In this document: positions 1 through 64,000 of the stretch, in pieces | How positions within the stretch are numbered: position 1 is the first letter of the stretch | Layout of the letters: every line of letters begins with the position of its first letter | DNA from: Streptomyces sp. cg36 | GTDB taxonomy: Bacteria; Actinomycetota; Actinomycetes; Streptomycetales; Streptomycetaceae | DNA: 64,000 bases | Assembly (NCBI RefSeq): GCF_041080675.1 | Contig: NZ_CP163520.1 | Location: 1,984,001-2,048,000 of the forward strand | Reading direction: 5' to 3' | Program-made: the position numbers and the translations under genes | The notes under the pieces: model-generated | What the model was told of the DNA's origin: nothing | What the model saw: the letters and a program-made list of their open reading frames with translations, nothing else | Databases searched by the model: none

Positions 1-2837
1 GGCGCGGAGCCCCGCCAGCCGAACAGGAGCGGCGCGGTCCGGATCGACCGGACGAGCTCGGCGGCGTCCCGGTCGGTCGCCGGGACCAGCCGGTGGCCGG
101 TGTCGCCGAGCAGCTCGGAGGCGGCCCCGGCGAGGCCGAACGAGAGCACGGCGCCGACCGCCGGGTCGATGGCCGCGCGCACCACGGTGTCGACGCCCCT
201 CGGCGCCATCGCCTGGACCACCGGCTGGAGCTCCTCGGGCTTGCCCAGGGCGTGCGTCAACTCGGCGTACGCGCGGCGCAGTTGCTCCTCGTCGGCCAGG
301 TCCAGGCGGACGCCGCCGAGGTCGGGGCGGTGGCGCAGGTGCGGGGCGGTGGTCTTGAGGGCCACCGGGTAGCCGAGGCGGGCGGCGGCGGCCACGGCGG
401 CGTCCGGGTGCGGGGCGGGCAGGGCGCGGCGCACCCGGATCCCGTACCGGGCCAGCAGCGCCTCGGCCGCGTCGGTGCCCAGGGTGCCGCCCCGGGGGTC
501 GGGGTCGGCCCCGAGCAGCCGCTCGATGTCGGTGGCGGCGCCGGCCTCGTCGATGTCCTCGTACTCCGGCACCTTGCCCTGCTCGGCGGCCTGCCGCCGC
601 CACTGGCCGTAGCGGACGGCCTCGGCGAGCGCGCGGACCGCCCGTTCGGCGGCGGGGTAGGCAGGGATGCGGTGGGCGGGGGCAGAGGGGATGGGGTGGG
701 TGGGGGTGGAGGGGATGGGGTGGGTGGGGGTGGAGGGGATGCGGTGGGCGGGGTCTTCCCCGCCCTGCTCCTTCCCGAGGCCCTCCCGGGGCGGGTCGAG
801 GTGGGGGGTGCCCGGGGGCCGGGCTCCCGGACCTCCTGCGGGGCTCCATCCCCGCACCCTGCCGGGACCGACGGGGGCGGGCGCGGCGGTCGGGGCGGGC
901 CCTCCGTGCGCGGTCGGGGTCTCTCCGTACGCCGTCGGGGTCGTCCCGGGCAGTGGTGCGCGGTGGTGCGGGGCGCGCGGGGCCGTGCTCGCCGCGTCGG
1001 CCAGGGCCTCCGCCAGGCCGCCGAGTTCCACGTGCACCACCGCCACCGGCTTCGCCGGGGCCGTCGCGGTGGCCCGGTGGAGGGCGGTGGCGAGGGCCTC
1101 GTCGGGATGGCCGGGCTCCCCCACCCAGGGGATCGCCGTGACGATCACCGCGTCGCACAGCTCGTCGGCGAGCGCCCGCGCCAGCGCGTCGCGGAAGTCG
1201 TCGGGTCCGGCCGCGGTGGTCAGGTCCAGGGGCGGCAGCGGGCGCAGGCCCTCGGTCAGACAGGCGTCGTACGTCAGCAGCCCCAGCGACTCGGAGTTGC
1301 CCAGGATCGCGACGCGCGGCCCGGCGGGCAGCGGCTGATCGGCGAGCAGGACGCCCGCGTCCACCAGCTCGGTCACCGTGTCCACCCGGATGACGCCCGC
1401 CTGCCGCAGCAGCGCCGAGACGGCCGCGTCCGGGACCCGGGTGACCGGGACCGCGTGGCCGGGCGGGGTGGATCCGCTGTGCCGGGCGCCCTTCACCGCG
1501 ACCACGGGCTTGACCGCGGCGGTGCGCCGGGCGAGCCGGGTGAACTTGCGCGGGTTGCCGATGGATTCGAGGTAGAGCAGCACCACGTCGGTGTCCGCGT
1601 CCTCGTACCAGTACTGGAGGATGTCGTTGCCTGAGACGTCCGCCCGGTTGCCGGAGGAGATGAACGCGGACACGCCCGCGCCGCGCCGGTAGAGCCCGGA
1701 GAGCAGGGCGATGCCGATCGCGCCCGACTGGGTGAACAGGCCGATCCGGCCCCGGTCGGGCGGCTGGGGCGCCAGCGACGCGTTCAGCCGCACGCCGGGC
1801 GCGGTGTTGATGATCCCGAACGCGTTCGGCCCGATCAGCCGCATTCCGTACGAGCGGACCTGGCGCAGCAGGGCCCGCTGCCGGTCGCGCCCGGCCGCGC
1901 CGCTCTCGGCGTACCCGGCGGAGAGCACGACGAGCCCGCGCACCCCGTGCTCACCGCACTCGGCGACGGCCTCGGGCACCCGTTCGGCCGCCACGGCGAG
2001 CACGGCGAGGTCGACGGTCTCCCCGATCTCGCCCAGCGAGCGCACCGCCGGGACGCCCTCCAGCGCCGAAGCGTCCTGCGGCAGCGCCCGGTTGACCGCG
2101 TAGACGCGTCCGGTGAAGCCCGCGCCGAGGAGGTTGCGCAGCACCGTGCGGCCGACTCCGCCGGGTGCGCGGCCGGCGCCGATGACGGCGACCGAGCCCG
2201 GCGCGAGCAGCCGCTGCACCGAGCGGGCCTCGGCGCGCTGCTCCCGGGCGCGCTGCACGGCGAGGGACTCGGCGGTGGGCTCCAGGTCGAGCGTGAGGTG
2301 GACGGAGCCGTCCTCGAAGGAACGCTTCTGCTGGTAGCCCGCGTCCGTGAAGACCTTGATCATCTTGTTGTTGGCGGGCAGCACCTCCGCCGCGAACCGC
2401 CGGATCCCCCGCTCGCGCGCCACCGCCGCGATGTGCTCCAGGAGGGCGGAGGCGACCCCGCGGCCCTGGTGGGCGTCCTGCACCAGGAACGCGACCTCCG
2501 CCTCGTCGGCCGGGGCCGGACGGCCGCGCTGGTCGATCCGGTCGTAGCGGACGGTCGCGATGAACTCGCCGCCGACCGTCGCCGCCAGCCCGACCCGGTC
2601 GACGTAGTCGTGATGGGTGAAGCGGTGCACGTCCTTGGCGGACAGCCGGGGGTAGGGCGCGAAGAAGCGGTAGTACTTGGACTCGTCCGACACCTGCTCG
2701 TAGAAGGAGACCAGCCGTTCGGCGTCGCCCGGGGTGATGGGCCTGATCCGGGCCGTACCACCGTCGCGGAGCACGACGTCGGCCTCCCAGTGGGCCGGGT
2801 ACGCGGGGTCCTGCGTCTTCTCCTGCGGAGCCTGCAT
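1..2837 (-). CDS. GNAT acetyltransferase / NDP-forming acyl-CoA synthetase fusion (PatA-like), C-terminus off the window
   Basis: About 945 residues are visible and the reading frame is still open at base 1, so the C-terminal end is missing. The ATG at 2837 begins MQAPQEKTQDPAY. Residues about 20-180 form a GNAT domain with the acetyl-CoA loop QGRGVA near residue 123. From about 210 a CoA-binding Rossmann domain follows (VAVIGAGR), then a succinyl-CoA-ligase-like domain (IGPNAFGIIN, FTQSGAIG, ISSGNRADVSGND). After a low-complexity Pro/Thr linker the start of an ATP-grasp domain is seen (ALLARYGIRV, PVALKTTAP). This GNAT-first order is that of Streptomyces lividans PatA, which acetylates acyl-CoA synthetases on lysine. 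A role in reversible protein acylation is inferred. It is divergent from ptsH. The linker holds a 24-bp repeat, listed separately. Confidence 0.85.
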   Translation of the reverse strand, partial: MQAPQEKTQDPAYPAHWEADVVLRDGGTARIRPITPGDAERLVSFYEQVSDESKYYRFFAPYPRLSAKDVHRFTHHDYVDRVGLAATVGGEFIATVRYDRIDQRGRPAPADEAEVAFLVQDAHQGRGVASALLEHIAAVARERGIRRFAAEVLPANNKMIKVFTDAGYQQKRSFEDGSVHLTLDLEPTAESLAVQRAREQRAEARSVQRLLAPGSVAVIGAGRAPGGVGRTVLRNLLGAGFTGRVYAVNRALPQDASALEGVPAVRSLGEIGETVDLAVLAVAAERVPEAVAECGEHGVRGLVVLSAGYAESGAAGRDRQRALLRQVRSYGMRLIGPNAFGIINTAPGVRLNASLAPQPPDRGRIGLFTQSGAIGIALLSGLYRRGAGVSAFISSGNRADVSGNDILQYWYEDADTDVVLLYLESIGNPRKFTRLARRTAAVKPVVAVKGARHSGSTPPGHAVPVTRVPDAAVSALLRQAGVIRVDTVTELVDAGVLLADQPLPAGPRVAILGNSESLGLLTYDACLTEGLRPLPPLDLTTAAGPDDFRDALARALADELCDAVIVTAIPWVGEPGHPDEALATALHRATATAPAKPVAVVHVELGGLAEALADAASTAPRAPHHRAPLPGTTPTAYGETPTAHGGPAPTAAPAPVGPGRVRGWSPAGGPGARPPGTPHLDPPREGLGKEQGGEDPAHRIPSTPTHPIPSTPTHPIPSAPAHRIPAYPAAERAVRALAEAVRYGQWRRQAAEQGKVPEYEDIDEAGAATDIERLLGADPDPRGGTLGTDAAEALLARYGIRVRRALPAPHPDAAVAAAARLGYPVALKTTAPHLRHRPDLGGVRLDLADEEQLRRAYAELTHALGKPEELQPVVQAMAPRGVDTVVRAAIDPAVGAVLSFGLAGAASELLGDTGHRLVPATDRDAAELVRSIRTAPLLFGWRGSA
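667..753 (-). repeat. 24-bp G-rich tandem repeat in the linker of the GNAT/acyl-CoA synthetase gene
   Basis: About 3.6 copies of a 24-bp unit start at 667, 691, 715 and 739; the two middle copies are identical. The unit is in frame (8 codons) and encodes HPIPSTPT-type octapeptides on the minus strand. The plus strand is nearly all G with short T or A breaks, so it could form G-quadruplexes. Confidence 0.9.
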
Positions 2838-2915
2838 ACCGGCAGCCTACGGGTCGCGGGCCCGGTCCGGGCAGGCCAAGGTAGGGGGCACCGAGCACCG
2901 CGCGGGACATGAGAG

Positions 2916-2931
2916 AATGGTCTAGACAACC
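2916..2931 (+). promoter_or_regulatory. dre-like DasR operator upstream of ptsH
   Basis: The 16 bases AATGGTCTAGACAACC match the published DasR-responsive-element consensus (A[CG]TGGTCTAGACCA[GC]T) at about 13 of 16 positions, including the full core TGGTCTAGAC. The site lies 26 bp before the ptsH start. DasR is the GlcNAc regulator of Streptomyces and is known to control PTS genes including ptsH. Binding here is inferred from the motif and context. Confidence 0.8.
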
Positions 2932-2956
2932 GTCAGAGATTTCGAAGGGCATCACC

Positions 2957-3238
2957 ATGGCTGAGCGCCGCGTCAATGTCGGCTGGGCCGAGGGCCTGCA
3001 CGCCCGCCCCGCTTCCATCTTCGTCCGCGCCGCCACGGCCTCCGGCGTCCCCGTGACGATCGCCAAGGCCGACGGCAACCCGGTCAACGCCGCGTCCATG
3101 CTCGCGGTGCTCGGCCTGGGCGCGCAGGGCGGCGAGGAGATCGTGCTGGCTTCCGAGGCGGAGAACGCCGAGGCGGCCCTGGACCGTCTGGCGAAGCTGG
3201 TCGCCGAGGGCCTCGACGAGCTTCCCGAGACCGTCTGA
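2957..3238 (+). CDS. ptsH: HPr phosphocarrier protein of the sugar phosphotransferase system
   Basis: This 93-residue protein has the normal HPr size. It carries phosphate from enzyme I to the sugar-specific EIIA components in the cytoplasm. The active-site histidine lies in GLHARPAS (residues 13-20), and the second conserved segment is NAASMLAVLGLGAQ (about residues 42-55), where the regulatory serine of HPr proteins lies. The ATG at 2957 is preferred over the upstream in-frame start at 2909 because it fits the family start. It is a single gene with a dre-like DasR site upstream and a hairpin terminator downstream. Confidence 0.97.
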   Translation: MAERRVNVGWAEGLHARPASIFVRAATASGVPVTIAKADGNPVNAASMLAVLGLGAQGGEEIVLASEAENAEAALDRLAKLVAEGLDELPETV

Positions 3239-3260
3239 CCCCACCCGGTCGGCCGATTCC

Positions 3261-3298
3261 CAGCCGTGCGTCCCGCATTCGGGGCGCACGGCTGTTTC
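3261..3298 (+). terminator. Rho-independent-like terminator after ptsH
   Basis: Arms CAGCCGTGCGTCCCG (3261-3275) and CGGGGCGCACGGCTG (3280-3294) pair over 15 bp with one G/T imperfection, then a short T run follows. It starts 22 bp after the ptsH stop codon. Confidence 0.75.
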
Positions 3299-3372
3299 CA
3301 TTCCGGGAGCGGCTGCATTCGGGCGGCACCGAACGGACCGCGCAATTGCTCCTCCCTGTCGGGCGATCGCCC

Positions 3373-3460
3373 GTATACGGCAATCCGGTCACCTGTATAC
3401 GGCGGCCCCGTCACCCTTTTCCAGCGGTCCCCCCGCCGGTATACGGCGGTCCCGTCACGC
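3373..3460. repeat. 22-bp-phased direct repeat array built on the palindrome GTATAC
   Basis: GTATAC occurs at 3373, 3395 and 3439. The spacings are 22 and 44 bp, so one degenerate unit without the palindrome sits between the second and third. Each copy continues as GTATACGGC followed by a CCGGTCAC or CCCGTCAC block. The array lies between the ptsH terminator and the gntR gene, and the last copy overlaps the gntR stop codon. The even phasing of about two helical turns suggests protein binding. No function is known. Confidence 0.8.
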
Positions 3461-4132
3461 GCGGACGGCCGCGTTGTTCACGGCATGTTGCGAACTCCTC
3501 ACACCGTCGGCCGCGCGCAGCCGATAGGCGGAAAAGGAACGCTCCGCGTGGAGCGCGGTGAGCGACCTTGCGCGCTCGGCGTCGCCGCGCGCCACCGCGT
3601 CCACGATCGCCCCGTGCTCCGCCCAGCACTCCCGGGGCAGCGCGGGCCGCTCCAGCACGTACATCCAGGCCACCTTGTGCCGCAGCTGGGTGAGCAGCGC
3701 GATCAGGCCGGCGCTGCCGGACGCCTGGGCCAGCGTCTCGTGGAACCAGCCGCCCAGCGCGCGCAGGTCCTCCCCCTGGGCCCGCCGCACCCGCTCCTGG
3801 CCCAGCCGCACCAGGCCGCGCAGCACCTTGAGATGGGCCTCGGTGCGCCGTCCGGCGGCCCGCGCGGCGGCCAGCGGCTCCAGCAGCACCCGCATTTCGA
3901 GCAGGTCGGCGGCCTCCTGCGCGCTGGGCTCGGCCACACAGGCCCCGGCATGGCGGCGGGTGGTCACGAACCCCTCGGACTCCAGGGTGCGCAGCGCCTC
4001 GCGGACCGGGACGCGCGAAACCCCGTAACGCCGGGCGAGTACTTCCTCGGTGAGCCTGCTGCCGCGTGCGAAGGTGCCCGCCACGATGTCGTCGCGGATT
4101 GCCGTGCAGACCGATTGCGCCGCGATGCGCAT
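3455..4132 (-). CDS. GntR-family transcriptional regulator, FadR/FCD subfamily
   Basis: This is a 225-residue DNA-binding regulator. The N-terminal winged helix (about residues 5-70) contains LTEEVLARRYGVSRVPVREALRTLESEGFV, typical of GntR proteins. Residues about 80-205 are the helical FCD ligand-binding domain. I chose the ATG at 4132 because GGAGG lies about 8 bases upstream and the fold starts there; an upstream in-frame start at 4252 would add an unlikely basic leader. The ligand and targets are unknown. It is transcribed alone, after the terminator of the M23 gene. The GTATAC array at its 3' end resembles the GTnTAC half-sites of some GntR operators, but linkage to this protein is only a guess. 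Confidence 0.88.
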   Translation of the reverse strand: MRIAAQSVCTAIRDDIVAGTFARGSRLTEEVLARRYGVSRVPVREALRTLESEGFVTTRRHAGACVAEPSAQEAADLLEMRVLLEPLAAARAAGRRTEAHLKVLRGLVRLGQERVRRAQGEDLRALGGWFHETLAQASGSAGLIALLTQLRHKVAWMYVLERPALPRECWAEHGAIVDAVARGDAERARSLTALHAERSFSAYRLRAADGVRSSQHAVNNAAVRA

Positions 4133-4254
4133 GACCGAACCTCCGCCTTGATCCCCGCGAAACGCGGTCGTCCGACGCCTGTTCGGCGACTCTATTCGAG
4201 CGCGTGTTAATTCCCGGTGACATGAGGTAATCGGGGGATATCTTCTGGCCACGG

Positions 4255-4292
4255 CCGGAGCCCCCGGCCGGGAAATCGGCCGGGGGCTCCGG
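4255..4292 (-). terminator. Strong hairpin terminator after the M23 peptidase gene
   Basis: A 16-bp perfect stem, CCGGAGCCCCCGGCCG (4255-4270) with its complement at 4277-4292, encloses a 6-base loop. It lies between the M23 stop codon and the gntR start. Confidence 0.75.
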
Positions 4293-4334
4293 TGGGTGTC
4301 GCGGGGCGGCGGGCAGGAGCCCGCCGAAAGGGCG

Positions 4335-5108
4335 TCAGACGTTGACGCCGTGCGCGCGCAGATACGCGATCGGGTCCATGTCCGAGCCGTACGACGGCGA
4401 GGTGCGGGCCTCGAAGTGCAGGTGCGGGCCGGTGGTGTTGCCGGTGTTGCCGGAGAGGCCGATCTGCTGGCCCGGCTCGACGTGCTGGCCGACGGCCACG
4501 AGGATGGACGACAGGTGGCCGTACTGGGTGTACGTGCCGTCGTTCATCCGGATCACGATGTTGTTGCCGTACGCGCCGCCCCAGCCCGCCTCGACGACGG
4601 TGCCCAGGCCGACCGAGTGCACCGAGGTGCCCTCGCCGGCGTGGAAGTCGATGCCGGTGTGGCTGCCGGAGGACCAGATCGAGCCGCCGGTCTTGTAGCC
4701 GGTGGAGACGTAGCTGCCGTCGATCGGGGCGACGAAGGTGTTGAGGCGCTTGCGCTCGGCCTCACGCGCGGCACGCTCGCGGGCGGCGCGCTCCTCCTTC
4801 GCCTTCGCCTCGGCCTTGCGCTTCGCCTCGGCGGCGGCGCGGGCCTTGTCGGCGGCCTGCTTCTGGGCGGCGGCCTGGGCGTCGATGCGGTCGGCGAGCG
4901 AGTCGCCGATCACGATGGCCTGGGTGATTCCGGTGTCCTCGACGGAGGCGGCGGCCGGGGCCGCGCTGGTCTCCGCGGCCAGGGCCGGTGAGGCGAGGGT
5001 GCCCACGACTCCGGCGGTGGCGAGAGTGGCGATGCCCGCTATGTTCGCGCTCTTGCGCGACACGGCGCTCGGACGGCGGTGCTTCCCGGTGGCACGGGTG
5101 AACGCCAT
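4335..5108 (-). CDS. Secreted M23 (LytM/lysostaphin-type) metallopeptidase, cell-wall hydrolase
   Basis: This 257-residue protein probably cuts peptidoglycan cross-links outside the cell. Residues 1-45 are a signal peptide with a hydrophobic core and an SPALAAE cleavage region. A charged Ala/Lys/Glu-rich helix, a likely coiled coil, covers about 75-118. The M23 domain spans about 130-250. It shows the zinc motif HTGIDFHAG (HxxxD) and the second motif GPHLHFEAR (HxH), so it should be active. Its mRNA begins with a ydaO-type c-di-AMP riboswitch, the usual arrangement for Streptomyces wall hydrolases such as Rpf and NlpC/P60 proteins. Expression is therefore expected to follow c-di-AMP during germination and growth. 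Confidence 0.95.
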   Translation of the reverse strand: MAFTRATGKHRRPSAVSRKSANIAGIATLATAGVVGTLASPALAAETSAAPAAASVEDTGITQAIVIGDSLADRIDAQAAAQKQAADKARAAAEAKRKAEAKAKEERAARERAAREAERKRLNTFVAPIDGSYVSTGYKTGGSIWSSGSHTGIDFHAGEGTSVHSVGLGTVVEAGWGGAYGNNIVIRMNDGTYTQYGHLSSILVAVGQHVEPGQQIGLSGNTGNTTGPHLHFEARTSPSYGSDMDPIAYLRAHGVNV

Positions 5109-5134
5109 GAAGTGGCGGTGTCCTTTCCTTCCAT

Positions 5135-5280
5135 CTCGCCTACCGGGTTAGCTGACGGGTTCGGAGCTGGAAGGTCTCCTACGGGCCCCTCCGCGGGCGG
5201 AGGCGTCCGATTCACCCCAGGGACTGAGTGGGTCCCCGGCTCCCCTGGCTCGCGCCAGTTGGGGACTCGGCGATCACTGC
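5135..5280 (-). promoter_or_regulatory. ydaO-yuaA class c-di-AMP riboswitch
   Basis: Read on the minus strand, the leader of the M23 gene has the conserved blocks in order: a CGCCGAGTCC start, GGGGTGAATC, AGGAGACCTTCC, then CCGAACCCGTCAGC, TAACCCGGTAGGCG at the 3' end. The terminal P1 pairing uses TCGCC near 5272 and GGCGA near 5136. This is the textbook ydaO pattern. It ends about 27 bases before the start codon, so it can control terminator formation or ribosome access. Confidence 0.93.
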
Positions 5281-5423
5281 CCGGTGCCGCGGCTGCGACG
5301 GATGGTGACGGACAGCGCGCCCGACGCTAATCGCCTGATCTTTCAATCGCCAAACAGACACCACTTTTTGTAGCGCACGCCACACGACAGACAGGCAACC
5401 TCTCCAATAAACCGGACATAAGG

Positions 5424-5459
5424 GAGGACCCCGACGGAATCGCTTCCTCCGGGGTCCTC
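5424..5459 (-). terminator. Hairpin terminator of the M16 peptidase operon
   Basis: The arms GAGGACCCCG (5424-5433) and CGGGGTCCTC (5450-5459) pair perfectly. They lie 38 bp after the stop codon of the second M16 gene. Confidence 0.7.
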
Positions 5460-5496
5460 ACCCGCACCACGCGCGCGTGCGCGGCGATCCGCTCAA

Positions 5497-6885
5497 TCAG
5501 CCCGCGACTACGGTCACTTCACCGATGCCGAGCGCCTTGACCGGCTCCTCGATCTGCGCCGCGTCGCCCACCAGAACCGTCACCAGACGGTCCACCGGGA
5601 AGGCGCTGACGACCGCCGCGGTGGCCTCCACGGTGCCCGTGTCGGCCAGCTGCGCGTACAGCCGCGCCTGGAAGTCGTCCGGCAGGTGCTGCTCGACCTG
5701 GTCGGCCAGCGTCCCCGCGACCGCCGCCGCCGTCTCGTACTTCAGCGGGGCCACGCCCACCAGGTTCTGCACGGCCGTCTCGCGCTCGGCGTCGGTCAGC
5801 CCCTCGGCGGCGAGCCTGCGCAGCACCGTCCACAGGTCGTCCAGCGCCGGACCGGTGTTGGGGGTGTCCACCGAGCCGCTGATGGCGAGCATGGCGGCAC
5901 CGGTGCCCTCCGCGCCCGAACGCAGCACCTGGCCGTAGGCCCGCACGCCGTACGTGTAGCCCTTCTCCTCGCGCAGGACGCGGTCCAGGCGGGAGGTGAG
6001 CGTGCCGCCCAGGCAGTACGTCCCGAGGACCTGGGCGGGCCAGACGCGGTCGTGGCGGTCCGGGCCGACCCGGCCGATCAGCAGCTGCGTCTGGACGGCG
6101 CCCGGGCGGTCCACGATGACGACCCGGCCGGTGTCGTCGGCGGTCACCGGCGGCATCGGGCGCTCCTCGGCCGCGGTGCCCGTCCAGGCGCCCAGGGTGT
6201 CCGCCAGGATCGCGTCCAGGTCGGTGGCGCCCAGATCGCCCACGACGACCGCGGTGGCCGCCGCCGGGCGCACGTACGCCTCGTAGAAGGCCCGGACGGC
6301 AGAGGCGTCGATGCGGGTGACGGTCTCCTCGGTGCCCTGGCGCGGGCGCGACATGCGCGCGGTGGCCGGGAACAGCTCCCGGGAGAGCTGCTGGGCGGCG
6401 CGGCGCGCCGGGTTGGCCAGCTCGTGCGGGATCTCGTCGAGCCGGTTGCGCACCAGCCGGTCGACCTCGGCGTCGGCGAACGCGGGCGCGCGCAGCGCCT
6501 CGGCGAGCAGCCCGAGCGCCTTGGCGAGCCGGGAGACCGGCACCTCCAGGGAGACCCGCACGCCCGGGTGGTCCGCGTGCGCGTCCAGGGTGGCGCCGCA
6601 GCGCTCCAGGTCGGCGGCGAACTCCTCGGCGGAGCGCTTGTCGGTGCCCTCGGAGAGCGCGCGCGCCATGATGGTGGCGACGCCGTCCAGACCGGCCGGC
6701 TCGGCGTCCAGCGGGGCCGCGAGGAAGACCTCCACGGCCACGACCTGCTGGCCGGGACGGTCGCAGCGCAGCACCGTGAGCCCATTGGCGAGGGTCTCGC
6801 GGCCGGGGGCCGGGAACGCCCAGGGGCGCGCGGTGCCCGCGGTCGGCTGCGGGTGGAACTGCATGGTCACGCCGGTCTCGCTCAC
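5497..6885 (-). CDS. M16-family peptidase-like subunit without the zinc motif (inactive partner)
   Basis: This 462-residue protein has the insulinase/processing-peptidase fold, with an N-terminal M16 half (about 35-190) and the C-terminal half with SRLDRVLREEKGYTYGVRAY near residue 325. Where active members have HxxEH it reads GVATIMARALSEGT, so zinc ligands are absent. In two-subunit M16B peptidases one partner is often inactive but shapes the substrate chamber. I start it at the GTG at 6885, which overlaps the stop codon of the upstream active subunit as GTGA, implying translational coupling. A heterodimer with the product of 6882-8234 is inferred. Confidence 0.9.
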   Translation of the reverse strand: MSETGVTMQFHPQPTAGTARPWAFPAPGRETLANGLTVLRCDRPGQQVVAVEVFLAAPLDAEPAGLDGVATIMARALSEGTDKRSAEEFAADLERCGATLDAHADHPGVRVSLEVPVSRLAKALGLLAEALRAPAFADAEVDRLVRNRLDEIPHELANPARRAAQQLSRELFPATARMSRPRQGTEETVTRIDASAVRAFYEAYVRPAAATAVVVGDLGATDLDAILADTLGAWTGTAAEERPMPPVTADDTGRVVIVDRPGAVQTQLLIGRVGPDRHDRVWPAQVLGTYCLGGTLTSRLDRVLREEKGYTYGVRAYGQVLRSGAEGTGAAMLAISGSVDTPNTGPALDDLWTVLRRLAAEGLTDAERETAVQNLVGVAPLKYETAAAVAGTLADQVEQHLPDDFQARLYAQLADTGTVEATAAVVSAFPVDRLVTVLVGDAAQIEEPVKALGIGEVTVVAG

Positions 6886-8234
6886 TGCTCTGCTCCCTCT
6901 GCGTCCGCGTCGGCCGCGGCCTCGTCCTCGGCGCCGGTCGGCTCGTAGACCAGCACCGCCCTGTTGTCCGGGCGCAGGGTGGCCCGGGCCGCGTCCCGCA
7001 CCTCCTCGGCGGTGACGGCGAGGACCCGGTCCACGGCGGTCAGGGCCAGCTGCGGGTCGCCGAACAGCACCGCGTAACGGCACAGTTCGTCGGCGCGCCC
7101 GGCGACCGTGCCCAGCCGGTCCAGCCACTCGCGCTCCAGCTGGGCCTGGGCGCGCTCCATCTCCTCGGCCGTGGGGCCCTCTTCGGCGAAGCGGGCCAGC
7201 TCGTCGTCGACGGCGGCCTCGATGTCCGGGACGTCCACGCCGCCGGACGTCTTCACGTCCAGCCAGCCGAGCGAGGGGGCGCCGGCCAGGCGCAGCAGGC
7301 CGAAACCGGCCGCCACGGCGCTCTGGTCGCGCCGCACCAGGCGGTTGTGGAGCCGGGAGGACTCGCCGCCGCCGAGGACGGTGAGCGCCAGGTCGGCCGC
7401 GTCGCACTCGCGCGTGCCGTCGTGCGGCAGCCGGTAGGCGGCCATCAGGGCGCGCGCGGGGACGTCCTCGTGGACGACCTCGCGCAGCTGCTCGCCGATC
7501 ACACCGGGCAGCGCGCCGTCGCGCGGCGGCTGCTTGCCGTCGTGCGAGGGGATCGAGCCGAAGTACTTCTCGATCCAGGCGAGCGTCTGCTCCGGGTCGA
7601 TGTCGCCGACGACGGAGAGGACCGCGTTGTTCGGCGCGTAGTACGTGCGGAAGAAGTGCCGCGCGTCCTCCAGCGTCGCCGCGTCCAGGTCGGCCATGGA
7701 GCCGATCGGCGTGTGGTGGTACGGGTGGCCCTCGGGGTAGGCCAGGGCGGTCAGCTTCTCGAACGCCGTGCCGTACGGCACGTTGTCGTACCGCTGGCGG
7801 CGCTCGTTCTTGACGACGTCCCGCTGGTTCTCCATGGACTCCTCGTCCAGCGCGGAGAGCAGCGAGCCCATGCGGTCCGCCTCCAGCCACAGCGCGAGCT
7901 CCAGCTGGTGGGTGGGCATGGTCTCGAAGTAGTTGGTGCGCTCGAAGCTGGTGGTGCCGTTGAGCGAGCCGCCGGCCCCCTGCACCAGCTCGAAGTGGCC
8001 GTTTCCGTGCACCTGGTGCGAGCCCTGGAACATCAGGTGCTCGAAGAGGTGAGCCAGGCCGGTGCGGCCCTTGACCTCGTGGCGCGAGCCCACGTCGTAC
8101 CAGAGGCAGACCGCGGCGACCGGGGTCAGGTGGTCCTCGGAGAGCACCACCCGCAGGCCATTGGCCAGCCGGTGCTCGGTCGCTGTCAGGCCGCCGGAGC
8201 CGGCCTGGGCGGTGGCCGTGTGACCCATGGGCAT
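6882..8234 (-). CDS. M16-family zinc metallopeptidase, catalytic subunit
   Basis: This 450-residue member of the insulinase/mitochondrial processing peptidase family has the inverted zinc motif HLFEH at about residues 57-61, inside GLAHLFEHLMFQGS. The downstream acidic ligand region ESMENQRDVVKNERRQRYDN lies about 75 residues later. The C-terminal M16 half contains a SSRLHNRLVRRDQS segment. No signal peptide is evident, so a cytoplasmic role is likely. The substrate is unknown. The ATG at 8234 has AAGGGA upstream. It is the first gene of a two-gene operon with the inactive partner and is divergent from parC. Confidence 0.93.
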   Translation of the reverse strand: MPMGHTATAQAGSGGLTATEHRLANGLRVVLSEDHLTPVAAVCLWYDVGSRHEVKGRTGLAHLFEHLMFQGSHQVHGNGHFELVQGAGGSLNGTTSFERTNYFETMPTHQLELALWLEADRMGSLLSALDEESMENQRDVVKNERRQRYDNVPYGTAFEKLTALAYPEGHPYHHTPIGSMADLDAATLEDARHFFRTYYAPNNAVLSVVGDIDPEQTLAWIEKYFGSIPSHDGKQPPRDGALPGVIGEQLREVVHEDVPARALMAAYRLPHDGTRECDAADLALTVLGGGESSRLHNRLVRRDQSAVAAGFGLLRLAGAPSLGWLDVKTSGGVDVPDIEAAVDDELARFAEEGPTAEEMERAQAQLEREWLDRLGTVAGRADELCRYAVLFGDPQLALTAVDRVLAVTAEEVRDAARATLRPDNRAVLVYEPTGAEDEAAADADAEGAEQ

Positions 8235-8413
8235 GTACGTCCCTTCGATCGCGGTGAAGAAGTCCTGCCACTGTATGCAAGCGCACCGACACCTGGCGAA
8301 GTTCCCGGGTCGCGGTCGGCGTTGTCAGCGGGACGGTCCACAATGGTCGGCGTCAGGAGCAGACCTTTTGGTGTCGCTGAGAAGAACTCGTTGGTGAAGG
8401 AGCCACAGCCGCG

Positions 8414-10867
8414 ATGGCCCGCCGCAGCACGAAGACCCCGCCGCCGGACGATTTCGAGGAGAAGATCCTCGACATCGACGTCGTGGACGAAATGCAGGGC
8501 TCCTTCCTTGAGTACGCCTATTCGGTGATCTACTCGCGGGCCCTGCCGGACGCGCGCGACGGCATGAAGCCCGTCCACCGCCGCATCGTCTACCAGATGA
8601 ACGAGATGGGCCTGCGCCCCGAGCGCGGCTATGTGAAGTGCGCCCGCGTGGTCGGCGAGGTGATGGGCAAGCTCCATCCGCACGGCGACGCGTCGATCTA
8701 CGACGCGCTGGTGCGGATGGCCCAGCCCTTCTCCATGCGGCTGCCGCTGGTCGACGGCCACGGCAACTTCGGCTCGCTCGGCAACGACGACCCGCCGGCC
8801 GCCATGCGGTACACCGAATGCCGGATGGCCGACGCGACCCAGCTGATGACGGAGTCGATCGACGAGGACACGGTCGACTTCTCGCCCAACTACGACGGCC
8901 AGGAGCAGGAGCCGGTGGCGCTGCCCGCCGCGTTCCCGAACCTGCTGGTCAACGGCGCGACCGGCATCGCGGTCGGCATGGCGACCAACATGCCGCCGCA
9001 CAACCTGGGCGAGGTCGTGGCCGCGGCCCGCCATCTGATCCGGTATCCGAACGCGGACCTGGAAGCGCTGATGCGCTTCGTGCCCGGCCCCGACCTGCCG
9101 ACCGGCGGGCGCATCGTCGGCCTCTCCGGCATCAAGGACGCCTACGAGTCGGGCCGCGGCACCTTCAAGATCCGCGCCACGGCGTCGGTGGAGAACGTGA
9201 CGGCCCGCCGCAAGGGCCTGGTCGTCACGGAACTGCCGTTCACGGTCGGCCCGGAGAAGGTGATCTCCAAGATCAAGGACCTGGTCGGCTCGAAGAAGCT
9301 CCAGGGCATCGCCGACGTCAAGGACCTCACCGACCGCTCGCACGGCCTGCGCCTGGTCATCGAGGTGAAGAACGGATTCGTCCCCGAGGCGGTCCTGGAG
9401 CAGCTCTACAAGCTGACGCCGATGGAGGAGTCCTTCGGCATCAACAACGTGGCGCTGGTGGACGGCCAGCCGCTGACCATGGGGCTCAAGGAGCTCCTTG
9501 AGGTCTACCTCGACCACCGGTTCGACGTGGTGCGCCGGCGCAGCGAGTTCCGCCGCACCAAGCGCCGCGACCGGCTGCACCTGGTGGAGGGCCTGCTCGT
9601 CGCGCTGCTCGACATCGACGAGGTCATCCGGCTCATCCGGTCGAGCGACAACTCGGCGCAGGCCAAGCAGCGCCTGATCGAGCACTTCTCGCTCAGCGAG
9701 ATCCAGACGCAGTACATCCTGGACACCCCGCTGCGCCGGCTGACCAAGTTCGACCGCATCGAGCTGGAGAGCGAGCGCGACCGGCTCACCGGCGAGATCG
9801 ACGAGCTGACCGGCATCCTGGAGTCCGACAGCGAGCTGCGCAAGCTGGTCTCCACCGAACTGGCGGCGGTGGCCAAGAAGTTCGGCACCGAGCGGCGGAC
9901 CGTGCTCCTGGAGTCGGCGGGCGCGCCGGTCGCGGCCGTCGCCCTGGAGGTCGCGGACGACCCGTGCCGGGTGCTGCTGTCCTCGACGGGTCTGCTGGCC
10001 CGTACGGCCAACGGCGAGCCCCCGGCCACCGACGCCGAGCGGCGCACCAAGCACGATGTGATCGTCTCCGCGGTGCCCGCGACCCAGCGCGGCGACGTCG
10101 GCGCGGTCACCTCGGCCGGGCGGCTGCTGCGGCTCGCCGTGATCGATCTGCCGCAGCTGCCCGACACGGCCTCGGCGCCCAACCTGTCGGGCGGCGCCCC
10201 GGTCTCGGAGTTCCTCTCGCTGGAGGCCGACGAGCGGCTGATCTGCCTCACCACGCTGGACGAGTCCTCGCCCGGTCTGGCGCTCGGCACCGAGCAGGGC
10301 GTCGTCAAGCGGGTGGTGCCCGACTATCCGGCCAACAAGGACGAGCTGGAGGTCATCGCCCTCAAGGACGGCGACCGGATCGTCGGCGCGGCCGAGCTGC
10401 GCACCGGCGAGGAGGACCTGGTCTTCATCACCGACGACGCCCAGCTGCTGCGCTACCAGGCGTCCCAGGTGCGTCCGCAGGGCCGTCCGGCGGGCGGCAT
10501 GGCGGGCATCAAGCTCGCCGACGGCGCCAAGGTGATCTCCTTCGCGGCGGTGGACCCGGCGGCGGACGCGGCGGTGTTCACGGTGGCGGGCTCGCGCGGC
10601 ACCCTGCTGGGCGACTCGGCGGCGACCGCCAAGCTCACCCCGTTCGACCAGTACCCGCGCAAGGGCCGGGCCACCGGCGGCGTGCGCTGCCAGCGGTTCC
10701 TGAAGGGCGAGGACATGCTGGTCCTGGCCTGGACGGGCGCGGCACCGGCCCGCGCCGCGGGGACGGGCGGCGCCCCGGTCGAGCTCCCCGAGCCCGACCC
10801 GCGCCGCGACGGCTCGGGCACCCCGCTCGCCCATGTGGTGACGGCCCTGGCGGGCCCGGCCGCGTAG
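8414..10867 (+). CDS. parC: DNA topoisomerase IV / gyrase-like subunit A (ParC)
   Basis: This 817-residue type IIA topoisomerase A subunit cuts and rejoins DNA to unlink chromosomes. The active-site tyrosine is in [10 protein letters not shown] (about residue 138), and the quinolone region [17 protein letters not shown] lies about 40 residues before it. The breakage-reunion domain is followed by the coiled-coil gate and C-terminal beta-pinwheel repeats (for example [15 protein letters not shown] and [17 protein letters not shown]). The partner subunit is encoded at 32104-34224. Streptomyces has a separate gyrA near oriC, and ParC/ParE act as topoisomerase IV; I infer ParC from the context with M16 genes, parE and hrdB. 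It ends at a large hairpin. Confidence 0.92.
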
Positions 10868-10884
10868 CGGTACGACGGTACGTG

Positions 10885-10931
10885 GGCGGGGCCCCGGGAG
10901 CGGCGGATGCGACCGCTCCCGGGGCCCCGCC
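10885..10931 (+). terminator. Strong hairpin terminator after parC
   Basis: A perfect 19-bp G/C stem has arms 10885-10903 and 10913-10931 and a 9-base loop. It lies 18 bp after the parC stop codon. Confidence 0.8.
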
Positions 10932-11030
10932 GTCGCTGGAGCCCACCCGGCACCCGGGCCGTCCCCGGCCGCACCCGGCGCCCGGCGCCCAGGCCCCCGC
11001 CCCCGGCGCCCCGCCGCCCGCGCCCCGCCC

Positions 11031-12140
11031 TCACTCGTCCGCGTCCGCCGGAGCCTCCTCCGTCTCGGCGCGCTGCACATAGCGCAGGACGCCCCACATG
11101 GCGGCCTCCTCGCCGTGGCTCTCCCCCGGGGCCGCGACCGTCGCCTCCAGGTCCTTGTGCAGGCCCTCCGCGTCGATCCCGGATCCGATGAGGACCAGCT
11201 GGGTCAGCCGCTCCTCGCCGGGCGGCCAGGGCTCCGGGTAGAAGCGCAGGAACCGGCCGACGGCGTGCACCGCGTACCGGTTGCGCGGGTCGGCGCCGCC
11301 GAAGTCGACGTAGCCCTTGATCCGGTAGAGACCGGCCGGGCGGGTGTCGAGGAACGCCATGAGGCGGCGCGGGTCCATGGGCGCCGCCGAGGTGAAGGCC
11401 ACCGACTCGTACGCGGTGTGCAGATGGGCGCCGTGGCCGTGCCCGCAGCCGGGGCCGCACGCCCCTTCGTGCCCGGCGTCCTGCGCCTCGTCGTCCAGCA
11501 GGTCCTCGAAGGCCAGCTGCCCGACCCGCTCGGTGCTGGGGCGGCGGTCGAAGAAGAGCTCGGGGTCGACCCGCCCGTACGCCGCCTCGACGACGGACCC
11601 GGGCCCGGCCAGGGACGCCCGCAGCCGGTCGAGCGCTGCCGGGGGCACCCGGTCCGTCTTGTTGAGCACCACCAGATCGGCCGCCGCCAGGTGCCGCTCC
11701 AGCTCGGGGTGGCGCTCCCGCGTCGCCTCGTACTCCGCCGCGTCCACCACCTCCACCAGTCCGCCGTAGACCACCCGGGGGCTCTCGGCGGCCAGCACCA
11801 TGCGGACCAGCTCCTGCGGCTCGGCGAGCCCGCTGGCCTCGATGACGACGACGTCGAGGCGGGCGGCGGGCCGGGTCAGCCGCTCCAGGTAGACGTCCAG
11901 CTCGCCGGCGTCCACCGCGCAGCACAGACAGCCGTTGCCGAGCGAGAGCGTGGAGTCGCCGAGCTGACCGGCCACCGTCATCGCGTCGATCTCGATGGAT
12001 CCGAAGTCGTTGACGATCGCCCCGATGCGGGTGCCCCGGCTCGCCCGCAGCAGATGGTTGAGCAGCGTCGTCTTGCCCGAGCCGAGGAAGCCCGCGAGGA
12101 CGATGACGGGGATCTGCTGGCTCGGACCGGTCGGGCTCAC
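11031..12140 (-). CDS. CobW/COG0523-family GTPase, putative metal chaperone
   Basis: This 369-residue P-loop GTPase has Walker A GFLGSGKTTLL near residue 15, the family metal-binding CxCC motif in GNGCLCCAV near residue 65, and the guanine-specific NKTD near residue 150. A His/Cys cluster, CGPGCGHGHGAHLH, lies around 225 before the C-terminal CobW domain. Such proteins deliver metals, often zinc, to client enzymes. The client is unknown and I found no clear Zur box upstream. The GTG at 12140 follows GAGAGG at good spacing; the long upstream extension is low-complexity and unlikely to be translated. It is divergent from the DUF6082-like pair. Confidence 0.92.
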   Translation of the reverse strand: MSPTGPSQQIPVIVLAGFLGSGKTTLLNHLLRASRGTRIGAIVNDFGSIEIDAMTVAGQLGDSTLSLGNGCLCCAVDAGELDVYLERLTRPAARLDVVVIEASGLAEPQELVRMVLAAESPRVVYGGLVEVVDAAEYEATRERHPELERHLAAADLVVLNKTDRVPPAALDRLRASLAGPGSVVEAAYGRVDPELFFDRRPSTERVGQLAFEDLLDDEAQDAGHEGACGPGCGHGHGAHLHTAYESVAFTSAAPMDPRRLMAFLDTRPAGLYRIKGYVDFGGADPRNRYAVHAVGRFLRFYPEPWPPGEERLTQLVLIGSGIDAEGLHKDLEATVAAPGESHGEEAAMWGVLRYVQRAETEEAPADADE

Positions 12141-12414
12141 GGGGGTGACCTCTCTCAGGGGCGGGGGTAGGGGCGGGCGCGTCGGCCGCGGGCCGCGCCC
12201 GGACGCCCGGCGGACCGGTGCCTTCCGGGCCTGCGCCCGGTCCAGGATATGGGCCCGCGCCCGCACCCCCCGGCCGCGCGGGCCGGCGCCGCGCCCCTCC
12301 CGGATGCGCCCGAGCGCCCACCGGCGGCGGCCGGAACGCCCCGCCCCGCCGCCGGGGCCGGGCATCGCGCGCGGGCGGACCGGGCAGGTTCCGGGACCAC
12401 ACACGGGAGGCGCC

Positions 12415-13122
12415 ATGACAGCCACGACAGCCCGCCCCGCCTGGCTCCGCACCACCGCGAAGGCCGCCCTCTGGACGGCCGTGACGCTCGCCGGGACCGC
12501 CCTGGTGAGCGGGGCCGCGGTCCTGGTCAGCGGCTGGCTCATCGACACCGTGCAGCGCCGCGAGGGCGGCCTGGACCGCGCCGAGGGCCGCAGCCAGATC
12601 GGCAACTATTTCAGTGCGGCGAGCGCCGTGTTCTCGGGTCTCGCATTCCTCATACTCGTGGTGGCGCTGCTGCTGCAATACCAGGAACTGCGCATGCAGC
12701 GCGCCGAACTCGCGGATCAGCGCGCCGAACTGACCCAGTCCCGCCAGGAACTGCACCGCAGCGCCGAGGCCAATATGCGCTCCCTGCACGTGCAGTTGAC
12801 CCGTATGGCCATGGAGGATCCCTTGCTCGCCGCGGTGTGGAACGACTTTCCGGGTATCCCTCACGAGGAGGAGCGGCAGTACCTGTTCGCCAACCTGACG
12901 TTCGGCCATCTGCTCCTCGCCCGCCAGTGGGGAAGCTATTCGGACGAAGAACTCCGGGTCCACGCCCGGTCCTTACGGAGCAGCGAGCCCTATCTACGGT
13001 ACTGGGCGCTCTCCAGGGAACGGAAACTCGCGCTTCCCGAGGACAGCCACGAAAGGAAATTGGCAGAGCTGATCGATGACGCGATCAGGACCACGCCGGG
13101 GCCGCCCGCTCCCCCACAGTAG
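12415..13122 (+). CDS. DUF6082-like membrane protein with a TTA codon
   Basis: This 235-residue protein has unknown function. Two membrane segments are visible (about residues 15-44 and 66-88), then a charged coiled coil (about 88-122, QYQELRMQRAELADQRAEL). A cytoplasmic DUF6082-like domain follows (LTRMAMEDPLLAAVW, YLFANLTFGHLLL, EPYLRYWALSR). The ATG at 12415 has GGGAGG upstream. Leu-187 is encoded by TTA (12973-12975), so translation probably depends on the bldA tRNA and is linked to development. A paralogue follows 24 bp downstream. Confidence 0.8.
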   Translation: MTATTARPAWLRTTAKAALWTAVTLAGTALVSGAAVLVSGWLIDTVQRREGGLDRAEGRSQIGNYFSAASAVFSGLAFLILVVALLLQYQELRMQRAELADQRAELTQSRQELHRSAEANMRSLHVQLTRMAMEDPLLAAVWNDFPGIPHEEERQYLFANLTFGHLLLARQWGSYSDEELRVHARSLRSSEPYLRYWALSRERKLALPEDSHERKLAELIDDAIRTTPGPPAPPQ

Positions 13123-13146
13123 TAACAGTCGTACGGGAGAAGAGAC

Positions 13147-13725
13147 ATGATCAGCCAGCACAGAACCGGACAGCACGCCGCACCTGTCACGGCGGCGCTC
13201 GCGGCGGGCGCCGTCGCCCTGGCGGCAGCCGTGAGCCTGGCGATCGGCGCCGGGTTCCACGCGCTCGCCCCGGCGGCCGGGGCGGCCTCGGCGGGCGGGG
13301 TCTTCGCCGGCCTCGCGGTGGCCGCCGGGGCCGCCGGACTCGCCCTCCAGCATCGGACACTGGCCCGCCGGCTCGCCCTGGCCGATCAGCACCGGCTCCA
13401 TTTCGACCTGCTGAGCAAGGCCATGGACGACCCGGATCTCGCCGCCGTCCTCGACACGTTCACGGAAGAGGTGCCGCCGCGCAAACAGCGCCAGTTCCTC
13501 TATGCCAACGCGCTCTACAGCAATGTGGTGCACGCGTACCGGACGGGCTCCACGAGCGAGGTCGAGATCGGCGGGCATCTGCGGGTGATCTGCCGCAGTC
13601 CTATTTTCCGAGAGTACTGGGAACTCACCCGCCAGCACCGGGCCGTACTCGACCACTCCTCCCAGGAGGCACGGCTCGGCAGGCAGGTCGACGAGATCGT
13701 GGAAAACATCAGCCGGTTGAGGTAA
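13147..13725 (+). CDS. DUF6082-like membrane protein, paralogue of the upstream gene
   Basis: This 192-residue protein of unknown function has two hydrophobic segments near the N-terminus (about 14-40 and 48-72). Its soluble domain aligns with the upstream protein: LLSKAMDDPDLAAVL, QFLYANALYSNVVHAY and FREYWELTRQH match positions of LTRMAMEDPLLAAVW, YLFANLTFGHLLL and YLRYWALSR. It lacks the long coiled coil of its neighbour. The spacing of 24 bp suggests co-transcription, and the pair may have arisen by tandem duplication. The ATG follows GGGAGAAGAGAC. Confidence 0.8.
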   Translation: MISQHRTGQHAAPVTAALAAGAVALAAAVSLAIGAGFHALAPAAGAASAGGVFAGLAVAAGAAGLALQHRTLARRLALADQHRLHFDLLSKAMDDPDLAAVLDTFTEEVPPRKQRQFLYANALYSNVVHAYRTGSTSEVEIGGHLRVICRSPIFREYWELTRQHRAVLDHSSQEARLGRQVDEIVENISRLR

Positions 13726-13819
13726 TCCTCACCAATTCCGTATGCGCACACCACAACAGCCGCGAGTCTGGTTGTCTGTCCCAAGTCCTAGAGTCCTCCA
13801 AGACATTGGAACGGTCCAG

Positions 13820-14056
13820 GTGGAAATCGTGCGCAGGGTCGGTGCCTCCCCGCGACAGCGCGGCAGCATGTCGGGGCAGACCTGCCCCGACATCTTCGAG
13901 CTGGCGAACGGCGACTTCGCCGTCATCGGAACGGACAGGACCGAGGCGTTGGAAGGAAAGCTGCCGAGCGATGCCGGGCGGGCGGATTACGAGCGCATTG
14001 TGGTGATCCCGCGCGCCACGCTCGTCCGCGCAAAGGCGGACATCCCCGAAAAGTAA
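13820..14056 (+). CDS. Small protein of unknown function
   Basis: A 78-residue soluble protein (counted from the GTG at 13820) with the conserved-looking core CPDIFELANGDFAVIGTD and a C-terminal RIVVIPRATLVRAKADIPE. I recall similar short proteins in other streptomycetes but know no function. The start is uncertain: GTG at 13829 is a close alternative with AGGTGG before it, and an in-frame ATG exists at 13868. It is about 95 bp after the DUF6082-like pair and could share their transcript. A hairpin follows. Confidence 0.6.
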   Translation: MEIVRRVGASPRQRGSMSGQTCPDIFELANGDFAVIGTDRTEALEGKLPSDAGRADYERIVVIPRATLVRAKADIPEK

Positions 14057-14079
14057 GGAGCACATAAGCAATTCCCGTG

Positions 14080-14110
14080 CGGCGGGCCACTGGAAAGGCC
14101 CGCCCCTTTC
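14080..14110. terminator. Hairpin between convergent genes
   Basis: The arms GGCGGGCC (14081-14088) and GGCCCGCC (14097-14104) enclose an 8-base loop, and CCTTTC follows. The hairpin lies between the small plus-strand gene and the minus-strand GH13 gene, so it may serve both. Confidence 0.55.
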
Positions 14111-14130
14111 GGCGGCGGTGCGGACGGCGG

Positions 14131-15708
<1,578 letters not shown>

Positions 15709-15753
15709 GTGCGGTCCTTTCGGGCGGCGGGGCGGGAGGGGCGGCGCGGCGGG

Positions 15754-16629
15754 TCAGCCCTTGAGGCCGCCCGCGGTCAGACCGCTCATGATGTTGCGCT
15801 GGAAGACCAGGAAGACGATGAGCGTGGGCAGGCTGGCCATGGCGAGCGCGGCCGTCAGCCAGTTCTCGGGGACGCCCTGGGCCAGCGAGTAGATGCCGAC
15901 GTTGAGGGTCTGCCGGGAGGGGTCGGGCAGGGTGAGCATCGGCCAGAGGAAGTCCTTCCAGACGCCGACCACCGCGAAGATCGAGACGACGCCGAGGACG
16001 GGCCGGGAGACGGGCAGCACCACGGACCGCAGGGTGCGCAGGGGCGAGGCCCCGTCGATGGCGGCGGCGTCCAGCAGCTCGCGCGGGATCGAGTCGAAGA
16101 ACCGCTTCAGCAGGAAGATGTTGAAGGCGTTGGTGACGGACGGCAGCCAGATCACCCAGGGCGAGTCCAGCAGATTGCGCCGGAAGACCGGCACGTCCAG
16201 CACCGTGAGGTACTGCGGTACGACGAGGACGGCCGCCGGGATCATCAGCGTGGCCAGCATCATCGCGAGGATCTCCCGGCCGAACAGGGGCCGCAGGCGG
16301 GAGAGCGAGTAGGCCGCGGCGACGTCCAGGACCAGCTGGAAGACCAGCGCGCCGCACGCGTACCAGAGGGTGTTGCGCAGCAGCCGGGCCAGGTCCATGA
16401 CCTTCCAGGCGTGGGCGTAGTTCTCGGTGTGGGCGCCGTGCGGGACCAGGGTGGGCGGGATCCGGGTGAACTCGTCGGTCGATTTCAGCCCGTTGGTCGC
16501 CATCCAGTACAGCGGCCCCGCGAAGACCAGCGTGAACACCACGATCACCAGGGTGAACACGGTCCAGTAGACGGCCTTGCCCCGGGTCCGGCCCAGGGCC
16601 GCCGGTGAGATCAGGGTGCGTGTCGACAT
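15754..16629 (-). CDS. Sugar ABC transporter permease (MalG-like)
   Basis: This 291-residue inner-membrane protein has six predicted transmembrane segments. The cytoplasmic EAA loop, ELLDAAAIDGASPLRTLRSVVLP, contacts the ATPase. It belongs to the MalG/carbohydrate-uptake-1 family and starts 14 bp after the stop codon of the MalF-like permease. No ATPase gene lies in the operon. In Streptomyces such transporters usually share the multitasking ATPase MsiK, which is the likely partner here. Confidence 0.93.
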   Translation of the reverse strand: MSTRTLISPAALGRTRGKAVYWTVFTLVIVVFTLVFAGPLYWMATNGLKSTDEFTRIPPTLVPHGAHTENYAHAWKVMDLARLLRNTLWYACGALVFQLVLDVAAAYSLSRLRPLFGREILAMMLATLMIPAAVLVVPQYLTVLDVPVFRRNLLDSPWVIWLPSVTNAFNIFLLKRFFDSIPRELLDAAAIDGASPLRTLRSVVLPVSRPVLGVVSIFAVVGVWKDFLWPMLTLPDPSRQTLNVGIYSLAQGVPENWLTAALAMASLPTLIVFLVFQRNIMSGLTAGGLKG

Positions 16630-16643
16630 GTCTCCCGCCGTCC

Positions 16644-17528
16644 TCACTGGCCGTCGCCGTCGCGGCTCAGCCGTACGTAGGCGGCCGAGAACCCGGCGAG
16701 CAGGACGAGCAGACAGAGCCCGAGCGCGGCGGCGCCGCCGTAGTCGTTGAAGTTGAAGGCGTACTGGTAGATCAGATAGACCACGGTCGTGGTGGACCCC
16801 TCCGGGCCCGCGCCATTGGTCAGCAGGAACGGTTCGGTGAACACCTGCATCGTCGCGATGATCTGCATCAGGAACATCAGCGACAGCACCAGCCGGGTCT
16901 GCGGCACGGTGACGTGCCAGATCTTGCGCAGCAGCCCGGCCCCGTCCAGCTCCGCCGCCTCGTACAGCTCGCCCGGGATGCCCTGCAGCGCCGCCAGGTA
17001 GACCAGGGTGGCGCTGCCCATGTTCATCCAGGTCGCCGCGATCACCACCGAGACCATCGCGGTGCCGGTGGACTGGAGCCACTGCTGGGCGGGCAGGTGC
17101 AGCAGCTCCAGTACGCGGTTGAAGAGCCCGTACCCCGGGTCGTAGAAGTACTTGAAGAGCAGCACCGAGGCGACCGGCGGCAGCATCACCGGCAGATAGA
17201 CGAGCATCCGCAAGTACCCCTGGCCGTGGCGGAGTTCATTGAGCAGCACGGCGACCAGGAAGGGCAGGGCGAAGCCGAGCACCAGCGCGAGCCCGGTGAA
17301 CAGCAGGGTGTTGCGCCACGCCTGCCAGAACGCCGGGTCGTGGAAGACATGGCTCAGATTGGACCAGCCGGCCCAGGTGGTGCGCCCGCCCTCGGTCTTC
17401 TGGAAGGCCAGGACGAACTCCCGGGCCATCGGGTACCAGGAGAAGAAGGCGAAGCAGAGCACCGCGCCGATCAGGAAGCCGTGTGCGGTCAGCTGGCGCT
17501 TGAGTGCGGGAGGGGCCGTCCTCGTCAT
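16644..17528 (-). CDS. Sugar ABC transporter permease (MalF-like)
   Basis: This 294-residue membrane protein has six predicted helices and the EAA loop ELYEAAELDGAGLLRKIWHVTVP. It pairs with the MalG-like permease immediately downstream to form the channel. The ATG at 17528 overlaps the stop codon of the binding-protein gene as ATGA, showing translational coupling. Confidence 0.93.
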   Translation of the reverse strand: MTRTAPPALKRQLTAHGFLIGAVLCFAFFSWYPMAREFVLAFQKTEGGRTTWAGWSNLSHVFHDPAFWQAWRNTLLFTGLALVLGFALPFLVAVLLNELRHGQGYLRMLVYLPVMLPPVASVLLFKYFYDPGYGLFNRVLELLHLPAQQWLQSTGTAMVSVVIAATWMNMGSATLVYLAALQGIPGELYEAAELDGAGLLRKIWHVTVPQTRLVLSLMFLMQIIATMQVFTEPFLLTNGAGPEGSTTTVVYLIYQYAFNFNDYGGAAALGLCLLVLLAGFSAAYVRLSRDGDGQ

Positions 17529-18994
17529 CGGTTCGCCAGGACCTGGTCGACCTGGGAGCGCGCGGTGGAGAGCAGCTTGTCGACGTCCGCGTTCCGGTTG
17601 GTCAGGACCCCGGACATCACGTTGTCGAGGACCTTGTAGATCTCCTGGGCCCGGGGCGGCTCGGCCTTGCCGGGCACCGGATGGTCGCGGTACGCGCGGA
17701 AGTTGGCCACCGGCATCGTCGCGTTGTCGGCGCGCGCCCGGTCGTCGGCGGTCTTGGTGGCGCCGAGGAAGAAGTTGGGCTGCGGCACACCGACCGGCAG
17801 CCCGTCCGCCTTGGTGCGGGCCCAGTCGAACTGCCCCTTGCCCGGCGAGAGCGTCTTGAGGTTCAGCCAGGCGATCGCGGCCTTGATCTTGTCGGGCGAG
17901 CTGCCCTTCTTGATCATGTATCCGTTGCCGCCGCCCAGGGTGGCCCGGCCGCCGGGGATCGGCCCCATGCCGAAGTTCTCGTACTTGGCGCCCAGTTGCT
18001 GGACCATGTACGCGATGTCGTCGGGCGCGGCGAGGAACATCCCCAGCTTGTCCGCGGTGATCTGCTTCTGCAGGTCGCCCCACTTCAGCAGCTGGGTCCT
18101 GCTCATGCTGGCGTCGGTCCAGCGCATGTCGTGCAGGTTCTGGACGACCTGGCGGCCGAGGGCGTCGTCGAACGCCGCCCTGGTCCCGTCGGCGGAGACC
18201 ACCTCGCCGCCCAGGCCGTAGAGGGCGGCGGTGAAGTGCCAGCCGCCGGTGTTCTCGGCGCTGTAGTCGCCGTATCCGTACACCCCGTTGCCGAGCGCCG
18301 CGATCGCCTTGGCGTCGGCGCGGACCTCGGCCCAGGTGGCCGGCGGCTGGTCGGGGTCGAGACCGGCCCGGCGGAAGAGCGTGCGGTTGATCAGCAGGCC
18401 CATGCGGTAGTTGCTGGTGGGCAGGCCGTAGAGCTTGCCGTCGCGCTTGAGCACGCCGAGGACGTCCGGGTCGATGTCGGCGAGCGCCGGGACGGACTTC
18501 GGGGTGACGTAGGGGCCGATGTCGGCGGCGCCGCCGTTGTCGAGGACCTGCTGGAGATCGGTGAAGTACGTGTAGAAGACGTCGGGCTGCGACTTGGCCT
18601 TCAGCATCGCGGTGAACCGGGCGGGCTCCTCGCACTGGCCGGGCGTCGACTTCCCGACGATCCGGACGTTCGGATACGTCTGGTTGAAGGTGGCGACGTC
18701 CTCCTTCCACTCCTTCAGCTCGGCCGCCTTGGCGGCGGGCGGCATGCAGTCGATGGTGAGCGTGACCTTGGTCTTGGGGTCGAGCGGGGCCGCCGGGTCG
18801 GACGAACCGCCGCCTCCCGAACGGGTGTCGGCGCCGCCGCTGCTGCTGGTGCCGCAGGCGGCGAGGACGGTCAGGGCGGCGGCGCACAGCAGAGCGGTGG
18901 CCGGGGCGCGGCGGCCGGGGCGGATGCGGCGGGCGGGGCCGGTGGGGTGAGCATGGCCGGTGGGGCGGGCGGGGCGGAGCCGGATGCGTCTCAT
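17525..18994 (-). CDS. Sugar-binding lipoprotein of an ABC transporter
   Basis: This 489-residue extracellular solute-binding protein is of the MalE-like family 1. The N-terminus is a long basic leader followed by the lipobox LAAC (about residues 43-46), so it should be lipid-anchored. The mature part starts with a Ser/Gly-rich linker. Typical features follow, such as LTIDCMPPAAKAAELKEWKEDVATFNQTYPNV and GYMIKKGSSPDKIKAAIAWLNLK near the hinge. It is the first gene of the transport operon. I did not find an exact copy of the LacI-type palindrome directly upstream (18995-19134). The specific sugar cannot be read from sequence; alpha-glucans are suggested by the neighbours. Confidence 0.9.
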   Translation of the reverse strand: MRRIRLRPARPTGHAHPTGPARRIRPGRRAPATALLCAAALTVLAACGTSSSGGADTRSGGGGSSDPAAPLDPKTKVTLTIDCMPPAAKAAELKEWKEDVATFNQTYPNVRIVGKSTPGQCEEPARFTAMLKAKSQPDVFYTYFTDLQQVLDNGGAADIGPYVTPKSVPALADIDPDVLGVLKRDGKLYGLPTSNYRMGLLINRTLFRRAGLDPDQPPATWAEVRADAKAIAALGNGVYGYGDYSAENTGGWHFTAALYGLGGEVVSADGTRAAFDDALGRQVVQNLHDMRWTDASMSRTQLLKWGDLQKQITADKLGMFLAAPDDIAYMVQQLGAKYENFGMGPIPGGRATLGGGNGYMIKKGSSPDKIKAAIAWLNLKTLSPGKGQFDWARTKADGLPVGVPQPNFFLGATKTADDRARADNATMPVANFRAYRDHPVPGKAEPPRAQEIYKVLDNVMSGVLTNRNADVDKLLSTARSQVDQVLANR

Positions 18995-19134
18995 CGATGG
19001 TCCCCTTCGGGCTCAGCGTGACAGTGCCCCCGGCCGAGGGGCCCCGGGGCGCGGCACACTCAACCACCGACAGCAGATGGACGCAATATCTCGCGCTGAA
19101 TTCGCAAATGATTGACAGCCCTCTGCACACAGAA

Positions 19135-19162
19135 GCGCGCCGGGCGAAGTCGCCCGGCGCGC
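19135..19162 (-). terminator. Hairpin terminator after the LacI regulator
   Basis: A perfect 13-bp stem (GCGCGCCGGGCGA at 19135-19147 with its complement at 19150-19162) and a 2-base central gap lie 33 bp past the lacI-type stop codon. Confidence 0.7.
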
Positions 19163-19195
19163 AGGGGTGTTGGGGGATCCCGGCGGGAGGTCCGG

Positions 19196-20203
19196 TCAGC
19201 GCGGCGCCTGCGCCGTGGAGCCGCGCACCACCAGCTCCGGCTCGAAGAGCAGCTCGCCCGCCGGCACCACACCGCCCCCGATCTGCGCGGACAGCAGCTC
19301 CACCGCGGCCCGGCCCATCGCCTCGATGGGCTGGCGCACGGTGGTCAGCGGCGGCTCGGTGCAGTTCATGAAGGCGGAGTCGTCGTACCCCACCACCGAC
19401 ACGTCACGGGGCACGCCCAGCCCCCGGCGCCGGGCCGCCCGCACCGCGCCGAGCGCCAGCGGGTCGCTGGCGCAGATGATCCCGGTGACCCCGCGCTCCA
19501 GCAGTCTGGAGGCCGCCGCCTGGCCGCCCTCCAGGGAGAACATCGCCCGCTCCACCCGCTCCCCGGGCAGCTCCTCGCCGGACGCGGCGGCCAGCGCCAG
19601 GGCCGCGTCCAGCTTGCGCTGGGAGGGCACGTGGTCGGGCGGGCCGAGCACCAGTCCGATGCGGCGGTGGCCGAGCGAGACCAGATGCCGCCACGCCTGC
19701 TCCACCGCCACCGCGTCGTCGCAGGCCACACAGGGGAAGTCGAGCCGGTCGATGGAGGCGTTGATCAGCACGACGGGCACCTTGCGCTCGGCCAGCTGCC
19801 GGTAGTGCCCGTGCGGCGCCTCCCGCTGGGCGAACAGCCCGCCGGCGAAGACCACCCCGGAGACCTGCTGCTGGAGGAGCAGCTCGACGTAGTCGGCCTC
19901 GGAGACCCCGCCCTTGGTCTGGGTGCAGAGCACCGGCGTGAGCCCCTGCTGGGCCAGCGCACCCCCGATGACCTCGGCGAACGCGGGGAAGATCGGGTTC
20001 TGGAGCTCCGGCAGGACCAGCCCGACCAGCCGGGCGCGCTCACCGCGCAGCTGGGTGGGGCGCTCGTAGCCGAGGACGTCGAGCGCCGTGAGCACGGCCT
20101 GCCGGGTGGATGCGGAGACCCCCGGCTTGTCGTTGAGCACCCGGCTGACCGTGGCCTCGCTGACCCCGACCTTCTTCGCCACCTGAGCAAGTCGTCGCGT
20201 CAT
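19196..20203 (-). CDS. LacI-family transcriptional regulator of the glucan block
   Basis: This 335-residue repressor has the N-terminal helix-turn-helix RLAQVAKKVGVSEATVSRVLNDKPGVS (residues 4-30) and hinge helix, then a periplasmic-binding-like effector domain. I start it at the ATG at 20203, where the fold begins; the upstream in-frame start would add a non-homologous leader. A palindromic operator candidate lies 25-37 bases upstream (20228-20240), and the same palindrome occurs between the GH87 and kinase genes. This suggests autoregulation and control of the glucanase by an imported sugar. It sits between the transporter operon and the GH87 gene, both on the same strand. Confidence 0.92.
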   Translation of the reverse strand: MTRRLAQVAKKVGVSEATVSRVLNDKPGVSASTRQAVLTALDVLGYERPTQLRGERARLVGLVLPELQNPIFPAFAEVIGGALAQQGLTPVLCTQTKGGVSEADYVELLLQQQVSGVVFAGGLFAQREAPHGHYRQLAERKVPVVLINASIDRLDFPCVACDDAVAVEQAWRHLVSLGHRRIGLVLGPPDHVPSQRKLDAALALAAASGEELPGERVERAMFSLEGGQAAASRLLERGVTGIICASDPLALGAVRAARRRGLGVPRDVSVVGYDDSAFMNCTEPPLTTVRQPIEAMGRAAVELLSAQIGGGVVPAGELLFEPELVVRGSTAQAPR

Positions 20204-20227
20204 GCGCGCAAGAGTAGCGCAAGCCGT

Positions 20228-20240
20228 GCAAGCGGCTTGC
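20228..20240. promoter_or_regulatory. LacI-type operator at the regulator's own promoter
   Basis: GCAAGCGGCTTGC is a palindrome with a single central base. It is nested in a wider inverted repeat, CGCAAGCCG (20218-20226) and CGGCTTGCG (20233-20241), so two overlapping palindromes exist. The same 13-mer in the opposite orientation recurs at 24839. Confidence 0.75.
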
Positions 20241-20249
20241 GTAGCAGGG

Positions 20250-20282
20250 GGATGCCGCCCCGGGAGCCCCGGGGCGGCATCC
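20250..20282 (-). terminator. Strong hairpin terminator after the GH87 gene
   Basis: A 15-bp stem (GGATGCCGCCCCGGG at 20250-20264 with its complement at 20268-20282) and a 3-base loop lie 20 bp after the GH87 stop codon and just upstream of the LacI-type operator. Confidence 0.75.
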
Positions 20283-20302
20283 GTCACGCCTTCCCCGCCC
20301 GC

Positions 20303-23300
20303 CTAGGGATTGATGTTGATCTTGAACGTGGACGTGGTGTTCCTGATGTCCTGTGCGTTGTCGGAGAGCTTCAGCCCGTTGAAAGTGACCTCACCCACCG
20401 CCGGTCCCTGGCCCGCCTCCGGCATCTCGTTCGCCCACAGCCCGAAGCCCGACTTGGCGTCGTGGGCGTCACCGCTGCGGTGGGCGCCGGAGACGCTGAC
20501 GTTCGTCAGCACGGTGTCCTTGATCGGGAACTGCGGCTGCCCTCCCACGTAGTTGGTCTGGAACATCACCCCGCTGTACGTGGGGTCGATGATGTCGACA
20601 TTGCTGATGCGGATCCCCTGGAACACCTTCGACGCCGAGAACAGCCAGATCCCCGGGAACGTCTGGGCGCCCCAGAAGTGGCCCCCCGACCGCTCGATGG
20701 TGACACCGTCGAACGTCGTGGGACCGGTGCCGAAGCCGTTCATCGGATACCCGAAGTCCAGCGAGCTCACCGTGATCCCGGAGTAGACCAGGGTGTCGGC
20801 GATCCGGATGTTGCGGAACGTGTTGTCGTAGCCGCCGTAGACCGCGACCCCGGCGGCCCGCCAGGTCAGCAGCGACGTCAGGTTCTCGTAGACGTTGTCC
20901 TTCTCGTCCGCGCCGCCCGCGTCGATCGCCGAGAACAGCGCGAAGCTGTCGTCGCCGGTGGCCCGGGACTCGTTGTTGACGACGTGGTTGCCCGTCGAGC
21001 CGTTCGTCATGTTGACGCCGTCGGCGAAGGTGTCGCGGATCCGCGAGTTCTTGATGGTGATGTTGTCGGTGTTGGCCCCCCAGTACAGACACACCTGGTG
21101 CTCGGCCCAGATGTTGTCGATCGTGATGTCCGAGACATTGGCGAAGTCGAACACCTTGCCCGGTCCGTCGATGCGCGAGGTGTAGTTGCCGAAGTACGCG
21201 AAGCCGCTGAACAGCGACCCCTTGGCCGTGCTGTCGGCCCGGAAGCCGATGTCGGTGTTCTCCTGGTCCGCGGGCGCGTGGAACCGGGTGAACCAGGGCC
21301 CGGCCCCGACCACCCGCACCGCCTTCCCGTACACCTGGAACTTGCTCGCCGTCTGGTAGTCACCCGGCGGCAGATAGACGCCCACCAGCTTGCCCGTGGT
21401 GTCCATCCGCACCTTGTCCAGCGCGTTCTGCACGTCCTGGTGGGTGAATCCGGCGGGCACCGCGTACGTCGCCGGGTCCGGGTCGGGCAGCACGCCCGCC
21501 TGCTCCAGGGCGATGAAGTCGACCGCGTACGTCGACCGGTTCGCCGCGTCCTTCTGCAGCCGGATCCGGCTGCCCTTGGGCACGGTGTCGCCGAGCAGCA
21601 CGTTCGCCTCGTCGTAGACGTGCCGTGGCGCTCCCGCGCCCGGGGAGTTGCCGGGGCCGGTCTCCGCCCCGTACAGCCAGGCGTACTTCGACGTCAGGTC
21701 GACGGCCTTGCGGAAGGTGCCGTCGACATAGACGTCGAGCGTGGAGTCCTGGCCGCCGCCGCCCGGGGCGTCGGGCGTCGAGAACCGCGCGACCAGGGTG
21801 TTGGTGGGCGCCCTGGTCGTGAACTCCACATAGCTGCCCGTGCTGTTGAGGGTGACCGCCCTGCGTCCGGACGCCTCGCCCGCGAGGTCGCCGACGGTCC
21901 GGTTGGGGCCGATGACCGCGGCCCCGCCGCCCGTGACGCCGTCCTCGGCCTCGTAGGTGTCGTACGGCATGTCGGCGCCGCGCCCCACGAAGAACGGCCG
22001 GGTGCTGCTGTTGTTGGCGCGCTTCGCCGGTATCTCGTTGCTGTCGTCCGCGATCACCACCCTCACCGAGTACTTCCCGTTGGCCGCCGTCCAGCTCCCC
22101 AGGTTCACCGCGGGCGCCGTCGCGCCCGCCGCGATCACTCCGTCCACGGCGCCGGTGAACGTCTTCACCGGCGCGCCCGAGGCGTCCAGCAGGGTGAGCG
22201 CGACGGCGTGGGATCCGCCGCCGGAGGCCACCGTGCCCTGGTTGCGCACCGCCACCGCGAAGGAGACGGACTGGCCCGCCGAGGGAGCACCCGGGGACCA
22301 GGTGACGGCGGAAGCGGTCAGGTCCGAGGAGTCGACCGGCTTGATCACCAGTGGGGCGCCCGTGATGCTGTTGTTGGAGTCGTTCTGCTCGATGACGGTG
22401 TTGTCCGGATCAACGACCGCGCCCAGCGGATAAGTTCCCGCCTCGTGGGCGCCGATGTCCGCGGTCACGACCTGCGACGCTCCGGCGGGCAGCGCCGGGA
22501 CGCCGGCCGTGCCCGCCGCGGCCCCGCCGAGCCGGAAGGCGACGGTGGTGGCGGGCGAGGCCGAGGTCCCCCGGTTGTGCACGGTCGCCGAGAGCGTCAC
22601 GGCGTCCGACTCCACCGGCGCGGCCGGGGCGGCGCTCAGCGCGGTGATCTCCAGGTCCGGGTTGGGCGCGGGCACCCCGATCACCTGGAACTCGGCGATC
22701 TGCCCCGCCGTGGCACCGGAGTTGGCGGTGAACCTGAGCCGGACGTCGGCGACCCGGGCGGCCACCGGGACGGTCACCGTGTTCCCGCTCTTGGGGTCGA
22801 AGGCGTAGTCCTTGGCCGCGACGAGGCTCGTGTAGCCGCTCGCGCTCTGCTCCCGGCCGAGGACCTCGATGTTCTGGGTGCGGGCGCCCCAGCCGCTGTC
22901 GGGGTTGAGCTTCAGCACCACCGAGCGGGTGTCGGCGTTGGCGCCCAGCTTCACCGTGAGCGTGTTCGGATAGCTGTTGGCCGCGCCCTCCCAGTAGGTG
23001 GTCACGCTGTTGTCCACGGCGTTCTCCGCCACGAAGTTCTGGATCACCGAGGACGCGGCGACCGGCTTCCCGACCGCGAGGTTGGAGCCGTCGCCGTCCG
23101 AACTTCCGGTGCGGGTCACGGTGTTGCTGGCGCCGGACTGGTTGCCCGCCGCGTCCCTGGCCCGTACGAAGTAGGAGACGGTGGCGCCGGCGGGCCGGGT
23201 GTCGGTGTAGTCGGTGACCGTCCCGGCCACGCTCTTGAGCAGGGCGTTGTCCGCGTAAACGTCATAGGCGGCGACCCCGGTGTCGTCGGTGGAGGCGCCC

Positions 23301-24607
23301 CAGGTCAGCTTGATCTGCCCGCCGCCCGGTTCCGTGTAGGCGAGGGGGCCGGGGGCGGTCGGCGCCTGGGTGTCGCCGGTGTCGCCCTTGCGGGTGACGG
23401 TGTTGCTGTTGGGCGACTGGTTCCCGGCCGCGTCCTTGGCCCGTACGTAGTACGAGACGGTCGCCCCGGTGGGCTGGGTGTCGGTGTACCCGGTGGTGCT
23501 GCCCGGCACGCTGGTGCGCAGCTCGCCGTTGGCGTACACGTCGTAGCCGGTCACCCCGGTGTCGTCGGTCGCCGCGTCCCAGGTCAGGCTGATGCGGCCG
23601 GTGGCGGGTTCGGTGTACGCCAGGTTCTTCGGGGCCGTGGGCGGCTGGGTGTCGCCGGTGGCCGGGCCGTAGACCTCCAGCTCGGCGAGCTGTCCGGCGG
23701 GCTGCCCGGTGTTGGCGGTGACCAGGACGCGGACGTACCGGGTGGTGACCGCGTCGAAGGCGAGCGTCGCCGACTGGCCCGTGGCCGCGCCGAACTCGTA
23801 CCCCTGGGAGGCCGTCAGGTCGGCGAAGTCCGTGCCGTTGGCCGAGCCCTGGAGCTTGAGGGTCTGGGTGCGGGTGCCCCAGCCGTCCGGCAGCCTCAGC
23901 ACCGCTGTGTCGATCCGGACGGAGGCGCCCAGGTCCACCTGGAGCCACTGCGGCAGGGCGCTGCCCGCGCTCTCCCAGTAGCTGGACCGGTTGCCGTCGC
24001 CGGCGTTGCCCGGCACATAGCCCTGGGTGTGGCTGCTGGCGGTGAGGTTCTTGCCGAGGGCGAGATTGCCGCCCGCCGTGCCCGCGCCGTGCACCTCCAG
24101 CTCGGCGAGCTGGGCGGCGGGCCAGCCGGTGTTCGCCCTGATGTCGATCCGTACGAACCGGGTCCTGGCGGCGGGGAAACCTATCTTCACGGTGTTGCCG
24201 TCGGCCGGGCTGAAGCTGTACTCGGCCGCGCCGACCAGCGTGGTGAAGCTCGTGCCGTCCGCGCTGCCCTGGACCGCGAGGGTCTGGCGGCGCGCCTCCC
24301 ATCCGGCCGGGAGGCGCAGGACGACTTCGTCCACGCGCGCGGTGGCGCCGAGGTCGGCCTGCACCCACTGCGGCAGGGCGCTGCCCGCGCTCTCCCAGTA
24401 GGTCGAGGCGTCGCCGTCGGTGATCTTCGCGGCGGTGTAGGGGGCGTTGGCGCTGGAGGCGGCGGCCGGTCTGCCCGCCGCCAGATCCGGGCCTCCGGCC
24501 GCCGAGGCGGCGAGCGGCGGCCGGACGGCCATGAGCAGGGCGGCGGCGACCACGGCGGCGAGGAGCGCCCGCAGCCGGGCGCGCGCTCGGGGTGGGGGGA
24601 TTCTCAT
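20303..24607 (-). CDS. Secreted multidomain GH87-type alpha-1,3-glucanase (mycodextranase-like)
   Basis: This 1434-residue secreted enzyme probably degrades alpha-1,3-glucan of fungal walls or dextran-like polymers. Order: signal peptide (1-36); two discoidin/F5-8-type modules (about 40-175 and 178-305); two FN3 domains (about 310-400 and 405-495); a third discoidin module (to about 635); two CARDB domains (about 640-860); a CBM35/CBM6-like module starting DTYEAEDGVTGGG; and a right-handed beta-helix from about 1020. The catalytic region reads FADGVNMTNGST then RATGDDSFALFS. This D and DD pattern matches the three essential Asp residues known from GH87 bacterial alpha-1,3-glucanases. The ATG at 24607 follows GAGG. 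The LacI gene and sugar transporter lie downstream on the same strand. Confidence 0.85.
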   Translation of the reverse strand: MRIPPPRARARLRALLAAVVAAALLMAVRPPLAASAAGGPDLAAGRPAAASSANAPYTAAKITDGDASTYWESAGSALPQWVQADLGATARVDEVVLRLPAGWEARRQTLAVQGSADGTSFTTLVGAAEYSFSPADGNTVKIGFPAARTRFVRIDIRANTGWPAAQLAELEVHGAGTAGGNLALGKNLTASSHTQGYVPGNAGDGNRSSYWESAGSALPQWLQVDLGASVRIDTAVLRLPDGWGTRTQTLKLQGSANGTDFADLTASQGYEFGAATGQSATLAFDAVTTRYVRVLVTANTGQPAGQLAELEVYGPATGDTQPPTAPKNLAYTEPATGRISLTWDAATDDTGVTGYDVYANGELRTSVPGSTTGYTDTQPTGATVSYYVRAKDAAGNQSPNSNTVTRKGDTGDTQAPTAPGPLAYTEPGGGQIKLTWGASTDDTGVAAYDVYADNALLKSVAGTVTDYTDTRPAGATVSYFVRARDAAGNQSGASNTVTRTGSSDGDGSNLAVGKPVAASSVIQNFVAENAVDNSVTTYWEGAANSYPNTLTVKLGANADTRSVVLKLNPDSGWGARTQNIEVLGREQSASGYTSLVAAKDYAFDPKSGNTVTVPVAARVADVRLRFTANSGATAGQIAEFQVIGVPAPNPDLEITALSAAPAAPVESDAVTLSATVHNRGTSASPATTVAFRLGGAAAGTAGVPALPAGASQVVTADIGAHEAGTYPLGAVVDPDNTVIEQNDSNNSITGAPLVIKPVDSSDLTASAVTWSPGAPSAGQSVSFAVAVRNQGTVASGGGSHAVALTLLDASGAPVKTFTGAVDGVIAAGATAPAVNLGSWTAANGKYSVRVVIADDSNEIPAKRANNSSTRPFFVGRGADMPYDTYEAEDGVTGGGAAVIGPNRTVGDLAGEASGRRAVTLNSTGSYVEFTTRAPTNTLVARFSTPDAPGGGGQDSTLDVYVDGTFRKAVDLTSKYAWLYGAETGPGNSPGAGAPRHVYDEANVLLGDTVPKGSRIRLQKDAANRSTYAVDFIALEQAGVLPDPDPATYAVPAGFTHQDVQNALDKVRMDTTGKLVGVYLPPGDYQTASKFQVYGKAVRVVGAGPWFTRFHAPADQENTDIGFRADSTAKGSLFSGFAYFGNYTSRIDGPGKVFDFANVSDITIDNIWAEHQVCLYWGANTDNITIKNSRIRDTFADGVNMTNGSTGNHVVNNESRATGDDSFALFSAIDAGGADEKDNVYENLTSLLTWRAAGVAVYGGYDNTFRNIRIADTLVYSGITVSSLDFGYPMNGFGTGPTTFDGVTIERSGGHFWGAQTFPGIWLFSASKVFQGIRISNVDIIDPTYSGVMFQTNYVGGQPQFPIKDTVLTNVSVSGAHRSGDAHDAKSGFGLWANEMPEAGQGPAVGEVTFNGLKLSDNAQDIRNTTSTFKININP

Positions 24608-24838
24608 GGGACCTCGATCCGTGCGGCTCGATTTGTGCACTGAAAAACAGAGGTTTTTGCGCTGAGTGCTCAGAGAGTTGCAGAGATATGCCAAGGCGTC
24701 CATGGTTCCCGCCGCGGTCCGCCGCCTCCGTGCCCACCGCCCCACGCCCCCGGAACACTCGCTTTCACCGCCACCGGTGGCCGTTCCTGCGGGTTCTCAG
24801 GAGGTCCGACACGTGCCCGTAAATTCACCGCAAGCAAT

Positions 24839-24851
24839 GCAAGCCGCTTGC
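24839..24851. promoter_or_regulatory. Second LacI-type operator, in the GH87 / histidine kinase intergenic region
   Basis: GCAAGCCGCTTGC is the exact reverse complement of the palindrome upstream of the lacI-type gene. It lies about 232 bp upstream of the GH87 start and about 57 bp upstream of the kinase start, so it could control the glucanase promoter, the kinase promoter, or both. The intergenic stretch 24608-24907 holds no gene. Confidence 0.7.
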
Positions 24852-24907
24852 GCGGGTGACGAACGCAATGTCGGCAGGCGCCGCCGGGCCGTCTACCGTG
24901 CATAGGC

Positions 24908-26548
24908 ATGAGCGCCGTCCCCAGCCCGCCCGCACCCGGACGGCGGCGGTTCGGCTGGCCGCAGCGCGTCTTCTCCCAGGTGCTGCTGATGCAGCTGGCC
25001 ATCGCCGCCGGCGTCACCGTGCTCGCCACCGGGCTCTTCCTCGCCCCCCTCAGCCACCAGCTCGACGACCAGGCGATGCGCCGGGCCCTGGCCATCGCCC
25101 AGTCCGCCGCCGCCCGGCCGACGCTCGCGGCCGACCTGCTGGCCTCCGGACCCGCCGCCGACGGCCCGGTGCAGGACGCGGCCGAGCGGATCCGGCGGGC
25201 CACCGGGGCCGAGTACGTGGTGGTCATGGACCGGCGCGGGGTGCGCTGGTCGCACCCCGACACCAGGCAGCTCGGCGGGATCGTCTCCACCGACCCCAGC
25301 GACGCGCTGGCGGGCCGGGAGGTCATGGAGATCGACAGCGGCACGCTGGGCCGCTCCGCGCGCGGCAAGGTGCCGCTGCGGGGTCCCGGCGGCGCGATCG
25401 TGGGCGCCGTGTCCGTCGGCATCGAGTACGACAGCGTGCGCGCCCGGCTGCTCGCCGCCATCCCCGGGCTGCTCGCCTACGCGGGCGGAGCGCTCGCCGC
25501 GGGCGCCCTCGCCGCGTATCTGATCTCCCGCCGCATCCAGAAGCAGACCCGTGACCTGGCCTTCTCCGACATCTCGGCGCTGCTGGCGGAGCGGGAGGCG
25601 ATGCTGCACTCGATCCGCGAGGGCGTGGTGGCGCTGGACCCCGGCGGCCGGGTCCGGCTGCTGAACGACGAGGCCCAGCGGCTGCTCGGCGTCGGCCCGG
25701 AGGCCACCGGCCGCCCGCTGGACGAGGTGCTGGGCGGCGGGCGCACCACCGATGTGCTGGCGGGCCGGGTGACCGGCACCGATCTGCTGACCGTGCGCGG
25801 CCATCGCGTCCTGGTCGCCAACCGCGTGCCCACCGACGACGGCGGCGCCGTCGCCACCCTGCGCGACCGCACCGAGCTGGAGCGCCTGGGGCGCGAGCTC
25901 GACTCCACGCACGGTCTGATCGACGCCCTGCGCGCCCAGGACCACGAGCACGCCAACCGGCTGCACACCCTGCTCGGACTGCTGGAGCTGGAGATGCACG
26001 AGGAGGCAGTCGCGTTCGTCACCGAGGTGGTCGGAGTGCACCGGACCACCGCCGAACAGGTCACCGAGAAGGTCAGGGACCCGCTGTTGGCCGCGCTGCT
26101 GGTCGGCAAGGCCACCGTCGCGGCCGAGCGCGGGGTCGCGCTGCGCCTCACCGCCCAGTCGCGGCTCCCGGACCGGCTGGTGGACCCGCGCGGCCTGGTC
26201 ACGGTGGTGGGCAATCTCGTGGACAACGCGCTGGACGCGGCGGCCGGTTCCCCGGACGCGGTCGTCGAGGTCACGCTGAGCGCCGAGGGGCGTACGGCCG
26301 TACTGCGGGTCCGGGACAGCGGGCCGGGCGTACCGGCCGGGCGGCGCGAGCTGATCTTCACCGAGGGCTGGTCCACCAAGGAACCGCCCGCGCACGGCGG
26401 GCGCGGGCTCGGGCTCGCCCTGGTGCGCCGCTTCGCCGAGCGCCAGGGCGGCCACGCGCGCGTGGCGGACGCTCCGGAGGGCGGCGCCGAGTTCACCGTG
26501 GTGCTCCCGGAGGCACTGCGCGAGGCCCTGCCGCAGGAGGCACGATGA
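24908..26548 (+). CDS. Sensor histidine kinase, CitA/DcuS type
   Basis: This 546-residue membrane kinase has one N-terminal transmembrane helix (about 25-47), an extracellular PAS-like sensor domain (about 50-180, EYVVVMDRRGVRWSHPD), a second helix (about 185-210), a cytoplasmic PAS domain (about 230-320), and the kinase core. The phospho-acceptor His is in QDHEHANRLHTLLGLLELEMHEEA. The ATP site has the N box VVGNLVDNALDAA and GGRGLGLALVRR. Family members sense C4-dicarboxylates or citrate and activate uptake genes. The adjacent symporter genes could be targets, but that is inference. It overlaps its response regulator as ATGA. Confidence 0.93.
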   Translation: MSAVPSPPAPGRRRFGWPQRVFSQVLLMQLAIAAGVTVLATGLFLAPLSHQLDDQAMRRALAIAQSAAARPTLAADLLASGPAADGPVQDAAERIRRATGAEYVVVMDRRGVRWSHPDTRQLGGIVSTDPSDALAGREVMEIDSGTLGRSARGKVPLRGPGGAIVGAVSVGIEYDSVRARLLAAIPGLLAYAGGALAAGALAAYLISRRIQKQTRDLAFSDISALLAEREAMLHSIREGVVALDPGGRVRLLNDEAQRLLGVGPEATGRPLDEVLGGGRTTDVLAGRVTGTDLLTVRGHRVLVANRVPTDDGGAVATLRDRTELERLGRELDSTHGLIDALRAQDHEHANRLHTLLGLLELEMHEEAVAFVTEVVGVHRTTAEQVTEKVRDPLLAALLVGKATVAAERGVALRLTAQSRLPDRLVDPRGLVTVVGNLVDNALDAAAGSPDAVVEVTLSAEGRTAVLRVRDSGPGVPAGRRELIFTEGWSTKEPPAHGGRGLGLALVRRFAERQGGHARVADAPEGGAEFTVVLPEALREALPQEAR

Positions 26549-27249
26549 CCCGCTCCACCGGGCCGGGCGCGCCCATCGACGTCCTCGTGGTGGACGACGA
26601 CGTCCGGGTCGCCGACATCAATGCCGCGTACGCCGCGAAGGTTCCCGGGTTCCGGGTGGTCGCGAAGGCGCATTCGGCCGCGCAGGCGCTCGCGTACCTG
26701 GCCGAGCGCCCCGTCGATCTCGTCCTGCTCGACCACTATCTGCCGGACGAGAACGGCCTGGCCGTCGTGCGCGAACTGCGGCGGCTCGGCCACCACACCG
26801 ACGTGATCATGGTGACGGCGGCCCGCGACGTGGCCACCGTGCAGGCCGCGATGCGCCAGGGCGCGCTCCAGTACCTGGTCAAGCCGTTCACCTTCGCCGG
26901 ACTGCGCGCCAAGCTGGAGGCGTACGCGCTGCTGCGCCGCACCCTCGACGGCGGCGGGGAGGCCGAACAGGCCGAGGTGGACCGTTTCTTCGGCGCCCTC
27001 TCGGTCACCACCGAGCCCGATCTGCCCAAGGGCCACTCCCCCACCACCGCCGAACTGCTGCGCCAGGTGCTGCTCTCGGCCGAGGGCCCGCTCTCGGCGC
27101 AGCGGATCGCGGAGCGTGCGGGGGTGAGCCGCCAGACGGCGCAGCGCTATCTCAAGCTCCTGGAGCGGGTGGGCCGGGTGCGGCTCGGTCTGCGGTACGG
27201 CGAGACCGGCCGCCCCGAGCACCAGTACACCTGGACGGCCGGTCCCTGA
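26545..27249 (+). CDS. Response regulator, CitB/DcuR type
   Basis: This 234-residue partner of the preceding kinase has a receiver domain (about 10-125) with the phospho-acceptor Asp in VDLVLLDHYLPDENG and the conserved Lys in YLVKPF. A C-terminal helix-turn-helix, LSAQRIAERAGVSRQTAQRYLKLLERVGRV, is typical of the CitB subfamily. It is translationally coupled to the kinase and converges with the symporter gene at 27317. Confidence 0.93.
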   Translation: MTRSTGPGAPIDVLVVDDDVRVADINAAYAAKVPGFRVVAKAHSAAQALAYLAERPVDLVLLDHYLPDENGLAVVRELRRLGHHTDVIMVTAARDVATVQAAMRQGALQYLVKPFTFAGLRAKLEAYALLRRTLDGGGEAEQAEVDRFFGALSVTTEPDLPKGHSPTTAELLRQVLLSAEGPLSAQRIAERAGVSRQTAQRYLKLLERVGRVRLGLRYGETGRPEHQYTWTAGP

Positions 27250-27316
27250 CCCCGGCCCGGGGCGTGGCGGGCGCACCCCGGGCGGATCGATCCTGCGAAG
27301 GCTGGGGGCAGGGGTC

Positions 27317-28915
27317 CTAGACCGCGCCCGCCCCGGTCAGGGACCGCACCTCCGTCTCCGCGTGGCGCGCCGCGTCCGGCGGCTCGGGCGAGGTCAGCGT
27401 GCCGAGCCAGCCGGCCAGGAAGCCCAGCGGGATGGAGACCAGGCCCGGGTTCTCCAGCGGGAAGAACTGGAAGTCCACCCCCGGGAACAGCGCGTGCGGA
27501 CCGCCGGAGACCACCGGTGAGAGCACCACGAGGACCAGCGCCGGAACCAGTCCCCCGTACACCGCCCACACCGCGCCCCGGGTGGTGAAGTTCCGCCAGA
27601 ACAGCGAGTACAGGAGCACCGGCAGATTGGCCGAGGCGGCCACCGCGAAGGCCAGGCCGACCAGGAACGCCACGTTCAGGTCCCGGGCGAGCAGCCCCAG
27701 ACCGATCGCCACCGCCCCGACCCCGGCGGCGGCGACCCGGGCCACGGCGACCTCGCTGTGCGCCCTCGCGTGCCGCCGCCGCAGCGACGCGTACAGATCG
27801 TGGGCGACGGCGGCGGAGGAGGCGAGGGTGATCCCGGCGACCACCGCCAGGATGGTGGCGAACGCGACCGCGGCCACGACCGCGAAGAGAACCGTTCCGC
27901 CTGTGGAGCCCGGTCCGCCGCCCAGATTGAGCGCGAGCAGCGGCACCGCCGTGTTGCCCGCAGCGTTCGACGAGCGGACCTCGGCGGAGCCGACCAGGGC
28001 CGCCGCGCCGAAGCCGAGCACGATGGTCATCAGGTAGAAGCCGCCGATGAGCCCGATCGCCCAGACCACCGAGCGGCGGGCGGCCCGTGCCGTCGGCACC
28101 GTGTAGAAGCGCGAGAGGATGTGCGGCAGGCCCGCCGTGCCCAGGACCAGCGCCAGGCCCAGGCTGATGAAGTCCAGCCGCGAGGTCCAGCCGCCCCCGT
28201 ACCTCAGCCCCGGGGAGAGGAACTCCTTTCCGTGGCCGCTCCGTTCGGCCGCGGTGTTGAGCAGCAGATTGACGTTCCCGTGGAAGCGCACCAGCACCAG
28301 CACGGTGAGCGCGATCGCCCCGGCCATCAGCAGGACGGCCTTCACGATCTGGATCCAGGTGGTGGCCCGCATCCCGCCCAGCGACACATAGATCACCATC
28401 AGCGCGCCCACACCGATGACGGTCCACGCCCGGGCGGCGCCGCTGGAGCCGCCGAGCAGCAGCGCCACCAGGCTGCCCGCGCCGACCATCTGCGCCACCA
28501 GATAGAGAACGGACACGGTGACCGAGGAAGTTCCCGCCGCGATCCGCACCGGCCGCTCGCTCATCCGGGCGGCGACCACGTCCGCCAGGGTGAACCGCCC
28601 GCAGTTGCGGACCAGTTCGGCCACCAGGAGCAGCACCACCAGCCACGCGACCAGGAAGCCCACGGAGTAGAGCATCCCGTCGTAGCCGAACAGGGCGATC
28701 AGCCCCGAGATGCCGAGGAAGGAGGCGGCGGACATGTAGTCGCCCGCGATGGCGAAACCGTTCTCCATGGGGGAGAACAACCGCCCGCCCGCATAGAACT
28801 CCTCCGCCGAGCCGTGCCGGTTGCGGCTCACCCAGGTGGTGATCGCCAGTGTCGTCGCGACGAACGCGCTGAACAGGAGCAGCGCCAGCGCCTGATGGTC
28901 TCTGCCGACGCTCAC
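27317..28915 (-). CDS. Sodium:solute symporter, cation/acetate (ActP) type
   Basis: This 532-residue protein has about 13 predicted transmembrane helices and probably takes up acetate or a related monocarboxylate with sodium or protons. The SSS family segments are clear: FYAGGRLFSPMENGFAIAGDYMSAASFLG near the N-terminus, GGMRATTWIQIVKA, and LPHILSRFYTVPTARAARRS. The GTG at 28915 overlaps the DUF485 stop codon as GTGA. The pairing with a DUF485 gene is the usual yjcH-actP arrangement. The nearby CitA/CitB pair might regulate it. Confidence 0.92.
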   Translation of the reverse strand: MSVGRDHQALALLLFSAFVATTLAITTWVSRNRHGSAEEFYAGGRLFSPMENGFAIAGDYMSAASFLGISGLIALFGYDGMLYSVGFLVAWLVVLLLVAELVRNCGRFTLADVVAARMSERPVRIAAGTSSVTVSVLYLVAQMVGAGSLVALLLGGSSGAARAWTVIGVGALMVIYVSLGGMRATTWIQIVKAVLLMAGAIALTVLVLVRFHGNVNLLLNTAAERSGHGKEFLSPGLRYGGGWTSRLDFISLGLALVLGTAGLPHILSRFYTVPTARAARRSVVWAIGLIGGFYLMTIVLGFGAAALVGSAEVRSSNAAGNTAVPLLALNLGGGPGSTGGTVLFAVVAAVAFATILAVVAGITLASSAAVAHDLYASLRRRHARAHSEVAVARVAAAGVGAVAIGLGLLARDLNVAFLVGLAFAVAASANLPVLLYSLFWRNFTTRGAVWAVYGGLVPALVLVVLSPVVSGGPHALFPGVDFQFFPLENPGLVSIPLGFLAGWLGTLTSPEPPDAARHAETEVRSLTGAGAV

Positions 28916-29391
28916 CGGACCGCCCCTCGCGTCATCTCCTGGGTGTCCCACCGCAGTTCGAGCGCCGCCCGGTCCCGGCGCAGCCGTGCGTGGCGGACGT
29001 ACGCCCAGGTGAGCAGGAAGGTGGAGAGGAACTGGCCGAGCCCCGCGACCATGGCGACATTGACCGCGCCGGCCACCGGGCGCGCCATCAGGTCCGGCGC
29101 GGTGGTGGCGGCGACCACATAGGCGACGTACCAGCCGAGGAACGCCAGCGCGGCCGGGACGACGAACCGGCGGTAGCGGGCGCGCACTTCCTGGAACGCC
29201 GCGCTGCGCTGCACCTCCAGATAGATGTCGGCCGCGCTGTGCCCGCCCTCCCGCTCCGCCGTCCGCTCCTGCGGCGGGACGAACGCGGGCGCCGTCGTCC
29301 CGTCCAGCTCGCCCCAGCCGGAGGCGAGCGCGTCGTACCAGGGGTCGTCGATCCGCGCCGGCGCCGGTTCGTGCCCTTCCTGCTTCTCCAC
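28912..29391 (-). CDS. DUF485 membrane protein, partner of the symporter
   Basis: This 159-residue protein has an 80-residue hydrophilic N-terminus and two transmembrane helices (about 80-100 and 108-132). The family motif is FQEVRARYRRFVVPAALAFLGWYVAYV. It is homologous to YjcH, encoded next to acetate permeases. Its function is probably structural or regulatory for the symporter. It is translationally coupled to the downstream symporter gene. Confidence 0.9.
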   Translation of the reverse strand: MEKQEGHEPAPARIDDPWYDALASGWGELDGTTAPAFVPPQERTAEREGGHSAADIYLEVQRSAAFQEVRARYRRFVVPAALAFLGWYVAYVVAATTAPDLMARPVAGAVNVAMVAGLGQFLSTFLLTWAYVRHARLRRDRAALELRWDTQEMTRGAVR

Positions 29392-29489
29392 CGAGCAACA
29401 CTCCTTAGTCCACGGCCCCGTTCGGCCGCGTGCCCAAGGATGGGCAGTGGCGATGCCCCCGCGTTCTTCAACGCCCCCTCTTCACCCCA

Positions 29490-30227
29490 TTAGGTGATGG
29501 CCGAACCCGGTGGCCGCGCGAGGCCGTGCTGGTACGCGTACCGCACGGCCTGGGCGCGGTCCCTCGCTCCCGTCTTCGCGAAGATGTTGTTGATGTGCGT
29601 CTTCACGGTCGCCGTCGAGATGTGCAGCGCACGGGAGATCTCCGGGTTCGACAGTCCCTCCGCGACCAGGCCGAGCACCTCGCCCTCGCGGCCGGTGAGC
29701 CCGTCGGGCAGCACGACCGGAGCCGCCGTCGGCGGAGGCTCCATCACCCGTTCGAGCAGTCGGCGCTGGATCGAGGGCGCCAGCCCGGCCTGGCCCGCCA
29801 GGACGTCCTGTATCGCCCGGAGGATCTCGTCGCCGCCCGCGTCCTTGGTGAGATAGCCGCGCGCCCCGGCCTGGAGCGCGGGGAAGAGCGAGTCGTCGTC
29901 GGCGTACGTCGTCAGGATCACCACCTGCGTGCGCGGATACGCGGCGCGGATGCGGCGGGTCGCCTCGGCGCCGTCGCAGCGCGGCATCCGCAGATCCATC
30001 AGGACCACGTCCGGGGAGACCTCCGCCACCAGGGCGACCGCCTCCTCGCCGTCCCTGGCGGCGCCCACCACCTCCACCCCGGGCAGCAGCCCGAGGAGCA
30101 TCACGATGCCCTCGCGCACCACCGCCTGGTCATCGGCCACGAGCACCCGGATCGCCCCGCCCGCCGCGCCGGTCCCCGCCCCCGCACCGGGACCCGCACC
30201 GGCCCCGCCGGTCCCCTCCCCGGTCAT
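29490..30227 (-). CDS. NarL/LuxR-type response regulator
   Basis: In this 245-residue protein the receiver domain (about 26-142) has its phospho-acceptor Asp in VVLMDLRMPRCDG and the Lys in YLTKDAG. The C-terminal LuxR helix-turn-helix is LTGREGEVLGLVAEGLSNPEISRALHISTATVKTHINNIF. The first 25 residues are a Gly/Ala-rich tail. Its start overlaps the stop codon of the sensor kinase as ATGA. Targets are unknown. Confidence 0.94.
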   Translation of the reverse strand: MTGEGTGGAGAGPGAGAGTGAAGGAIRVLVADDQAVVREGIVMLLGLLPGVEVVGAARDGEEAVALVAEVSPDVVLMDLRMPRCDGAEATRRIRAAYPRTQVVILTTYADDDSLFPALQAGARGYLTKDAGGDEILRAIQDVLAGQAGLAPSIQRRLLERVMEPPPTAAPVVLPDGLTGREGEVLGLVAEGLSNPEISRALHISTATVKTHINNIFAKTGARDRAQAVRYAYQHGLARPPGSAIT

Positions 30228-31399
30228 GCCGGCACCCTGAGCCGCACCACGAAGCCCTCCTCCTCCGGTCCCGCCTCCAGGGATCCGCCGAGCAGCTCGG
30301 CGCGCTCCCTCATGCCCAGCAGACCGTATCCGGAACCGCTGGCCGTGAGTTCCCCCGCGCAGCGCCCGCCGCCCGAGTCCCTCACCTCCAGGGCCACTTC
30401 ACCGGGCAGATACTCCAGCCGCACCGCGACCGCCGCGCCGGGCGCGTGCTTGCGCACGTTCGTCATGGCCTCCTGTGCCACGCGCCGCACCGCCTGGGAC
30501 GCCTCCGCGGTCAGCGCCCGCCGCTCCCCCGTCACTTCGACCCCCGCCACGCCGCCGGGCCCGCCGCCCTCCACGAGGGTGCGCAGGAAGTCCTCGACCG
30601 GGGTCATCTCGCCCCGCAGGGCGGAGAGCGCCTGCCGGGTCTCGGCCAGGCCCTCGCGCGCCATCGACCGGGCGGAGACCACCCGCTCCAGGATCCGGTC
30701 CCGGAAGTCCCCGGCGGGCTCGCGCTCGATCATCAGCCGGGCGGCCTCCAGATGCACCAGCTGGGCGGAGAGGCTGTGGGCCAGCACGTCGTGGATCTCG
30801 CGGGCGATCCTGGCCCGCTCGGCGAGCGCCGCCGACTCCGCCTCGGCGGCCCGCGCCGCCCGCTCCTGGGCGAGCAGCCGCTGGGCGTTGCCCCGCGCCT
30901 CCGCGTCCAGCCGCAGCACGTATCCGGCGAGGCCGAGCCCGACGGTGGTGATCGCGGTGGTCGGCCAGTTGTCGGCGTTCACCACCGCGTACGCCGCCAG
31001 GGCCGCCAGGGTGCAGGGCACCGCCGCGCCCAGCGGAAGCCGCTCCAGGGCGGTGACCGCGCAGCCGCACCAGACGATGACCGCGAAGACCTCCCAGCCC
31101 GACTTCAGCGCCACCAGCGCCGTCGCCATCACCAGGAGCAGTACGGCCAGCGACGGCCACAGCCGGTGCGCGAAGGTCTCCCGGAAGAAGGCCCGGGCCA
31201 GCACCACCACGGCGGCCACGATGGCGACGCCGACCACCCAGGACCAGCCGTGCGGCCCCTTGTCGCTGATCGCGCTCCAGAGCATGCCGCCGAGCACCAC
31301 CGAGCGCACCGCCCAGGCGATGCCGAGGCGCGCACGGCTCTGCCCCTCGAAGGAGAGCGCCTCCCGCGAGGGCCAGGCGAACCAGATGTCCGGGGTCAC
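30224..31399 (-). CDS. Sensor histidine kinase, DesK/HisKA_3 type
   Basis: This 391-residue membrane kinase has about five transmembrane helices in residues 25-165 and no large extracellular domain. The dimerisation domain has the phospho-acceptor motif REIHDVLAHSLSAQLVHLEAAR. The ATPase domain has a QAVRRVAQEAMTNVRKHA N box and GSGYGLLGMRERAELLGG. I start it at the GTG at 31399, which overlaps the upstream stop codon as GTGA. It pairs with the NarL-type regulator. The membrane-embedded sensor region suggests detection of an envelope or membrane signal. Confidence 0.92.
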   Translation of the reverse strand: MTPDIWFAWPSREALSFEGQSRARLGIAWAVRSVVLGGMLWSAISDKGPHGWSWVVGVAIVAAVVVLARAFFRETFAHRLWPSLAVLLLVMATALVALKSGWEVFAVIVWCGCAVTALERLPLGAAVPCTLAALAAYAVVNADNWPTTAITTVGLGLAGYVLRLDAEARGNAQRLLAQERAARAAEAESAALAERARIAREIHDVLAHSLSAQLVHLEAARLMIEREPAGDFRDRILERVVSARSMAREGLAETRQALSALRGEMTPVEDFLRTLVEGGGPGGVAGVEVTGERRALTAEASQAVRRVAQEAMTNVRKHAPGAAVAVRLEYLPGEVALEVRDSGGGRCAGELTASGSGYGLLGMRERAELLGGSLEAGPEEEGFVVRLRVPA

Positions 31400-31911
31400 A
31401 CACGGTCCTTCCACAGCGGGCGGGCCGTGGTGCCGCCGGTGGCACCGTACGACGCGCGGACGGACTGGGCCTTCCACACCAGGATGCCGCTGCGCACCAG
31501 GAGCGAGGCGGCGAGGCCGAGCAGCAGCGCTCCGGTGCCCAGGTGGATCCCGGCCAGCGCGCCCAGCCCGACGAGCCCGAGCCGCACCGCTATGCCCACG
31601 CCCCAGACGGCCGCGGTGGCCCTGGTGCCCTTCGTCCACACCGAGCCGTCGGGCTCGGCCCACACCTTGGTGGTCCAGGCCCAGGCGGCGCCCATGAGGA
31701 GCCCGGTCACCAGCTCGGCGCCGAGGAGCAGCACCGACACCACGTGGTGGTCGGGGTCGACCAGGCCCTGCTGCCGGACCGAGAGGTAGACCAGGACGGC
31801 CGGGACGATCCACCAGCGCTTGGCATCGGTCAGCTGCTGGGCCCGGACCTGGCGCGAGACGATCAGCGCGACGACGGCCACCGCCACCAGCACATTGACG
31901 AGCGCGGACAT
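31396..31911 (-). CDS. Small integral membrane protein (DUF1453/CcdC-like) upstream of a two-component system
   Basis: This 171-residue protein has about four transmembrane helices (residues 3-20, 33-50, 58-78 and 100-140). The tail ends in GGTTARPLWKDRV. The family assignment to DUF1453 rests on the overall hydropathy and context and is moderate. It is the first gene of a three-gene coupled operon with a DesK-type kinase and a NarL-type regulator, so it may be an accessory sensor. Confidence 0.75.
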   Translation of the reverse strand: MSALVNVLVAVAVVALIVSRQVRAQQLTDAKRWWIVPAVLVYLSVRQQGLVDPDHHVVSVLLLGAELVTGLLMGAAWAWTTKVWAEPDGSVWTKGTRATAAVWGVGIAVRLGLVGLGALAGIHLGTGALLLGLAASLLVRSGILVWKAQSVRASYGATGGTTARPLWKDRV

Positions 31912-32049
31912 GCGATCCTCCGGAACTACGACGGCGGGTTTCCCCTACGCCATCGAAGTTACGGAAACGGGCTGGTCAGACACATCGGAGCAGGGGTGGA
32001 ACCCGGGTGGAGCCGCCGGCTCCACCCACGGGTGGACGACCCGTGCAGC

Positions 32050-32081
32050 GGCGGGGCCCGGGGACGTCCCCGGGCCCCGCC
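32050..32081 (-). terminator. Perfect 32-base palindrome, terminator after parE
   Basis: GGCGGGGCCCGGGGAC (32050-32065) is followed directly by its exact reverse complement (32066-32081). It lies 22 bp past the parE stop codon. Confidence 0.75.
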
Positions 32082-32103
32082 GATACGGTCAGGCTCTGTG
32101 CGG

Positions 32104-34224
32104 TCAGGCGTCGATGCGCGAGCGGTCCAGCGTCGCCGCCGAGCTGGTGATGAACTCCTTGCGCGGCGCCACCTCGTTGCCCATGAGCAGGTCGAAGACC
32201 TGCTCGGACGCCTCCAGGTCGCCGATGTTGATCCGGCGCAGGGTGCGGAAGCGCGGGTCCATCGTGGTCTCCGCCAGCTGGTCGGCGTCCATCTCGCCGA
32301 GGCCCTTGTAGCGCTGGATGGAGTCCTTGTACCGGACGCCCTTGCGCTGGAACTCCAGGAGCGTCTGGCGCAGCTCGTTGTCCGAGTACGTGTACACGTA
32401 CTTGTCCTGGCCCTTCTTGGGCTGGACGAGCTCGATGCGGTGCAGCGGCGGCACGGCGGCGAAGACCCGGCCCGCCTCGACCATCGGACGCATGTAGCGC
32501 TGGAAGAGGGTCAGCAGCAGGATCCGGATGTGGGCGCCGTCGACGTCGGCGTCCACGAGCAGCACGATCTTGCCGTACCGCGCGGCGTCGATGTCGAAGG
32601 TGCGGCCCGAGCCCGCTCCTATGACCTGGATGATCGCGCCGCACTCGGCGTTCTTCAGCATGTCCGAGACGGACGCCTTCTGAACGTTGAGGATCTTGCC
32701 GCGGATCGGCAGCAGCGCCTGGAACTCCGAGTTCCGGGCGAGCTTGGCGGTGCCGAGCGCGGAGTCGCCCTCGACGATGAAGAGCTCGCTGCGCTCCACG
32801 TCGTCGCTGCGGCAGTCGGCGAGCTTGGCGGGCAGCGAGGAGGACTCCAGCGCGGTCTTGCGGCGCTGGGCCTCCTTGTGCTGGCGGGCGGCGATCCGGG
32901 TCCGGGCCGCGGCCACGATCTTGTCGAGCACCGCGCGCGCCTGCGCCTTGGCGTCGCGCTTGGTGGAGGTCAGGAACGCCTTCAGCTCCTTGGCGACCAC
33001 GTTGGCGACGATCCGGTTGGCCGCCGAGGTGCCGAGGACCTCCTTGGTCTGGCCCTCGAACTGCGGCTCGGCGAGCCGGACGGTCACCACCGCCGTCAGG
33101 CCCTCCATGGCGTCGTCCTTGACGACGTCGTCCTCGGCGACGCGCAGCAGCTTGGCGGAGCGCAGCACCTCGTTGACGGTCTTGGTCACGGAGCGCTCGA
33201 AGCCGGTGACGTGGGTGCCGCCCTTGGGGGTGGCGATGATGTTCACGAACGACTTCAGGTTGGTGTCGTACCCGGTGCCCCAGCGCAGCGCGATGTCCAC
33301 CGCCAGCTCGCGGGTGACCTCGGTGGGCGTCATGTGGCCGCGCTCGTCGAGGACCGGGACGGTCTCCTTGAAGGTGCCCTGGCCGGTCAGCCGCAGGACG
33401 TCGCAGACGCCCTTGTCCTGCGCCAGGTAGTCGCAGAACTCGCTGATCCCGCCGTCGAAGCGGAACGTCTCCTCGGTCTTGCCCTCGCCGTCCAGGCCGC
33501 GCTCGTCGCGGACGACGATGGTCAGGCCGGGCACCAGGAAGGCGGTCTGGCGGGCGCGCTGGTGCAGCGTCTCCAGGGAGAGCTTGGCGTCCTTGAGGAA
33601 GATCTGGCGGTCCGCCCAGTAGCGGATGCGCGTGCCGGTGCGGGTCTTCGGCACCCGCTTGCCCTTGAGCAGCCCGCTGGAGGGGTCGAACGGCGCCTCG
33701 GGGCCCTGCTCGGTGAACATGCCGGGCGTGCCGCGGCGGAAGCTGATCGAGTGCGTCGCGCTGTTGCGGTCGACCTCGACGTCGAGGCGGGCCGAGAGCG
33801 CGTTCACCACGGAGGCGCCCACGCCGTGCAGACCGCCGGAGGCGGCGTAGGAGCCGCCGCCGAACTTGCCGCCGGCGTGCAGCTTGGTCATGACGACCTC
33901 GACGCCGGACAGCCCCGTCTTGGGCTCGACGTCGACCGGGATGCCCCGGCCGTTGTCCCGCACCTCGACCGAGCCGTCGTCGTGCAGGATCACCTCGATG
34001 AAGTCGCAGTACCCGCCCAGGGCCTCGTCGACGGAGTTGTCGATGATCTCCCACAGGCAGTGCATCAGGCCACGGCTGTCGGTGGAGCCGATGTACATGC
34101 CGGGGCGCTTGCGGACCGCTTCGAGACCTTCAAGGACGAGCAGGTGCCGCGCGGTGTAGTTGGAGCCGTCCCGGTCGGCGCCGGACAGCAGCGCAGTGGA
34201 CGGAACGGACGTCTCGGCGGTCAC
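32104..34224 (-). CDS. parE: DNA topoisomerase IV subunit B (ParE)
   Basis: This 706-residue ATPase subunit of topoisomerase IV has a GHKL ATP-binding domain with EIIDNSVDEALGG, EVRDNGRGIPVD and GLHGVGASVVNALS. A transducer domain follows, then the TOPRIM domain with FIVEGDSALGTAKLARN and the metal site DADVDGAHIRILLLTLF. The GTG at 34224 is preferred, with GAGGAGC upstream; the longer ORF adds a non-homologous leader. The partner is ParC at 8414-10867, about 21 kb away and on the opposite strand. Together they decatenate chromosomes, important at sporulation septation. A GyrB paralogue is normally encoded near oriC, so ParE is preferred. Confidence 0.93.
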   Translation of the reverse strand: MTAETSVPSTALLSGADRDGSNYTARHLLVLEGLEAVRKRPGMYIGSTDSRGLMHCLWEIIDNSVDEALGGYCDFIEVILHDDGSVEVRDNGRGIPVDVEPKTGLSGVEVVMTKLHAGGKFGGGSYAASGGLHGVGASVVNALSARLDVEVDRNSATHSISFRRGTPGMFTEQGPEAPFDPSSGLLKGKRVPKTRTGTRIRYWADRQIFLKDAKLSLETLHQRARQTAFLVPGLTIVVRDERGLDGEGKTEETFRFDGGISEFCDYLAQDKGVCDVLRLTGQGTFKETVPVLDERGHMTPTEVTRELAVDIALRWGTGYDTNLKSFVNIIATPKGGTHVTGFERSVTKTVNEVLRSAKLLRVAEDDVVKDDAMEGLTAVVTVRLAEPQFEGQTKEVLGTSAANRIVANVVAKELKAFLTSTKRDAKAQARAVLDKIVAAARTRIAARQHKEAQRRKTALESSSLPAKLADCRSDDVERSELFIVEGDSALGTAKLARNSEFQALLPIRGKILNVQKASVSDMLKNAECGAIIQVIGAGSGRTFDIDAARYGKIVLLVDADVDGAHIRILLLTLFQRYMRPMVEAGRVFAAVPPLHRIELVQPKKGQDKYVYTYSDNELRQTLLEFQRKGVRYKDSIQRYKGLGEMDADQLAETTMDPRFRTLRRINIGDLEASEQVFDLLMGNEVAPRKEFITSSAATLDRSRIDA

Positions 34225-34657
34225 GCAGTTCGCTCCTCGCTGAATTTCAATTCGCCCCGGATGGGTAGGGCGTCGGCGTCGGTCGCCGGTCAGAGGGTAC
34301 CGATGCCTGGTAGGGCCTTTGTCACGCCACCCTCGGCCGTACTCAATGCTAGTCCAGCCTCGCATGGGTGTTCGATCCCTCGTTGGAGTGATGCGGATAT
34401 CACGTTCCCATCCAGGCATGAACCATTTAGGCTCCGGGCACGTCCTCATGAACAACCGGCAACCCCGCCGGGAGGGCCAAACGAGACAAGCAACGCGAAA
34501 CCGTAAAGCAACGCAATACGGCTCATTCGCCGCCAACCGGCAGCAGACAGCCACCTTGACCAAGAAGTTTCGAGGAAAAGGCACGAGCGGGAACGTTTTC
34601 GGCCTGGTTGGATGTTGACCCTGGTACGACAGCTCGTCGAGCTAGAGAAGAGGCGAC
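34225..34657. other. 433-bp divergent intergenic region between parE and the DUF7455 gene
   Basis: No gene is visible. The central part (about 34400-34600) is less G+C-rich than its surroundings and should hold both divergent promoters. A TTGACC hexamer at 34615-34620 is a possible -35 element for the DUF7455 gene, but no matching -10 box stands out. Confidence 0.6.
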
Positions 34658-34888
34658 GTGACTACTGTTCTGACCCCCGCGAGCCCCCTGACGGCCGCTG
34701 ACCGTTGCGACCGCTGCGGCGCACAGGCTTACCTGCGTGTCCTTCTGACCAGCGGTGGCGAACTGCTCTTCTGTGCTCACCACGGACGCAAGTTCGAGCC
34801 GGAACTGAAGAAGATCGCCGCTGAGATACAGGACGAGACGGACCGCCTCACGGCGGTGCCCGACACCGCAGGTGATGAGGATCGCTGA
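34658..34888 (+). CDS. Small DUF7455 protein with a zinc-ribbon-like Cys/His set
   Basis: This 76-residue cytoplasmic protein contains RCDRCGAQAYLRVLL and LLFCAHHGRKFEPEL. The CxxC plus CxHH arrangement could bind one zinc ion. Proteins of this type are encoded next to parE/hrdB in streptomycetes, but the function is unknown. The GTG at 34658 has GAAGAGG upstream. A strong hairpin follows. Confidence 0.88.
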   Translation: MTTVLTPASPLTAADRCDRCGAQAYLRVLLTSGGELLFCAHHGRKFEPELKKIAAEIQDETDRLTAVPDTAGDEDR

Positions 34889-34934
34889 CACCTCGCACTG
34901 ACGACGAGCCAGTACCGGTCCAGGACCGGTGACG

Positions 34935-34966
34935 GGCGGCCACCCCCGCGTGCGGGGGTGGCCGCC
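34935..34966 (+). terminator. Strong hairpin terminator after the DUF7455 gene
   Basis: A perfect 15-bp stem (GGCGGCCACCCCCGC at 34935-34949, complement at 34952-34966) with a 2-base gap, then GTTCT. It may also serve the convergent protease gene. Confidence 0.75.
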
Positions 34967-34985
34967 GTTCTGGTGCCCGCCTCCG

Positions 34986-35822
34986 CTACCGGGAGCCCGT
35001 GCCGCGACCCGGGTCCGTGAACGCCGACATACGGGTGTACACGCCCGGCCGGTCGGCGAGCCCGCAGCCGCTCCCCCAGGACACCAGGCCGATCAGCAGC
35101 CCCCGCGCCACCAGCGGCCCGCCGCTGTCGCCCTGGCAGGCGTCGTGGCCGCCCCCGGAATCGCCCGCGCAGAGCATGGTGGCGCCCTCGTACCTGCCCT
35201 CCGAGTTCCCCGGGTAGGCGCGCTCACAGACGTTCTCCGGGAACACCTGGACCCGCGTGGAGCGCAGCTCCGAGGAGTAGGCGCCCTCGCCCGAAGTGTC
35301 CCCCCAGCCGTACACGGTCGCCGCGGTGCCCGCCGCGTACGCGGCGTTCCCCGGCCCGGCCACCCCGATCACGGAGGAGTCCGGCAATGCCTCCGCCAGG
35401 GTGAGGACCGCCAGGTCACCCGCGTTGTCGCCGGGGTCGTACGCCGGATTGACCCAGGTGTCGCGCACCGCGATCTCCCGTCCGTGCCCGGTGTCCCGCA
35501 GCTTGTCGCGCCCCGCGATCACCTTGAGGTCCGTCACGCCGTTGGCGCCGAGCACCTCCTTGCTGAGGCAGTGCGCGGCCGTGACGACCTTGGTGGGCGC
35601 CACCACCGCTCCCCCGCAGAACTGGCCCGCCCGGCCGGAGCCGAACCGCTGCCGGCTGGAGAGCGCCACGGCGTACGGGCTCTTCTCGACGGCGGCGGGA
35701 GTGCCCCCGATCACCACGCTGTCGGCCGAGGCCGGCAGGGCGGGGGCGGCGAGCGGTACTGCGGTGGCGGCGGCCGTGAGGGCCAGCGCCCCGCGCAGCG
35801 CTCGGACGGTGGGACGTCGCAT
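34986..35822 (-). CDS. Secreted trypsin-like serine protease (S1)
   Basis: This 278-residue protein has a signal peptide of about 33 residues ending near PASADS. The mature enzyme begins VVIGGTPA, like an activated trypsin. The catalytic triad is visible: His in VVTAAHC, Asp in NAGDLAVLTL, and Ser in CQGDSGGPL. The substrate-pocket Asp lies in GGGHDACQGDSGG, so cleavage after Lys/Arg is expected. The ATG at 35822 has AGGAGA upstream. Extracellular trypsins in Streptomyces are often expressed during differentiation. It is a stand-alone gene between hrdB and the DUF7455 gene. Confidence 0.95.
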   Translation of the reverse strand: MRRPTVRALRGALALTAAATAVPLAAPALPASADSVVIGGTPAAVEKSPYAVALSSRQRFGSGRAGQFCGGAVVAPTKVVTAAHCLSKEVLGANGVTDLKVIAGRDKLRDTGHGREIAVRDTWVNPAYDPGDNAGDLAVLTLAEALPDSSVIGVAGPGNAAYAAGTAATVYGWGDTSGEGAYSSELRSTRVQVFPENVCERAYPGNSEGRYEGATMLCAGDSGGGHDACQGDSGGPLVARGLLIGLVSWGSGCGLADRPGVYTRMSAFTDPGRGTGSR

Positions 35823-35905
35823 ACGGTCTCCTGACTCCGGGTGACACAAGCACACTCAGAGTCAACGAGCTGATGACGTCCCGCACCCGCTCGGACACGC
35901 GCGAA

Positions 35906-35935
35906 GGGCCCGGCTTCCTGACGGAAACCGGGCCC
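35906..35935 (-). terminator. Hairpin terminator after hrdB
   Basis: The arms GGGCCCGGCTTCC (35906-35918) and GGAAACCGGGCCC (35923-35935) pair with one mismatch around a 4-base loop. It lies 41 bp past the hrdB stop codon. Confidence 0.7.
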
Positions 35936-35975
35936 CGGCCGCACAGCGCTCGTACGACGAACGGACTAATACGAC

Positions 35976-37517
35976 CTAGTCGAGGTAGTCGCGCAGGACC
36001 TGCGAACGCGACGGGTGACGCAGCTTGGACATCGTCTTCGACTCGATCTGACGGATGCGCTCGCGCGTCACGCCGTAGACCTTGCCGATCTCGTCCAGGG
36101 TCTTCGGCTGGCCGTCGGTGAGGCCGAAGCGCATGGAGACCACGCCCGCCTCGCGCTCCGACAGGGTGTCCAGGACCGAGTGCAGCTGCTCCTGGAGGAG
36201 CGTGAAGCTGACCGCGTCGGCCGGGACGACCGCCTCGGAGTCCTCGATGAGGTCACCGAACTCGCTGTCGCCGTCCTCACCCAGGGGGGTGTGGAGCGAG
36301 ATCGGCTCACGGCCGTACTTCTGGACCTCGATGACCTTCTCCGGGGTCATGTCGAGCTCCTTGGCCAGCTCCTCCGGGGTGGGCTCGCGGCCCAGGTCCT
36401 GGAGCATCTGGCGCTGCACGCGCGCGAGCTTGTTGATGACCTCGACCATGTGCACCGGGATACGGATGGTGCGGGCCTGGTCGGCCATGGCGCGGGTGAT
36501 CGCCTGACGGATCCACCAGGTGGCGTACGTGGAGAACTTGTAGCCCTTGGTGTAGTCGAACTTCTCGACCGCGCGGATCAGACCGAGGTTGCCCTCCTGG
36601 ATCAGGTCCAGGAAGAGCATGCCGCGGCCGGTGTAGCGCTTGGCCAGCGAGACCACGAGTCGGAGGTTTGCCTCCAGCAGGTGGTTCTTGGCGCGGCGGC
36701 CGTCCTCGGCGATGATCTCCAGCTCGCGCTTGAGCTTGGGGGCGAGCTTGTCGGCGGCCGACAGCTTGTCCTCGGCGAACAGGCCGGCCTCGATGCGCTT
36801 GGCGAGCTCGACCTCCTGCTCGGCGTTGAGCAGCGGGACCTTGCCGATCTGCTTCAGGTAGTCCTTGACCGGGTCCGCGGTGGCACCGGCGACGGCGACC
36901 TGCTGGGCCGGCGCGTCGTCCTCGTCCTCGTCGGACAGGACGAAGCCCTTGCTCTCGCCCTCGGGCTCTTCCTCGTCCTTGCCGGGCGCGACGTCCTCGA
37001 GGAGCTCCTCGCCCTCCAGGGCCTCGTCGTCGCCCTTCTTGCCCGCGGTCTTCTTCGCGGCCGTCTTCTTGGCCACGGCCTTCTTGGCGACTGTCTTCTT
37101 CGCCGCCGTCTTCTTGGCGGCGGTCCTGCGGGGCGCCTCGGCGTCGTCCGCCGACACGTCCACGCTCTCGGCCGTCGGGGCCGCGGTGGCCGCGACGGTC
37201 TTCGTCACGGTCGTCTTGGCGGCGACGGTCTTGGTGGCGGTGCGCTTCGCCGGGCTCTTCGCTGCGACGCTCTTCCGGGTGCGCTTGGGAGATTCCGCGG
37301 CACTGACCATCAGCGTCACACCCTCTTCCTCGAGGATCTGGTTGAGGCTGCGCAGAACATTCTTCCACTGGGTTGGCGGAATCTGGTCGGCTTCGAAGGC
37401 CCGACGCACGTCATCGCCGGCGATCTGCCCATCAGCCTTTCCCCGCTCGATGAGCGCCATCACAGACTCGGACTCGGCGATCTCCGGCGGGAGCGTACGG
37501 GATGTGCTGGCCGACAC
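35976..37517 (-). CDS. hrdB: Principal RNA polymerase sigma factor HrdB
   Basis: This 513-residue sigma-70 group 1 factor directs transcription of housekeeping genes. An N-terminal region 1.1-like part (1-75) is followed by a Lys/Ala/Thr-rich, histone-H1-like stretch (about 80-165, repeated AAKKT units) and an acidic stretch (about 170-210). Conserved regions then follow: 1.2 ([16 protein letters not shown]), 2.3-2.4 ([37 protein letters not shown]), 3, and 4.2 ([21 protein letters not shown]). The GTG at 37517, giving the N-terminus [16 protein letters not shown], matches the known S. coelicolor start; the upstream ATG is less likely. The leader is about 160 bases if the candidate ECF-type promoter is used. 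Confidence 0.98.
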
Positions 37518-37683
37518 GAACAACCTCTCGGAACGATGGAAAACGGCTTCCGGTCCCACCCATGATCGGGTCGGGACCGACGACCGTCGGCTGGGGATTG
37601 TGCCGACGGCGCGGGCTGAGCCTCGGAGCTGGACAGCGCCCTGAGCGGTCGCTGTATTCCTTCCTCGGCTGTTACCTCTTAGG

Positions 37684-37710
37684 TCATCGCACGGTTTCGA
37701 AGAGTGTTAC
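37684..37710 (-). promoter_or_regulatory. Candidate ECF-type promoter of hrdB
   Basis: On the minus strand GTAAC (37710-37706) and CGATGA (37689-37684) are separated by 16 bases. This resembles promoters of Streptomyces ECF sigma factors. hrdB of S. griseus is known to be driven mainly by the ECF factor ShbA, which fits. The transcript would start about 155-160 bases before the hrdB GTG. The call rests on motif and position only. Confidence 0.5.
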
Positions 37711-37782
37711 GCCCAATCTGCGTGGCCCGAGTCACACCACATTGGCGACAGAAGCCCCTACACGGGACAAACCGTCCCCATT

Positions 37783-37815
37783 CGCGTCGCCGGACCCCCG
37801 AGGTCCGGCGACGCG
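37783..37815 (-). terminator. Hairpin terminator after whiH
   Basis: A perfect 14-bp stem (CGCGTCGCCGGACC at 37783-37796, complement at 37802-37815) with a 5-base loop lies 53 bp past the whiH stop codon. Confidence 0.75.
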
Positions 37816-37867
37816 CGTTCCTTCCGCACACGGCGGGGCGTCCCCGCGCCCCGGCCGCCTCGCGCCG

Positions 37868-38755
37868 TCAGTGCTCGCGGGGCGCGGGGACGACGCGGTC
37901 CACCTCGGGGTGGACGGTGAGCAGCTGGCGCACCGACGCCTCGGCCGTCGCGCCGTCGCCCGTCGCCAGCGCGTCCACGATCCGGGCGTGGTGGGTCAGC
38001 GCGGTCTCGGAGGGGCGGTCACAGCCGGTGACCGGGCCGCCGGAGACCTGGAGGGCGGCGCCGACGATGCCGGAGAGGTGCTCCAGCATGCGGTTGCCCG
38101 CGGCCTGGATCAGCAGCGCGTGGAACTCGGCGTCGGCCCGCGAGAAGGTGATCACGTCTCCCTGGGAGAGGGAGTGGCTCATGATCTCGACCATGTCGCC
38201 GAGGCGCTGCTGGATGTCCTCGCGGCCGTGCCCCGCGGCCAGCCGGGCGGCCAGCGGCTCGATCGTCCAGCGCAGCTCGCTCAGCTCACGGCGCTGGTCG
38301 TCGCGCTGCGGCCCGAACGCGCGCCACTCGATGATGTCGGGGTCCAGCAGGTTCCAGTCGCTGACCGGACGGACCCGGGTGCCGACGTTGGGGCGCGCGC
38401 TGACCAGGCCCTTGGCCTCCAGCACCCGGAGCGACTCGCGGACGACGGTGCGCGAGACCTCGAACCGCTGGCCGATCTCCTCGGGCACGAGCGGACGGTC
38501 GGCGCCCAGGTCGCCGGAGACGATCATCTGGCCGAGCTGCTGGACGAGTTGGCCGTGCAGTCCTCTCCCGCGGCTGCCCGCCGCGCGGCGGCTCACCCGG
38601 CCGAGGTCCGCCTCGGCCCCGTCCCAGGCCGGGAGGGAGACGCGGTCGGCGCCACGCGCCTCCGCGTAGGGGTAGCGGTCGAGTTCGCCCGGTCCTGCGA
38701 GGCCGGTGTCGGCGGCGCGGGCGGTGGTCATCATGGTGTGCGCAAGGGTACTCAC
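37868..38755 (-). CDS. whiH: Sporulation regulator WhiH (GntR family)
   Basis: This 295-residue GntR/FCD regulator is needed for orderly sporulation septation in aerial hyphae of Streptomyces. The winged helix spans about 70-130 (LVPEEIGQRFEVSRTVVRESLRVLEAKGLVSARPNVGTRV). The FCD domain follows (about 150-290) with FSRADAEFHALLIQAAGN. The N-terminal 65 residues are species-typical (STLAHTMMTTARAADTG...LDRYPYAEA). I chose the GTG at 38755, giving the length I recall for S. coelicolor WhiH; two ATG codons 27-30 bases later are alternatives. Position directly upstream of hrdB on the same strand supports the assignment. whiH is a known target of sigma WhiG, and a matching -10 box is listed. Confidence 0.93.
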   Translation of the reverse strand: MSTLAHTMMTTARAADTGLAGPGELDRYPYAEARGADRVSLPAWDGAEADLGRVSRRAAGSRGRGLHGQLVQQLGQMIVSGDLGADRPLVPEEIGQRFEVSRTVVRESLRVLEAKGLVSARPNVGTRVRPVSDWNLLDPDIIEWRAFGPQRDDQRRELSELRWTIEPLAARLAAGHGREDIQQRLGDMVEIMSHSLSQGDVITFSRADAEFHALLIQAAGNRMLEHLSGIVGAALQVSGGPVTGCDRPSETALTHHARIVDALATGDGATAEASVRQLLTVHPEVDRVVPAPREH

Positions 38756-38847
38756 GCATCCTTTGTCGGCCGGACTTCCTCGGCCCTTGAGGTCTTTGGT
38801 GAAAAGCACACGAAAGGGTGATCGCCGCACCCCTCGCAATTGACGCT

Positions 38848-38870
38848 TTATCGGAAAGAAGCGGTCATTC
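38848..38870 (-). promoter_or_regulatory. Candidate sigma-WhiG promoter of whiH
   Basis: On the minus strand CCGATAA (38854-38848) matches the -10 element GCCGATAA of WhiG/flagellar-type promoters. No perfect TAAA -35 box is present 15 bases upstream, only GGAATGAC sequence. The start point would be about 85-90 bases before the whiH GTG. Dependence of whiH on WhiG is established in S. coelicolor. Confidence 0.55.
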
Positions 38871-38914
38871 CCTGGGGAGTTGTGGCATCGCGGGCGCGCC
38901 CCGGCCGCCCGCTG

Positions 38915-40936
38915 TCACCAACGGGCCCTCGCCCGCAGGCCCATGGCCACGTACGCGCAGAGCAGGACGGCCAGCGACAGCGCGAGCGCCGCGCCCTGCG
39001 GCCGGGCCAGCAGGTGCAGCGCCGCCGAGAGCCAGTCGTCGAGCCGGCGCGGCCAGCCGAGCCGGGCCGTGTCCCGCAGCCGCGCCGGCAGCCCGGCCAC
39101 CGAGTGCAGCCGCGGCCCCGAAAGCACCTTCTGTACGAGGGGTACGACGGCGACGGGCACCGCGAGGACGGCGGCGAGCCCGGCCGCGGTGGCCCGGAAG
39201 GTGCCCGCGGCGAGCAGCCCGGCCCAGGCGCAGCCGACGGTGAGCCCGGCCCAACCGGCCACGAGCGAGGGCCAGTCGGGCGGAATCCGCGCCAAGTCCG
39301 GCCCGTACACCAGGCGCAGGACCTGGCCGTCCAGTACGAGGGTGAGCGCGGCCAGCGCGAGGGCCGCGGCGGCCGACACCGCGAGCTTGGCGAGGAGCAG
39401 GCCGAGCCGGCGCGGGACGGTGCCGCGGTCGGCGGCGAGCGCGGGATAGCGGTACTCGTCGCCGAAGGCCAGCGCGCCCAGCACGCCCGCGCCGAACGCG
39501 GCGGGCGGCAGCGGCAGCAGCCCCGGCCAGCCGACGGCCACGCGCGGCAGCGGGGTGTGCCCGCTCCGCCCGAGCAGCACGGCCGCCACCACGGACCCGG
39601 CGAGCACCGCCATCGCCAGCAGGTAAGGCGTCCGCACCCCCAGCAGCCGCCGCACCTCGTACCGGAACGGCCGCAGCGGCGCACGGGGCGGGGCGGGGGC
39701 GATGAGCGGGCGCTGCGGACCGGAATGGGGGGCGGCGGGGGCGGAAGCCGGGTGGCCCGCAGGGGCGGCCGACGGGAGCGAACCCGCGCCCGGAGCATGA
39801 GCGACGGGACCGGACGCCGGAAGGCCCCGCGGTGCGGAGGCGGGCGCCGGGGCGGCCGACGGGAGCGGGAGCGGGCTCGGGGCATCGGTGACGGGACCGG
39901 ACGCCGGAAGGCCCCGCGGTGCGGGAGCGGGAGCCGGGTGGCTCGCCGGGTGCGGGAGTGGGGCCGGCCCCGCGTCCGGGGCGCCGGCGGCCGGAGCGGG
40001 CGCGGGCGCCGGGAGCCCGTGCGGTGCGGGGGCGGTTCCCGGGGACGCGGTGGCGGGCGGCAGGGCCGTGTCACCGCACTCCTCGGCGAGGCGGTGGACC
40101 AGCACGCCGTGGCGGAACGCGGTCTCGCCGACCTCGGCGCACGTGGTGCCGTAGACCGACAGATGGCTGCCGTCCTCCGCGACCACCTCGACCGAGCGGC
40201 GGGCCGCCCGTGCCTCGCGGCTGACCAGCGCGCCCAGGCGGGCCGCGTGCGGGGTGGCCACCGCCACCCTCGGGCGCAGCCGGGTGCGGGTGAACTCCAC
40301 CGCGTCCTGGTCCGCGACCAGGCGACCCCCGTCCACGGTGACCACCCGGTCGGCGACCCGGGCCGCCTCCTTGGCGTCGCTGAAGGTGCACAGCACCGTG
40401 CCGCCGTGGTCGGCGTGGCCGCGCAGCAGCCCGTACAGCCAGCCGTTGTCGCGCGGCGAGAGACCTTCGGCGGGCTCGTCGAGTACGAGGGTGTGCGGGT
40501 CGCCGAGGAGGGCCGCGGCCAGGCCCAGGCGGCGGTCCATGCCGAGCGAGAGGCCCGCCAGCCGCTGGTCGCCGAGGCCGTCGAGGCCCACCACGTGCAG
40601 CATCTCCTCGGCCCGCGCGGCGGGGACCCCGGCGACGGCGCACATCAGCCGGAGCTGGCCCCGCACGGTACGGGCGGGGTGGCCCGGCACGTCGCCGAGC
40701 AGGGTGCCGACCTCGCGGGCGGGGTGGGCGACCCGGTGCAGGGGGCGGCCCCTGAAGTAGGTGACGCCCCGGCCGGGTTCGAGCTCCAGCATCAGGCGCA
40801 GGGCCATGGTCTTGCCGGAGCCCGGGGCGCCGAGCAGGGCGGTGATCCGGCCCGGCCGGGCCTCGAAGGTCAGGTCGTCCACCTCGGGCGGACGGTCGCG
40901 TCGGGGTGTGCTGGTGAGTCCGATGGCCTGGAGCAT
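38915..40936 (-). CDS. ABC transporter, ATPase and membrane domain fused in one chain
   Basis: This protein is about 673 residues from the ATG at 40936; the GTG at 40972 is an alternative. The ATPase domain is N-terminal: Walker A LGAPGSGKTMAL, a degenerate signature LAGLSLGMDRRLG, Walker B TLVLDEPAEG and the H-loop region. A linker of about 110 residues, very rich in Pro/Ala/Gly with 29-residue repeats, follows. The C-terminal part has about six transmembrane helices, beginning RYEVRRLLGVRTPYLLAMAVL. The substrate is unknown. It lies immediately upstream of whiH on the same strand, separated by a gap with the whiH promoter. Confidence 0.88.
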   Translation of the reverse strand: MLQAIGLTSTPRRDRPPEVDDLTFEARPGRITALLGAPGSGKTMALRLMLELEPGRGVTYFRGRPLHRVAHPAREVGTLLGDVPGHPARTVRGQLRLMCAVAGVPAARAEEMLHVVGLDGLGDQRLAGLSLGMDRRLGLAAALLGDPHTLVLDEPAEGLSPRDNGWLYGLLRGHADHGGTVLCTFSDAKEAARVADRVVTVDGGRLVADQDAVEFTRTRLRPRVAVATPHAARLGALVSREARAARRSVEVVAEDGSHLSVYGTTCAEVGETAFRHGVLVHRLAEECGDTALPPATASPGTAPAPHGLPAPAPAPAAGAPDAGPAPLPHPASHPAPAPAPRGLPASGPVTDAPSPLPLPSAAPAPASAPRGLPASGPVAHAPGAGSLPSAAPAGHPASAPAAPHSGPQRPLIAPAPPRAPLRPFRYEVRRLLGVRTPYLLAMAVLAGSVVAAVLLGRSGHTPLPRVAVGWPGLLPLPPAAFGAGVLGALAFGDEYRYPALAADRGTVPRRLGLLLAKLAVSAAAALALAALTLVLDGQVLRLVYGPDLARIPPDWPSLVAGWAGLTVGCAWAGLLAAGTFRATAAGLAAVLAVPVAVVPLVQKVLSGPRLHSVAGLPARLRDTARLGWPRRLDDWLSAALHLLARPQGAALALSLAVLLCAYVAMGLRARARW
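39764..39937 (-). repeat. 87-bp in-frame repeat in the ABC transporter linker
   Basis: Two imperfect copies (39764-39850 and 39851-39937) encode a 29-residue Pro/Ala-rich unit containing PRGLPASGPV and APSAAP-type peptides. A 35-bp block is identical in both (39803-39837 and 39890-39924), which indicates a recent duplication. Confidence 0.85.
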
Positions 40937-41346
40937 GGCTTCTCTCGCGGGGGTGAGACCGCTCGGCGGCACGGCGGGAGGACGGATGCGCGTACCGGAG
41001 TAACATAACGCGACATTTCGGATTATTTGTGTAATGCGAGGCCGCCAGAGCGGGTGTCAGCGCCGGAGCGGGTGTCAGCGCCGGAGCGGGTGTCAGCGCC
41101 GGAGCGGGTGTCAGGCGCGGAACGGCTCACCGGGCGGGCACGCCGAGGCACCCCACCGGCGTACGAAAGCGCACCCCGGCTCGACCCCGCACCCCCGCAC
41201 GCTGGGCGCGCACCACCTGGGACACGGCGAACGGCGCGCACCACCCCGGGCACGCGCCCGTCCGCGCCCGGCCGCGCCCGGGGCCGGACAGCGGCCGGAC
41301 CCGGCGGGACAGCGGCGGTGGGCGGTCGTCCGATCCACCCGCGGCC
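40937..41346. other. 410-bp gene-free stretch with an 18-bp tandem repeat
   Basis: It lies upstream of the ABC transporter gene and downstream of the NUDIX gene. A short A/T-richer segment at 41000-41035 may hold the ABC promoter. The tandem repeat at 41048-41115 follows. The rest (41116-41346) is C-rich without a convincing gene or hairpin. Confidence 0.65.
41048..41115. repeat. 18-bp tandem repeat, four copies, intergenic
   Basis: GAGCGGGTGTCAGCGCCG recurs at 41048, 41066, 41084 and 41102. The first three units are essentially perfect and the fourth is truncated at GTCAG. It is outside any supported gene, although all frames stay open across it. Confidence 0.9.
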
Positions 41347-42117
41347 TCAGACCTCCGGGCGCAGCATCGGGGGGTTCAGCAGGGTCGCCCCGCCCGCGCG
41401 GAAGAGCTGGGCGGGCCGGCCGCCCTGGCGGGTCGTGGTGCCGCCCGCCGGGACCAGGAAGCCCGGGGTGCCGGTCACCTTGCGGTGGAAGTTGCGGGGG
41501 TCCAGGGCGACGCCCCACACCGCCTCGTACACCCGCCGCAGCTCCCCCACCGTGAACTCGGCCGGGCAGAACGCCGTGGCCAGCGACGAGTACTCGATCT
41601 TGGAGCGGGCCCGCTCCACGCCGTCCGCCAGGATCCGGGCGTGGTCGAAGGCGAGCGGCGCCGGCTGTTCGTCCTCGCGGCCGAAGCCGCCGTCCTGGCT
41701 GAGCAGGTCCTCGACCGGGGCCCAGCGCGCGCTGTGCGCGTCCCCGCCCGCGCGGGGGGCCGGCAGATCGGGGGCGAGCGCGAGGTGCGCCACGCTGACC
41801 ACCCGCATCCGGGGGTCGCGCCGGGGATCGCCATAGGTGGCGAGCTGCTCCAGATGTGCGCCGTTGCCCGGGGCCGGGGCGGTGGCCGCCGGGTCCTGGG
41901 CGCACAGCCCGGTCTCCTCGGTGAGCTCGCGGGCCGCCGCCGCCGACAGGTCCTCGTCGCCCCGCACGAATCCGCCGGGCAGCGCCCAGCGCCCCTGGAA
42001 CGGGGGCTCACCCCGCCGGACGACCAGCGCGCACAGGGCGTGGCGGCGCACGGTGAGCACGACCAGGTCGACGGTCACGGCGAAGGGCGGGAAGGCCGAC
42101 GGGTCGTAGGGCGACAT
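41347..42117 (-). CDS. NUDIX hydrolase with C-terminal winged-helix domain (NrtR-like architecture)
   Basis: In this 256-residue protein the NUDIX domain (about 10-150) has the catalytic box GGFVRGDEDLSAAAARELTEETGL, with the REx2EE part complete as RELTEETG. After residue 165 comes a winged-helix-like domain (VGELRRVYEAVWGVALDPRNFHRKVTGTPGFL). This layout is shared with NrtR regulators of NAD metabolism and with ADP-ribose hydrolases. Which role applies is unclear; the intact NUDIX box argues for hydrolase activity. The ATG at 42117 is taken because the domain begins there. Confidence 0.9.
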   Translation of the reverse strand: MSPYDPSAFPPFAVTVDLVVLTVRRHALCALVVRRGEPPFQGRWALPGGFVRGDEDLSAAAARELTEETGLCAQDPAATAPAPGNGAHLEQLATYGDPRRDPRMRVVSVAHLALAPDLPAPRAGGDAHSARWAPVEDLLSQDGGFGREDEQPAPLAFDHARILADGVERARSKIEYSSLATAFCPAEFTVGELRRVYEAVWGVALDPRNFHRKVTGTPGFLVPAGGTTTRQGGRPAQLFRAGGATLLNPPMLRPEV

Positions 42118-42335
42118 GGAGCGATCATAGTCGTCTCCCTGACGATAAACACGCCCCCGGGCACGCCCGGTCCCGCCGTCTTCCCCGGGCCCCCCGCGCC
42201 CCTCGCGCACCGGGCGCGGCTCGCCCGCCTCCCGCCCCGGCCCGGCACCCCGCGCCTGGTTCCTCACCGGCCGCACCCCGCCCTCGGCGACCCGCCCGGC
42301 GACTTGCTCCGTACCCGATTCACCCAGCACTCCCC

Positions 42336-44537
42336 TCAGCCTCCCAACTGGAGCCGGCCGGCGGCCTGCTCGACCATGCCGACGCCGAGCCTGCTGACCC
42401 GTACGGCGAAGGGTTCCCCCGCCACGCTCAGACCCGACAGCCGCACCGCGCCCAGCGGCGCCGAGCGGACCGGGCAGAGCGCGACCGTGCCCGCCGGGGC
42501 GTCCGGGCGGATGCCCGCCAGCGCCGTCAGCAGCTGGACCGGCGCGGCTGCCGCGACGGCGGCCGGGCGGCACGCGGAGGGGTGCGGCAGGGGCGCGCCG
42601 TCCGCGGTGCGCTGCTCCCCCGCGTACATCTCGGGCAGCCGGTAGCCGAACGCCTCGGCCGCGTCCAGCACTCCGCGCAGCAGCCCGGCCGCCTCCTTCT
42701 CGTACCCGGCGGCGGCGAGTCCGGCGACGGCGACCGTCGTCTCGTACACCCGCACCGCGCCCGCGCGGTGGCCGAACGGGTTGTGGCCCGGCTCCTTGGT
42801 GCCGAGGCCGCGCAGGCCCCAGCCCGAGTCCATCGCCGGGCCGCCCAGGAGCCGGGCGAGCTGTTCCGTCTGCACCTTGTCGAGCAGCCCGGGGGCGAGC
42901 CGGCCCGCGCCGAGCAGCCCGGTGTCCAGGAGGTGGGCCGCGCCCGCGCACAGCGCCGGGACCGGGCGGCCGTCGGCGGTACGGGCCGCGGCCGGGCGGC
43001 CTCCGGCCAGGTCGTCGACCCAGAACTCCGTCCGGAACCGCTCGCGCAGCGCCGCCGCCCAGCCCGTCCACTCCTCGGCGCCGGGGCGCCCGCACTCCCG
43101 CAGCAGCTCCGCGCCGAGCACGGCGGCCCGGTGGGCGTGCGCCTGGGTCTCGGCCCGCACCACGCCCGCGGCCGGGCCCGGCTCGCCGAGCCAGCCGTCC
43201 CCGGCGCACGCGCGCAGCCAGCGCAGGCACCGCTCCGCCGTCGGCAGCAGCTCCGCCACCTCGGACTCGGGCAGCCCCCAGCGGCGCGCCTCCGCGAGGA
43301 CCACCGGGAAGGCGAGGGTGGCCTCGACTCCGGTGCAGCTCGGCGGCAGATGCGGCCCGGCGTCCCGGACCGGGCCGGGCAGCCGCCCGAACTCCCGCCC
43401 CGGAGACGTCAGTTGGGTGCGGGCGACCGCGCGCAGGGTCGCCGCGGCGAGGCGGGTGGAGAGGGGCAGGGCCATCCGGGCGGCCCAGAGCGCCTCGGCC
43501 GGGGCCGGGCCGGTGCGCCAGGGGACGCCCGCCGCCGCGTACACGTCGACCGGGTGGGACGGGTCGCGCACCAGCAGCGCCCGCAGGTCGTCGAGGCCGC
43601 TCCGGAAGAAGGGGGCGACCCTGCTGTCGTCGCCCTCGGCCTCCGCCTGCGGCAGCGGATGGCTCGCGGCGTGGCCGGGCGGCCGGGCCGCGCGGTCCGT
43701 GCGGATGTGCAGCTCGATCGTGTACGCCCCGCCCGGGGGCAGTTCCACCTCCCAGCGCAGCACACCCGCGGAGGCCAGGGCGTCGGCCGGGGGCGGGTGG
43801 GCGCTCACCACCGCGTGTGTGCCCGGCGGGCCGGGGGCGGTCCAGCGCATCCCCGAGTCGTGGACGCTGCCCGGCAGTTCGGGTCCGGCCCGGCCCGCCG
43901 CCACCGCGCCCAGCTCGGCGAGGTCGGTGCCGAGGGCGATCTCGACCGGCAGCCGGAGCGGGCGCGGCGCGGAGCTGCGCAGGGTGATGCGCTCGTTCCC
44001 GTCGGCCCGGCGCAGCCGCTCGATCGCGATCTCCGGGTCCGGGCCGCTGTCCCAGGGGGTGCGGACCACCGCGGAGAAGCGCGCGCGGTCGGCCGATATC
44101 GGCCGCCCCTGGAGGGCGATGGGCTCCCGCCCGGCGACCTTCAGCTGGCAGCGCGCGAGCAGCCGCCGGCCGTTGCGGTAGAAGCCCTCCAGGCCGTGTC
44201 CGGTGAGCTGGCCGTGCTCGGCCGAGACGACGAGGCCCGGGAGGGCGACGGAGATCAGGGCGCCGTGGACGGGGGGCGGTCCACCGAATCCGGTCGCGGG
44301 CGGTCCGGCCGCGCCGGGGCCGGCGGGGCCCGGCGCACCGCGCCTTCCCGCCGCCGGGCCGGGAGCGGGACGCGTGCCCGCTCCGGGGCGGGCTCCCGGC
44401 CCGCCGGGCCCCGGTGCCGGACCCCTCTCGGACCGTGGCCCGGCACCGGGCGCCGCCCCGCGCGCCGGGCCGCTCCACGGCCCCGTCTCCCCAGGGTCCG
44501 CCCCGTCGGGCGCCCGGGGAGGGACGTTGATGGTCAT
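42336..44537 (-). CDS. Glycogen-debranching-enzyme N-terminal-domain protein (amylo-alpha-1,6-glucosidase-like)
   Basis: In this 733-residue protein the first 85 residues are a Pro/Gly/Ala-rich low-complexity tail. The GDE N-terminal-like beta domain follows (GLVVSAEHGQLTGHGLEGFYRNGRRLL...), then an (alpha/alpha)6 glucosidase-like domain from about 380 (LPGPVRDAGPHLPPSCTGVEATLAFPVVLAEARRWG, DSGWGLRGLGTKEPGHNPFGHRAGAVRVYE). The full family acts on alpha-glucans, but the substrate here is not known. The ATG at 44537 has GGAAGG upstream. Confidence 0.85.
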   Translation of the reverse strand: MTINVPPRAPDGADPGETGPWSGPARGAAPGAGPRSERGPAPGPGGPGARPGAGTRPAPGPAAGRRGAPGPAGPGAAGPPATGFGGPPPVHGALISVALPGLVVSAEHGQLTGHGLEGFYRNGRRLLARCQLKVAGREPIALQGRPISADRARFSAVVRTPWDSGPDPEIAIERLRRADGNERITLRSSAPRPLRLPVEIALGTDLAELGAVAAGRAGPELPGSVHDSGMRWTAPGPPGTHAVVSAHPPPADALASAGVLRWEVELPPGGAYTIELHIRTDRAARPPGHAASHPLPQAEAEGDDSRVAPFFRSGLDDLRALLVRDPSHPVDVYAAAGVPWRTGPAPAEALWAARMALPLSTRLAAATLRAVARTQLTSPGREFGRLPGPVRDAGPHLPPSCTGVEATLAFPVVLAEARRWGLPESEVAELLPTAERCLRWLRACAGDGWLGEPGPAAGVVRAETQAHAHRAAVLGAELLRECGRPGAEEWTGWAAALRERFRTEFWVDDLAGGRPAAARTADGRPVPALCAGAAHLLDTGLLGAGRLAPGLLDKVQTEQLARLLGGPAMDSGWGLRGLGTKEPGHNPFGHRAGAVRVYETTVAVAGLAAAGYEKEAAGLLRGVLDAAEAFGYRLPEMYAGEQRTADGAPLPHPSACRPAAVAAAAPVQLLTALAGIRPDAPAGTVALCPVRSAPLGAVRLSGLSVAGEPFAVRVSRLGVGMVEQAAGRLQLGG

Positions 44538-44665
44538 GCGTTGCCTTCCGAGCGCTCCGGCCACGTTCTTCGGTCGGGCGGACGGCCGGTGGGCCGCGCC
44601 CAACCGGTGAACGCGGCGGGCCGCGCACGGGTCACGGAGCGACACGCCCAGGCGTCGGCGGGGGC

Positions 44666-46060
44666 TCATCGGCCGATCCCGTCCCGCCGGGCCGACCGGC
44701 GCGTGCGGCGGGCTCCCCGGCGGGCCGAGCCGGGCGCGGGGGCGCTCTCCGGCGCCTCGGCGCGCGCGAGGGCGGGGCGGGTCTCCTTGCGGGGCGTCCG
44801 CACCCCTCGGCGCGGCCTCGACCGCCGGGCGGAGGCGGCGGCCCCGTCCCCCTCGGGCACGGCGAGCCCGTCCCCCTCGGGCACACCGGGCCGGCTCTCC
44901 TCGGAGGCGGCGGGCCCGTCGGTCCGCCTTGCGCGCTCCTCCCGCAGGCAGCGGCGCAGGGTCTCGGGGTCCAGCCCCTGGTTGCACGCCTGATGGAGCA
45001 GGCGCGCGAACTGGTAGTCGGGGTCCGCCCGCAGGGCCAGGCCGAGGGCGACCCGCGCGGCCGGTTCGTCGCCCGTGGACCAGGCGACCCAGCCCGCGAG
45101 CGACAGCGGCGCCGCCGCGTGCTCGGCGAAGCGGCCCACGCAGCGGCGGGCCAGCACGCGCCACAGCCGCAGCGCCGCCGCGGCGTCCGGTCCCTCCATC
45201 CACTCGGCGGCGCGGTCCCTCGCCGTACGGTCCTGGAGGCCGAGGACCAGGGCCGCCGCCTCGTCGTGGGCGATCAGGCCGTCGTCCAGCGCGTCCCCGT
45301 CCGGGCGGCCGGTGGCCGGGGGCGCGCCGCGCAGCCGTCGCAGCAGCAGGCCCGCCAGGTCGAGGGTCTCCCCCAGCAGCCGCTCCCGCTCCGCCGCGTC
45401 GAGGACGCGGGGCACCAGGCGCTCCTCCGCCGCGGCCAGGGCACGCTCCTGCTCGGCCGCGGCGGGGCGGCGCCAGGGGCCGAGCCGGGATTCCAGCTCG
45501 CGCAGTGAGCCGCGCACCTGCAGGCCCGCGTAGGTGGCGGCGGCGGCCAGCGCCGAGGTGCCGGGCATGACCAGCGGGGTCCCCTCGGCCGGGCAGCAGC
45601 GCGCGTCCGGGCAGCAGTACGACCAGTACCGGCCGTCGGAGATGCAGAGCGCCTCCAGGACCGGCACGTCCAGCCGTCCGCAGGCGGTCCGCAGCAACTG
45701 CGCCAGCGGCCTCAGCCGCTCCATGATCTGACTGCTCGTCAATTCTCCTGCCGCGTCCGGGTCCTGGCACAGGAAGACGATGATGGCGTCGGGGAGCGAT
45801 CCCCTCCGGTCGCTCCCCGACACCAGACACTCGGCCAACTGCTCGGCGATGTGCGGCCACTCGCCGGGCGTGCGCGGAATGCCGAGCCGGAGCCGCCCGC
45901 CGAAGCGGCCCCGGCGTCCATGGAGGGCGACCATCACGATCGAGTCCGTCGGATGGAAGCCCATCAAATACGGCAGCGCGTCCGCCAGTTCGGCCGGATT
46001 GCGCAGGGTGATCTGCGGGTCGTCGTCGGACAGGCCATGGGATGCGAGGTGCTTGTTCAT
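44666..46060 (-). CDS. DUF4192 domain protein
   Basis: This 464-residue protein is of unknown function, common in actinobacteria. The DUF4192 signatures are PAELADALPYLMGFHPTDSIVMVAL near the N-terminus and RYWSYCCPDARCCPAEGTPLV around 165. The last 100 residues are Arg/Pro/Ala-rich and probably disordered. I take the ATG at 46060, with GAGG just before it; an upstream in-frame ATG at 46198 would pass through the DnaA-box palindrome and is unlikely. The inverted pair of DnaA boxes 40-60 bp upstream of the start is unusual. Confidence 0.88.
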   Translation of the reverse strand: MNKHLASHGLSDDDPQITLRNPAELADALPYLMGFHPTDSIVMVALHGRRGRFGGRLRLGIPRTPGEWPHIAEQLAECLVSGSDRRGSLPDAIIVFLCQDPDAAGELTSSQIMERLRPLAQLLRTACGRLDVPVLEALCISDGRYWSYCCPDARCCPAEGTPLVMPGTSALAAAATYAGLQVRGSLRELESRLGPWRRPAAAEQERALAAAEERLVPRVLDAAERERLLGETLDLAGLLLRRLRGAPPATGRPDGDALDDGLIAHDEAAALVLGLQDRTARDRAAEWMEGPDAAAALRLWRVLARRCVGRFAEHAAAPLSLAGWVAWSTGDEPAARVALGLALRADPDYQFARLLHQACNQGLDPETLRRCLREERARRTDGPAASEESRPGVPEGDGLAVPEGDGAAASARRSRPRRGVRTPRKETRPALARAEAPESAPAPGSARRGARRTRRSARRDGIGR

Positions 46061-46099
46061 GCCTCGACGGTCCCGTGCCCGACCCCACCCCACCACCCC

Positions 46100-46119
46100 T
46101 GTGGATAACGTTGTCCACA
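46100..46119. promoter_or_regulatory. Inverted pair of perfect DnaA boxes
   Basis: TGTGGATAA (46100-46108, reverse complement TTATCCACA) and TTGTCCACA (46111-46119) face each other with 2 bases between them, extended by CC and GG on the flanks. TTGTCCACA is the preferred DnaA box of Streptomyces. It lies just upstream of the DUF4192 gene, with no other box noticed nearby. Confidence 0.85.
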
Positions 46120-46235
46120 GGCGAGAACAAGCCAGGCCGATGTTCCGCATACTGAGGGGCGGCGCGAGGAATCGACTCAACTGGAGGAGTCGACTCATCT
46201 GTCGCGCCGCCCGCCCCGGTCCCGCTATCCCGCAC

Positions 46236-46691
46236 TCACCACTTCTGCCCGGCCTGCTGCTTGGTGGTGGCGTTGAGACGGTTGAACAGGTTGCTCACGG
46301 AGATGTGCAGCACCAGCGCCGCGAGCTCCTGCTCGTTGAAGTGCTTGGCGGCCTCGTTCCACACCGCGTCCGGCACCGCGTCCTCGCGGTCGGCGAGCCG
46401 GGTCACGTGCTCGGTGAGCGCCAGGGCGGCGCGCTCGCTGTCGGTGTAGAAGGGGGTCTCGCGCCAGGCGCCGACCGAGAAGATCTTCTCGTCGCTCTCA
46501 CCCGCCTTGCGCGCCTGGCCGGAGGCCGACTCCACACAGGGGCTGCATCCGTTGATCTGGCTGGCACGCAGGTGGCTGAGCGCGAGCAGACCCGCCGGTA
46601 CACCGCCCGCGTACGTGGCCTTGTACAGGCTCTGGATGGCCTGCATCGCGTCCGGGAGGACCATCGCCGGGTTCTGCATCCGTGCTTCCAT
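46236..46691 (-). CDS. Carboxymuconolactone decarboxylase / AhpD-like protein
   Basis: This 151-residue protein has the AhpD-type redox motif, NGCSPCVESASGQARKAGESDEKI: CxxC followed by a conserved Glu-Ser/His region. Family members act as alkylhydroperoxidases or thiol reductants. The rest, ERAALALTEHVTRLAD and FNEQELAALVLHISVSNLFNRLN, is typical. The ATG at 46691 has GGAGAG at good spacing. It is a stand-alone gene, possibly for peroxide defence. Confidence 0.92.
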   Translation of the reverse strand: MEARMQNPAMVLPDAMQAIQSLYKATYAGGVPAGLLALSHLRASQINGCSPCVESASGQARKAGESDEKIFSVGAWRETPFYTDSERAALALTEHVTRLADREDAVPDAVWNEAAKHFNEQELAALVLHISVSNLFNRLNATTKQQAGQKW

Positions 46692-47051
46692 GACTGCTCT
46701 CCTTCAGAGATCTGAGCGATCGTTCTGCGATGACGCTGGCTCGATCCCATCGGTCAGGATCGCGCGTCACTGGAATGACGGGCCCCGGCGCAGGAGTGTG
46801 ACGGATGGGAGAAAGAATTTTCCGGGCGGGCTTGGGGCACCCCCCGCACCGGTCTCCGGCCCGAGGCGGGCGCCCCCTCCGGGCCGAGGGCGCCCCCGCG
46901 CCTCGGCGTGCCCCCGACACTCCGGGCAACGGAACGGCCCCGCCGGGCTCGAAAGCCAGGCGGGGCCGTCCGGTGCACGGGTGCGTGAGCCGGGTCAGGG
47001 GCCGGTGTCACCCGTCGGTGCCGCGCCGCGCGCGGACACCACCGGTCCGGA
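46692..47051. other. 360-bp gene-free stretch upstream of the AhpD-like gene
   Basis: It includes the promoter region of the AhpD-like gene (46692-46810), a short A-rich GAAAGAATTTTCC segment near 46810-46822, and the terminator hairpin of the ScyD/E-like gene at 46934-46969. No gene is supported. Confidence 0.6.
46934..46969 (-). terminator. Hairpin terminator after the ScyD/E-like gene
   Basis: An 11-bp stem (ACGGCCCCGCC at 46934-46944, complement at 46959-46969) encloses a 14-base loop. It lies about 82 bp past the stop codon. Confidence 0.6.
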
Positions 47052-48275
47052 TCACTGAGTGATCTTGATCAGCTGACCCTCGGTGCCGACCGAGTTGTTC
47101 GTCACGTAGATCGCGTCGTCCGGGCCGACCGCGAGGCCGGTGGACATCGCCAGCTTGCCGTCGGTCGGGATCTCGGTGACGGCCTTGGTCTTGATGTCGA
47201 TCTTGCTCAGCTTGCCCGGCAGCGGCGGGCCCTGCTGCTGGAAGCCGCCCGTGAGGGTGAGCGCGATCAGGTTGCCGTCCTTGTCCTGGGCCAGGTCGCT
47301 CACCGCGGTCAGACCGCTGGCGAAGACCTCGGCGCGGTGGCCCGGCACGATCCGCCAGATCCGCGAGCCGCCGGGGCGCAGACCGCCCATGTCCGAGACG
47401 TAGAACGCGCCGTCCTTGCCCTTGACGATGCCGCTGGGCACCGACTGGACCTTGACCGTGCCGTCGGCCGCGACCGTCTTGGTCTGCGGAACGAGGGACT
47501 CCAGGGCCTTCTTCTCCTTGGCCGACGGAGCCGCGGCGGGACCCTGCGCCGGAAGCTCGTTGTCCGGGAAGATCGCCTCGGTGGTGGTGCGCCCGCCGAA
47601 GCCCACGCCGATCAGGTCGTTGGCGCCGGCGTCGGTGACCAGGAAGCCACGGCCGTTGCGGGCGAAGCGCCACGCGTTGCTGTGGATCGACGCCTCTTCC
47701 GGGTTGGCCGGGTGGCCGAGGATCCAGTCGGGGTCGAGGAGCGTCTCGTGCTTGACCGGGTCGCCGACGACCCAGCCGCTCGACGTCTGCAGCGTGCCGA
47801 GCTTGGCCGCGTCCTTGCCGAGCGCGGCGCGGTCGTCCGTGCCGCCGCCGAAGCCGCTGAGGACGAGGTAACCCGACCCGTTGGCCTCCACGTCGTTGGG
47901 GCCGGCGGCCGAGATCGGCTCGTACGGGTTGGTCGGGGCCACCGCGGAGGACGCCAGGCCGGTGACGACGCGGCCCTGCTGGGTGCCCTTGACGCGGTAG
48001 ACCGAGCCGGTCAGGCCGACGCACTTGGTGCCCGGCGCGCAGCCCGGCTTGCCGATGCCCGACTCGGCGATCAGGATCGTGCCGTCCGCCTGGACCGAGA
48101 GTCCGCGCGGGTTGTTGAGCTTGCTCGCAATCACCTCAATGTTGGCGGTGGCGGCAGTGGCCTTCGCCTCCTTCGGCGCGGCCTGGGCCGGGCCGGGGAC
48201 GAGCGTGGCAGCCAAAGTGCCCACGGCCGCCGCCGCCACGAAGGCCCCACTCCAAGACCTGCGTATTCTCGACAT
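47052..48275 (-). CDS. ScyD/ScyE-family secreted beta-propeller protein
   Basis: This 407-residue protein has a signal peptide (1-33, ending PGPAQAAP). It is followed by NHL/SMP-30-like blades: LNNPRGLSVQADGTILIAESG, GPNDVEANGSGYLVLSGFGG, VTDAGANDLIGVG, VPSGIVKGKDGAFYVSDMGG and STGLAVGPDDAIYVTNNS. These match the ScyD/ScyE family named after the scytonemin cluster of cyanobacteria, where the role of the family is not settled. Homologues without scytonemin genes are common in actinobacteria. The ATG at 48275 has GGGAGAG upstream. It is notable here because ebo-like genes lie only about 1.5 kb away, on the far side of the methyltransferase. Confidence 0.85.
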   Translation of the reverse strand: MSRIRRSWSGAFVAAAAVGTLAATLVPGPAQAAPKEAKATAATANIEVIASKLNNPRGLSVQADGTILIAESGIGKPGCAPGTKCVGLTGSVYRVKGTQQGRVVTGLASSAVAPTNPYEPISAAGPNDVEANGSGYLVLSGFGGGTDDRAALGKDAAKLGTLQTSSGWVVGDPVKHETLLDPDWILGHPANPEEASIHSNAWRFARNGRGFLVTDAGANDLIGVGFGGRTTTEAIFPDNELPAQGPAAAPSAKEKKALESLVPQTKTVAADGTVKVQSVPSGIVKGKDGAFYVSDMGGLRPGGSRIWRIVPGHRAEVFASGLTAVSDLAQDKDGNLIALTLTGGFQQQGPPLPGKLSKIDIKTKAVTEIPTDGKLAMSTGLAVGPDDAIYVTNNSVGTEGQLIKITQ

Positions 48276-48612
48276 GTCTCTCCCTCATCATGGCGTGCCC
48301 CCGTCATTGGGAGCGGACTCAACCGGCGCCACGATAGACGCTTCTACCTCAACCTTCCCGTATTCCCTGGAGAGTTGTCAGACCTGTCCGACTGCGGCCT
48401 ATCCGCAGTTGCACACTTGAATGGCGCTCGGAATTCGCTGGTGCGGAAGTGGTGCACGGATTTCGGCCAACTGCGGGTATGTTCGGTCGCGTTGAGTGGT
48501 TGTTCGGCGCCGAGGTCCGCCTCTAGAGTCTGGCGGGCGACGCCCATAGTTTCCGGTATCCCGGTAATTGAGACTCTTGATACCGCTGCGCAACCGCCCA
48601 CGGAGGATACGC
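48276..48612. other. 337-bp divergent intergenic region (ScyD/E-like and methyltransferase genes)
   Basis: This stretch is distinctly less G+C-rich than the genes and probably contains both divergent promoters. A small CTGCGG / CCGCAG hairpin occurs near 48391-48407. No ORF is supported. Confidence 0.6.
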
Positions 48613-49695
48613 ATGCCCCCAATTCCGCCCGCCCGAGTCGTCCGCATCGTCGAGGGGTTCCGCGCGCGGGTGCAGCGCCTCGCCCAGCTGATGGTGCCCG
48701 CGCCGATCGCCGTCCTGGAGCTCGCCCAGGGCGCCTGGGTGTCCCAGGCGATCTACGTGGCGGCCGAGCTCAAGATCGCCGACCAGCTCGCGGACGGTCC
48801 GCTCACGTCCCAGGAGATCGCCAAGCGCATCGAGGCCGACCCGGACGCGGTGCACCGGCTGCTGCGCGCGCTCGCCAGCTACAAGATATTCAGCGAGCAG
48901 AGCGACGGGCGCTTCAAGCTGACCCCGATGGCCGAGGCCCTGCGCACCGGCACGCCGAACTCGATGCGCGACATGGCGCTGTTGACGGGCCACCCCGCGA
49001 GCTGGGAGGACTGGGGCGCCCTGATCCACACCGTGCGCACCGGCCAGCCGAGCCTTGAGAAGAACCGCGGCATGCACGCGTACGAGTACCTGGGACAGAA
49101 CCCGGAATTCGCGGAGATCTTCCTCAACGGCATGGGCACGCTCTCGAATATGGAGACCGAGCCCATTCTCGCGGCGTACGACTTCTCCAAGTACAAGACG
49201 CTGGTGGATGTCTTCGGCGGGCGCGGCGGTCTGCTGTCGGCGATCCTCAAGAAGTCGCCCGCCTCGAAGGGCATCCTCTTCGATTCCCGTGCGGACGAGC
49301 TGGACGCCAACGGGTTTCTCACCGAAGAGGGCGTGGTCGAGCGGGTCGAGATCGACAAGGGCGATCTCTTCGGGCCGCTGCCGGCCGGTGCCGACGCCTA
49401 TCTCCTGAAGCACATTCTGCACGAATGGCCGGAGCCGAAGGCGCTGGAGATCCTCAAGCACACGCGTGAGGCGATCAGCCCCGACGGACGCCTTCTCGTC
49501 ATGGAATTCGTTCCTCCGGAGGGCAACGCGGCGCACCCGGCCAAGCTGGTCGACCTGTGGCTGATGATCCTGGTCGGCGGCAAGGAGCGGACGGCCCGCC
49601 AGTACTCCGAGATCCTGCGCGCCACCGGCTTCGAGCTCGACCGCGTGGTGCAGACCGCCGCGGGCGTCTCCATCGTCGAGGCCCGCCCGGTCTGA
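48613..49695 (+). CDS. SAM-dependent O-methyltransferase (acetylserotonin/hydroxyindole OMT-like)
   Basis: This 360-residue protein transfers a methyl group to a hydroxyl, usually of an aromatic small molecule. The N-terminal dimerisation winged helix (about 35-100) reads AIYVAAELKIADQLADGPLTSQEIAKRIEADPDAVHRLLRAL. The SAM motif I is VDVFGGRGGLLSAIL (with F for the usual G), and the catalytic His region is LLKHILHEWPEPKAL. The ATG at 48613 has GGAGGA 7 bases upstream. Such enzymes belong to secondary metabolism. It is divergent from the ScyD/E-like gene and convergent with the ebo-like operon, separated by a long hairpin. Confidence 0.92.
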   Translation: MPPIPPARVVRIVEGFRARVQRLAQLMVPAPIAVLELAQGAWVSQAIYVAAELKIADQLADGPLTSQEIAKRIEADPDAVHRLLRALASYKIFSEQSDGRFKLTPMAEALRTGTPNSMRDMALLTGHPASWEDWGALIHTVRTGQPSLEKNRGMHAYEYLGQNPEFAEIFLNGMGTLSNMETEPILAAYDFSKYKTLVDVFGGRGGLLSAILKKSPASKGILFDSRADELDANGFLTEEGVVERVEIDKGDLFGPLPAGADAYLLKHILHEWPEPKALEILKHTREAISPDGRLLVMEFVPPEGNAAHPAKLVDLWLMILVGGKERTARQYSEILRATGFELDRVVQTAAGVSIVEARPV

Positions 49696-49713
49696 TCCCG
49701 GTCGACTCCCCTC

Positions 49714-49765
49714 CGGCACGAAAAGGCTCCTGGCGGATCGTTCCGCCAGGAGCTTCTTCGTGCCG
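49714..49765. terminator. Long bidirectional hairpin between the methyltransferase and the ebo-like operon
   Basis: Arms 49714-49737 and 49742-49765 pair over 24 positions with only one or two mismatches around a TCGT loop. An AAAA run in one arm and TTCTTC in the other give U-rich ends in both directions. Confidence 0.85.
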
Positions 49766-49804
49766 GGGCTTCATCGCGCGTACGGGCGTACGCGCGGAGC
49801 CGAG

Positions 49805-51199
49805 TTACTCCAGTCCCGCCAGCCGCAGCAGCAGGCCCTTCACCTCGGTCGCCTCGATCGCGTCGCCCACCGCGCCCGGCGCCGAGCACAGCAGCAGCGG
49901 CCCGTCCTGCGGGTCGTCGGGGAGCCGGCCGTGGCTGCCGCGCACCGGCGAGGGGTCGAGCGGGACCACCGCCATGCGGTAGCGCATCCCCAGCTTCTTG
50001 CGGGCCAGCGCCTTCGCCGCCTTGACCTTCACATACGGGTCGAGCGGGTCCATGAACAGCTCGACCGGGTCGTAGCCGGGCTTGCGGTGGATCTCCACCA
50101 GCTGGGCGAAGTCCGGGGCGCGGTCGTCGTCGAGCCAGTAGTAGTACGTGAACCAGGCGTCCGGCTCGGCGATCGCGACCAGTTCGCCCGCGCGCGGGTG
50201 GTCCAGGCCGAAGCTCTTCTTGCCCTCGTCGTCGAGGAGCTGGTCGATGCCCGCCACGTCCGCGAGGGCCTCGCGGACGGCCGCCAGGTCCTCGGGCCTG
50301 CGGACGTAGACGTGCGCGAGCTGGTGGTCGGCGACCGCGAAGGCCCGCGAGGCCATCGGGTCCAGGTACTCCATCCCGTCCTGGGTGTGCACTTCGAGCA
50401 GCCCGGCCCGGCGCAGCGCCCGGTTGATGTCGACGGGGCGGGTCACCTTGGTGATGCCGTACTCCGACAGGGCCACCACCGTGCGGCCGGCCGCCTCGGC
50501 GTCGTCGAGCAGCGGGCCCATCGCGGCGTCCAGGTCGGCGGCGGCGCGGTAGGAGCGCGGGTCGTCCGGCCCGAAGCGCTGGAGGTCGTAGTCGAGGTGC
50601 GGCAGATAGCAGAGCGCCAGGTCGGGTGCGCGGGTCGCCAGGATGTGCCGGGTGGCGTCGATGATCCACTGCGAGGAGACGAGGTCGGCGCCGGGCCCCC
50701 AGAAGTTGAAGAGGGGGAACGTGCCGAACTTGTCGTGGAGTTCGTCGTGGAGCGCCGGGGGCCGGGTGTAGCAGTCGGGCTCCTTGCGGCCGTCGGCGTA
50801 GTAGACCGGGCGCGGGGTGACCGTGATGTCGGTGTCCGCGCCCATCGCGTACCACCAGCAGATGTTGGCGACGGTGTAGCCGGGGTGGGCGCGGCGGGCC
50901 GCGTCCCACAGCTTGTCGCCCTCGACCAGGCCGTTGTGCTGGCGCCACAGCAGCACGTCGCCGAGGTCGCGGAAGTACCAGCCGTTGCCGACGATGCCGT
51001 GCTCGGCGGGGAGCGTGCCGGTCAGGAAGGTGGACTGGGCGGCGCAGGTGACGGCCGGGAGCACGGTGCCGAGCTGCGCCCGCGAGCCGCTGCCCGCCAT
51101 CGCCCTGAGGCGCGGCATGTGGTCGAGCAGCTTGGGGGTCAGCCCGACGACGTCCAGGACGAGGAGCGGGGTGGGTGCGCCGGTGCGGTCGTCGGTCAT
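49805..51199 (-). CDS. Alkaline-phosphatase-superfamily phosphodiesterase/pyrophosphatase (EboF-like)
   Basis: This 464-residue protein is of the nucleotide pyrophosphatase/phosphodiesterase type. It has the N-terminal metal Asp in LLVLDVVGLTP, the nucleophile region LPAVTCAAQSTFLTGTLPAEHGIVGNGWY (Thr nucleophile in AVTC), LPHLDYDLQRFG, and SEYGITKV in the C-terminal metal site. No signal peptide is visible. It is the last gene of the ebo-like operon, and its ATG overlaps the EboE stop codon as ATGA. In ebo clusters a phosphatase of this kind is called EboF. The natural substrate is unknown. Confidence 0.85.
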   Translation of the reverse strand: MTDDRTGAPTPLLVLDVVGLTPKLLDHMPRLRAMAGSGSRAQLGTVLPAVTCAAQSTFLTGTLPAEHGIVGNGWYFRDLGDVLLWRQHNGLVEGDKLWDAARRAHPGYTVANICWWYAMGADTDITVTPRPVYYADGRKEPDCYTRPPALHDELHDKFGTFPLFNFWGPGADLVSSQWIIDATRHILATRAPDLALCYLPHLDYDLQRFGPDDPRSYRAAADLDAAMGPLLDDAEAAGRTVVALSEYGITKVTRPVDINRALRRAGLLEVHTQDGMEYLDPMASRAFAVADHQLAHVYVRRPEDLAAVREALADVAGIDQLLDDEGKKSFGLDHPRAGELVAIAEPDAWFTYYYWLDDDRAPDFAQLVEIHRKPGYDPVELFMDPLDPYVKVKAAKALARKKLGMRYRMAVVPLDPSPVRGSHGRLPDDPQDGPLLLCSAPGAVGDAIEATEVKGLLLRLAGLE

Positions 51200-52365
51200 G
51201 GCAGTTCCTTGAGGCCGAGGTCGGTCAGCAGGTCCTTGGCGAGGGAGAGTTCGGCGGCGATGCCGTCGGCCAGCCGGTCCCGGTCGCGCGGGCGCAGCTC
51301 GGCGGGCAGCGCCTGCCAGGTGTACGTCTCCACCTCCAGGTGCCGGGTGTACGCGACGGGGCCGCCGACGAGCGCGGTCAGCGCCTCGCGCAGGACGGGC
51401 AGGGTGGAGGTGAGCGGCGCCACGGGCCGCGCGTGCAGCGGTACGTGGAAGTGCGCGCGCCAGGGCGCGCCGTCCGGCAGGGCGGGTCCGGCCAGTGCCT
51501 CGCCGAGGTCGTCGGTGCCGAGCAGCCCGGCGGCGCCCCTGGTGCGGGTCTGGTGCAGGAAGCGCGGTTCGGCGAACTCGGCGAGCGCGGCCCGGACGGC
51601 CGGGTCGGCCGGGTCCTCGGCGTGCAGCGCGGCCGAGAGCTGGACCTTGGGGACGGTGATCCCGGCGGAGCGCAGTGCGCCGAGCGCGCTCGCCGGGTCC
51701 TCGAAGGAGGTGGCGAGGTGGCAGGTGTCGACGCAGACGCCGATGCGGGGCGTGCCGAGGGCCGCGAGCGGGGCGATGGCGTCGGCGGTGGTCTCCACGG
51801 TGCAGCCCGGCTCGGGTTCCAGACCGATCCGGATGGATTTTCCGGTGGCCTCCTCCAGGAGGTCGAGCCGTCCGGCGAGGTCGGTGAGCGCGCCGTGCGC
51901 GGCCTCGGCCTGCGCGGGGCCGAAACCGGTGCGCCAGGCGAGCGGCAGTGTGGAGATCGTGCCCTCGGTGACGTCGTCCGGCAGCAGGGCCGCGAGCAGC
52001 CGGGCCAGTTCGGCGGTGTACTCCAGACGCTCCGGATCCGTCCAGTCCGGTTTGTACACCCGGTACTTGACCTCCTCGGCGCCGAACCCCTCGTACGGGA
52101 AGCCGTTGAGGGTGACGACCTCCAGGCCGCGCCGGTCGAGTTCGGCGCGCAGCCCGCGCAGCGCGGCCGGGTCGGCGCCCAGCTCCCGCGCCGCGTCCCG
52201 GGCCAGCCACAGACCGATGCCGAGCCGGTCGGTGCCCAGCCGCAGCCGGACCGGCTCGCAGTGGTCGCGCAGCTGGGCGAGGACGCCGTCGAGGGTCTCG
52301 GCGGGATGGACGTTGGTGCAGTACGCGAGGTGGACCGTCGATCCGTCGCGGTGGCGCAGGCGCAT
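51196..52365 (-). CDS. eboE: EboE-type metabolite traffic protein (TIM-barrel sugar isomerase/epimerase-like)
   Basis: This 389-residue TIM-barrel protein begins HLAYCTNVHPAETLDGVLAQL, a strong EboE hallmark. Further segments are VVTLNGFPYEGFGAEEVKYRVYKPDWTDPERLEYT, GLEPEPGCTVE, CVDTCHLATSFEDP and HFHVPLHARPVAPL. The conserved Glu, Asp and His residues are metal-binding candidates. In cyanobacteria EboE is part of a set needed to export scytonemin precursors to the periplasm; its own reaction is not known. The ATG at 52365 lies 2 bases after the TatD-like stop codon. Confidence 0.9.
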   Translation of the reverse strand: MRLRHRDGSTVHLAYCTNVHPAETLDGVLAQLRDHCEPVRLRLGTDRLGIGLWLARDAARELGADPAALRGLRAELDRRGLEVVTLNGFPYEGFGAEEVKYRVYKPDWTDPERLEYTAELARLLAALLPDDVTEGTISTLPLAWRTGFGPAQAEAAHGALTDLAGRLDLLEEATGKSIRIGLEPEPGCTVETTADAIAPLAALGTPRIGVCVDTCHLATSFEDPASALGALRSAGITVPKVQLSAALHAEDPADPAVRAALAEFAEPRFLHQTRTRGAAGLLGTDDLGEALAGPALPDGAPWRAHFHVPLHARPVAPLTSTLPVLREALTALVGGPVAYTRHLEVETYTWQALPAELRPRDRDRLADGIAAELSLAKDLLTDLGLKELP

Positions 52366-52367
52366 GC

Positions 52368-53216
52368 TCACTCGCCGCCGCGGAGGATGGAGTTGCCCTC
52401 GTGCAGGGTGCCGGGCGCGACCGGTCCCAGGTCCAGACGGCCGCTCAGCCCGTAGAAGGCGACCGGGTTGCGCCACAGCACCAGGTCCACCGCGTCCTCG
52501 TCGAACCCGGCCTTCAGCATGGCGTCGGCGACCTTGCGGGTCTTGAGCGGATCGCTCTTGCCCCAGTCCGCCGCCGAGTTGACCAGCACCTTCTCCGGCC
52601 CGTACTCGTCCAGGACGGCGACCATGCGGTCCTCGTCCATCTTGGTGTCCGGGTAGACGGAGAAACCGAGCCAGGCGCCGCTGTCCTTGGCCTCGCGCAC
52701 CGTCGTCTCGTTGAGGTGGTCCACCAGGACGCGGTCGACGGCCAGCGCCGACTCGCGCACCACGTCGAGGGTGCGGCGCAGTCCGGTCAGCTTGTCGCGG
52801 TGCGGGGTGTGCACCATGGCGGGCAGCCCGTGTTCGGCGGCGAGCTGCAGCTGGGTGGCGAACGCCTCGTCCTCGGCGGGCGTCATCGAGTCGTACCCGA
52901 TCTCGCCGACCGCGACAACGCCGTCCTTGACCAGATAGCGCGGCAGTTCGGCCAGGACGGGCGTGCAGCGCGGGTCGTTGGCCTCCTTGGGGTTGAGCGC
53001 GATCGTGCAGTGGTGGGCGATGCCGTACTGCGCGGCGCGGAACGGCTCCCAGCCGAGCAGCGCGTCGAAGTAGTCGTAGAAGCTCGCGGGCGAGGTGCGC
53101 GGCTGGCCCAGCCAGAACGACGGCTCGACGACCGCGCGCACACCCGCCGCGTGCATCGCCTCGTAGTCGTCGGTGGTGCGGGACGTCATGTGGATGTGCG
53201 GGTCGAAAATACGCAT
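52368..53216 (-). CDS. TatD-family metal-dependent hydrolase (EboB-like)
   Basis: This 282-residue amidohydrolase-fold protein has N-terminal metal motif IFDPHIHMTSRT (HxH), ALNPKEAND, and VAVGEIGYDSMTPAED, with the metal Glu in GEIG. Later motifs are MVHTPHRDK and DHLNETTVREAKDSGAWLGFSVYP. It is the EboB counterpart by family and by position in the operon. The reaction is unknown; TatD-like enzymes hydrolyse phosphodiester or amide bonds. It starts 2 bases after the EboA stop codon with GAGGAG as its ribosome site. Confidence 0.9.
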   Translation of the reverse strand: MRIFDPHIHMTSRTTDDYEAMHAAGVRAVVEPSFWLGQPRTSPASFYDYFDALLGWEPFRAAQYGIAHHCTIALNPKEANDPRCTPVLAELPRYLVKDGVVAVGEIGYDSMTPAEDEAFATQLQLAAEHGLPAMVHTPHRDKLTGLRRTLDVVRESALAVDRVLVDHLNETTVREAKDSGAWLGFSVYPDTKMDEDRMVAVLDEYGPEKVLVNSAADWGKSDPLKTRKVADAMLKAGFDEDAVDLVLWRNPVAFYGLSGRLDLGPVAPGTLHEGNSILRGGE

Positions 53217-53218
53217 GG

Positions 53219-53827
53219 TCAGGACTCCTCGGCCCCGGTGAGGGCCAGTACGCGGTGGAGGTCGTCGGGGACGGGGCGGCCGGCGGCGGTGCGCTCCGCG
53301 GCGAAGTCGCCCAGCATCCGGGCGAGTTCGCCGTCGCCTTCGGCGCGTCGGGCGAGGGAGGCGATCGCGGCCACCGGGACCCCGGTGAACAGGCACTTCA
53401 GTACGGCGTGCCGCCAGGCGTGCGGCTCCAGATGGGCCGCCGCGAACGGGCCGACGGCCGCGGCCACCAGCCGGGTGTCATTGGCCCGCAGCGCGTCCTC
53501 GACCAGCGCCACCCCGTCGGCCGGGCCGAGCTCCAGGGCGTCCAGGGCGAGCAGGACGGCGCGCCGCTCGGCGGCCGTGCCCTGCTGGTAGAGGCGGGTG
53601 GCGGTGGGGCCGTCGACCCGGGCGGTGCGCAGCAGCAGCACCCGGGCCTCGTCGACGGCGTCGGCGCCGAGGCGGCGTCCGGCCGAGGCGAAGCGCAGCT
53701 CCCAGGGCGCGGTGCCGTATCCGTCACCGGGCCGCTCGGCGGTGTGCCGGGCCTCGGCGAGCGCCTCGTCGAGCCAGGCGCGCGCGGCGCCGTCCAGCCG
53801 TGCGTCGAGTTCGGTGGGGGGTGTCAC
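53219..53827 (-). CDS. eboA: EboA-type protein
   Basis: This 202-residue all-helical protein has no known catalytic motif. The family signatures are ARVLLLRTARVDGPTATRLYQQGTAAERRAVLLALD and HAVLKCLFTGVPVAAIASL near the C-terminus. EboA proteins occur only in ebo-type clusters, so this gene anchors the assignment of the whole operon. The GTG at 53827 overlaps the stop codon of the preceding TIM-barrel gene as GTGA. Confidence 0.85.
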   Translation of the reverse strand: MTPPTELDARLDGAARAWLDEALAEARHTAERPGDGYGTAPWELRFASAGRRLGADAVDEARVLLLRTARVDGPTATRLYQQGTAAERRAVLLALDALELGPADGVALVEDALRANDTRLVAAAVGPFAAAHLEPHAWRHAVLKCLFTGVPVAAIASLARRAEGDGELARMLGDFAAERTAAGRPVPDDLHRVLALTGAEES

Positions 53828-54678
53828 GGGCGGGCTCCCTTCTCGATCAGCGGGCGCAGGAACTCCATGGACCTGCGGGCCTGTTCGGGGCCCGCGTGGG
53901 AGTGGCGGGGCAGCTCCACGACGGTCAGGCCCGTGTAGCCGGTGGCGCTCAGCGCATCGAGCAGCGGCGGGAAGTCCATCTCGCCGTCCCCGAACGGCAG
54001 GTGCTCGTGCACCCCGCGCCGCATGTCCTCGATCTGGACGTGCCGCAGCCACGGCGCGGCGGCCCGCACGCACGCGGCGGGCGGCTCCGGCTCCAGGCAC
54101 TGGCAGTGCCCGAGGTCCAGGGTCAGCCCCAGCGGGCCGGGGTCGCCCAGCTGCTCGCGCAGCCGGTGGAAGTCGGCCAGGGTGGCCAGCAGATGGCCGG
54201 GCTCGGGCTCGATCGCCAGCGGGACGCCCGCCGCTTCGGCCGCGTCGAGGACCGGTGCCAGGCTCTCGCCGAGCAGCTTCCAGGCGGTGTCCTCGCCGGT
54301 GCCGTCGGGGGTGATGCCGCTGAAGCAGTGCACGGCGTGCGCGCCGAGGTCGGCGGCCACCTGTACGGCCGTGACCAGCAGCGCGGTGCGCCGGGCCCGG
54401 TCGTCCGGGTCGGGATCCAGCAGGGTGGGCCCGTGCTTGCGGCGCGGGTCCAGCACATAGCGGGCGCCGGTCTCCACGGTGACGCCGAGACCGAGCTCGC
54501 CGAGCCGCCGGGCCACCCGGCGGGTGCGTTCGGCGAGGCCGGGGGCGAGCGGGTCGAGGTGCATGTGGTCGAGGGTGAGGCCGACGCCCTGGTAGCCGAG
54601 GTCGGCCAGCAGGGCGAGGGCGTCGTCGAGCCGGAGGTCGGTCAGCCCGTTGGTGCCGTAGCCGAGGCGGACGCTCAT
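53824..54678 (-). CDS. Sugar phosphate isomerase/epimerase-like TIM-barrel protein
   Basis: This 284-residue protein is of the xylose-isomerase-like AP endonuclease 2 family. Metal-site residues are suggested by HCFSGITPDGTG, LAIEPEPGHLLAT, LTLDLGHCQCLEP and VQIEDMRRGVHEHLPFGDGEMDF. It differs from EboE and is an additional member of the operon compared with the six-gene cyanobacterial set. It could isomerise or epimerise the cyclised sugar product of the upstream cyclase (inference). The ATG overlaps the UbiA-like stop codon as ATGA. Confidence 0.87.
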   Translation of the reverse strand: MSVRLGYGTNGLTDLRLDDALALLADLGYQGVGLTLDHMHLDPLAPGLAERTRRVARRLGELGLGVTVETGARYVLDPRRKHGPTLLDPDPDDRARRTALLVTAVQVAADLGAHAVHCFSGITPDGTGEDTAWKLLGESLAPVLDAAEAAGVPLAIEPEPGHLLATLADFHRLREQLGDPGPLGLTLDLGHCQCLEPEPPAACVRAAAPWLRHVQIEDMRRGVHEHLPFGDGEMDFPPLLDALSATGYTGLTVVELPRHSHAGPEQARRSMEFLRPLIEKGARP

Positions 54679-55580
54679 GTGGGGCTGACCTTCCGTGCGA
54701 GGGTGCGGGCGACCGGGATCAGGCCGAGCAGCCCGGCGGCGGTGCCGGGCGCCCCGGCCCGCGCGGCCAGGGCCGCCTGGAGCGGGATCATGGCGCGGAT
54801 GCCGCCGCCGACGGCCCGCTGGGTGAGCGGGGGCGAGGGGTTGAGGGCGGCGTGCAGGAAGGGGCGGGCCGCGGTGGCCGTGTAGGTGGCGGCGAGCGCG
54901 GCCCCCGCGGCCCGGCGCACCGCCGCGGCGCGCCCGCCGGCCGGCGCGCGGTCCGGGCCGGCGGGTCCGGGCAGGGACGCGGTGAGCGCGCCCAGCGTGC
55001 CGGTGACCGCGAGCGCGGCCAGCGGCGCCTTCGCGGAGCCGCCGAAGACCTCGTGGCGCGAGACGGTGGTCACCGCGTAGGTGTGGGCGCCGAGGGCCGC
55101 CGCCGGGGCGAGGGCGCGGCGCGGGGAGCCCGCGGTGGCGGTGGCGCCGAGCAGCAGGTCGAGGGAGCGGGCCGCGGCCATCGCCGCCGGGCCCGCCTTG
55201 GTGTGCTTCAGCCGCAGGTCGTACGCCCAGACGGTGGCCGCGAGCGCGGTGGCGACGGCGCCCGCCGGGCGGCCCGCGCGGTGGGCGAGCGCCAGGCCCG
55301 CGCCGGTGAGCCCGGCCGCCGCCGCCAGTGCCGCGCCCGGCTTGACCCGGCCGGACGGGATCGGGCGGTGCGGCCGTTCGCGGGCGTCCTCCTCGCGGTC
55401 GGCCCAGTCGTTGAGCGCCATCCCGGCCTCGTACAGGCAGAGCGAGGCGCCGAGGGCGAGCGCGGTGCGGCCGTTCGGACGGCGTCCGGCGGACGCCGCC
55501 CCCGCGAGGGCGTCGCCGGGCACGGTGAACAGGGCGGAGACGCGCAGGAGTTCGGCCCAGTCGCGGGGCGCCGGGCTCAC
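54675..55580 (-). CDS. UbiA-family prenyltransferase-like membrane protein (EboC-like)
   Basis: In this 301-residue protein with about seven to eight transmembrane helices, the first Asp-rich motif is ALNDWADREEDARERPHRPIPSG (NDxxDxxxD), as needed to bind a prenyl diphosphate with magnesium. A second region, TVWAYDLRLKHTKAG, resembles the second motif. UbiA enzymes attach isoprenoid chains to soluble acceptors. EboC is the UbiA member of ebo clusters. The GTG at 55580 overlaps the cyclase stop codon as GTGA. Confidence 0.88.
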   Translation of the reverse strand: MSPAPRDWAELLRVSALFTVPGDALAGAASAGRRPNGRTALALGASLCLYEAGMALNDWADREEDARERPHRPIPSGRVKPGAALAAAAGLTGAGLALAHRAGRPAGAVATALAATVWAYDLRLKHTKAGPAAMAAARSLDLLLGATATAGSPRRALAPAAALGAHTYAVTTVSRHEVFGGSAKAPLAALAVTGTLGALTASLPGPAGPDRAPAGGRAAAVRRAAGAALAATYTATAARPFLHAALNPSPPLTQRAVGGGIRAMIPLQAALAARAGAPGTAAGLLGLIPVARTLARKVSPT

Positions 55581-56713
55581 CGGGCCTCCCGCAGCCGCTC
55601 GGCGAAGGAGAGGAGCGCCGCGTACTGCTCGGCCAGCGCCGCGGAGCCGCCGTCCGGGTCCTTGAAGTAGAAGCCCAGTTCGGGGCGGGGGCCGGTCAGT
55701 CCGCGCTCATGGGCGCGGGCGGCCAGCCGGGCGAGGTCCAGGACGAGGGGCGCGGCGAGCGCCGAGTCGCAGCCCTGCCAGATCGTCTGGAGCACCATGC
55801 GCGAGCCGAGGAAGCCCTCGAAGGCGATGTGGTCCCAGGCGGTCTTCCAGTCGCCGAGCGAGGGCACGTCGTCGATGTGCACCTCGCCCTCGGGCAGCGC
55901 GCCGAGGTTGTCCTCCAGGACGCGGTTCTTGCCCGCGTTCTTGGCGGCGGCGGCGGCCGGGTCGGCGAGCGAGGCGCCGTCGCCGCCGCCGAGCAGGTTG
56001 CTGCCGGACCACGCGCGCACGTCCAGGGCGCGCTGGCGGAACATCGGCGCGAGCACCGCGCGCAGCAGGGTCTGGCCGGTCTTGCCGTCGCGGCCCGCGT
56101 ACGGCACGGCCGCCTCCCGGGCCGCCGGGGCGAGGGCCGGGTGGTGCAGACCGGTCGAGGGAGTGAAGTTCACATAGGCACATCCGGCGCGCAGCGCCGC
56201 CGCCGCGTACAGCGAGGAGGCGGGCAGCCGGTCGGCGTCCTCGGCGGGCGCGGGCTCGGTGGAGGAGACGTTGACCACGACGGTGCGGGCGGCGCCGGTG
56301 CGCCGGGCGAAGCCGCAGATGTCGGCGGCGAACGCCTCGATCAGCTCCTGGTCGCCGCGGGTGTCGCCGGGCAGCGGGCCGCCCATGCGTATCTCCTCGT
56401 CGGCGGCGGCGAGTTCGGCGCGGACGGCGGCGGGAAGCCCGTGCGGCAGCACCCCGCCCGCGGCCAGCTCCTCGGCGCGCTTGGGCAGCGGGCCGCTCAC
56501 CACGTCGTGGCCGCCGAAGACGAGGGAGGACAGGGCGGGCAGGCCGCTGTCGGCGAACTCGGCGGTCTCGGTGACCAGGCCGGTGGGCCGCTGGAGACCG
56601 GCGGCGACGGCGGCGCAGCCGGCCACGGCCGTGGTGGCGACGGAGCCGCGGGCTCCGATGAACCAGACCCCCGTCCTGGGGACGTTGTCGCGGGTATCTG
56701 CGTACGGGGACAC
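55577..56713 (-). CDS. Inositol-3-phosphate-synthase-like cyclase at the head of the ebo-like operon
   Basis: This 378-residue protein of the myo-inositol-phosphate synthase family converts a sugar phosphate to a carbocycle with NAD. The NAD-binding motif is GVWFIGARGSVATTAVAG. A catalytic-Lys segment is GRDGKTGQTLLRAVLAPMF, followed by SNLLGGGDGASLADPAAAAAKNAGK in the place of the canonical NNDG region. VVNVSSTEPAP is also typical. I start it at the GTG at 56713, which has AGGAGG 6 bases upstream, instead of the longer TTG-started frame. It is the first gene of the seven-gene operon and occupies the role of EboD, the dehydroquinate-synthase-like cyclase. A separate housekeeping synthase probably exists elsewhere. 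Confidence 0.88.
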   Translation of the reverse strand: MSPYADTRDNVPRTGVWFIGARGSVATTAVAGCAAVAAGLQRPTGLVTETAEFADSGLPALSSLVFGGHDVVSGPLPKRAEELAAGGVLPHGLPAAVRAELAAADEEIRMGGPLPGDTRGDQELIEAFAADICGFARRTGAARTVVVNVSSTEPAPAEDADRLPASSLYAAAALRAGCAYVNFTPSTGLHHPALAPAAREAAVPYAGRDGKTGQTLLRAVLAPMFRQRALDVRAWSGSNLLGGGDGASLADPAAAAAKNAGKNRVLEDNLGALPEGEVHIDDVPSLGDWKTAWDHIAFEGFLGSRMVLQTIWQGCDSALAAPLVLDLARLAARAHERGLTGPRPELGFYFKDPDGGSAALAEQYAALLSFAERLREAR

Positions 56714-56917
56714 GGGCAGCCTCCTGGTTACGTCAGCGCGTTGAAGCCTTTCCAACCTGACGGAAGTGGCGGCTGGTTGGGCAGCTGTTCATTCGTATCG
56801 ATAGATCTACCCGGCGGCGGGCGGATGCGCGGGTGCCGCAGTTGCACGCGAGAACGGCGGAGTGCTGGCCACGGCACGCCTCCGCGACCAGCACTCCTTC
56901 GCCGTCATGCGCCCGGC
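56714..56917. other. Intergenic region upstream of the ebo-like operon
   Basis: This 204-bp region contains the operon promoter region (about 56714-56815, relatively A/T-rich around CGTATCGATAGATC) and the terminator hairpin of the StrR-like gene at 56859-56897. I found no StrR-type GTTCGAC inverted site here. Confidence 0.55.
56859..56897 (-). terminator. Hairpin terminator after the StrR-like regulator
   Basis: A 10-bp stem (GGAGTGCTGG at 56859-56868, complement at 56888-56897), with further imperfect pairing in the 19-base loop, lies 20 bp after the stop codon. Confidence 0.6.
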
Positions 56918-57973
56918 CTACTCGGCGCGCTGCTGGAGCTGCTCGGCCAGCGTCTGCCAGGCGGCGGCGCAGCTGCGCGCGAGGTCGGCGACCTCGGGCG
57001 CCCAGTGGCCGGGCAGACCGCGGCCGAGGGTCTCCATGCCCTCGCCGTCCACGGTGTAGTGGTGGAGCCAGCGCAGGGTGCGCCGGCCCGCCTCGTTGAG
57101 CCGCAGCGAGGGGTCCTCGCTCAGCTTGGCCAGCAGCTTCTGGCGGTCGACGGAGATCTCCCGCCGCTCGCTGCGGGCGCTGACCGCGCGCTGGGTCTGG
57201 CGCGGCACCACCGGTGCGCCGGGGGCCGGGCTCTGCCCCGCCGCCGTGCGGTAGCGGCCCGGTACGGGGTCCTCGCCCCGGTCGATGCGCTGGCGCACGT
57301 CCCGCACGGTGGCGGGTGAGAGGCCGGTCGCCCGGGCCACCTCGCGCAGCCCCGCGTTGGGCCGCTCGTGGATCATCGCGGCGGCCTGCTGGCGGCGGTA
57401 TCCGCTGTCGAGCGGGCGCAGCCGGCCGTCCCGGCCCAGGCGCGCGTTCGACTGCGGAGCGTCCGCCGAGGAGCGGGAACGGATCCGGGAAATGGTCTTG
57501 TCGGAGAGGCCGACCGCGGCGGCGACGGCACGGTCGGACCACTGCGGGTGGGTCATGATGATCCGGGCCGCGGCGACCGAGCGGTCGGAGCGCGACAGCG
57601 GCAGGCCGTGGGTGACGTTGGCCTTGACCGCCAGGACGTATGCGGCGCCCTCGTCGCAGTCGACCATCCGGGCCTGGATGGTGGTCCGCCCGTTCAGAAG
57701 GGCGGCGCGCACCCGGTGGGTGCCGTCGATGACCCGCATCGACGGGCGGTGGACGGTGATCGGCGGCAGCGCTTCCCCCGCCTCGGCCAGCACGCGCACA
57801 TGGTCCTCGTCGGCGCCGCCGAGACGCGGCGAGTCCTCGAACACCAGGGAGTCGATGCGTACTTCACCGGCGGGATGCGACTCGATCCAGACCATGGAGG
57901 TCACGACCTCGTCGAGGTCCGCCGCGTGGATCTTCAGTAACTGATCGTCAATCGATTGCTCGGCCAGACTCAC
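56918..57973 (-). CDS. StrR/NovG-like pathway regulator (ParB-N domain plus HTH) with an early TTA codon
   Basis: This 351-residue regulator has a ParB-N-like domain at residues about 25-130 (DSPRLGGADEDHVRVLAEAGEALPPITVHRPSMRVIDGTHRVRAALLNG...). The helix-turn-helix region is NVTHGLPLSRSDRSVAAARIIMTHPQWSDRAVAAAVGLSDKTISRIR. These segments are diagnostic for the StrR family, which activates antibiotic gene clusters. The GTG at 57973 follows GAGGGGG. Codon 12 is TTA (57940-57938), so translation should need the bldA tRNA. It lies between the ebo-like operon and the FAD oxygenase pair and is a likely cluster-situated activator of one or both. Confidence 0.88.
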   Translation of the reverse strand: MSLAEQSIDDQLLKIHAADLDEVVTSMVWIESHPAGEVRIDSLVFEDSPRLGGADEDHVRVLAEAGEALPPITVHRPSMRVIDGTHRVRAALLNGRTTIQARMVDCDEGAAYVLAVKANVTHGLPLSRSDRSVAAARIIMTHPQWSDRAVAAAVGLSDKTISRIRSRSSADAPQSNARLGRDGRLRPLDSGYRRQQAAAMIHERPNAGLREVARATGLSPATVRDVRQRIDRGEDPVPGRYRTAAGQSPAPGAPVVPRQTQRAVSARSERREISVDRQKLLAKLSEDPSLRLNEAGRRTLRWLHHYTVDGEGMETLGRGLPGHWAPEVADLARSCAAAWQTLAEQLQQRAE

Positions 57974-58526
57974 TTTGCGCCCCCTCGCAATGAATCGGAA
58001 CCGGAATCCACTTCCGGTGTGCGAAATGAAAGGCGACCGGAGAAGCCTTGTCAACCACCCGGAAGCCGGTCCCGGAGCTCCCGATTCCCTTGCGGCACAA
58101 GGCAGTAGGGGCTCGCGGGCACCGCCCGCCGGACACCCCGCAGAGCCCCCGGAGCGATGGATACCGCACAGCTGTACGGGGGCAAACGGCGGGCCGTCAG
58201 AGCGGAAGTTCAGGTTCCGTCAAGTGCGGACAACCTTCTGTACCGACCGCGGTGAAGGGGCGGTGGATTTGGACCCGGGACGCGGGCCGGACGTCAAGGA
58301 CCGTCAGAAGAGGGGCCGGAATCACACATTCCGGCCCGCTGATCGGCTTCGCACTCGTGATGCCCCTGGGGCGGCGGGCCCCCGCGGGGGTGACCGCCGG
58401 TCGCCCGGCCGGCCGGAGCGGCCCGGTCAACTGCGCGGACCAGAGGAGAACTTGGCCAATTCTTTGGCCGAGAACAGACCCGGAACCCGTCACACCGGCG
58501 TGACGGGCTCCGGGCCGTGCCGTGCG
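57974..58526. other. 553-bp gene-free stretch upstream of the StrR-like gene
   Basis: It holds the StrR-like promoter region (57974-58080, fairly A/T-rich) and the terminator of the ABM/FAD operon at 58479-58514. A 150-codon plus-strand frame (58048-58503) exists but has no recognisable domain and poor codon character, so I do not call it. A local GGGCGGCGGGCCC / GCGGGGG segment near 58370-58395 could fold. Confidence 0.6.
58479..58514 (-). terminator. Hairpin terminator after the ABM / FAD oxygenase operon
   Basis: A 15-bp stem with one mismatch (CCCGGAACCCGTCAC at 58479-58493, partner at 58500-58514) and a 6-base loop lies 12 bp after the ABM stop codon. Confidence 0.75.
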
Positions 58527-58895
58527 TCAGTCGCCGCAGACGCCGTCGACGGCGACCTTCTCGTACAGGTGCGGGGAGACGGTACAGCCCTCCGGGTAGC
58601 CCTCACCGACCGGGTGGACCCGGGTACCGGCGTGGGCGGCGGCCAGATGGGCGGCGGACTCCCACACCGCGATGTTCACCAGGACCCGGCTGCCGCCGAC
58701 GCCCCGGTGCATCTGGGTGGAGACGAAGCCGGGCTGCCGCTGGAAGTATGCGGCGTCCCGGCGCCAGAGCGCCAGGAACTCCTCCTGGCGCTCCTCCGGC
58801 ACGGTGAAGGTGTTGACGAGGGTCACCGGGCCGGTCCGCTCCTGGAGTTGCTTCACATAAGGAGTGGACTCGTCGGTCTCCACGAACTCGATCAC
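58527..58895 (-). CDS. Antibiotic biosynthesis monooxygenase (ABM) family protein
   Basis: This 122-residue ferredoxin-like-fold protein has VTLVNTFTVPEERQEEFLALWRRDAAYFQRQPGFVSTQMHRG and NIAVWESAAHLAAAHAG, typical of ABM proteins such as ActVA-Orf6-type quinone-forming monooxygenases. It may oxidise an aromatic intermediate without a cofactor. The GTG at 58895 has AGGAGG upstream. It lies 17 bp after the FAD hydroxylase gene, so the two are probably one transcript and act on the same aromatic substrate. Confidence 0.9.
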   Translation of the reverse strand: MIEFVETDESTPYVKQLQERTGPVTLVNTFTVPEERQEEFLALWRRDAAYFQRQPGFVSTQMHRGVGGSRVLVNIAVWESAAHLAAAHAGTRVHPVGEGYPEGCTVSPHLYEKVAVDGVCGD

Positions 58896-58912
58896 AGGAC
58901 CTCCTGTCGGAT

Positions 58913-60415
58913 TCAGCGGGGCGAACCGAACCAGCGGGCGAGCGCGTCGAGCAGTTCGCCACCGTCCGGCGAGGCCCAGGCGACATGGCCGTCGGGGCGG
59001 AGCAGAACGGCGTCCGGCCGCGTTCCCTCGACCGTATCGGCCGGCACCCAGCCGTCCGGGACGATGTCCACCCGGTCAGCCCAGGTGGCCGAGACGATGT
59101 CGATGCGGTCGGACCAGCCCTGTGCGAGCCGGGCCGCCCCCCGGCTGCCGTCGGCGGTGATCAGCACACCGCGGGCGGGGTGCAGCAGTGCGGAGACCCG
59201 GCTGGTGGAGCCGTCCGCCAGCTTCACCTCGCGGTCCGGCATCCGCAGCCCGAGCAGCGGGTGTCCGGTGCTGCCGCCCATGTCGTAGCGGATGCCGAGC
59301 CCGCTGACGTGTCCGGCCAGGCGCCGGGCCGCGTCCGGCGACTGCACCAGCTCGCGCATCACCTGGCGCATCGGCTCCATCTCGTCGCCGGTGAGGTAGA
59401 GCGACGCCTGGGCGAGGGTGTTGCGCAGCAGCTTCTCGCCCACCGGGTGCCGCTCGCTCTGATAGGTGTCGAGCAGCCCCTCGGGCGCCCAGCCCTTGAC
59501 GGTGGCCGCCAGCTTCCACCCGAGGTTCACCGCGTCCTGGACCCCGACGCTCAGCCCCTGGGCGCCGGCCGGGATGTGGATGTGGGTGGAGTCGCCGGAG
59601 AGCAGGACCCGGCCGCGCCGGTACTCGGCCGCCTGGCGGGTGGCGTTGGTGAACGCGCTCACCCACTTCGTCTCGGCGCCGTGCAGGGACTGGCCGGTCA
59701 ACTCCTGCCAGGAGTCCGCGATCTCGGCGAACGTGAGCGTGCTGTTGTCCCGGGGCGTCAGCTTCGCGGGGTGGATGATGATCCGGGTCACCCCCTCCTC
59801 CAGCCGGATCGCCATCACCATGCCGCCGTCGACGCGCTCGCCGATCACCCGCGGCTTGATGTCGGGGCGGTCGACGACGTCGGCCACGTACATCCCCCGG
59901 GTCGCCTCGCGGCCGGGGAAGTCGATGCCGGCCAGTTTGCGCACCCGGGACCGCCCGCCGTCGCAGCCCACCAGGTACTGGGCGGAGTGCTCGATCCGCC
60001 CGTCCGGCCCGTCCACCACCACGGTGATGCCGTCCGGCCCCTCCTCGAAGTCCATTACCTCGTGGCCGCGGCGCACGTCGACGCCCAGATCGGTGACCCA
60101 CGCCTCCAGGATCTCCTCGATCCGGTACTGGGGGACGCCGCGGATGCCGAAGTGGTTGTCCTCCAGGGCGGTGAAGTCGATGCGGACGCCGCCGAAGTGC
60201 CCCTCGTTGCCTATCTCGATGTCTCCGAAGCGGGCCAGCAGGCCGCGCTGGTGGAAGACCTCGGCGGCGCGCCGGGTGAATCCGACGCCCCGTGACTCCC
60301 CGCTGGGGGTGGCCCGCTGCTCGTAGACAACCACGTCAACGCCGTTCAGCCGGAGTTCGCCCGCCAGCATGAGACCGACCGGCCCTGCCCCGGAAATGAT
60401 CACGCCTGTTCCCAT
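58913..60415 (-). CDS. FAD-dependent aromatic hydroxylase (PgaE/RdmE-type)
   Basis: This 500-residue class A flavoprotein monooxygenase has the FAD-binding motif VIISGAGPVGLMLAGEL at the start, the DG motif YLVGCDGGRSRVRKLAGI near 160, and the GD motif GRVLLSGDSTHIHIPAGAQGLSVGVQDAVNLGWKLA near 285. A thioredoxin-like C-terminal domain follows (from about 390). Members such as PgaE and RdmE hydroxylate angucycline or anthracycline polyketides. The ATG at 60415 has GGAGG upstream. It is the first gene of a two-gene unit with the ABM protein. The substrate cannot be deduced, and no polyketide synthase is inside the window. Confidence 0.93.
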   Translation of the reverse strand: MGTGVIISGAGPVGLMLAGELRLNGVDVVVYEQRATPSGESRGVGFTRRAAEVFHQRGLLARFGDIEIGNEGHFGGVRIDFTALEDNHFGIRGVPQYRIEEILEAWVTDLGVDVRRGHEVMDFEEGPDGITVVVDGPDGRIEHSAQYLVGCDGGRSRVRKLAGIDFPGREATRGMYVADVVDRPDIKPRVIGERVDGGMVMAIRLEEGVTRIIIHPAKLTPRDNSTLTFAEIADSWQELTGQSLHGAETKWVSAFTNATRQAAEYRRGRVLLSGDSTHIHIPAGAQGLSVGVQDAVNLGWKLAATVKGWAPEGLLDTYQSERHPVGEKLLRNTLAQASLYLTGDEMEPMRQVMRELVQSPDAARRLAGHVSGLGIRYDMGGSTGHPLLGLRMPDREVKLADGSTSRVSALLHPARGVLITADGSRGAARLAQGWSDRIDIVSATWADRVDIVPDGWVPADTVEGTRPDAVLLRPDGHVAWASPDGGELLDALARWFGSPR

Positions 60416-60925
60416 TTTTCGCCCTCCTGGATGAGATATGCGAGATCCGATTCAGCACTTCGGGAATCAACTCGCAACGCCTCGCAATGGCGCCGTGCAG
60501 CCAACGAGCCCGGAAACGGGGCGTTGAATGTGATCATGCTCTGCGGCACACCGAAAAGACCTTTCGGGCCGCCGAAGAAGTCTGCAACCGCGCGATCAAA
60601 GGAGTCAAGGGGAACGAAGTCTTCGCTTTCCCTAGATCTTTCCCCGGATCCTTTTCCTAGATCCTTTCCGAAGATCCTTTTCCGGGGCGCACGATAAAGC
60701 GAAGAACAAAGATCAAGGGAATTGATCATTCTGAATACGAAGAGGATACCGAAATGGCTGGTTCCGCAATACCGGCCGGTAGTGTTCGGGTTTTAGAACC
60801 GCACCGGGACCGAAGATCGACCGCCGCTCGACTTCGATGTTTCCGCGGTTGCCCTCTTGACGGAGCGAATTGCCTGCTGAAGGCTTCTCGGCGCAGAACA
60901 CCAGACTTAATAAGGAGAGCTCACG
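60416..60925. other. 510-bp divergent, unusually A/T-rich intergenic region with a 13-bp repeat
   Basis: It separates the minus-strand FAD hydroxylase from the plus-strand VOC gene. Base composition is far below the chromosome average, especially 60560-60760. It contains the GATC array at 60635-60685. A minus-strand frame (60400-60729) and a plus-strand frame (60754-61059) are open, but neither has a recognised domain. Confidence 0.65.
60635..60685. repeat. 13-bp tandem repeat GATCCTTTTCC, four units
   Basis: GATC occurs at 60635, 60647, 60660 and 60673, giving spacings of 12, 13 and 13 bp. Units read GATCTTTCCCCG, GATCCTTTTCCTA, GATCCTTTCCGAA and GATCCTTTTCCGG. It lies about 220 bp upstream of the FAD hydroxylase start and 240 bp upstream of the VOC start. 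Confidence 0.85.
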
Positions 60926-61381
60926 ATGTCCTCTGCCGTCACGCAGAAGCTCACGGTTTTTCTGGCGTTCCCGCAGGATGCCGAGGAGGCGGTGAACTTC
61001 TACACCTCGCTCTTCGACGACTCAGAGGTGGTCAACACCATTCGCGCCCGCGCAGGTGAGCCGGGGTGGGTGGAGGGGACCCTCCAGCACGCGGTGTTCA
61101 CGCTCGCCGGGCAGCAGTTCATGTGCATCAACATCCCGCCGGACGGCGCCCGGGGCTCCGACCACGCCCCTTGGGACACCTACAAGTTCTCCCCCGCGAT
61201 GGCCGTCTACGTGCAGTGCGACACCGACGAGGAGTTCGACCGGGTCTTCCAGGGCCTCGCCGCGAAGGGCGAGGTGATCATGCCCGTGGGGACGTACGGG
61301 TTCAGCGCCAAGTTCGGCTGGGTCAACGACCAGTTCGGTGTCTCCTGGCGGATCAACCTTTCCGAGAGCAAGGTCAAGTAA
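60926..61381 (+). CDS. VOC-superfamily protein (PhnB / 3-demethylubiquinone methyltransferase-like)
   Basis: This 151-residue protein with two glyoxalase-type beta-alpha-beta modules has LTVFLAFPQDAEEAVNFYTSLFDDSEVVNTIRA at the start and VYVQCDTDEEFDRVFQGLAAKGEVIMPVGTYGFSAKFGWVNDQFGVSWRINL at the end, the PhnB-like pattern. Its reaction is unknown; relatives bind drugs or act on small aromatic molecules. The ATG at 60926 has AAGGAGAG upstream. It begins the plus-strand group of VOC, NmrA-like and amidotransferase genes. Confidence 0.9.
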   Translation: MSSAVTQKLTVFLAFPQDAEEAVNFYTSLFDDSEVVNTIRARAGEPGWVEGTLQHAVFTLAGQQFMCINIPPDGARGSDHAPWDTYKFSPAMAVYVQCDTDEEFDRVFQGLAAKGEVIMPVGTYGFSAKFGWVNDQFGVSWRINLSESKVK

Positions 61382-61672
61382 GCCGTACCACCGCTCGACC
61401 GTCGGCCATGGGGCTCAGCGCCTCATGGCCGACTTGTACCCGCACGCACCTTTGTCGACGTCCCCGCCCCCGCGGGTCGGCCACGTTTTTCGGCATTCCG
61501 CCCCGCCGCGCCCCGCCCAGCGGCCCCACGGGTCCGCCCCCGTCTCTCCCGTTCGCCTTTTCCCCTGGCTACGCGCTGCCCACTTCCGGGTGCCGGCATT
61601 CTGCTCACACGACCGATATCGCGTTGCACTGGCAAATGTCCTCGCACATCCCTTTGACCACGGGAGAAACGC
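61382..61672. other. Intergenic region between the VOC and NmrA-like genes
   Basis: This 291-bp region has C-rich sequence (61440-61570) followed by an A/T-richer stretch (61590-61670) that may hold a promoter for the NmrA-like gene. No clear hairpin or gene is seen. Confidence 0.5.
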
Positions 61673-62500
61673 ATGATCCTGGTAACCGGCGCGAACGGGA
61701 ACGTCGGCAGAAACATCGTTCTGGAGCTGCTGGAGGCGGGGGAACAGGTCCGGGCGATCGCCCGCGACCCCTCGAAGTCGACGCTTCCGTCGGATGTCGA
61801 GGTGGTCGCCGCCGACCTCGCGAGACCGGAAACGCTGTCGAAGGCACTGCGCGGAGTGGACCGGCTCTACCTCTGGCCGGTGTTCGGAGAGTTGCAGGGA
61901 GCCGTCGACGCGGCGGCGGCGGCCGGGGTGCAACATGTCGTCATGCTGTCGTCCGAGGCGGTCGCCTATGCTGCCGAGGAACCGCACATCGCGTGCGAGA
62001 AGGCGGTCACCGAGTCGGGGATGTCCTGGACGTTCCTGCGTCCCAGCGCGTTCATGTCCAACGATCTCCTCTGGATACCCCAGATCGCCAAGAGCGGGGT
62101 GGTGCACGGTGTGTACGGAAGTTCCGCGATGGCTCCGATCCACGAGCGCGACATCGCGGCGGTCGCGGTGAGGTCGCTGCTCACGGCGGAGTCCGGACAC
62201 GTCCACGCCATCACCGGGCCGCAGTCGCTCAGCCAGGCGGACCGGGTCGAGATGCTGGGCAGGGCCCTCGGCATTCCCCTGCGCTTCCAGGAGGTTCCGC
62301 GCGAACGGGTCCTGGCCCAGATGGTGAACTACCTGTCCCCGTACGTGGCGGAGCAGCTGCTGGAACGCCGGGCCGCCCTGCTGGGAGCCGTCGCGGACAC
62401 CCTCCCGACCGTCGAGAAGGTCCTCGGCCGACCGCCCTACACGTACGCCGAGTGGATCGTCCACCACGAGGCGGAGTTCCGCCCCGTTCTCCAGCTCTGA
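61673..62500 (+). CDS. NmrA-like NAD(P)-binding oxidoreductase (atypical SDR)
   Basis: This 275-residue Rossmann protein has its nucleotide motif, MILVTGANGNVGRNIVLELLEAG, at the very N-terminus. Typical NmrA-like features are VVAADLARPETLSKALRGVDRLYL, VVMLSSEAVAY and SWTFLRPSAFMSNDLLW. The usual SDR YxxxK is not obvious. It may be an NADPH sensor or a quinone reductase. The ATG at 61673 has GGGAGAA upstream. The amidotransferase gene starts 18 bp downstream, so they are likely co-transcribed. Confidence 0.9.
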   Translation: MILVTGANGNVGRNIVLELLEAGEQVRAIARDPSKSTLPSDVEVVAADLARPETLSKALRGVDRLYLWPVFGELQGAVDAAAAAGVQHVVMLSSEAVAYAAEEPHIACEKAVTESGMSWTFLRPSAFMSNDLLWIPQIAKSGVVHGVYGSSAMAPIHERDIAAVAVRSLLTAESGHVHAITGPQSLSQADRVEMLGRALGIPLRFQEVPRERVLAQMVNYLSPYVAEQLLERRAALLGAVADTLPTVEKVLGRPPYTYAEWIVHHEAEFRPVLQL

Positions 62501-62518
62501 CACTTTGTGAGGTGCACT

Positions 62519-63271
62519 GTGCATTCCGCCGTCAATGAGACCTTGAACTCGCTGGACCGCACACGCCGGCCCGTCATCGGAATCACCGCCGTCGTCACCC
62601 AGATCAAATTCGCGATCTTCGAGATGGACGCGACGTTCGTCCCGCAGACGTTCGTCAAGAAGGTCGCCGACGCGGGCTGCATACCGGTGCTCCTGGCTCC
62701 CCAGCCCGGTGTGGAGCAGACCGTCGCCGGGCTCGACGGACTGCTGATGCTGGCGGGCCCGGACGCGGACCCCGCGCTCTACGGCCAGGAAAAGCACGAG
62801 AAGACCGGCTGGAACGACCAGGTCCGCGACCGGCACGAACTGGCGCTCCTGGAAGCCGCGTTGGCCACCGATCTGCCCACCCTCGGCATCTGCCGGGGCG
62901 AGCAGCTGATGAACATCCTGCGCGGCGGCACCCTCCACCAGCACCTGCCGGAGATCGTGGGCCACGACAACCACTCCCCCGGCGGCAAGGAGTACGGGCA
63001 GCAGAAGGTGCGCCTGGAACCCGGCAGCCACCTCGCGAAGTTCCTCGCCAAGGACGTCGTGCCCTGCCACCACCACCAGGTCATCGACCAGGTCGGCGAG
63101 GGCCTGACGGTCACCGCCTGGTCCGAGGACGGCACGGTCGAGGCCGTCGAGGTCAACGACCACCCGTTCGCGGTCGGGGTGCAGTGGCACGCCGAGGAGT
63201 CCGACGACGACAGCCCGTTCATCGCGCTCGCCGAGGCGGCGCGCCAGCGGATGTCGGTCCGCCGCCCGTGA
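62519..63271 (+). CDS. Class I glutamine amidotransferase-like hydrolase (PuuD / gamma-glutamyl-GABA hydrolase family)
   Basis: This 250-residue enzyme begins RRPVIGITAVVTQ, and the catalytic Cys is in LPTLGICRGEQLMNILRGGTLHQHL. The His/Glu part of the triad is in FAVGVQWHAEESDDDSPF. PuuD-type enzymes hydrolyse gamma-glutamyl amides such as gamma-glutamyl-GABA. In a metabolite cluster it could remove a gamma-glutamyl protecting group (inference). I chose the GTG at 62519 because GAGG lies at the right distance; a GTG at 62507 would add four residues. Confidence 0.9.
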   Translation: MHSAVNETLNSLDRTRRPVIGITAVVTQIKFAIFEMDATFVPQTFVKKVADAGCIPVLLAPQPGVEQTVAGLDGLLMLAGPDADPALYGQEKHEKTGWNDQVRDRHELALLEAALATDLPTLGICRGEQLMNILRGGTLHQHLPEIVGHDNHSPGGKEYGQQKVRLEPGSHLAKFLAKDVVPCHHHQVIDQVGEGLTVTAWSEDGTVEAVEVNDHPFAVGVQWHAEESDDDSPFIALAEAARQRMSVRRP

Positions 63272-63277
63272 CCCGCG

Positions 63278-63302
63278 GTGGCGGGGGCCCGGCCCCCGCC
63301 AC
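63278..63302. terminator. Hairpin between the amidotransferase and sigma factor genes
   Basis: GTGGCGGGGGCC (63278-63289) and GGCCCCCGCCAC (63291-63302) pair around a single base, so a few inner pairs must open as the loop. It lies between convergent genes and may serve both. Confidence 0.6.
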
Positions 63303-63386
63303 TCGGAATCCGCTCAAGGAACGACCCAGGCGCGGTACGGTCCGATGGCCGTGCCGCGCCTCCTGGTGTTCCCTGGACGGGTGATG

Positions 63387-64000
63387 TCAGCCGCGCGGGG
63401 AGCCTTCGGGGTACGGGAGTCGCTCCTCCAGCATCGTGACGTCCAGCTCCGCCAGCTGCTCCGGGTCGGCGAGCATGTCGATGGCGGTGACCCGGCCGTC
63501 GACCACGACGAAGTCGAAGACGACCTTGACGCTGCCGTTCGGCGCCCACACCAGACCGGGCGCCCCGTCCACCAGCGCGAGGCGGGCGACCTGGGCCCGG
63601 CCCGAGAAGATCTTGGCGACCGACTGGGCGCCGAGCGCGCCGCTGCCGCCCATCGCCAGCGCGGCACTGTCGACGCGGACCACGGCCTCGGGGTCGAGCA
63701 GCGCGAGCAGTTCGTCGAAGCGTCCGCCGCGCGAGGCGGCGAGGAAGGCGTCGACGATCTGCCGCTGGCGGCCCCGGTCGGCCGGGGGCGCGGCCTCGGC
63801 GCCCTGCACCCGCCGGCGCGCCCGGCTGGCGAGCTGGCGGGTCGCGATGGTGGAGCGCCCCACGACCGGCGCGATGTCGTCGAAGGGCACCGCGAACATG
63901 TCGTGCAGCACGAAGGCGAGCCGCTCGGCCGGGGAGAGCGTGTCGAGCACCACGAGCAGCGCCGGGCCGACCGAGTCGACCAGCACCGCCTCCTCCTCGG
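63387..64000 (-). CDS. ECF sigma factor of the SigJ type with SnoaL-like C-terminal domain, N-terminus off the window
   Basis: About 204 residues are visible and the frame is open at base 64000. Region 4 is seen first: LSPAERLAFVLHDMFAVPFDDIAPVVGRSTIATRQLASRARRRV. A SnoaL/NTF2-like domain follows (IVDAFLAASRGGRFDELLALLDPEAVVRVD...KVVFDFVVVDGRVTAIDMLADPEQL). This fusion is the SigJ/ECF41-type layout, where the C-terminal domain controls activity in place of an anti-sigma factor. ECF41 genes usually lie beside a carboxymuconolactone decarboxylase-like or oxidoreductase target. The partner may be outside the window. Confidence 0.9.
   Translation of the reverse strand, partial: EEEAVLVDSVGPALLVVLDTLSPAERLAFVLHDMFAVPFDDIAPVVGRSTIATRQLASRARRRVQGAEAAPPADRGRQRQIVDAFLAASRGGRFDELLALLDPEAVVRVDSAALAMGGSGALGAQSVAKIFSGRAQVARLALVDGAPGLVWAPNGSVKVVFDFVVVDGRVTAIDMLADPEQLAELDVTMLEERLPYPEGSPRG

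Follow-up and report, generated by a model that had tools for sequence, protein, structure and literature searches.

The seven-gene block on the minus strand of the window (the whole 64,000-nucleotide stretch of Streptomyces sp. cg36 DNA that was analysed) is an ebo-like operon in which a myo-inositol phosphate synthase (MIPS)-like cyclase takes the place of the sugar phosphate cyclase EboD, and the actinobacterial ebo that it represents is a widespread form and not an oddity of one strain. In the genus sample of 199 genomes the MIPS type occurs in 133 of the 138 EboE-positive genomes versus 1 of the 61 EboE-negative genomes. The preferred reading, which is tentative and falls a little short of an even chance, is that this is an actinobacterial ebo system whose inositol-type cyclase would contribute to a membrane prenylated cyclitol acting as a carrier of small molecules out of the cytoplasm.

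Gene content and flanks of the operon

Start and stop codons read from the sequence place the block at 49805-56713, with 4-base overlaps at four gene junctions and 2-base gaps at the other two, and bear out the first-pass description of seven coupled genes with overlaps or with gaps of at most 2 bases. The genes run in the order MIPS-C-TIM-A-B-E-F, the MIPS-like gene first and the EboF-like gene last, with these flanking features:

56918..58054, minus strand: regulator with ParB-like and helix-turn-helix segments (PF13384; TIGR00180 weak)
55577..56713, minus strand: MIPS-like cyclase, 378 residues, GTG start (PF07994 and PF01658)
54675..55580, minus strand: UbiA-superfamily prenyltransferase of the SCO3242 family, EboC counterpart, 301 residues (NF045897)
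53824..54678, minus strand: second xylose-isomerase-like TIM barrel, ketose-3-epimerase-type fold, 284 residues (PF01261, 155.5 bits)
53219..53827, minus strand: EboA, 202 residues (EboA_domain NF035938)
52368..53216, minus strand: TatD-like metal-dependent hydrolase, EboB counterpart, 282 residues (PF01026)
51196..52365, minus strand: EboE, xylose-isomerase-like TIM barrel, 389 residues (NF035939)
49805..51199, minus strand: type I phosphodiesterase/alkaline-phosphatase superfamily protein, EboF counterpart, 464 residues (PF01663)
49726..49753, minus strand: intrinsic-terminator-like hairpin, 12 pairs then CTTTT, 51 bases past the last stop codon
48568..49695, plus strand: divergent O-methyltransferase gene between the operon and the ScyD/ScyE-family gene
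47052..48275, minus strand: ScyD/ScyE-family gene downstream of the operon (NF033206, 245.3 bits; cut-off 80)

EboE reaches its equivalog model (NF035939, 429.3 bits; cut-off 250) and has a weak profile match to IolI. The TatD-like protein (PF01026, 49.6 bits; cut-off 27), whose closest solved structure is AF_1765 (97.1 bits), and the EboF-like protein (PF01663, 223.2 bits; cut-off 23) have homologues that adjoin EboE in loci of other phyla too. EboA reaches its domain model (NF035938, 154.1 bits; cut-off 50) and misses the full EboA_family model (52.9 bits; cut-off 320); its predicted structure is small, all-helical and HEAT-like, which makes it a possible scaffold. The UbiA enzyme reaches the "SCO3242 family" equivalog NF045897 (398.5 bits; cut-off 260) and misses the EboC equivalog NF035940 (129.6 bits; cut-off 250). 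In an alignment of 25 sequences it carries the motif NDxxDxxxD, and an unusual second motif, an SRxEVxG-like stretch, is common to it and most EboC proteins. Its further profile matches, at 26-53 bits and all under their cut-offs, include prenyl-glycerol-phosphate synthases, enzymes that prenylate a polyol hydroxyl.

Classical ebo sets (eboA-F of Bacteroidota, Cyanobacteria and others; PMC5133447, PMC6282210) share the EboA, EboB, EboC, EboE and EboF block with the actinobacterial form, which differs in two genes, MIPS in place of EboD and an extra TIM barrel, and in its UbiA and EboA falling short of the classical full-family cut-offs. The hairpin is a consensus match only, of a kind that the region gave four times versus 2.7 expected. 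The regulator lies upstream and co-directional, 204 bases before the MIPS start, and is found in 1 of 59 MIPS loci (within the fetched stretches), that one being the window's own; it stands outside the conserved set.

A domain search of the block finds no EboD. Three PF01761 proteins of the same genome score 152-157 bits with the EboD profile, a fourth place (L007, below the Pfam cut-off) lying outside the comparison. Across the 199 genus genomes there is no EboD-level match, the best score being 201.9 bits versus 552-712 for full-length EboD, in a search that scored eight candidates per genome, can miss members and returned no match, even AroB, in 5 of the 199. The first-pass statement that EboD is absent thus stands for the operon and for the genome as searched, and the counter-case raised with it, an eboD homologue elsewhere that co-occurs with the operon, was not found among the genus genomes.

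Distribution of the two cyclases and the EboE tree

A tabulation of the cyclase family at each EboE locus, proposed as a check in the first-pass annotation, was run over 175 hand-picked loci and gave 59 with MIPS, 75 with EboD and none with both. All 59 MIPS loci are from Actinomycetota, and the EboD loci comprise 74 of the 80 from other phyla and one actinobacterium. These 80 are the best 80 of at least 581 when ranked by how closely their EboE resembles that of the EboD-type locus L064; the actinobacterial loci comprise 8 Streptomyces stretches, 12 others, 20 regions with MIPS-less EboE places or MIPS away from EboE, and 54 mostly from other genera, some of them picked because their EboE match was weak or a second one. 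Loci outside Actinomycetota thus form a similarity-ranked set and not an even sample. All 59 MIPS loci share operon order and strand, 4 of them lack the extra TIM barrel, and EboA, EboB, EboE, EboF and UbiA are retained as a block across both types. Distances for MIPS and EboE correlate at 0.88 over 57 loci, with 0 of 500 permutations as high.

Exceptions occur on both sides. Six of the 80 non-actinobacterial loci lack EboD at 100 bits (L093, L110, L111, L114, L142 and L148); L114 and L148 are contigs of less than 5 kb, and L148 holds a cut piece of EboD. Eleven actinobacterial EboE-like genes stand without other ebo genes (L202, L216, L224, L225, L227-L232 and L235). In the genus sample, five EboE-positive genomes have no MIPS match (G014, G050, G068, G150 and G198), G050 and G198 being 82 and 81% complete, and 34 of 150 EboE places among the matches listed have no MIPS within 8 kb. 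Ten of the 20 regions form a MIPS-less paralogous group and one, L182, is an ordinary MIPS operon; the other MIPS-less EboE places listed lie near contig ends or are split by rearrangement (G189).

In the EboE tree (167 rows) a single branch with SH-aLRT support of 100 separates the MIPS and EboD types, with long branches between them indicating a deep split; the tree is quick and unrooted, with uneven letter make-up, and gives no direction of exchange. The topology is consistent with one ancient exchange in which one ring-maker would have been replaced by the other, and such a single exchange would mean that the pathway needs a carbocycle and not one particular cyclase. The earlier claim that the cyclase of ebo systems can be swapped therefore holds in part: the exchange is clean in the tabulated loci and marked by one deep split, but equivalence of the products is not part of that support. 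The cyclase classes differ in product, C7 without phosphate versus C6 with phosphate, so that exchange need not mean equivalence.

The tree also contains a paralogous EboE clade (13 rows, 12 loci examined, some Streptomyces clusters included) with no adjoining cyclase, and 10 of the 12 genomes concerned have MIPS elsewhere. Neighbours of these loci include P450-family proteins in at least 8, a CrtO-like FAD enzyme in at least 7 and inositol-monophosphatase-family proteins in at least 6, one member of each having been identified; these are lower bounds, since the stretches, the window apart, span about 20 kb or less, and the paralogue counts also depend on a crude gene caller. The cyclase-less paralogues, the five MIPS-less EboE-positive genomes, the 4 MIPS loci short of the extra TIM barrel, the 56 MIPS loci with no ScyD/ScyE-family neighbour in the stretch fetched, and the EboC and full EboA cut-offs missed by the operon's UbiA and EboA count against the preferred reading.

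The look of specialised metabolism given by these neighbours, together with the depth of the split and the two differing genes, favours a different pathway built from similar kinds of enzyme, whose product would be a specialised metabolite derived from inositol (such as a bioactive prenylated inositol), neither a carrier nor the classical ebo product. Moreover, a transcriptome paper counts the adjacent S. coelicolor genes SCO3242 and SCO3243 among those of the CDA antibiotic cluster and labels SCO3243 "myo-inositol phosphate synthase" (PMC3610822); from the family name and this annotation, SCO3243 is probably the same MIPS as the operon's. This alternative is nevertheless considered unlikely, although it carries real weight: the five other ebo genes are retained as a block, EboE exceeds its cut-off in 135 of the 199 genus genomes, which is wide for a specialised product, ScyD/ScyE-family neighbours occur with both cyclase types, and housekeeping genes resembling clpC and disA/radA flank the operon in L193 and L200, as judged by reading the neighbouring proteins.

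The MIPS-like cyclase

The placing of a MIPS-like cyclase at the operon head in the first-pass annotation agrees with the scores of both Pfam domains, PF07994 (110.6 bits; cut-off 25) and PF01658 (99.7 bits; cut-off 27). The closest solved structure is 1u1i, "myo-inositol-1-phosphate synthase" (193.7 bits), presumably the archaeal MIPS from Archaeoglobus. Residues N239, K258, K262, K290, K351, D209 and D316 of the operon protein align with 1u1i N255, K274, K278, K306, K367, D225 and D332, which we take to be catalytic positions, and structure chains 3qvw, 3qvx and 3qw2 have alanine at K278, K367 and N255. Across 10 aligned MIPS sequences D209, K211, N239, K258, K262, K290, D316 and K351 are invariant. 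Judged by this alignment, the operon MIPS retains active-site residues and resembles 1u1i in family and in those residues, differing in that it sits in an ebo-like operon.

It is highly improbable that the enzyme makes another carbocycle from another sugar phosphate, as Ari2 does, with a product that may match EboD's. The "Five-membered-cyclitol-phosphate synthase" 6k96, presumably Ari2, maker of a five-membered ring, is among the matches (40.9 bits), but 1u1i is far closer and all compared active-site residues are retained.

The mycothiol inositol-3-phosphate synthases (TIGR03450) belong to the same superfamily and presumably catalyse the same reaction, but the operon MIPS falls far under the equivalog cut-off (42.2 bits; cut-off 638) and groups apart from the two mycothiol and six Bacteroidota MIPS compared (85/94 support). 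Two other MIPS of the same genome are of the mycothiol type (L001, 730 bits; L002, 667.8 bits). As a passenger the gene would only boost inositol for mycothiol or phosphatidylinositol, pools that MIPS chemistry is generally known to feed; the two separate mycothiol-type enzymes, the constant gene order and the covariation with EboE make this very unlikely, and they speak likewise against the concern raised in the first-pass annotation that the MIPS strictly serves such supply.

Proposed product, export and ScyD/ScyE-family neighbours

In the preferred reading, MIPS would convert glucose 6-phosphate to inositol phosphate, whose ring, or a keto form of it, may be isomerised or epimerised by EboE and by the extra TIM barrel with its ketose-epimerase fold. 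The EboF-like phosphodiesterase would remove the phosphate, and the UbiA enzyme would attach a prenyl chain, with the HEAT-like solenoid of EboA perhaps serving as a scaffold for all these enzymes at the membrane. Such a pathway would yield a membrane prenylated cyclitol aiding small-molecule exit, the role indicated for ebo in Nostoc, where scytonemin monomer stays in the cytoplasm of ebo mutants; as far as the source was consulted, that role comes from Nostoc genetics and microscopy only (PMC6282210). The underlying ideas are not new and are in print: a prenylated cyclitol was proposed in 2016 (PMC5133447) and a lipid carrier in 2018 (PMC6282210, consulted in part). The BE-40644 pathway of Actinoplanes, which likewise combines a sugar phosphate cyclase with a UbiA-superfamily enzyme, is a precedent for a prenylated cyclitol; its cyclase, in contrast, is an EEVS, and its UbiA enzyme is not EboC (PMC5133447). 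The ebo literature searched names no product of the cluster and, among the matches listed, describes no EboD/MIPS exchange; an export phenotype test in an actinobacterium was not found there.

Alternatively, the UbiA enzyme might prenylate an aromatic or heteroaromatic acceptor, with the cyclitol, itself not prenylated, in another branch (for example as a sugar-like head group or signal). According to the part of the source consulted, the EboC enzyme Ubi-297 can transfer a farnesyl group in vitro to quinaldic acid and to 8-hydroxyquinoline-2-carboxylic acid, the latter also being an acceptor for two homologues (PMC9235831). However, the 14 acceptors tried with EboC enzymes are described there as aromatic, which leaves a cyclitol compatible with those results (PMC9235831), and the matches to prenyl-glycerol-phosphate synthases point away from this alternative, which is rather improbable.

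Ebo sets occur across many phyla, and Nostoc requires its own to export scytonemin. The unrelated ring-former in actinobacteria hints that a polyhydroxylated carbocycle may be needed, suggests labelled inositol or glucose as a cheap precursor for tracing the ebo product, and brings the ebo question within reach of genetics in an ordinary laboratory Streptomyces, the prenyltransferase family being named after SCO3242 of S. coelicolor. A broader proposal, possible but doubtful, is that ebo is a general export-related membrane system making a prenylated-carbocycle carrier or cofactor, with a heptose phosphate as the substrate of EboD in most phyla and a glucose phosphate as that of MIPS in Actinomycetota, where the product would be a prenyl-ether inositol lipid, and with ScyD/ScyE-type secreted proteins as recurrent partners of both. 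To our knowledge, no prenyl-ether inositol lipid of such kind has been described in bacteria.

ScyD/ScyE-family genes adjoin 3 of the 80 non-actinobacterial loci (all cyanobacterial) and 3 of the 59 MIPS loci, as lower bounds; the remaining 56 have none within the fetched stretch (about 20 kb or less). Such neighbours at some loci are thus common to the classical and actinobacterial forms, and they also adjoin two stand-alone MIPS. Across the genus, 6 of 17 ScyD/ScyE-family genes have an ebo-type MIPS within 10 kb (2 of 12 loci when collapsed, P 0.0007), and in G168 a member lies at a distance from EboE similar to that in the window. Paired ScyD/ScyE-family genes in a row stand by the ebo set in cyanobacterial L101 and L118 and in L193 and L200 of the MIPS type; the likeness to the scytonemin-associated cyanobacterial ebo lies in these genes, the actinobacterial loci having MIPS instead of EboD.

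The operon and its cyclase

The seven genes lie on the minus strand and run from 56713 to 49805; as read from start and stop codons, neighbouring genes overlap by 4 bases at four junctions and are 2 bases apart at the other two. Both the gene set (Pfam, NCBIfam) and the tight coupling described in the first-pass annotation are thus confirmed. The features concerned are as follows.

Features of the operon region in the window
56713-49805, minus: operon, 5' to 3', myo-inositol-phosphate-synthase-like cyclase (MIPS), UbiA ("SCO3242 family"), xylose-isomerase-like TIM barrel, EboA-domain protein, TatD-like hydrolase, EboE, type I phosphodiesterase
49753-49726, 3' of the operon: terminator-like hairpin (consensus match only)
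47052-48275, minus: ScyD/ScyE-family gene (family profile match)

The published ebo set comprises six genes, eboA-F (PMC5133447); compared with it, the operon lacks EboD and carries in addition the MIPS and a second TIM barrel. Upstream, at 58530-60415 on the minus strand, genes for an ABM-family protein (PF03992) and an FAD aromatic-hydroxylase-type protein (PF01494, PF21274) perhaps form a small biosynthetic neighbourhood. A c-di-AMP riboswitch (RF00379, 78.7 bits) at 5123-5282, minus strand, bears no relation to the operon.

Among solved proteins the operon MIPS most resembles the archaeal 1u1i (193.7 bits), which bears the name myo-inositol-1-phosphate synthase; 1gr0 from Mycobacterium (47.9 bits), 1jkf from yeast (47.6 bits) and the five-membered-cyclitol-phosphate synthase 6k96 (40.9 bits) follow at a distance. 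Residues D225, N255, K274, K278, K306, D332, and K367 of 1u1i align with identical residues in the operon MIPS, and these are invariant across ten aligned ebo-linked MIPS. Solved chains having alanine at K278, K367, and N255, which are presumably catalytic, are present in the structure-database alignments. The suggestion that the operon enzyme might strictly serve mycothiol supply was examined against the rest of the genome, which encodes two further MIPS, at 730 and 667.8 bits, both above the mycothiol cut-off of 638, so that the operon MIPS is a distinct enzyme, the third in this genome. In a phylogeny of 71 MIPS sequences, the ebo-linked enzymes cluster with four copies that lie outside any complete ebo block (85/94), and the six Bacteroidota and two mycothiol forms fall outside this cluster.

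Exchange of MIPS for EboD

The tabulation of cyclases proposed in the first-pass annotation was carried out on 175 loci (the window and loci L063-L240 minus L183-L186, with L164-L167 lacking EboE), a cyclase being counted if it lay no more than 9 kb from EboE and scored above 100 bits. MIPS is found at 59 loci, every one in Actinomycetota, and is accompanied by the TIM barrel at 55 of them; EboD is found at 75, of which L064 is the one actinobacterial locus and the other 74 are among the 80 non-actinobacterial loci. By these thresholds no locus of the 175 has both. All 59 MIPS loci share identical gene order and strand, and MIPS distances track EboE distances (r 0.88, 57 loci; a value that none of 500 permutations reached). 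A single branch (SH-aLRT 100) of a 167-row EboE tree parts all 59 MIPS rows from all 75 EboD rows, the tree being unrooted and so silent on which cyclase appeared first. Since L064 (EboD type) and L226 (MIPS type) belong to one family, ebo sets have probably also been transferred between lineages.

An eboD homologue elsewhere in the genome, which would speak against an exchange, was sought with a profile built from ten EboD proteins. The best match among 199 genomes of the genus reaches 201.9 bits, none at the 552-712 bits of full-length EboD from the compared loci, in a search that is imperfect because five of the 199 genomes yielded nothing, AroB included. In the window's own genome an AroB-like and two EEVS-like proteins score 157.0, 152.6, and 151.9 bits. 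Conversely, 33 genomes that supplied non-actinobacterial loci, 31 of which carry EboD in that locus, were searched for MIPS of the ebo kind: in 24 none was found at E <= 1e-10, seven have one scoring 226-247 bits, and in two the score is 58-62 bits, whereas ebo-linked MIPS score at least 524 bits. That MIPS stands in for EboD in the sampled genomes is close to certain. No report of this exchange occurs among the matches listed, as judged from titles and the beginnings of abstracts, though an earlier description may exist; the word "inositol" is absent from the main texts of PMC5133447, PMC6282210, and PMC9235831, the last of which shows Saccharomonospora clusters. PMC8879130 and PMC6092422 likewise deal with ebo.

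The best single reading, we infer, is one function with a replaceable ring-maker; its main rival is that the actinobacterial set makes a different, inositol-derived product. The underlying ideas are already in print: PMC5133447 (2016) proposed a prenylated cyclitol as the ebo product, and PMC6282210 (2018) a cyclitol-plus-lipid carrier.

Distribution of EboE and the operon-type MIPS

At its curated cut-off, EboE is present in 135 of the 199 genomes sampled from the genus, in 90 of 394 from the class and in 24 of 396 from the phylum; two other classes give 2 of 199 and 5 of 66, and the samples overlap. A search of the genus sample with the ten-row alignment at E <= 1e-40 finds operon-type MIPS in 134 genomes, made up of 133 of the 138 that are EboE-positive (E <= 0.001) and 1 of the 61 that are EboE-negative. 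This MIPS lies within 8 kb of EboE on the same strand at 116 of the 150 EboE places listed for the genus. Among 54 hand-picked stretches, three of them from the window's genus, an ebo block is present in 43, with MIPS in 41 of these, and the remaining 11 hold lone EboE-like genes. The MIPS match is split into two segments in seven genus genomes (G001, G054, G082, G093, G108, G119, G195), which probably reflects an insertion or frame break.

Lone EboE-like genes of other actinobacteria (L202, L216, L224, L225; L227-L232), beside which no further ebo gene was found, fall into two groups: one is on the same side of the EboE tree as the EboD type, and members of the other match the profile mainly over its first 242 positions. 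At L064, the actinobacterial EboD-type cluster, EboA was not found, and a protein of about 100 residues encoded between EboD and TatD (~8229-8501, plus strand) may be the "EboG" of PMC5133447.

Cyclase-less relatives and ScyD/ScyE-family neighbours

A paralogous group of twelve Streptomyces loci (L075, L077, L168-L175, L178, L179; L238 is a thirteenth) has UbiA, TIM barrel, EboA, TatD, EboE, and phosphodiesterase without MIPS, and ten of the twelve genomes encode MIPS elsewhere. Often a P450-family gene lies downstream (8 of 12), with a CrtO-like FAD enzyme (7 of 12) and an inositol-monophosphatase-family gene (PF00459, 194.1 bits; 6 of 12) upstream; gamma-glutamyltranspeptidase is a neighbour at 7 of 12, each family being identified from one member. 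These loci fit ordinary inositol phosphate as an input provided in trans, although the phosphatase family is broad. In genome G189 (L163/L164) MIPS and UbiA lie ~1.27 Mb from the other ebo genes, the second site showing a weak match to MIPS; in G140 (L167) a 0.38-Mb contig carries MIPS and UbiA as an additional copy apart from the set.

The ScyD/ScyE family is rare in the genus: 12 of the 199 genomes have a member, and together they hold 17 genes. Six of these genes are no more than 10 kb away from an ebo-type MIPS (chance expectation 0.06); with apparent sister genomes and pairs collapsed, 2 of 12 loci do so versus 0.04 expected (P 0.0007). The six are operon-adjacent in the window and in G168 and occur as pairs at stand-alone MIPS in G184 and G047. 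Two such genes also stand directly upstream of the MIPS operon at L193 and L200, in another family, and others at the cyanobacterial EboD-type loci L094, L101, and L118 (3 of 80), so that the same type of partner adjoins both ebo forms, if at only 3 of the 59 MIPS loci within the stretches examined. According to PMC6282210, Nostoc scyE and ebo mutants both build up scytonemin monomer, which in ebo mutants is cytoplasmic.

At L165 and L166 (G184 and G047) the stand-alone ebo-type MIPS is beside the two ScyD/ScyE-family genes and a cis-prenyltransferase-family gene (PF01255, established on L165), possibly a separate biosynthetic cluster; a vanadium-haloperoxidase-like gene is also near the L165 copy.
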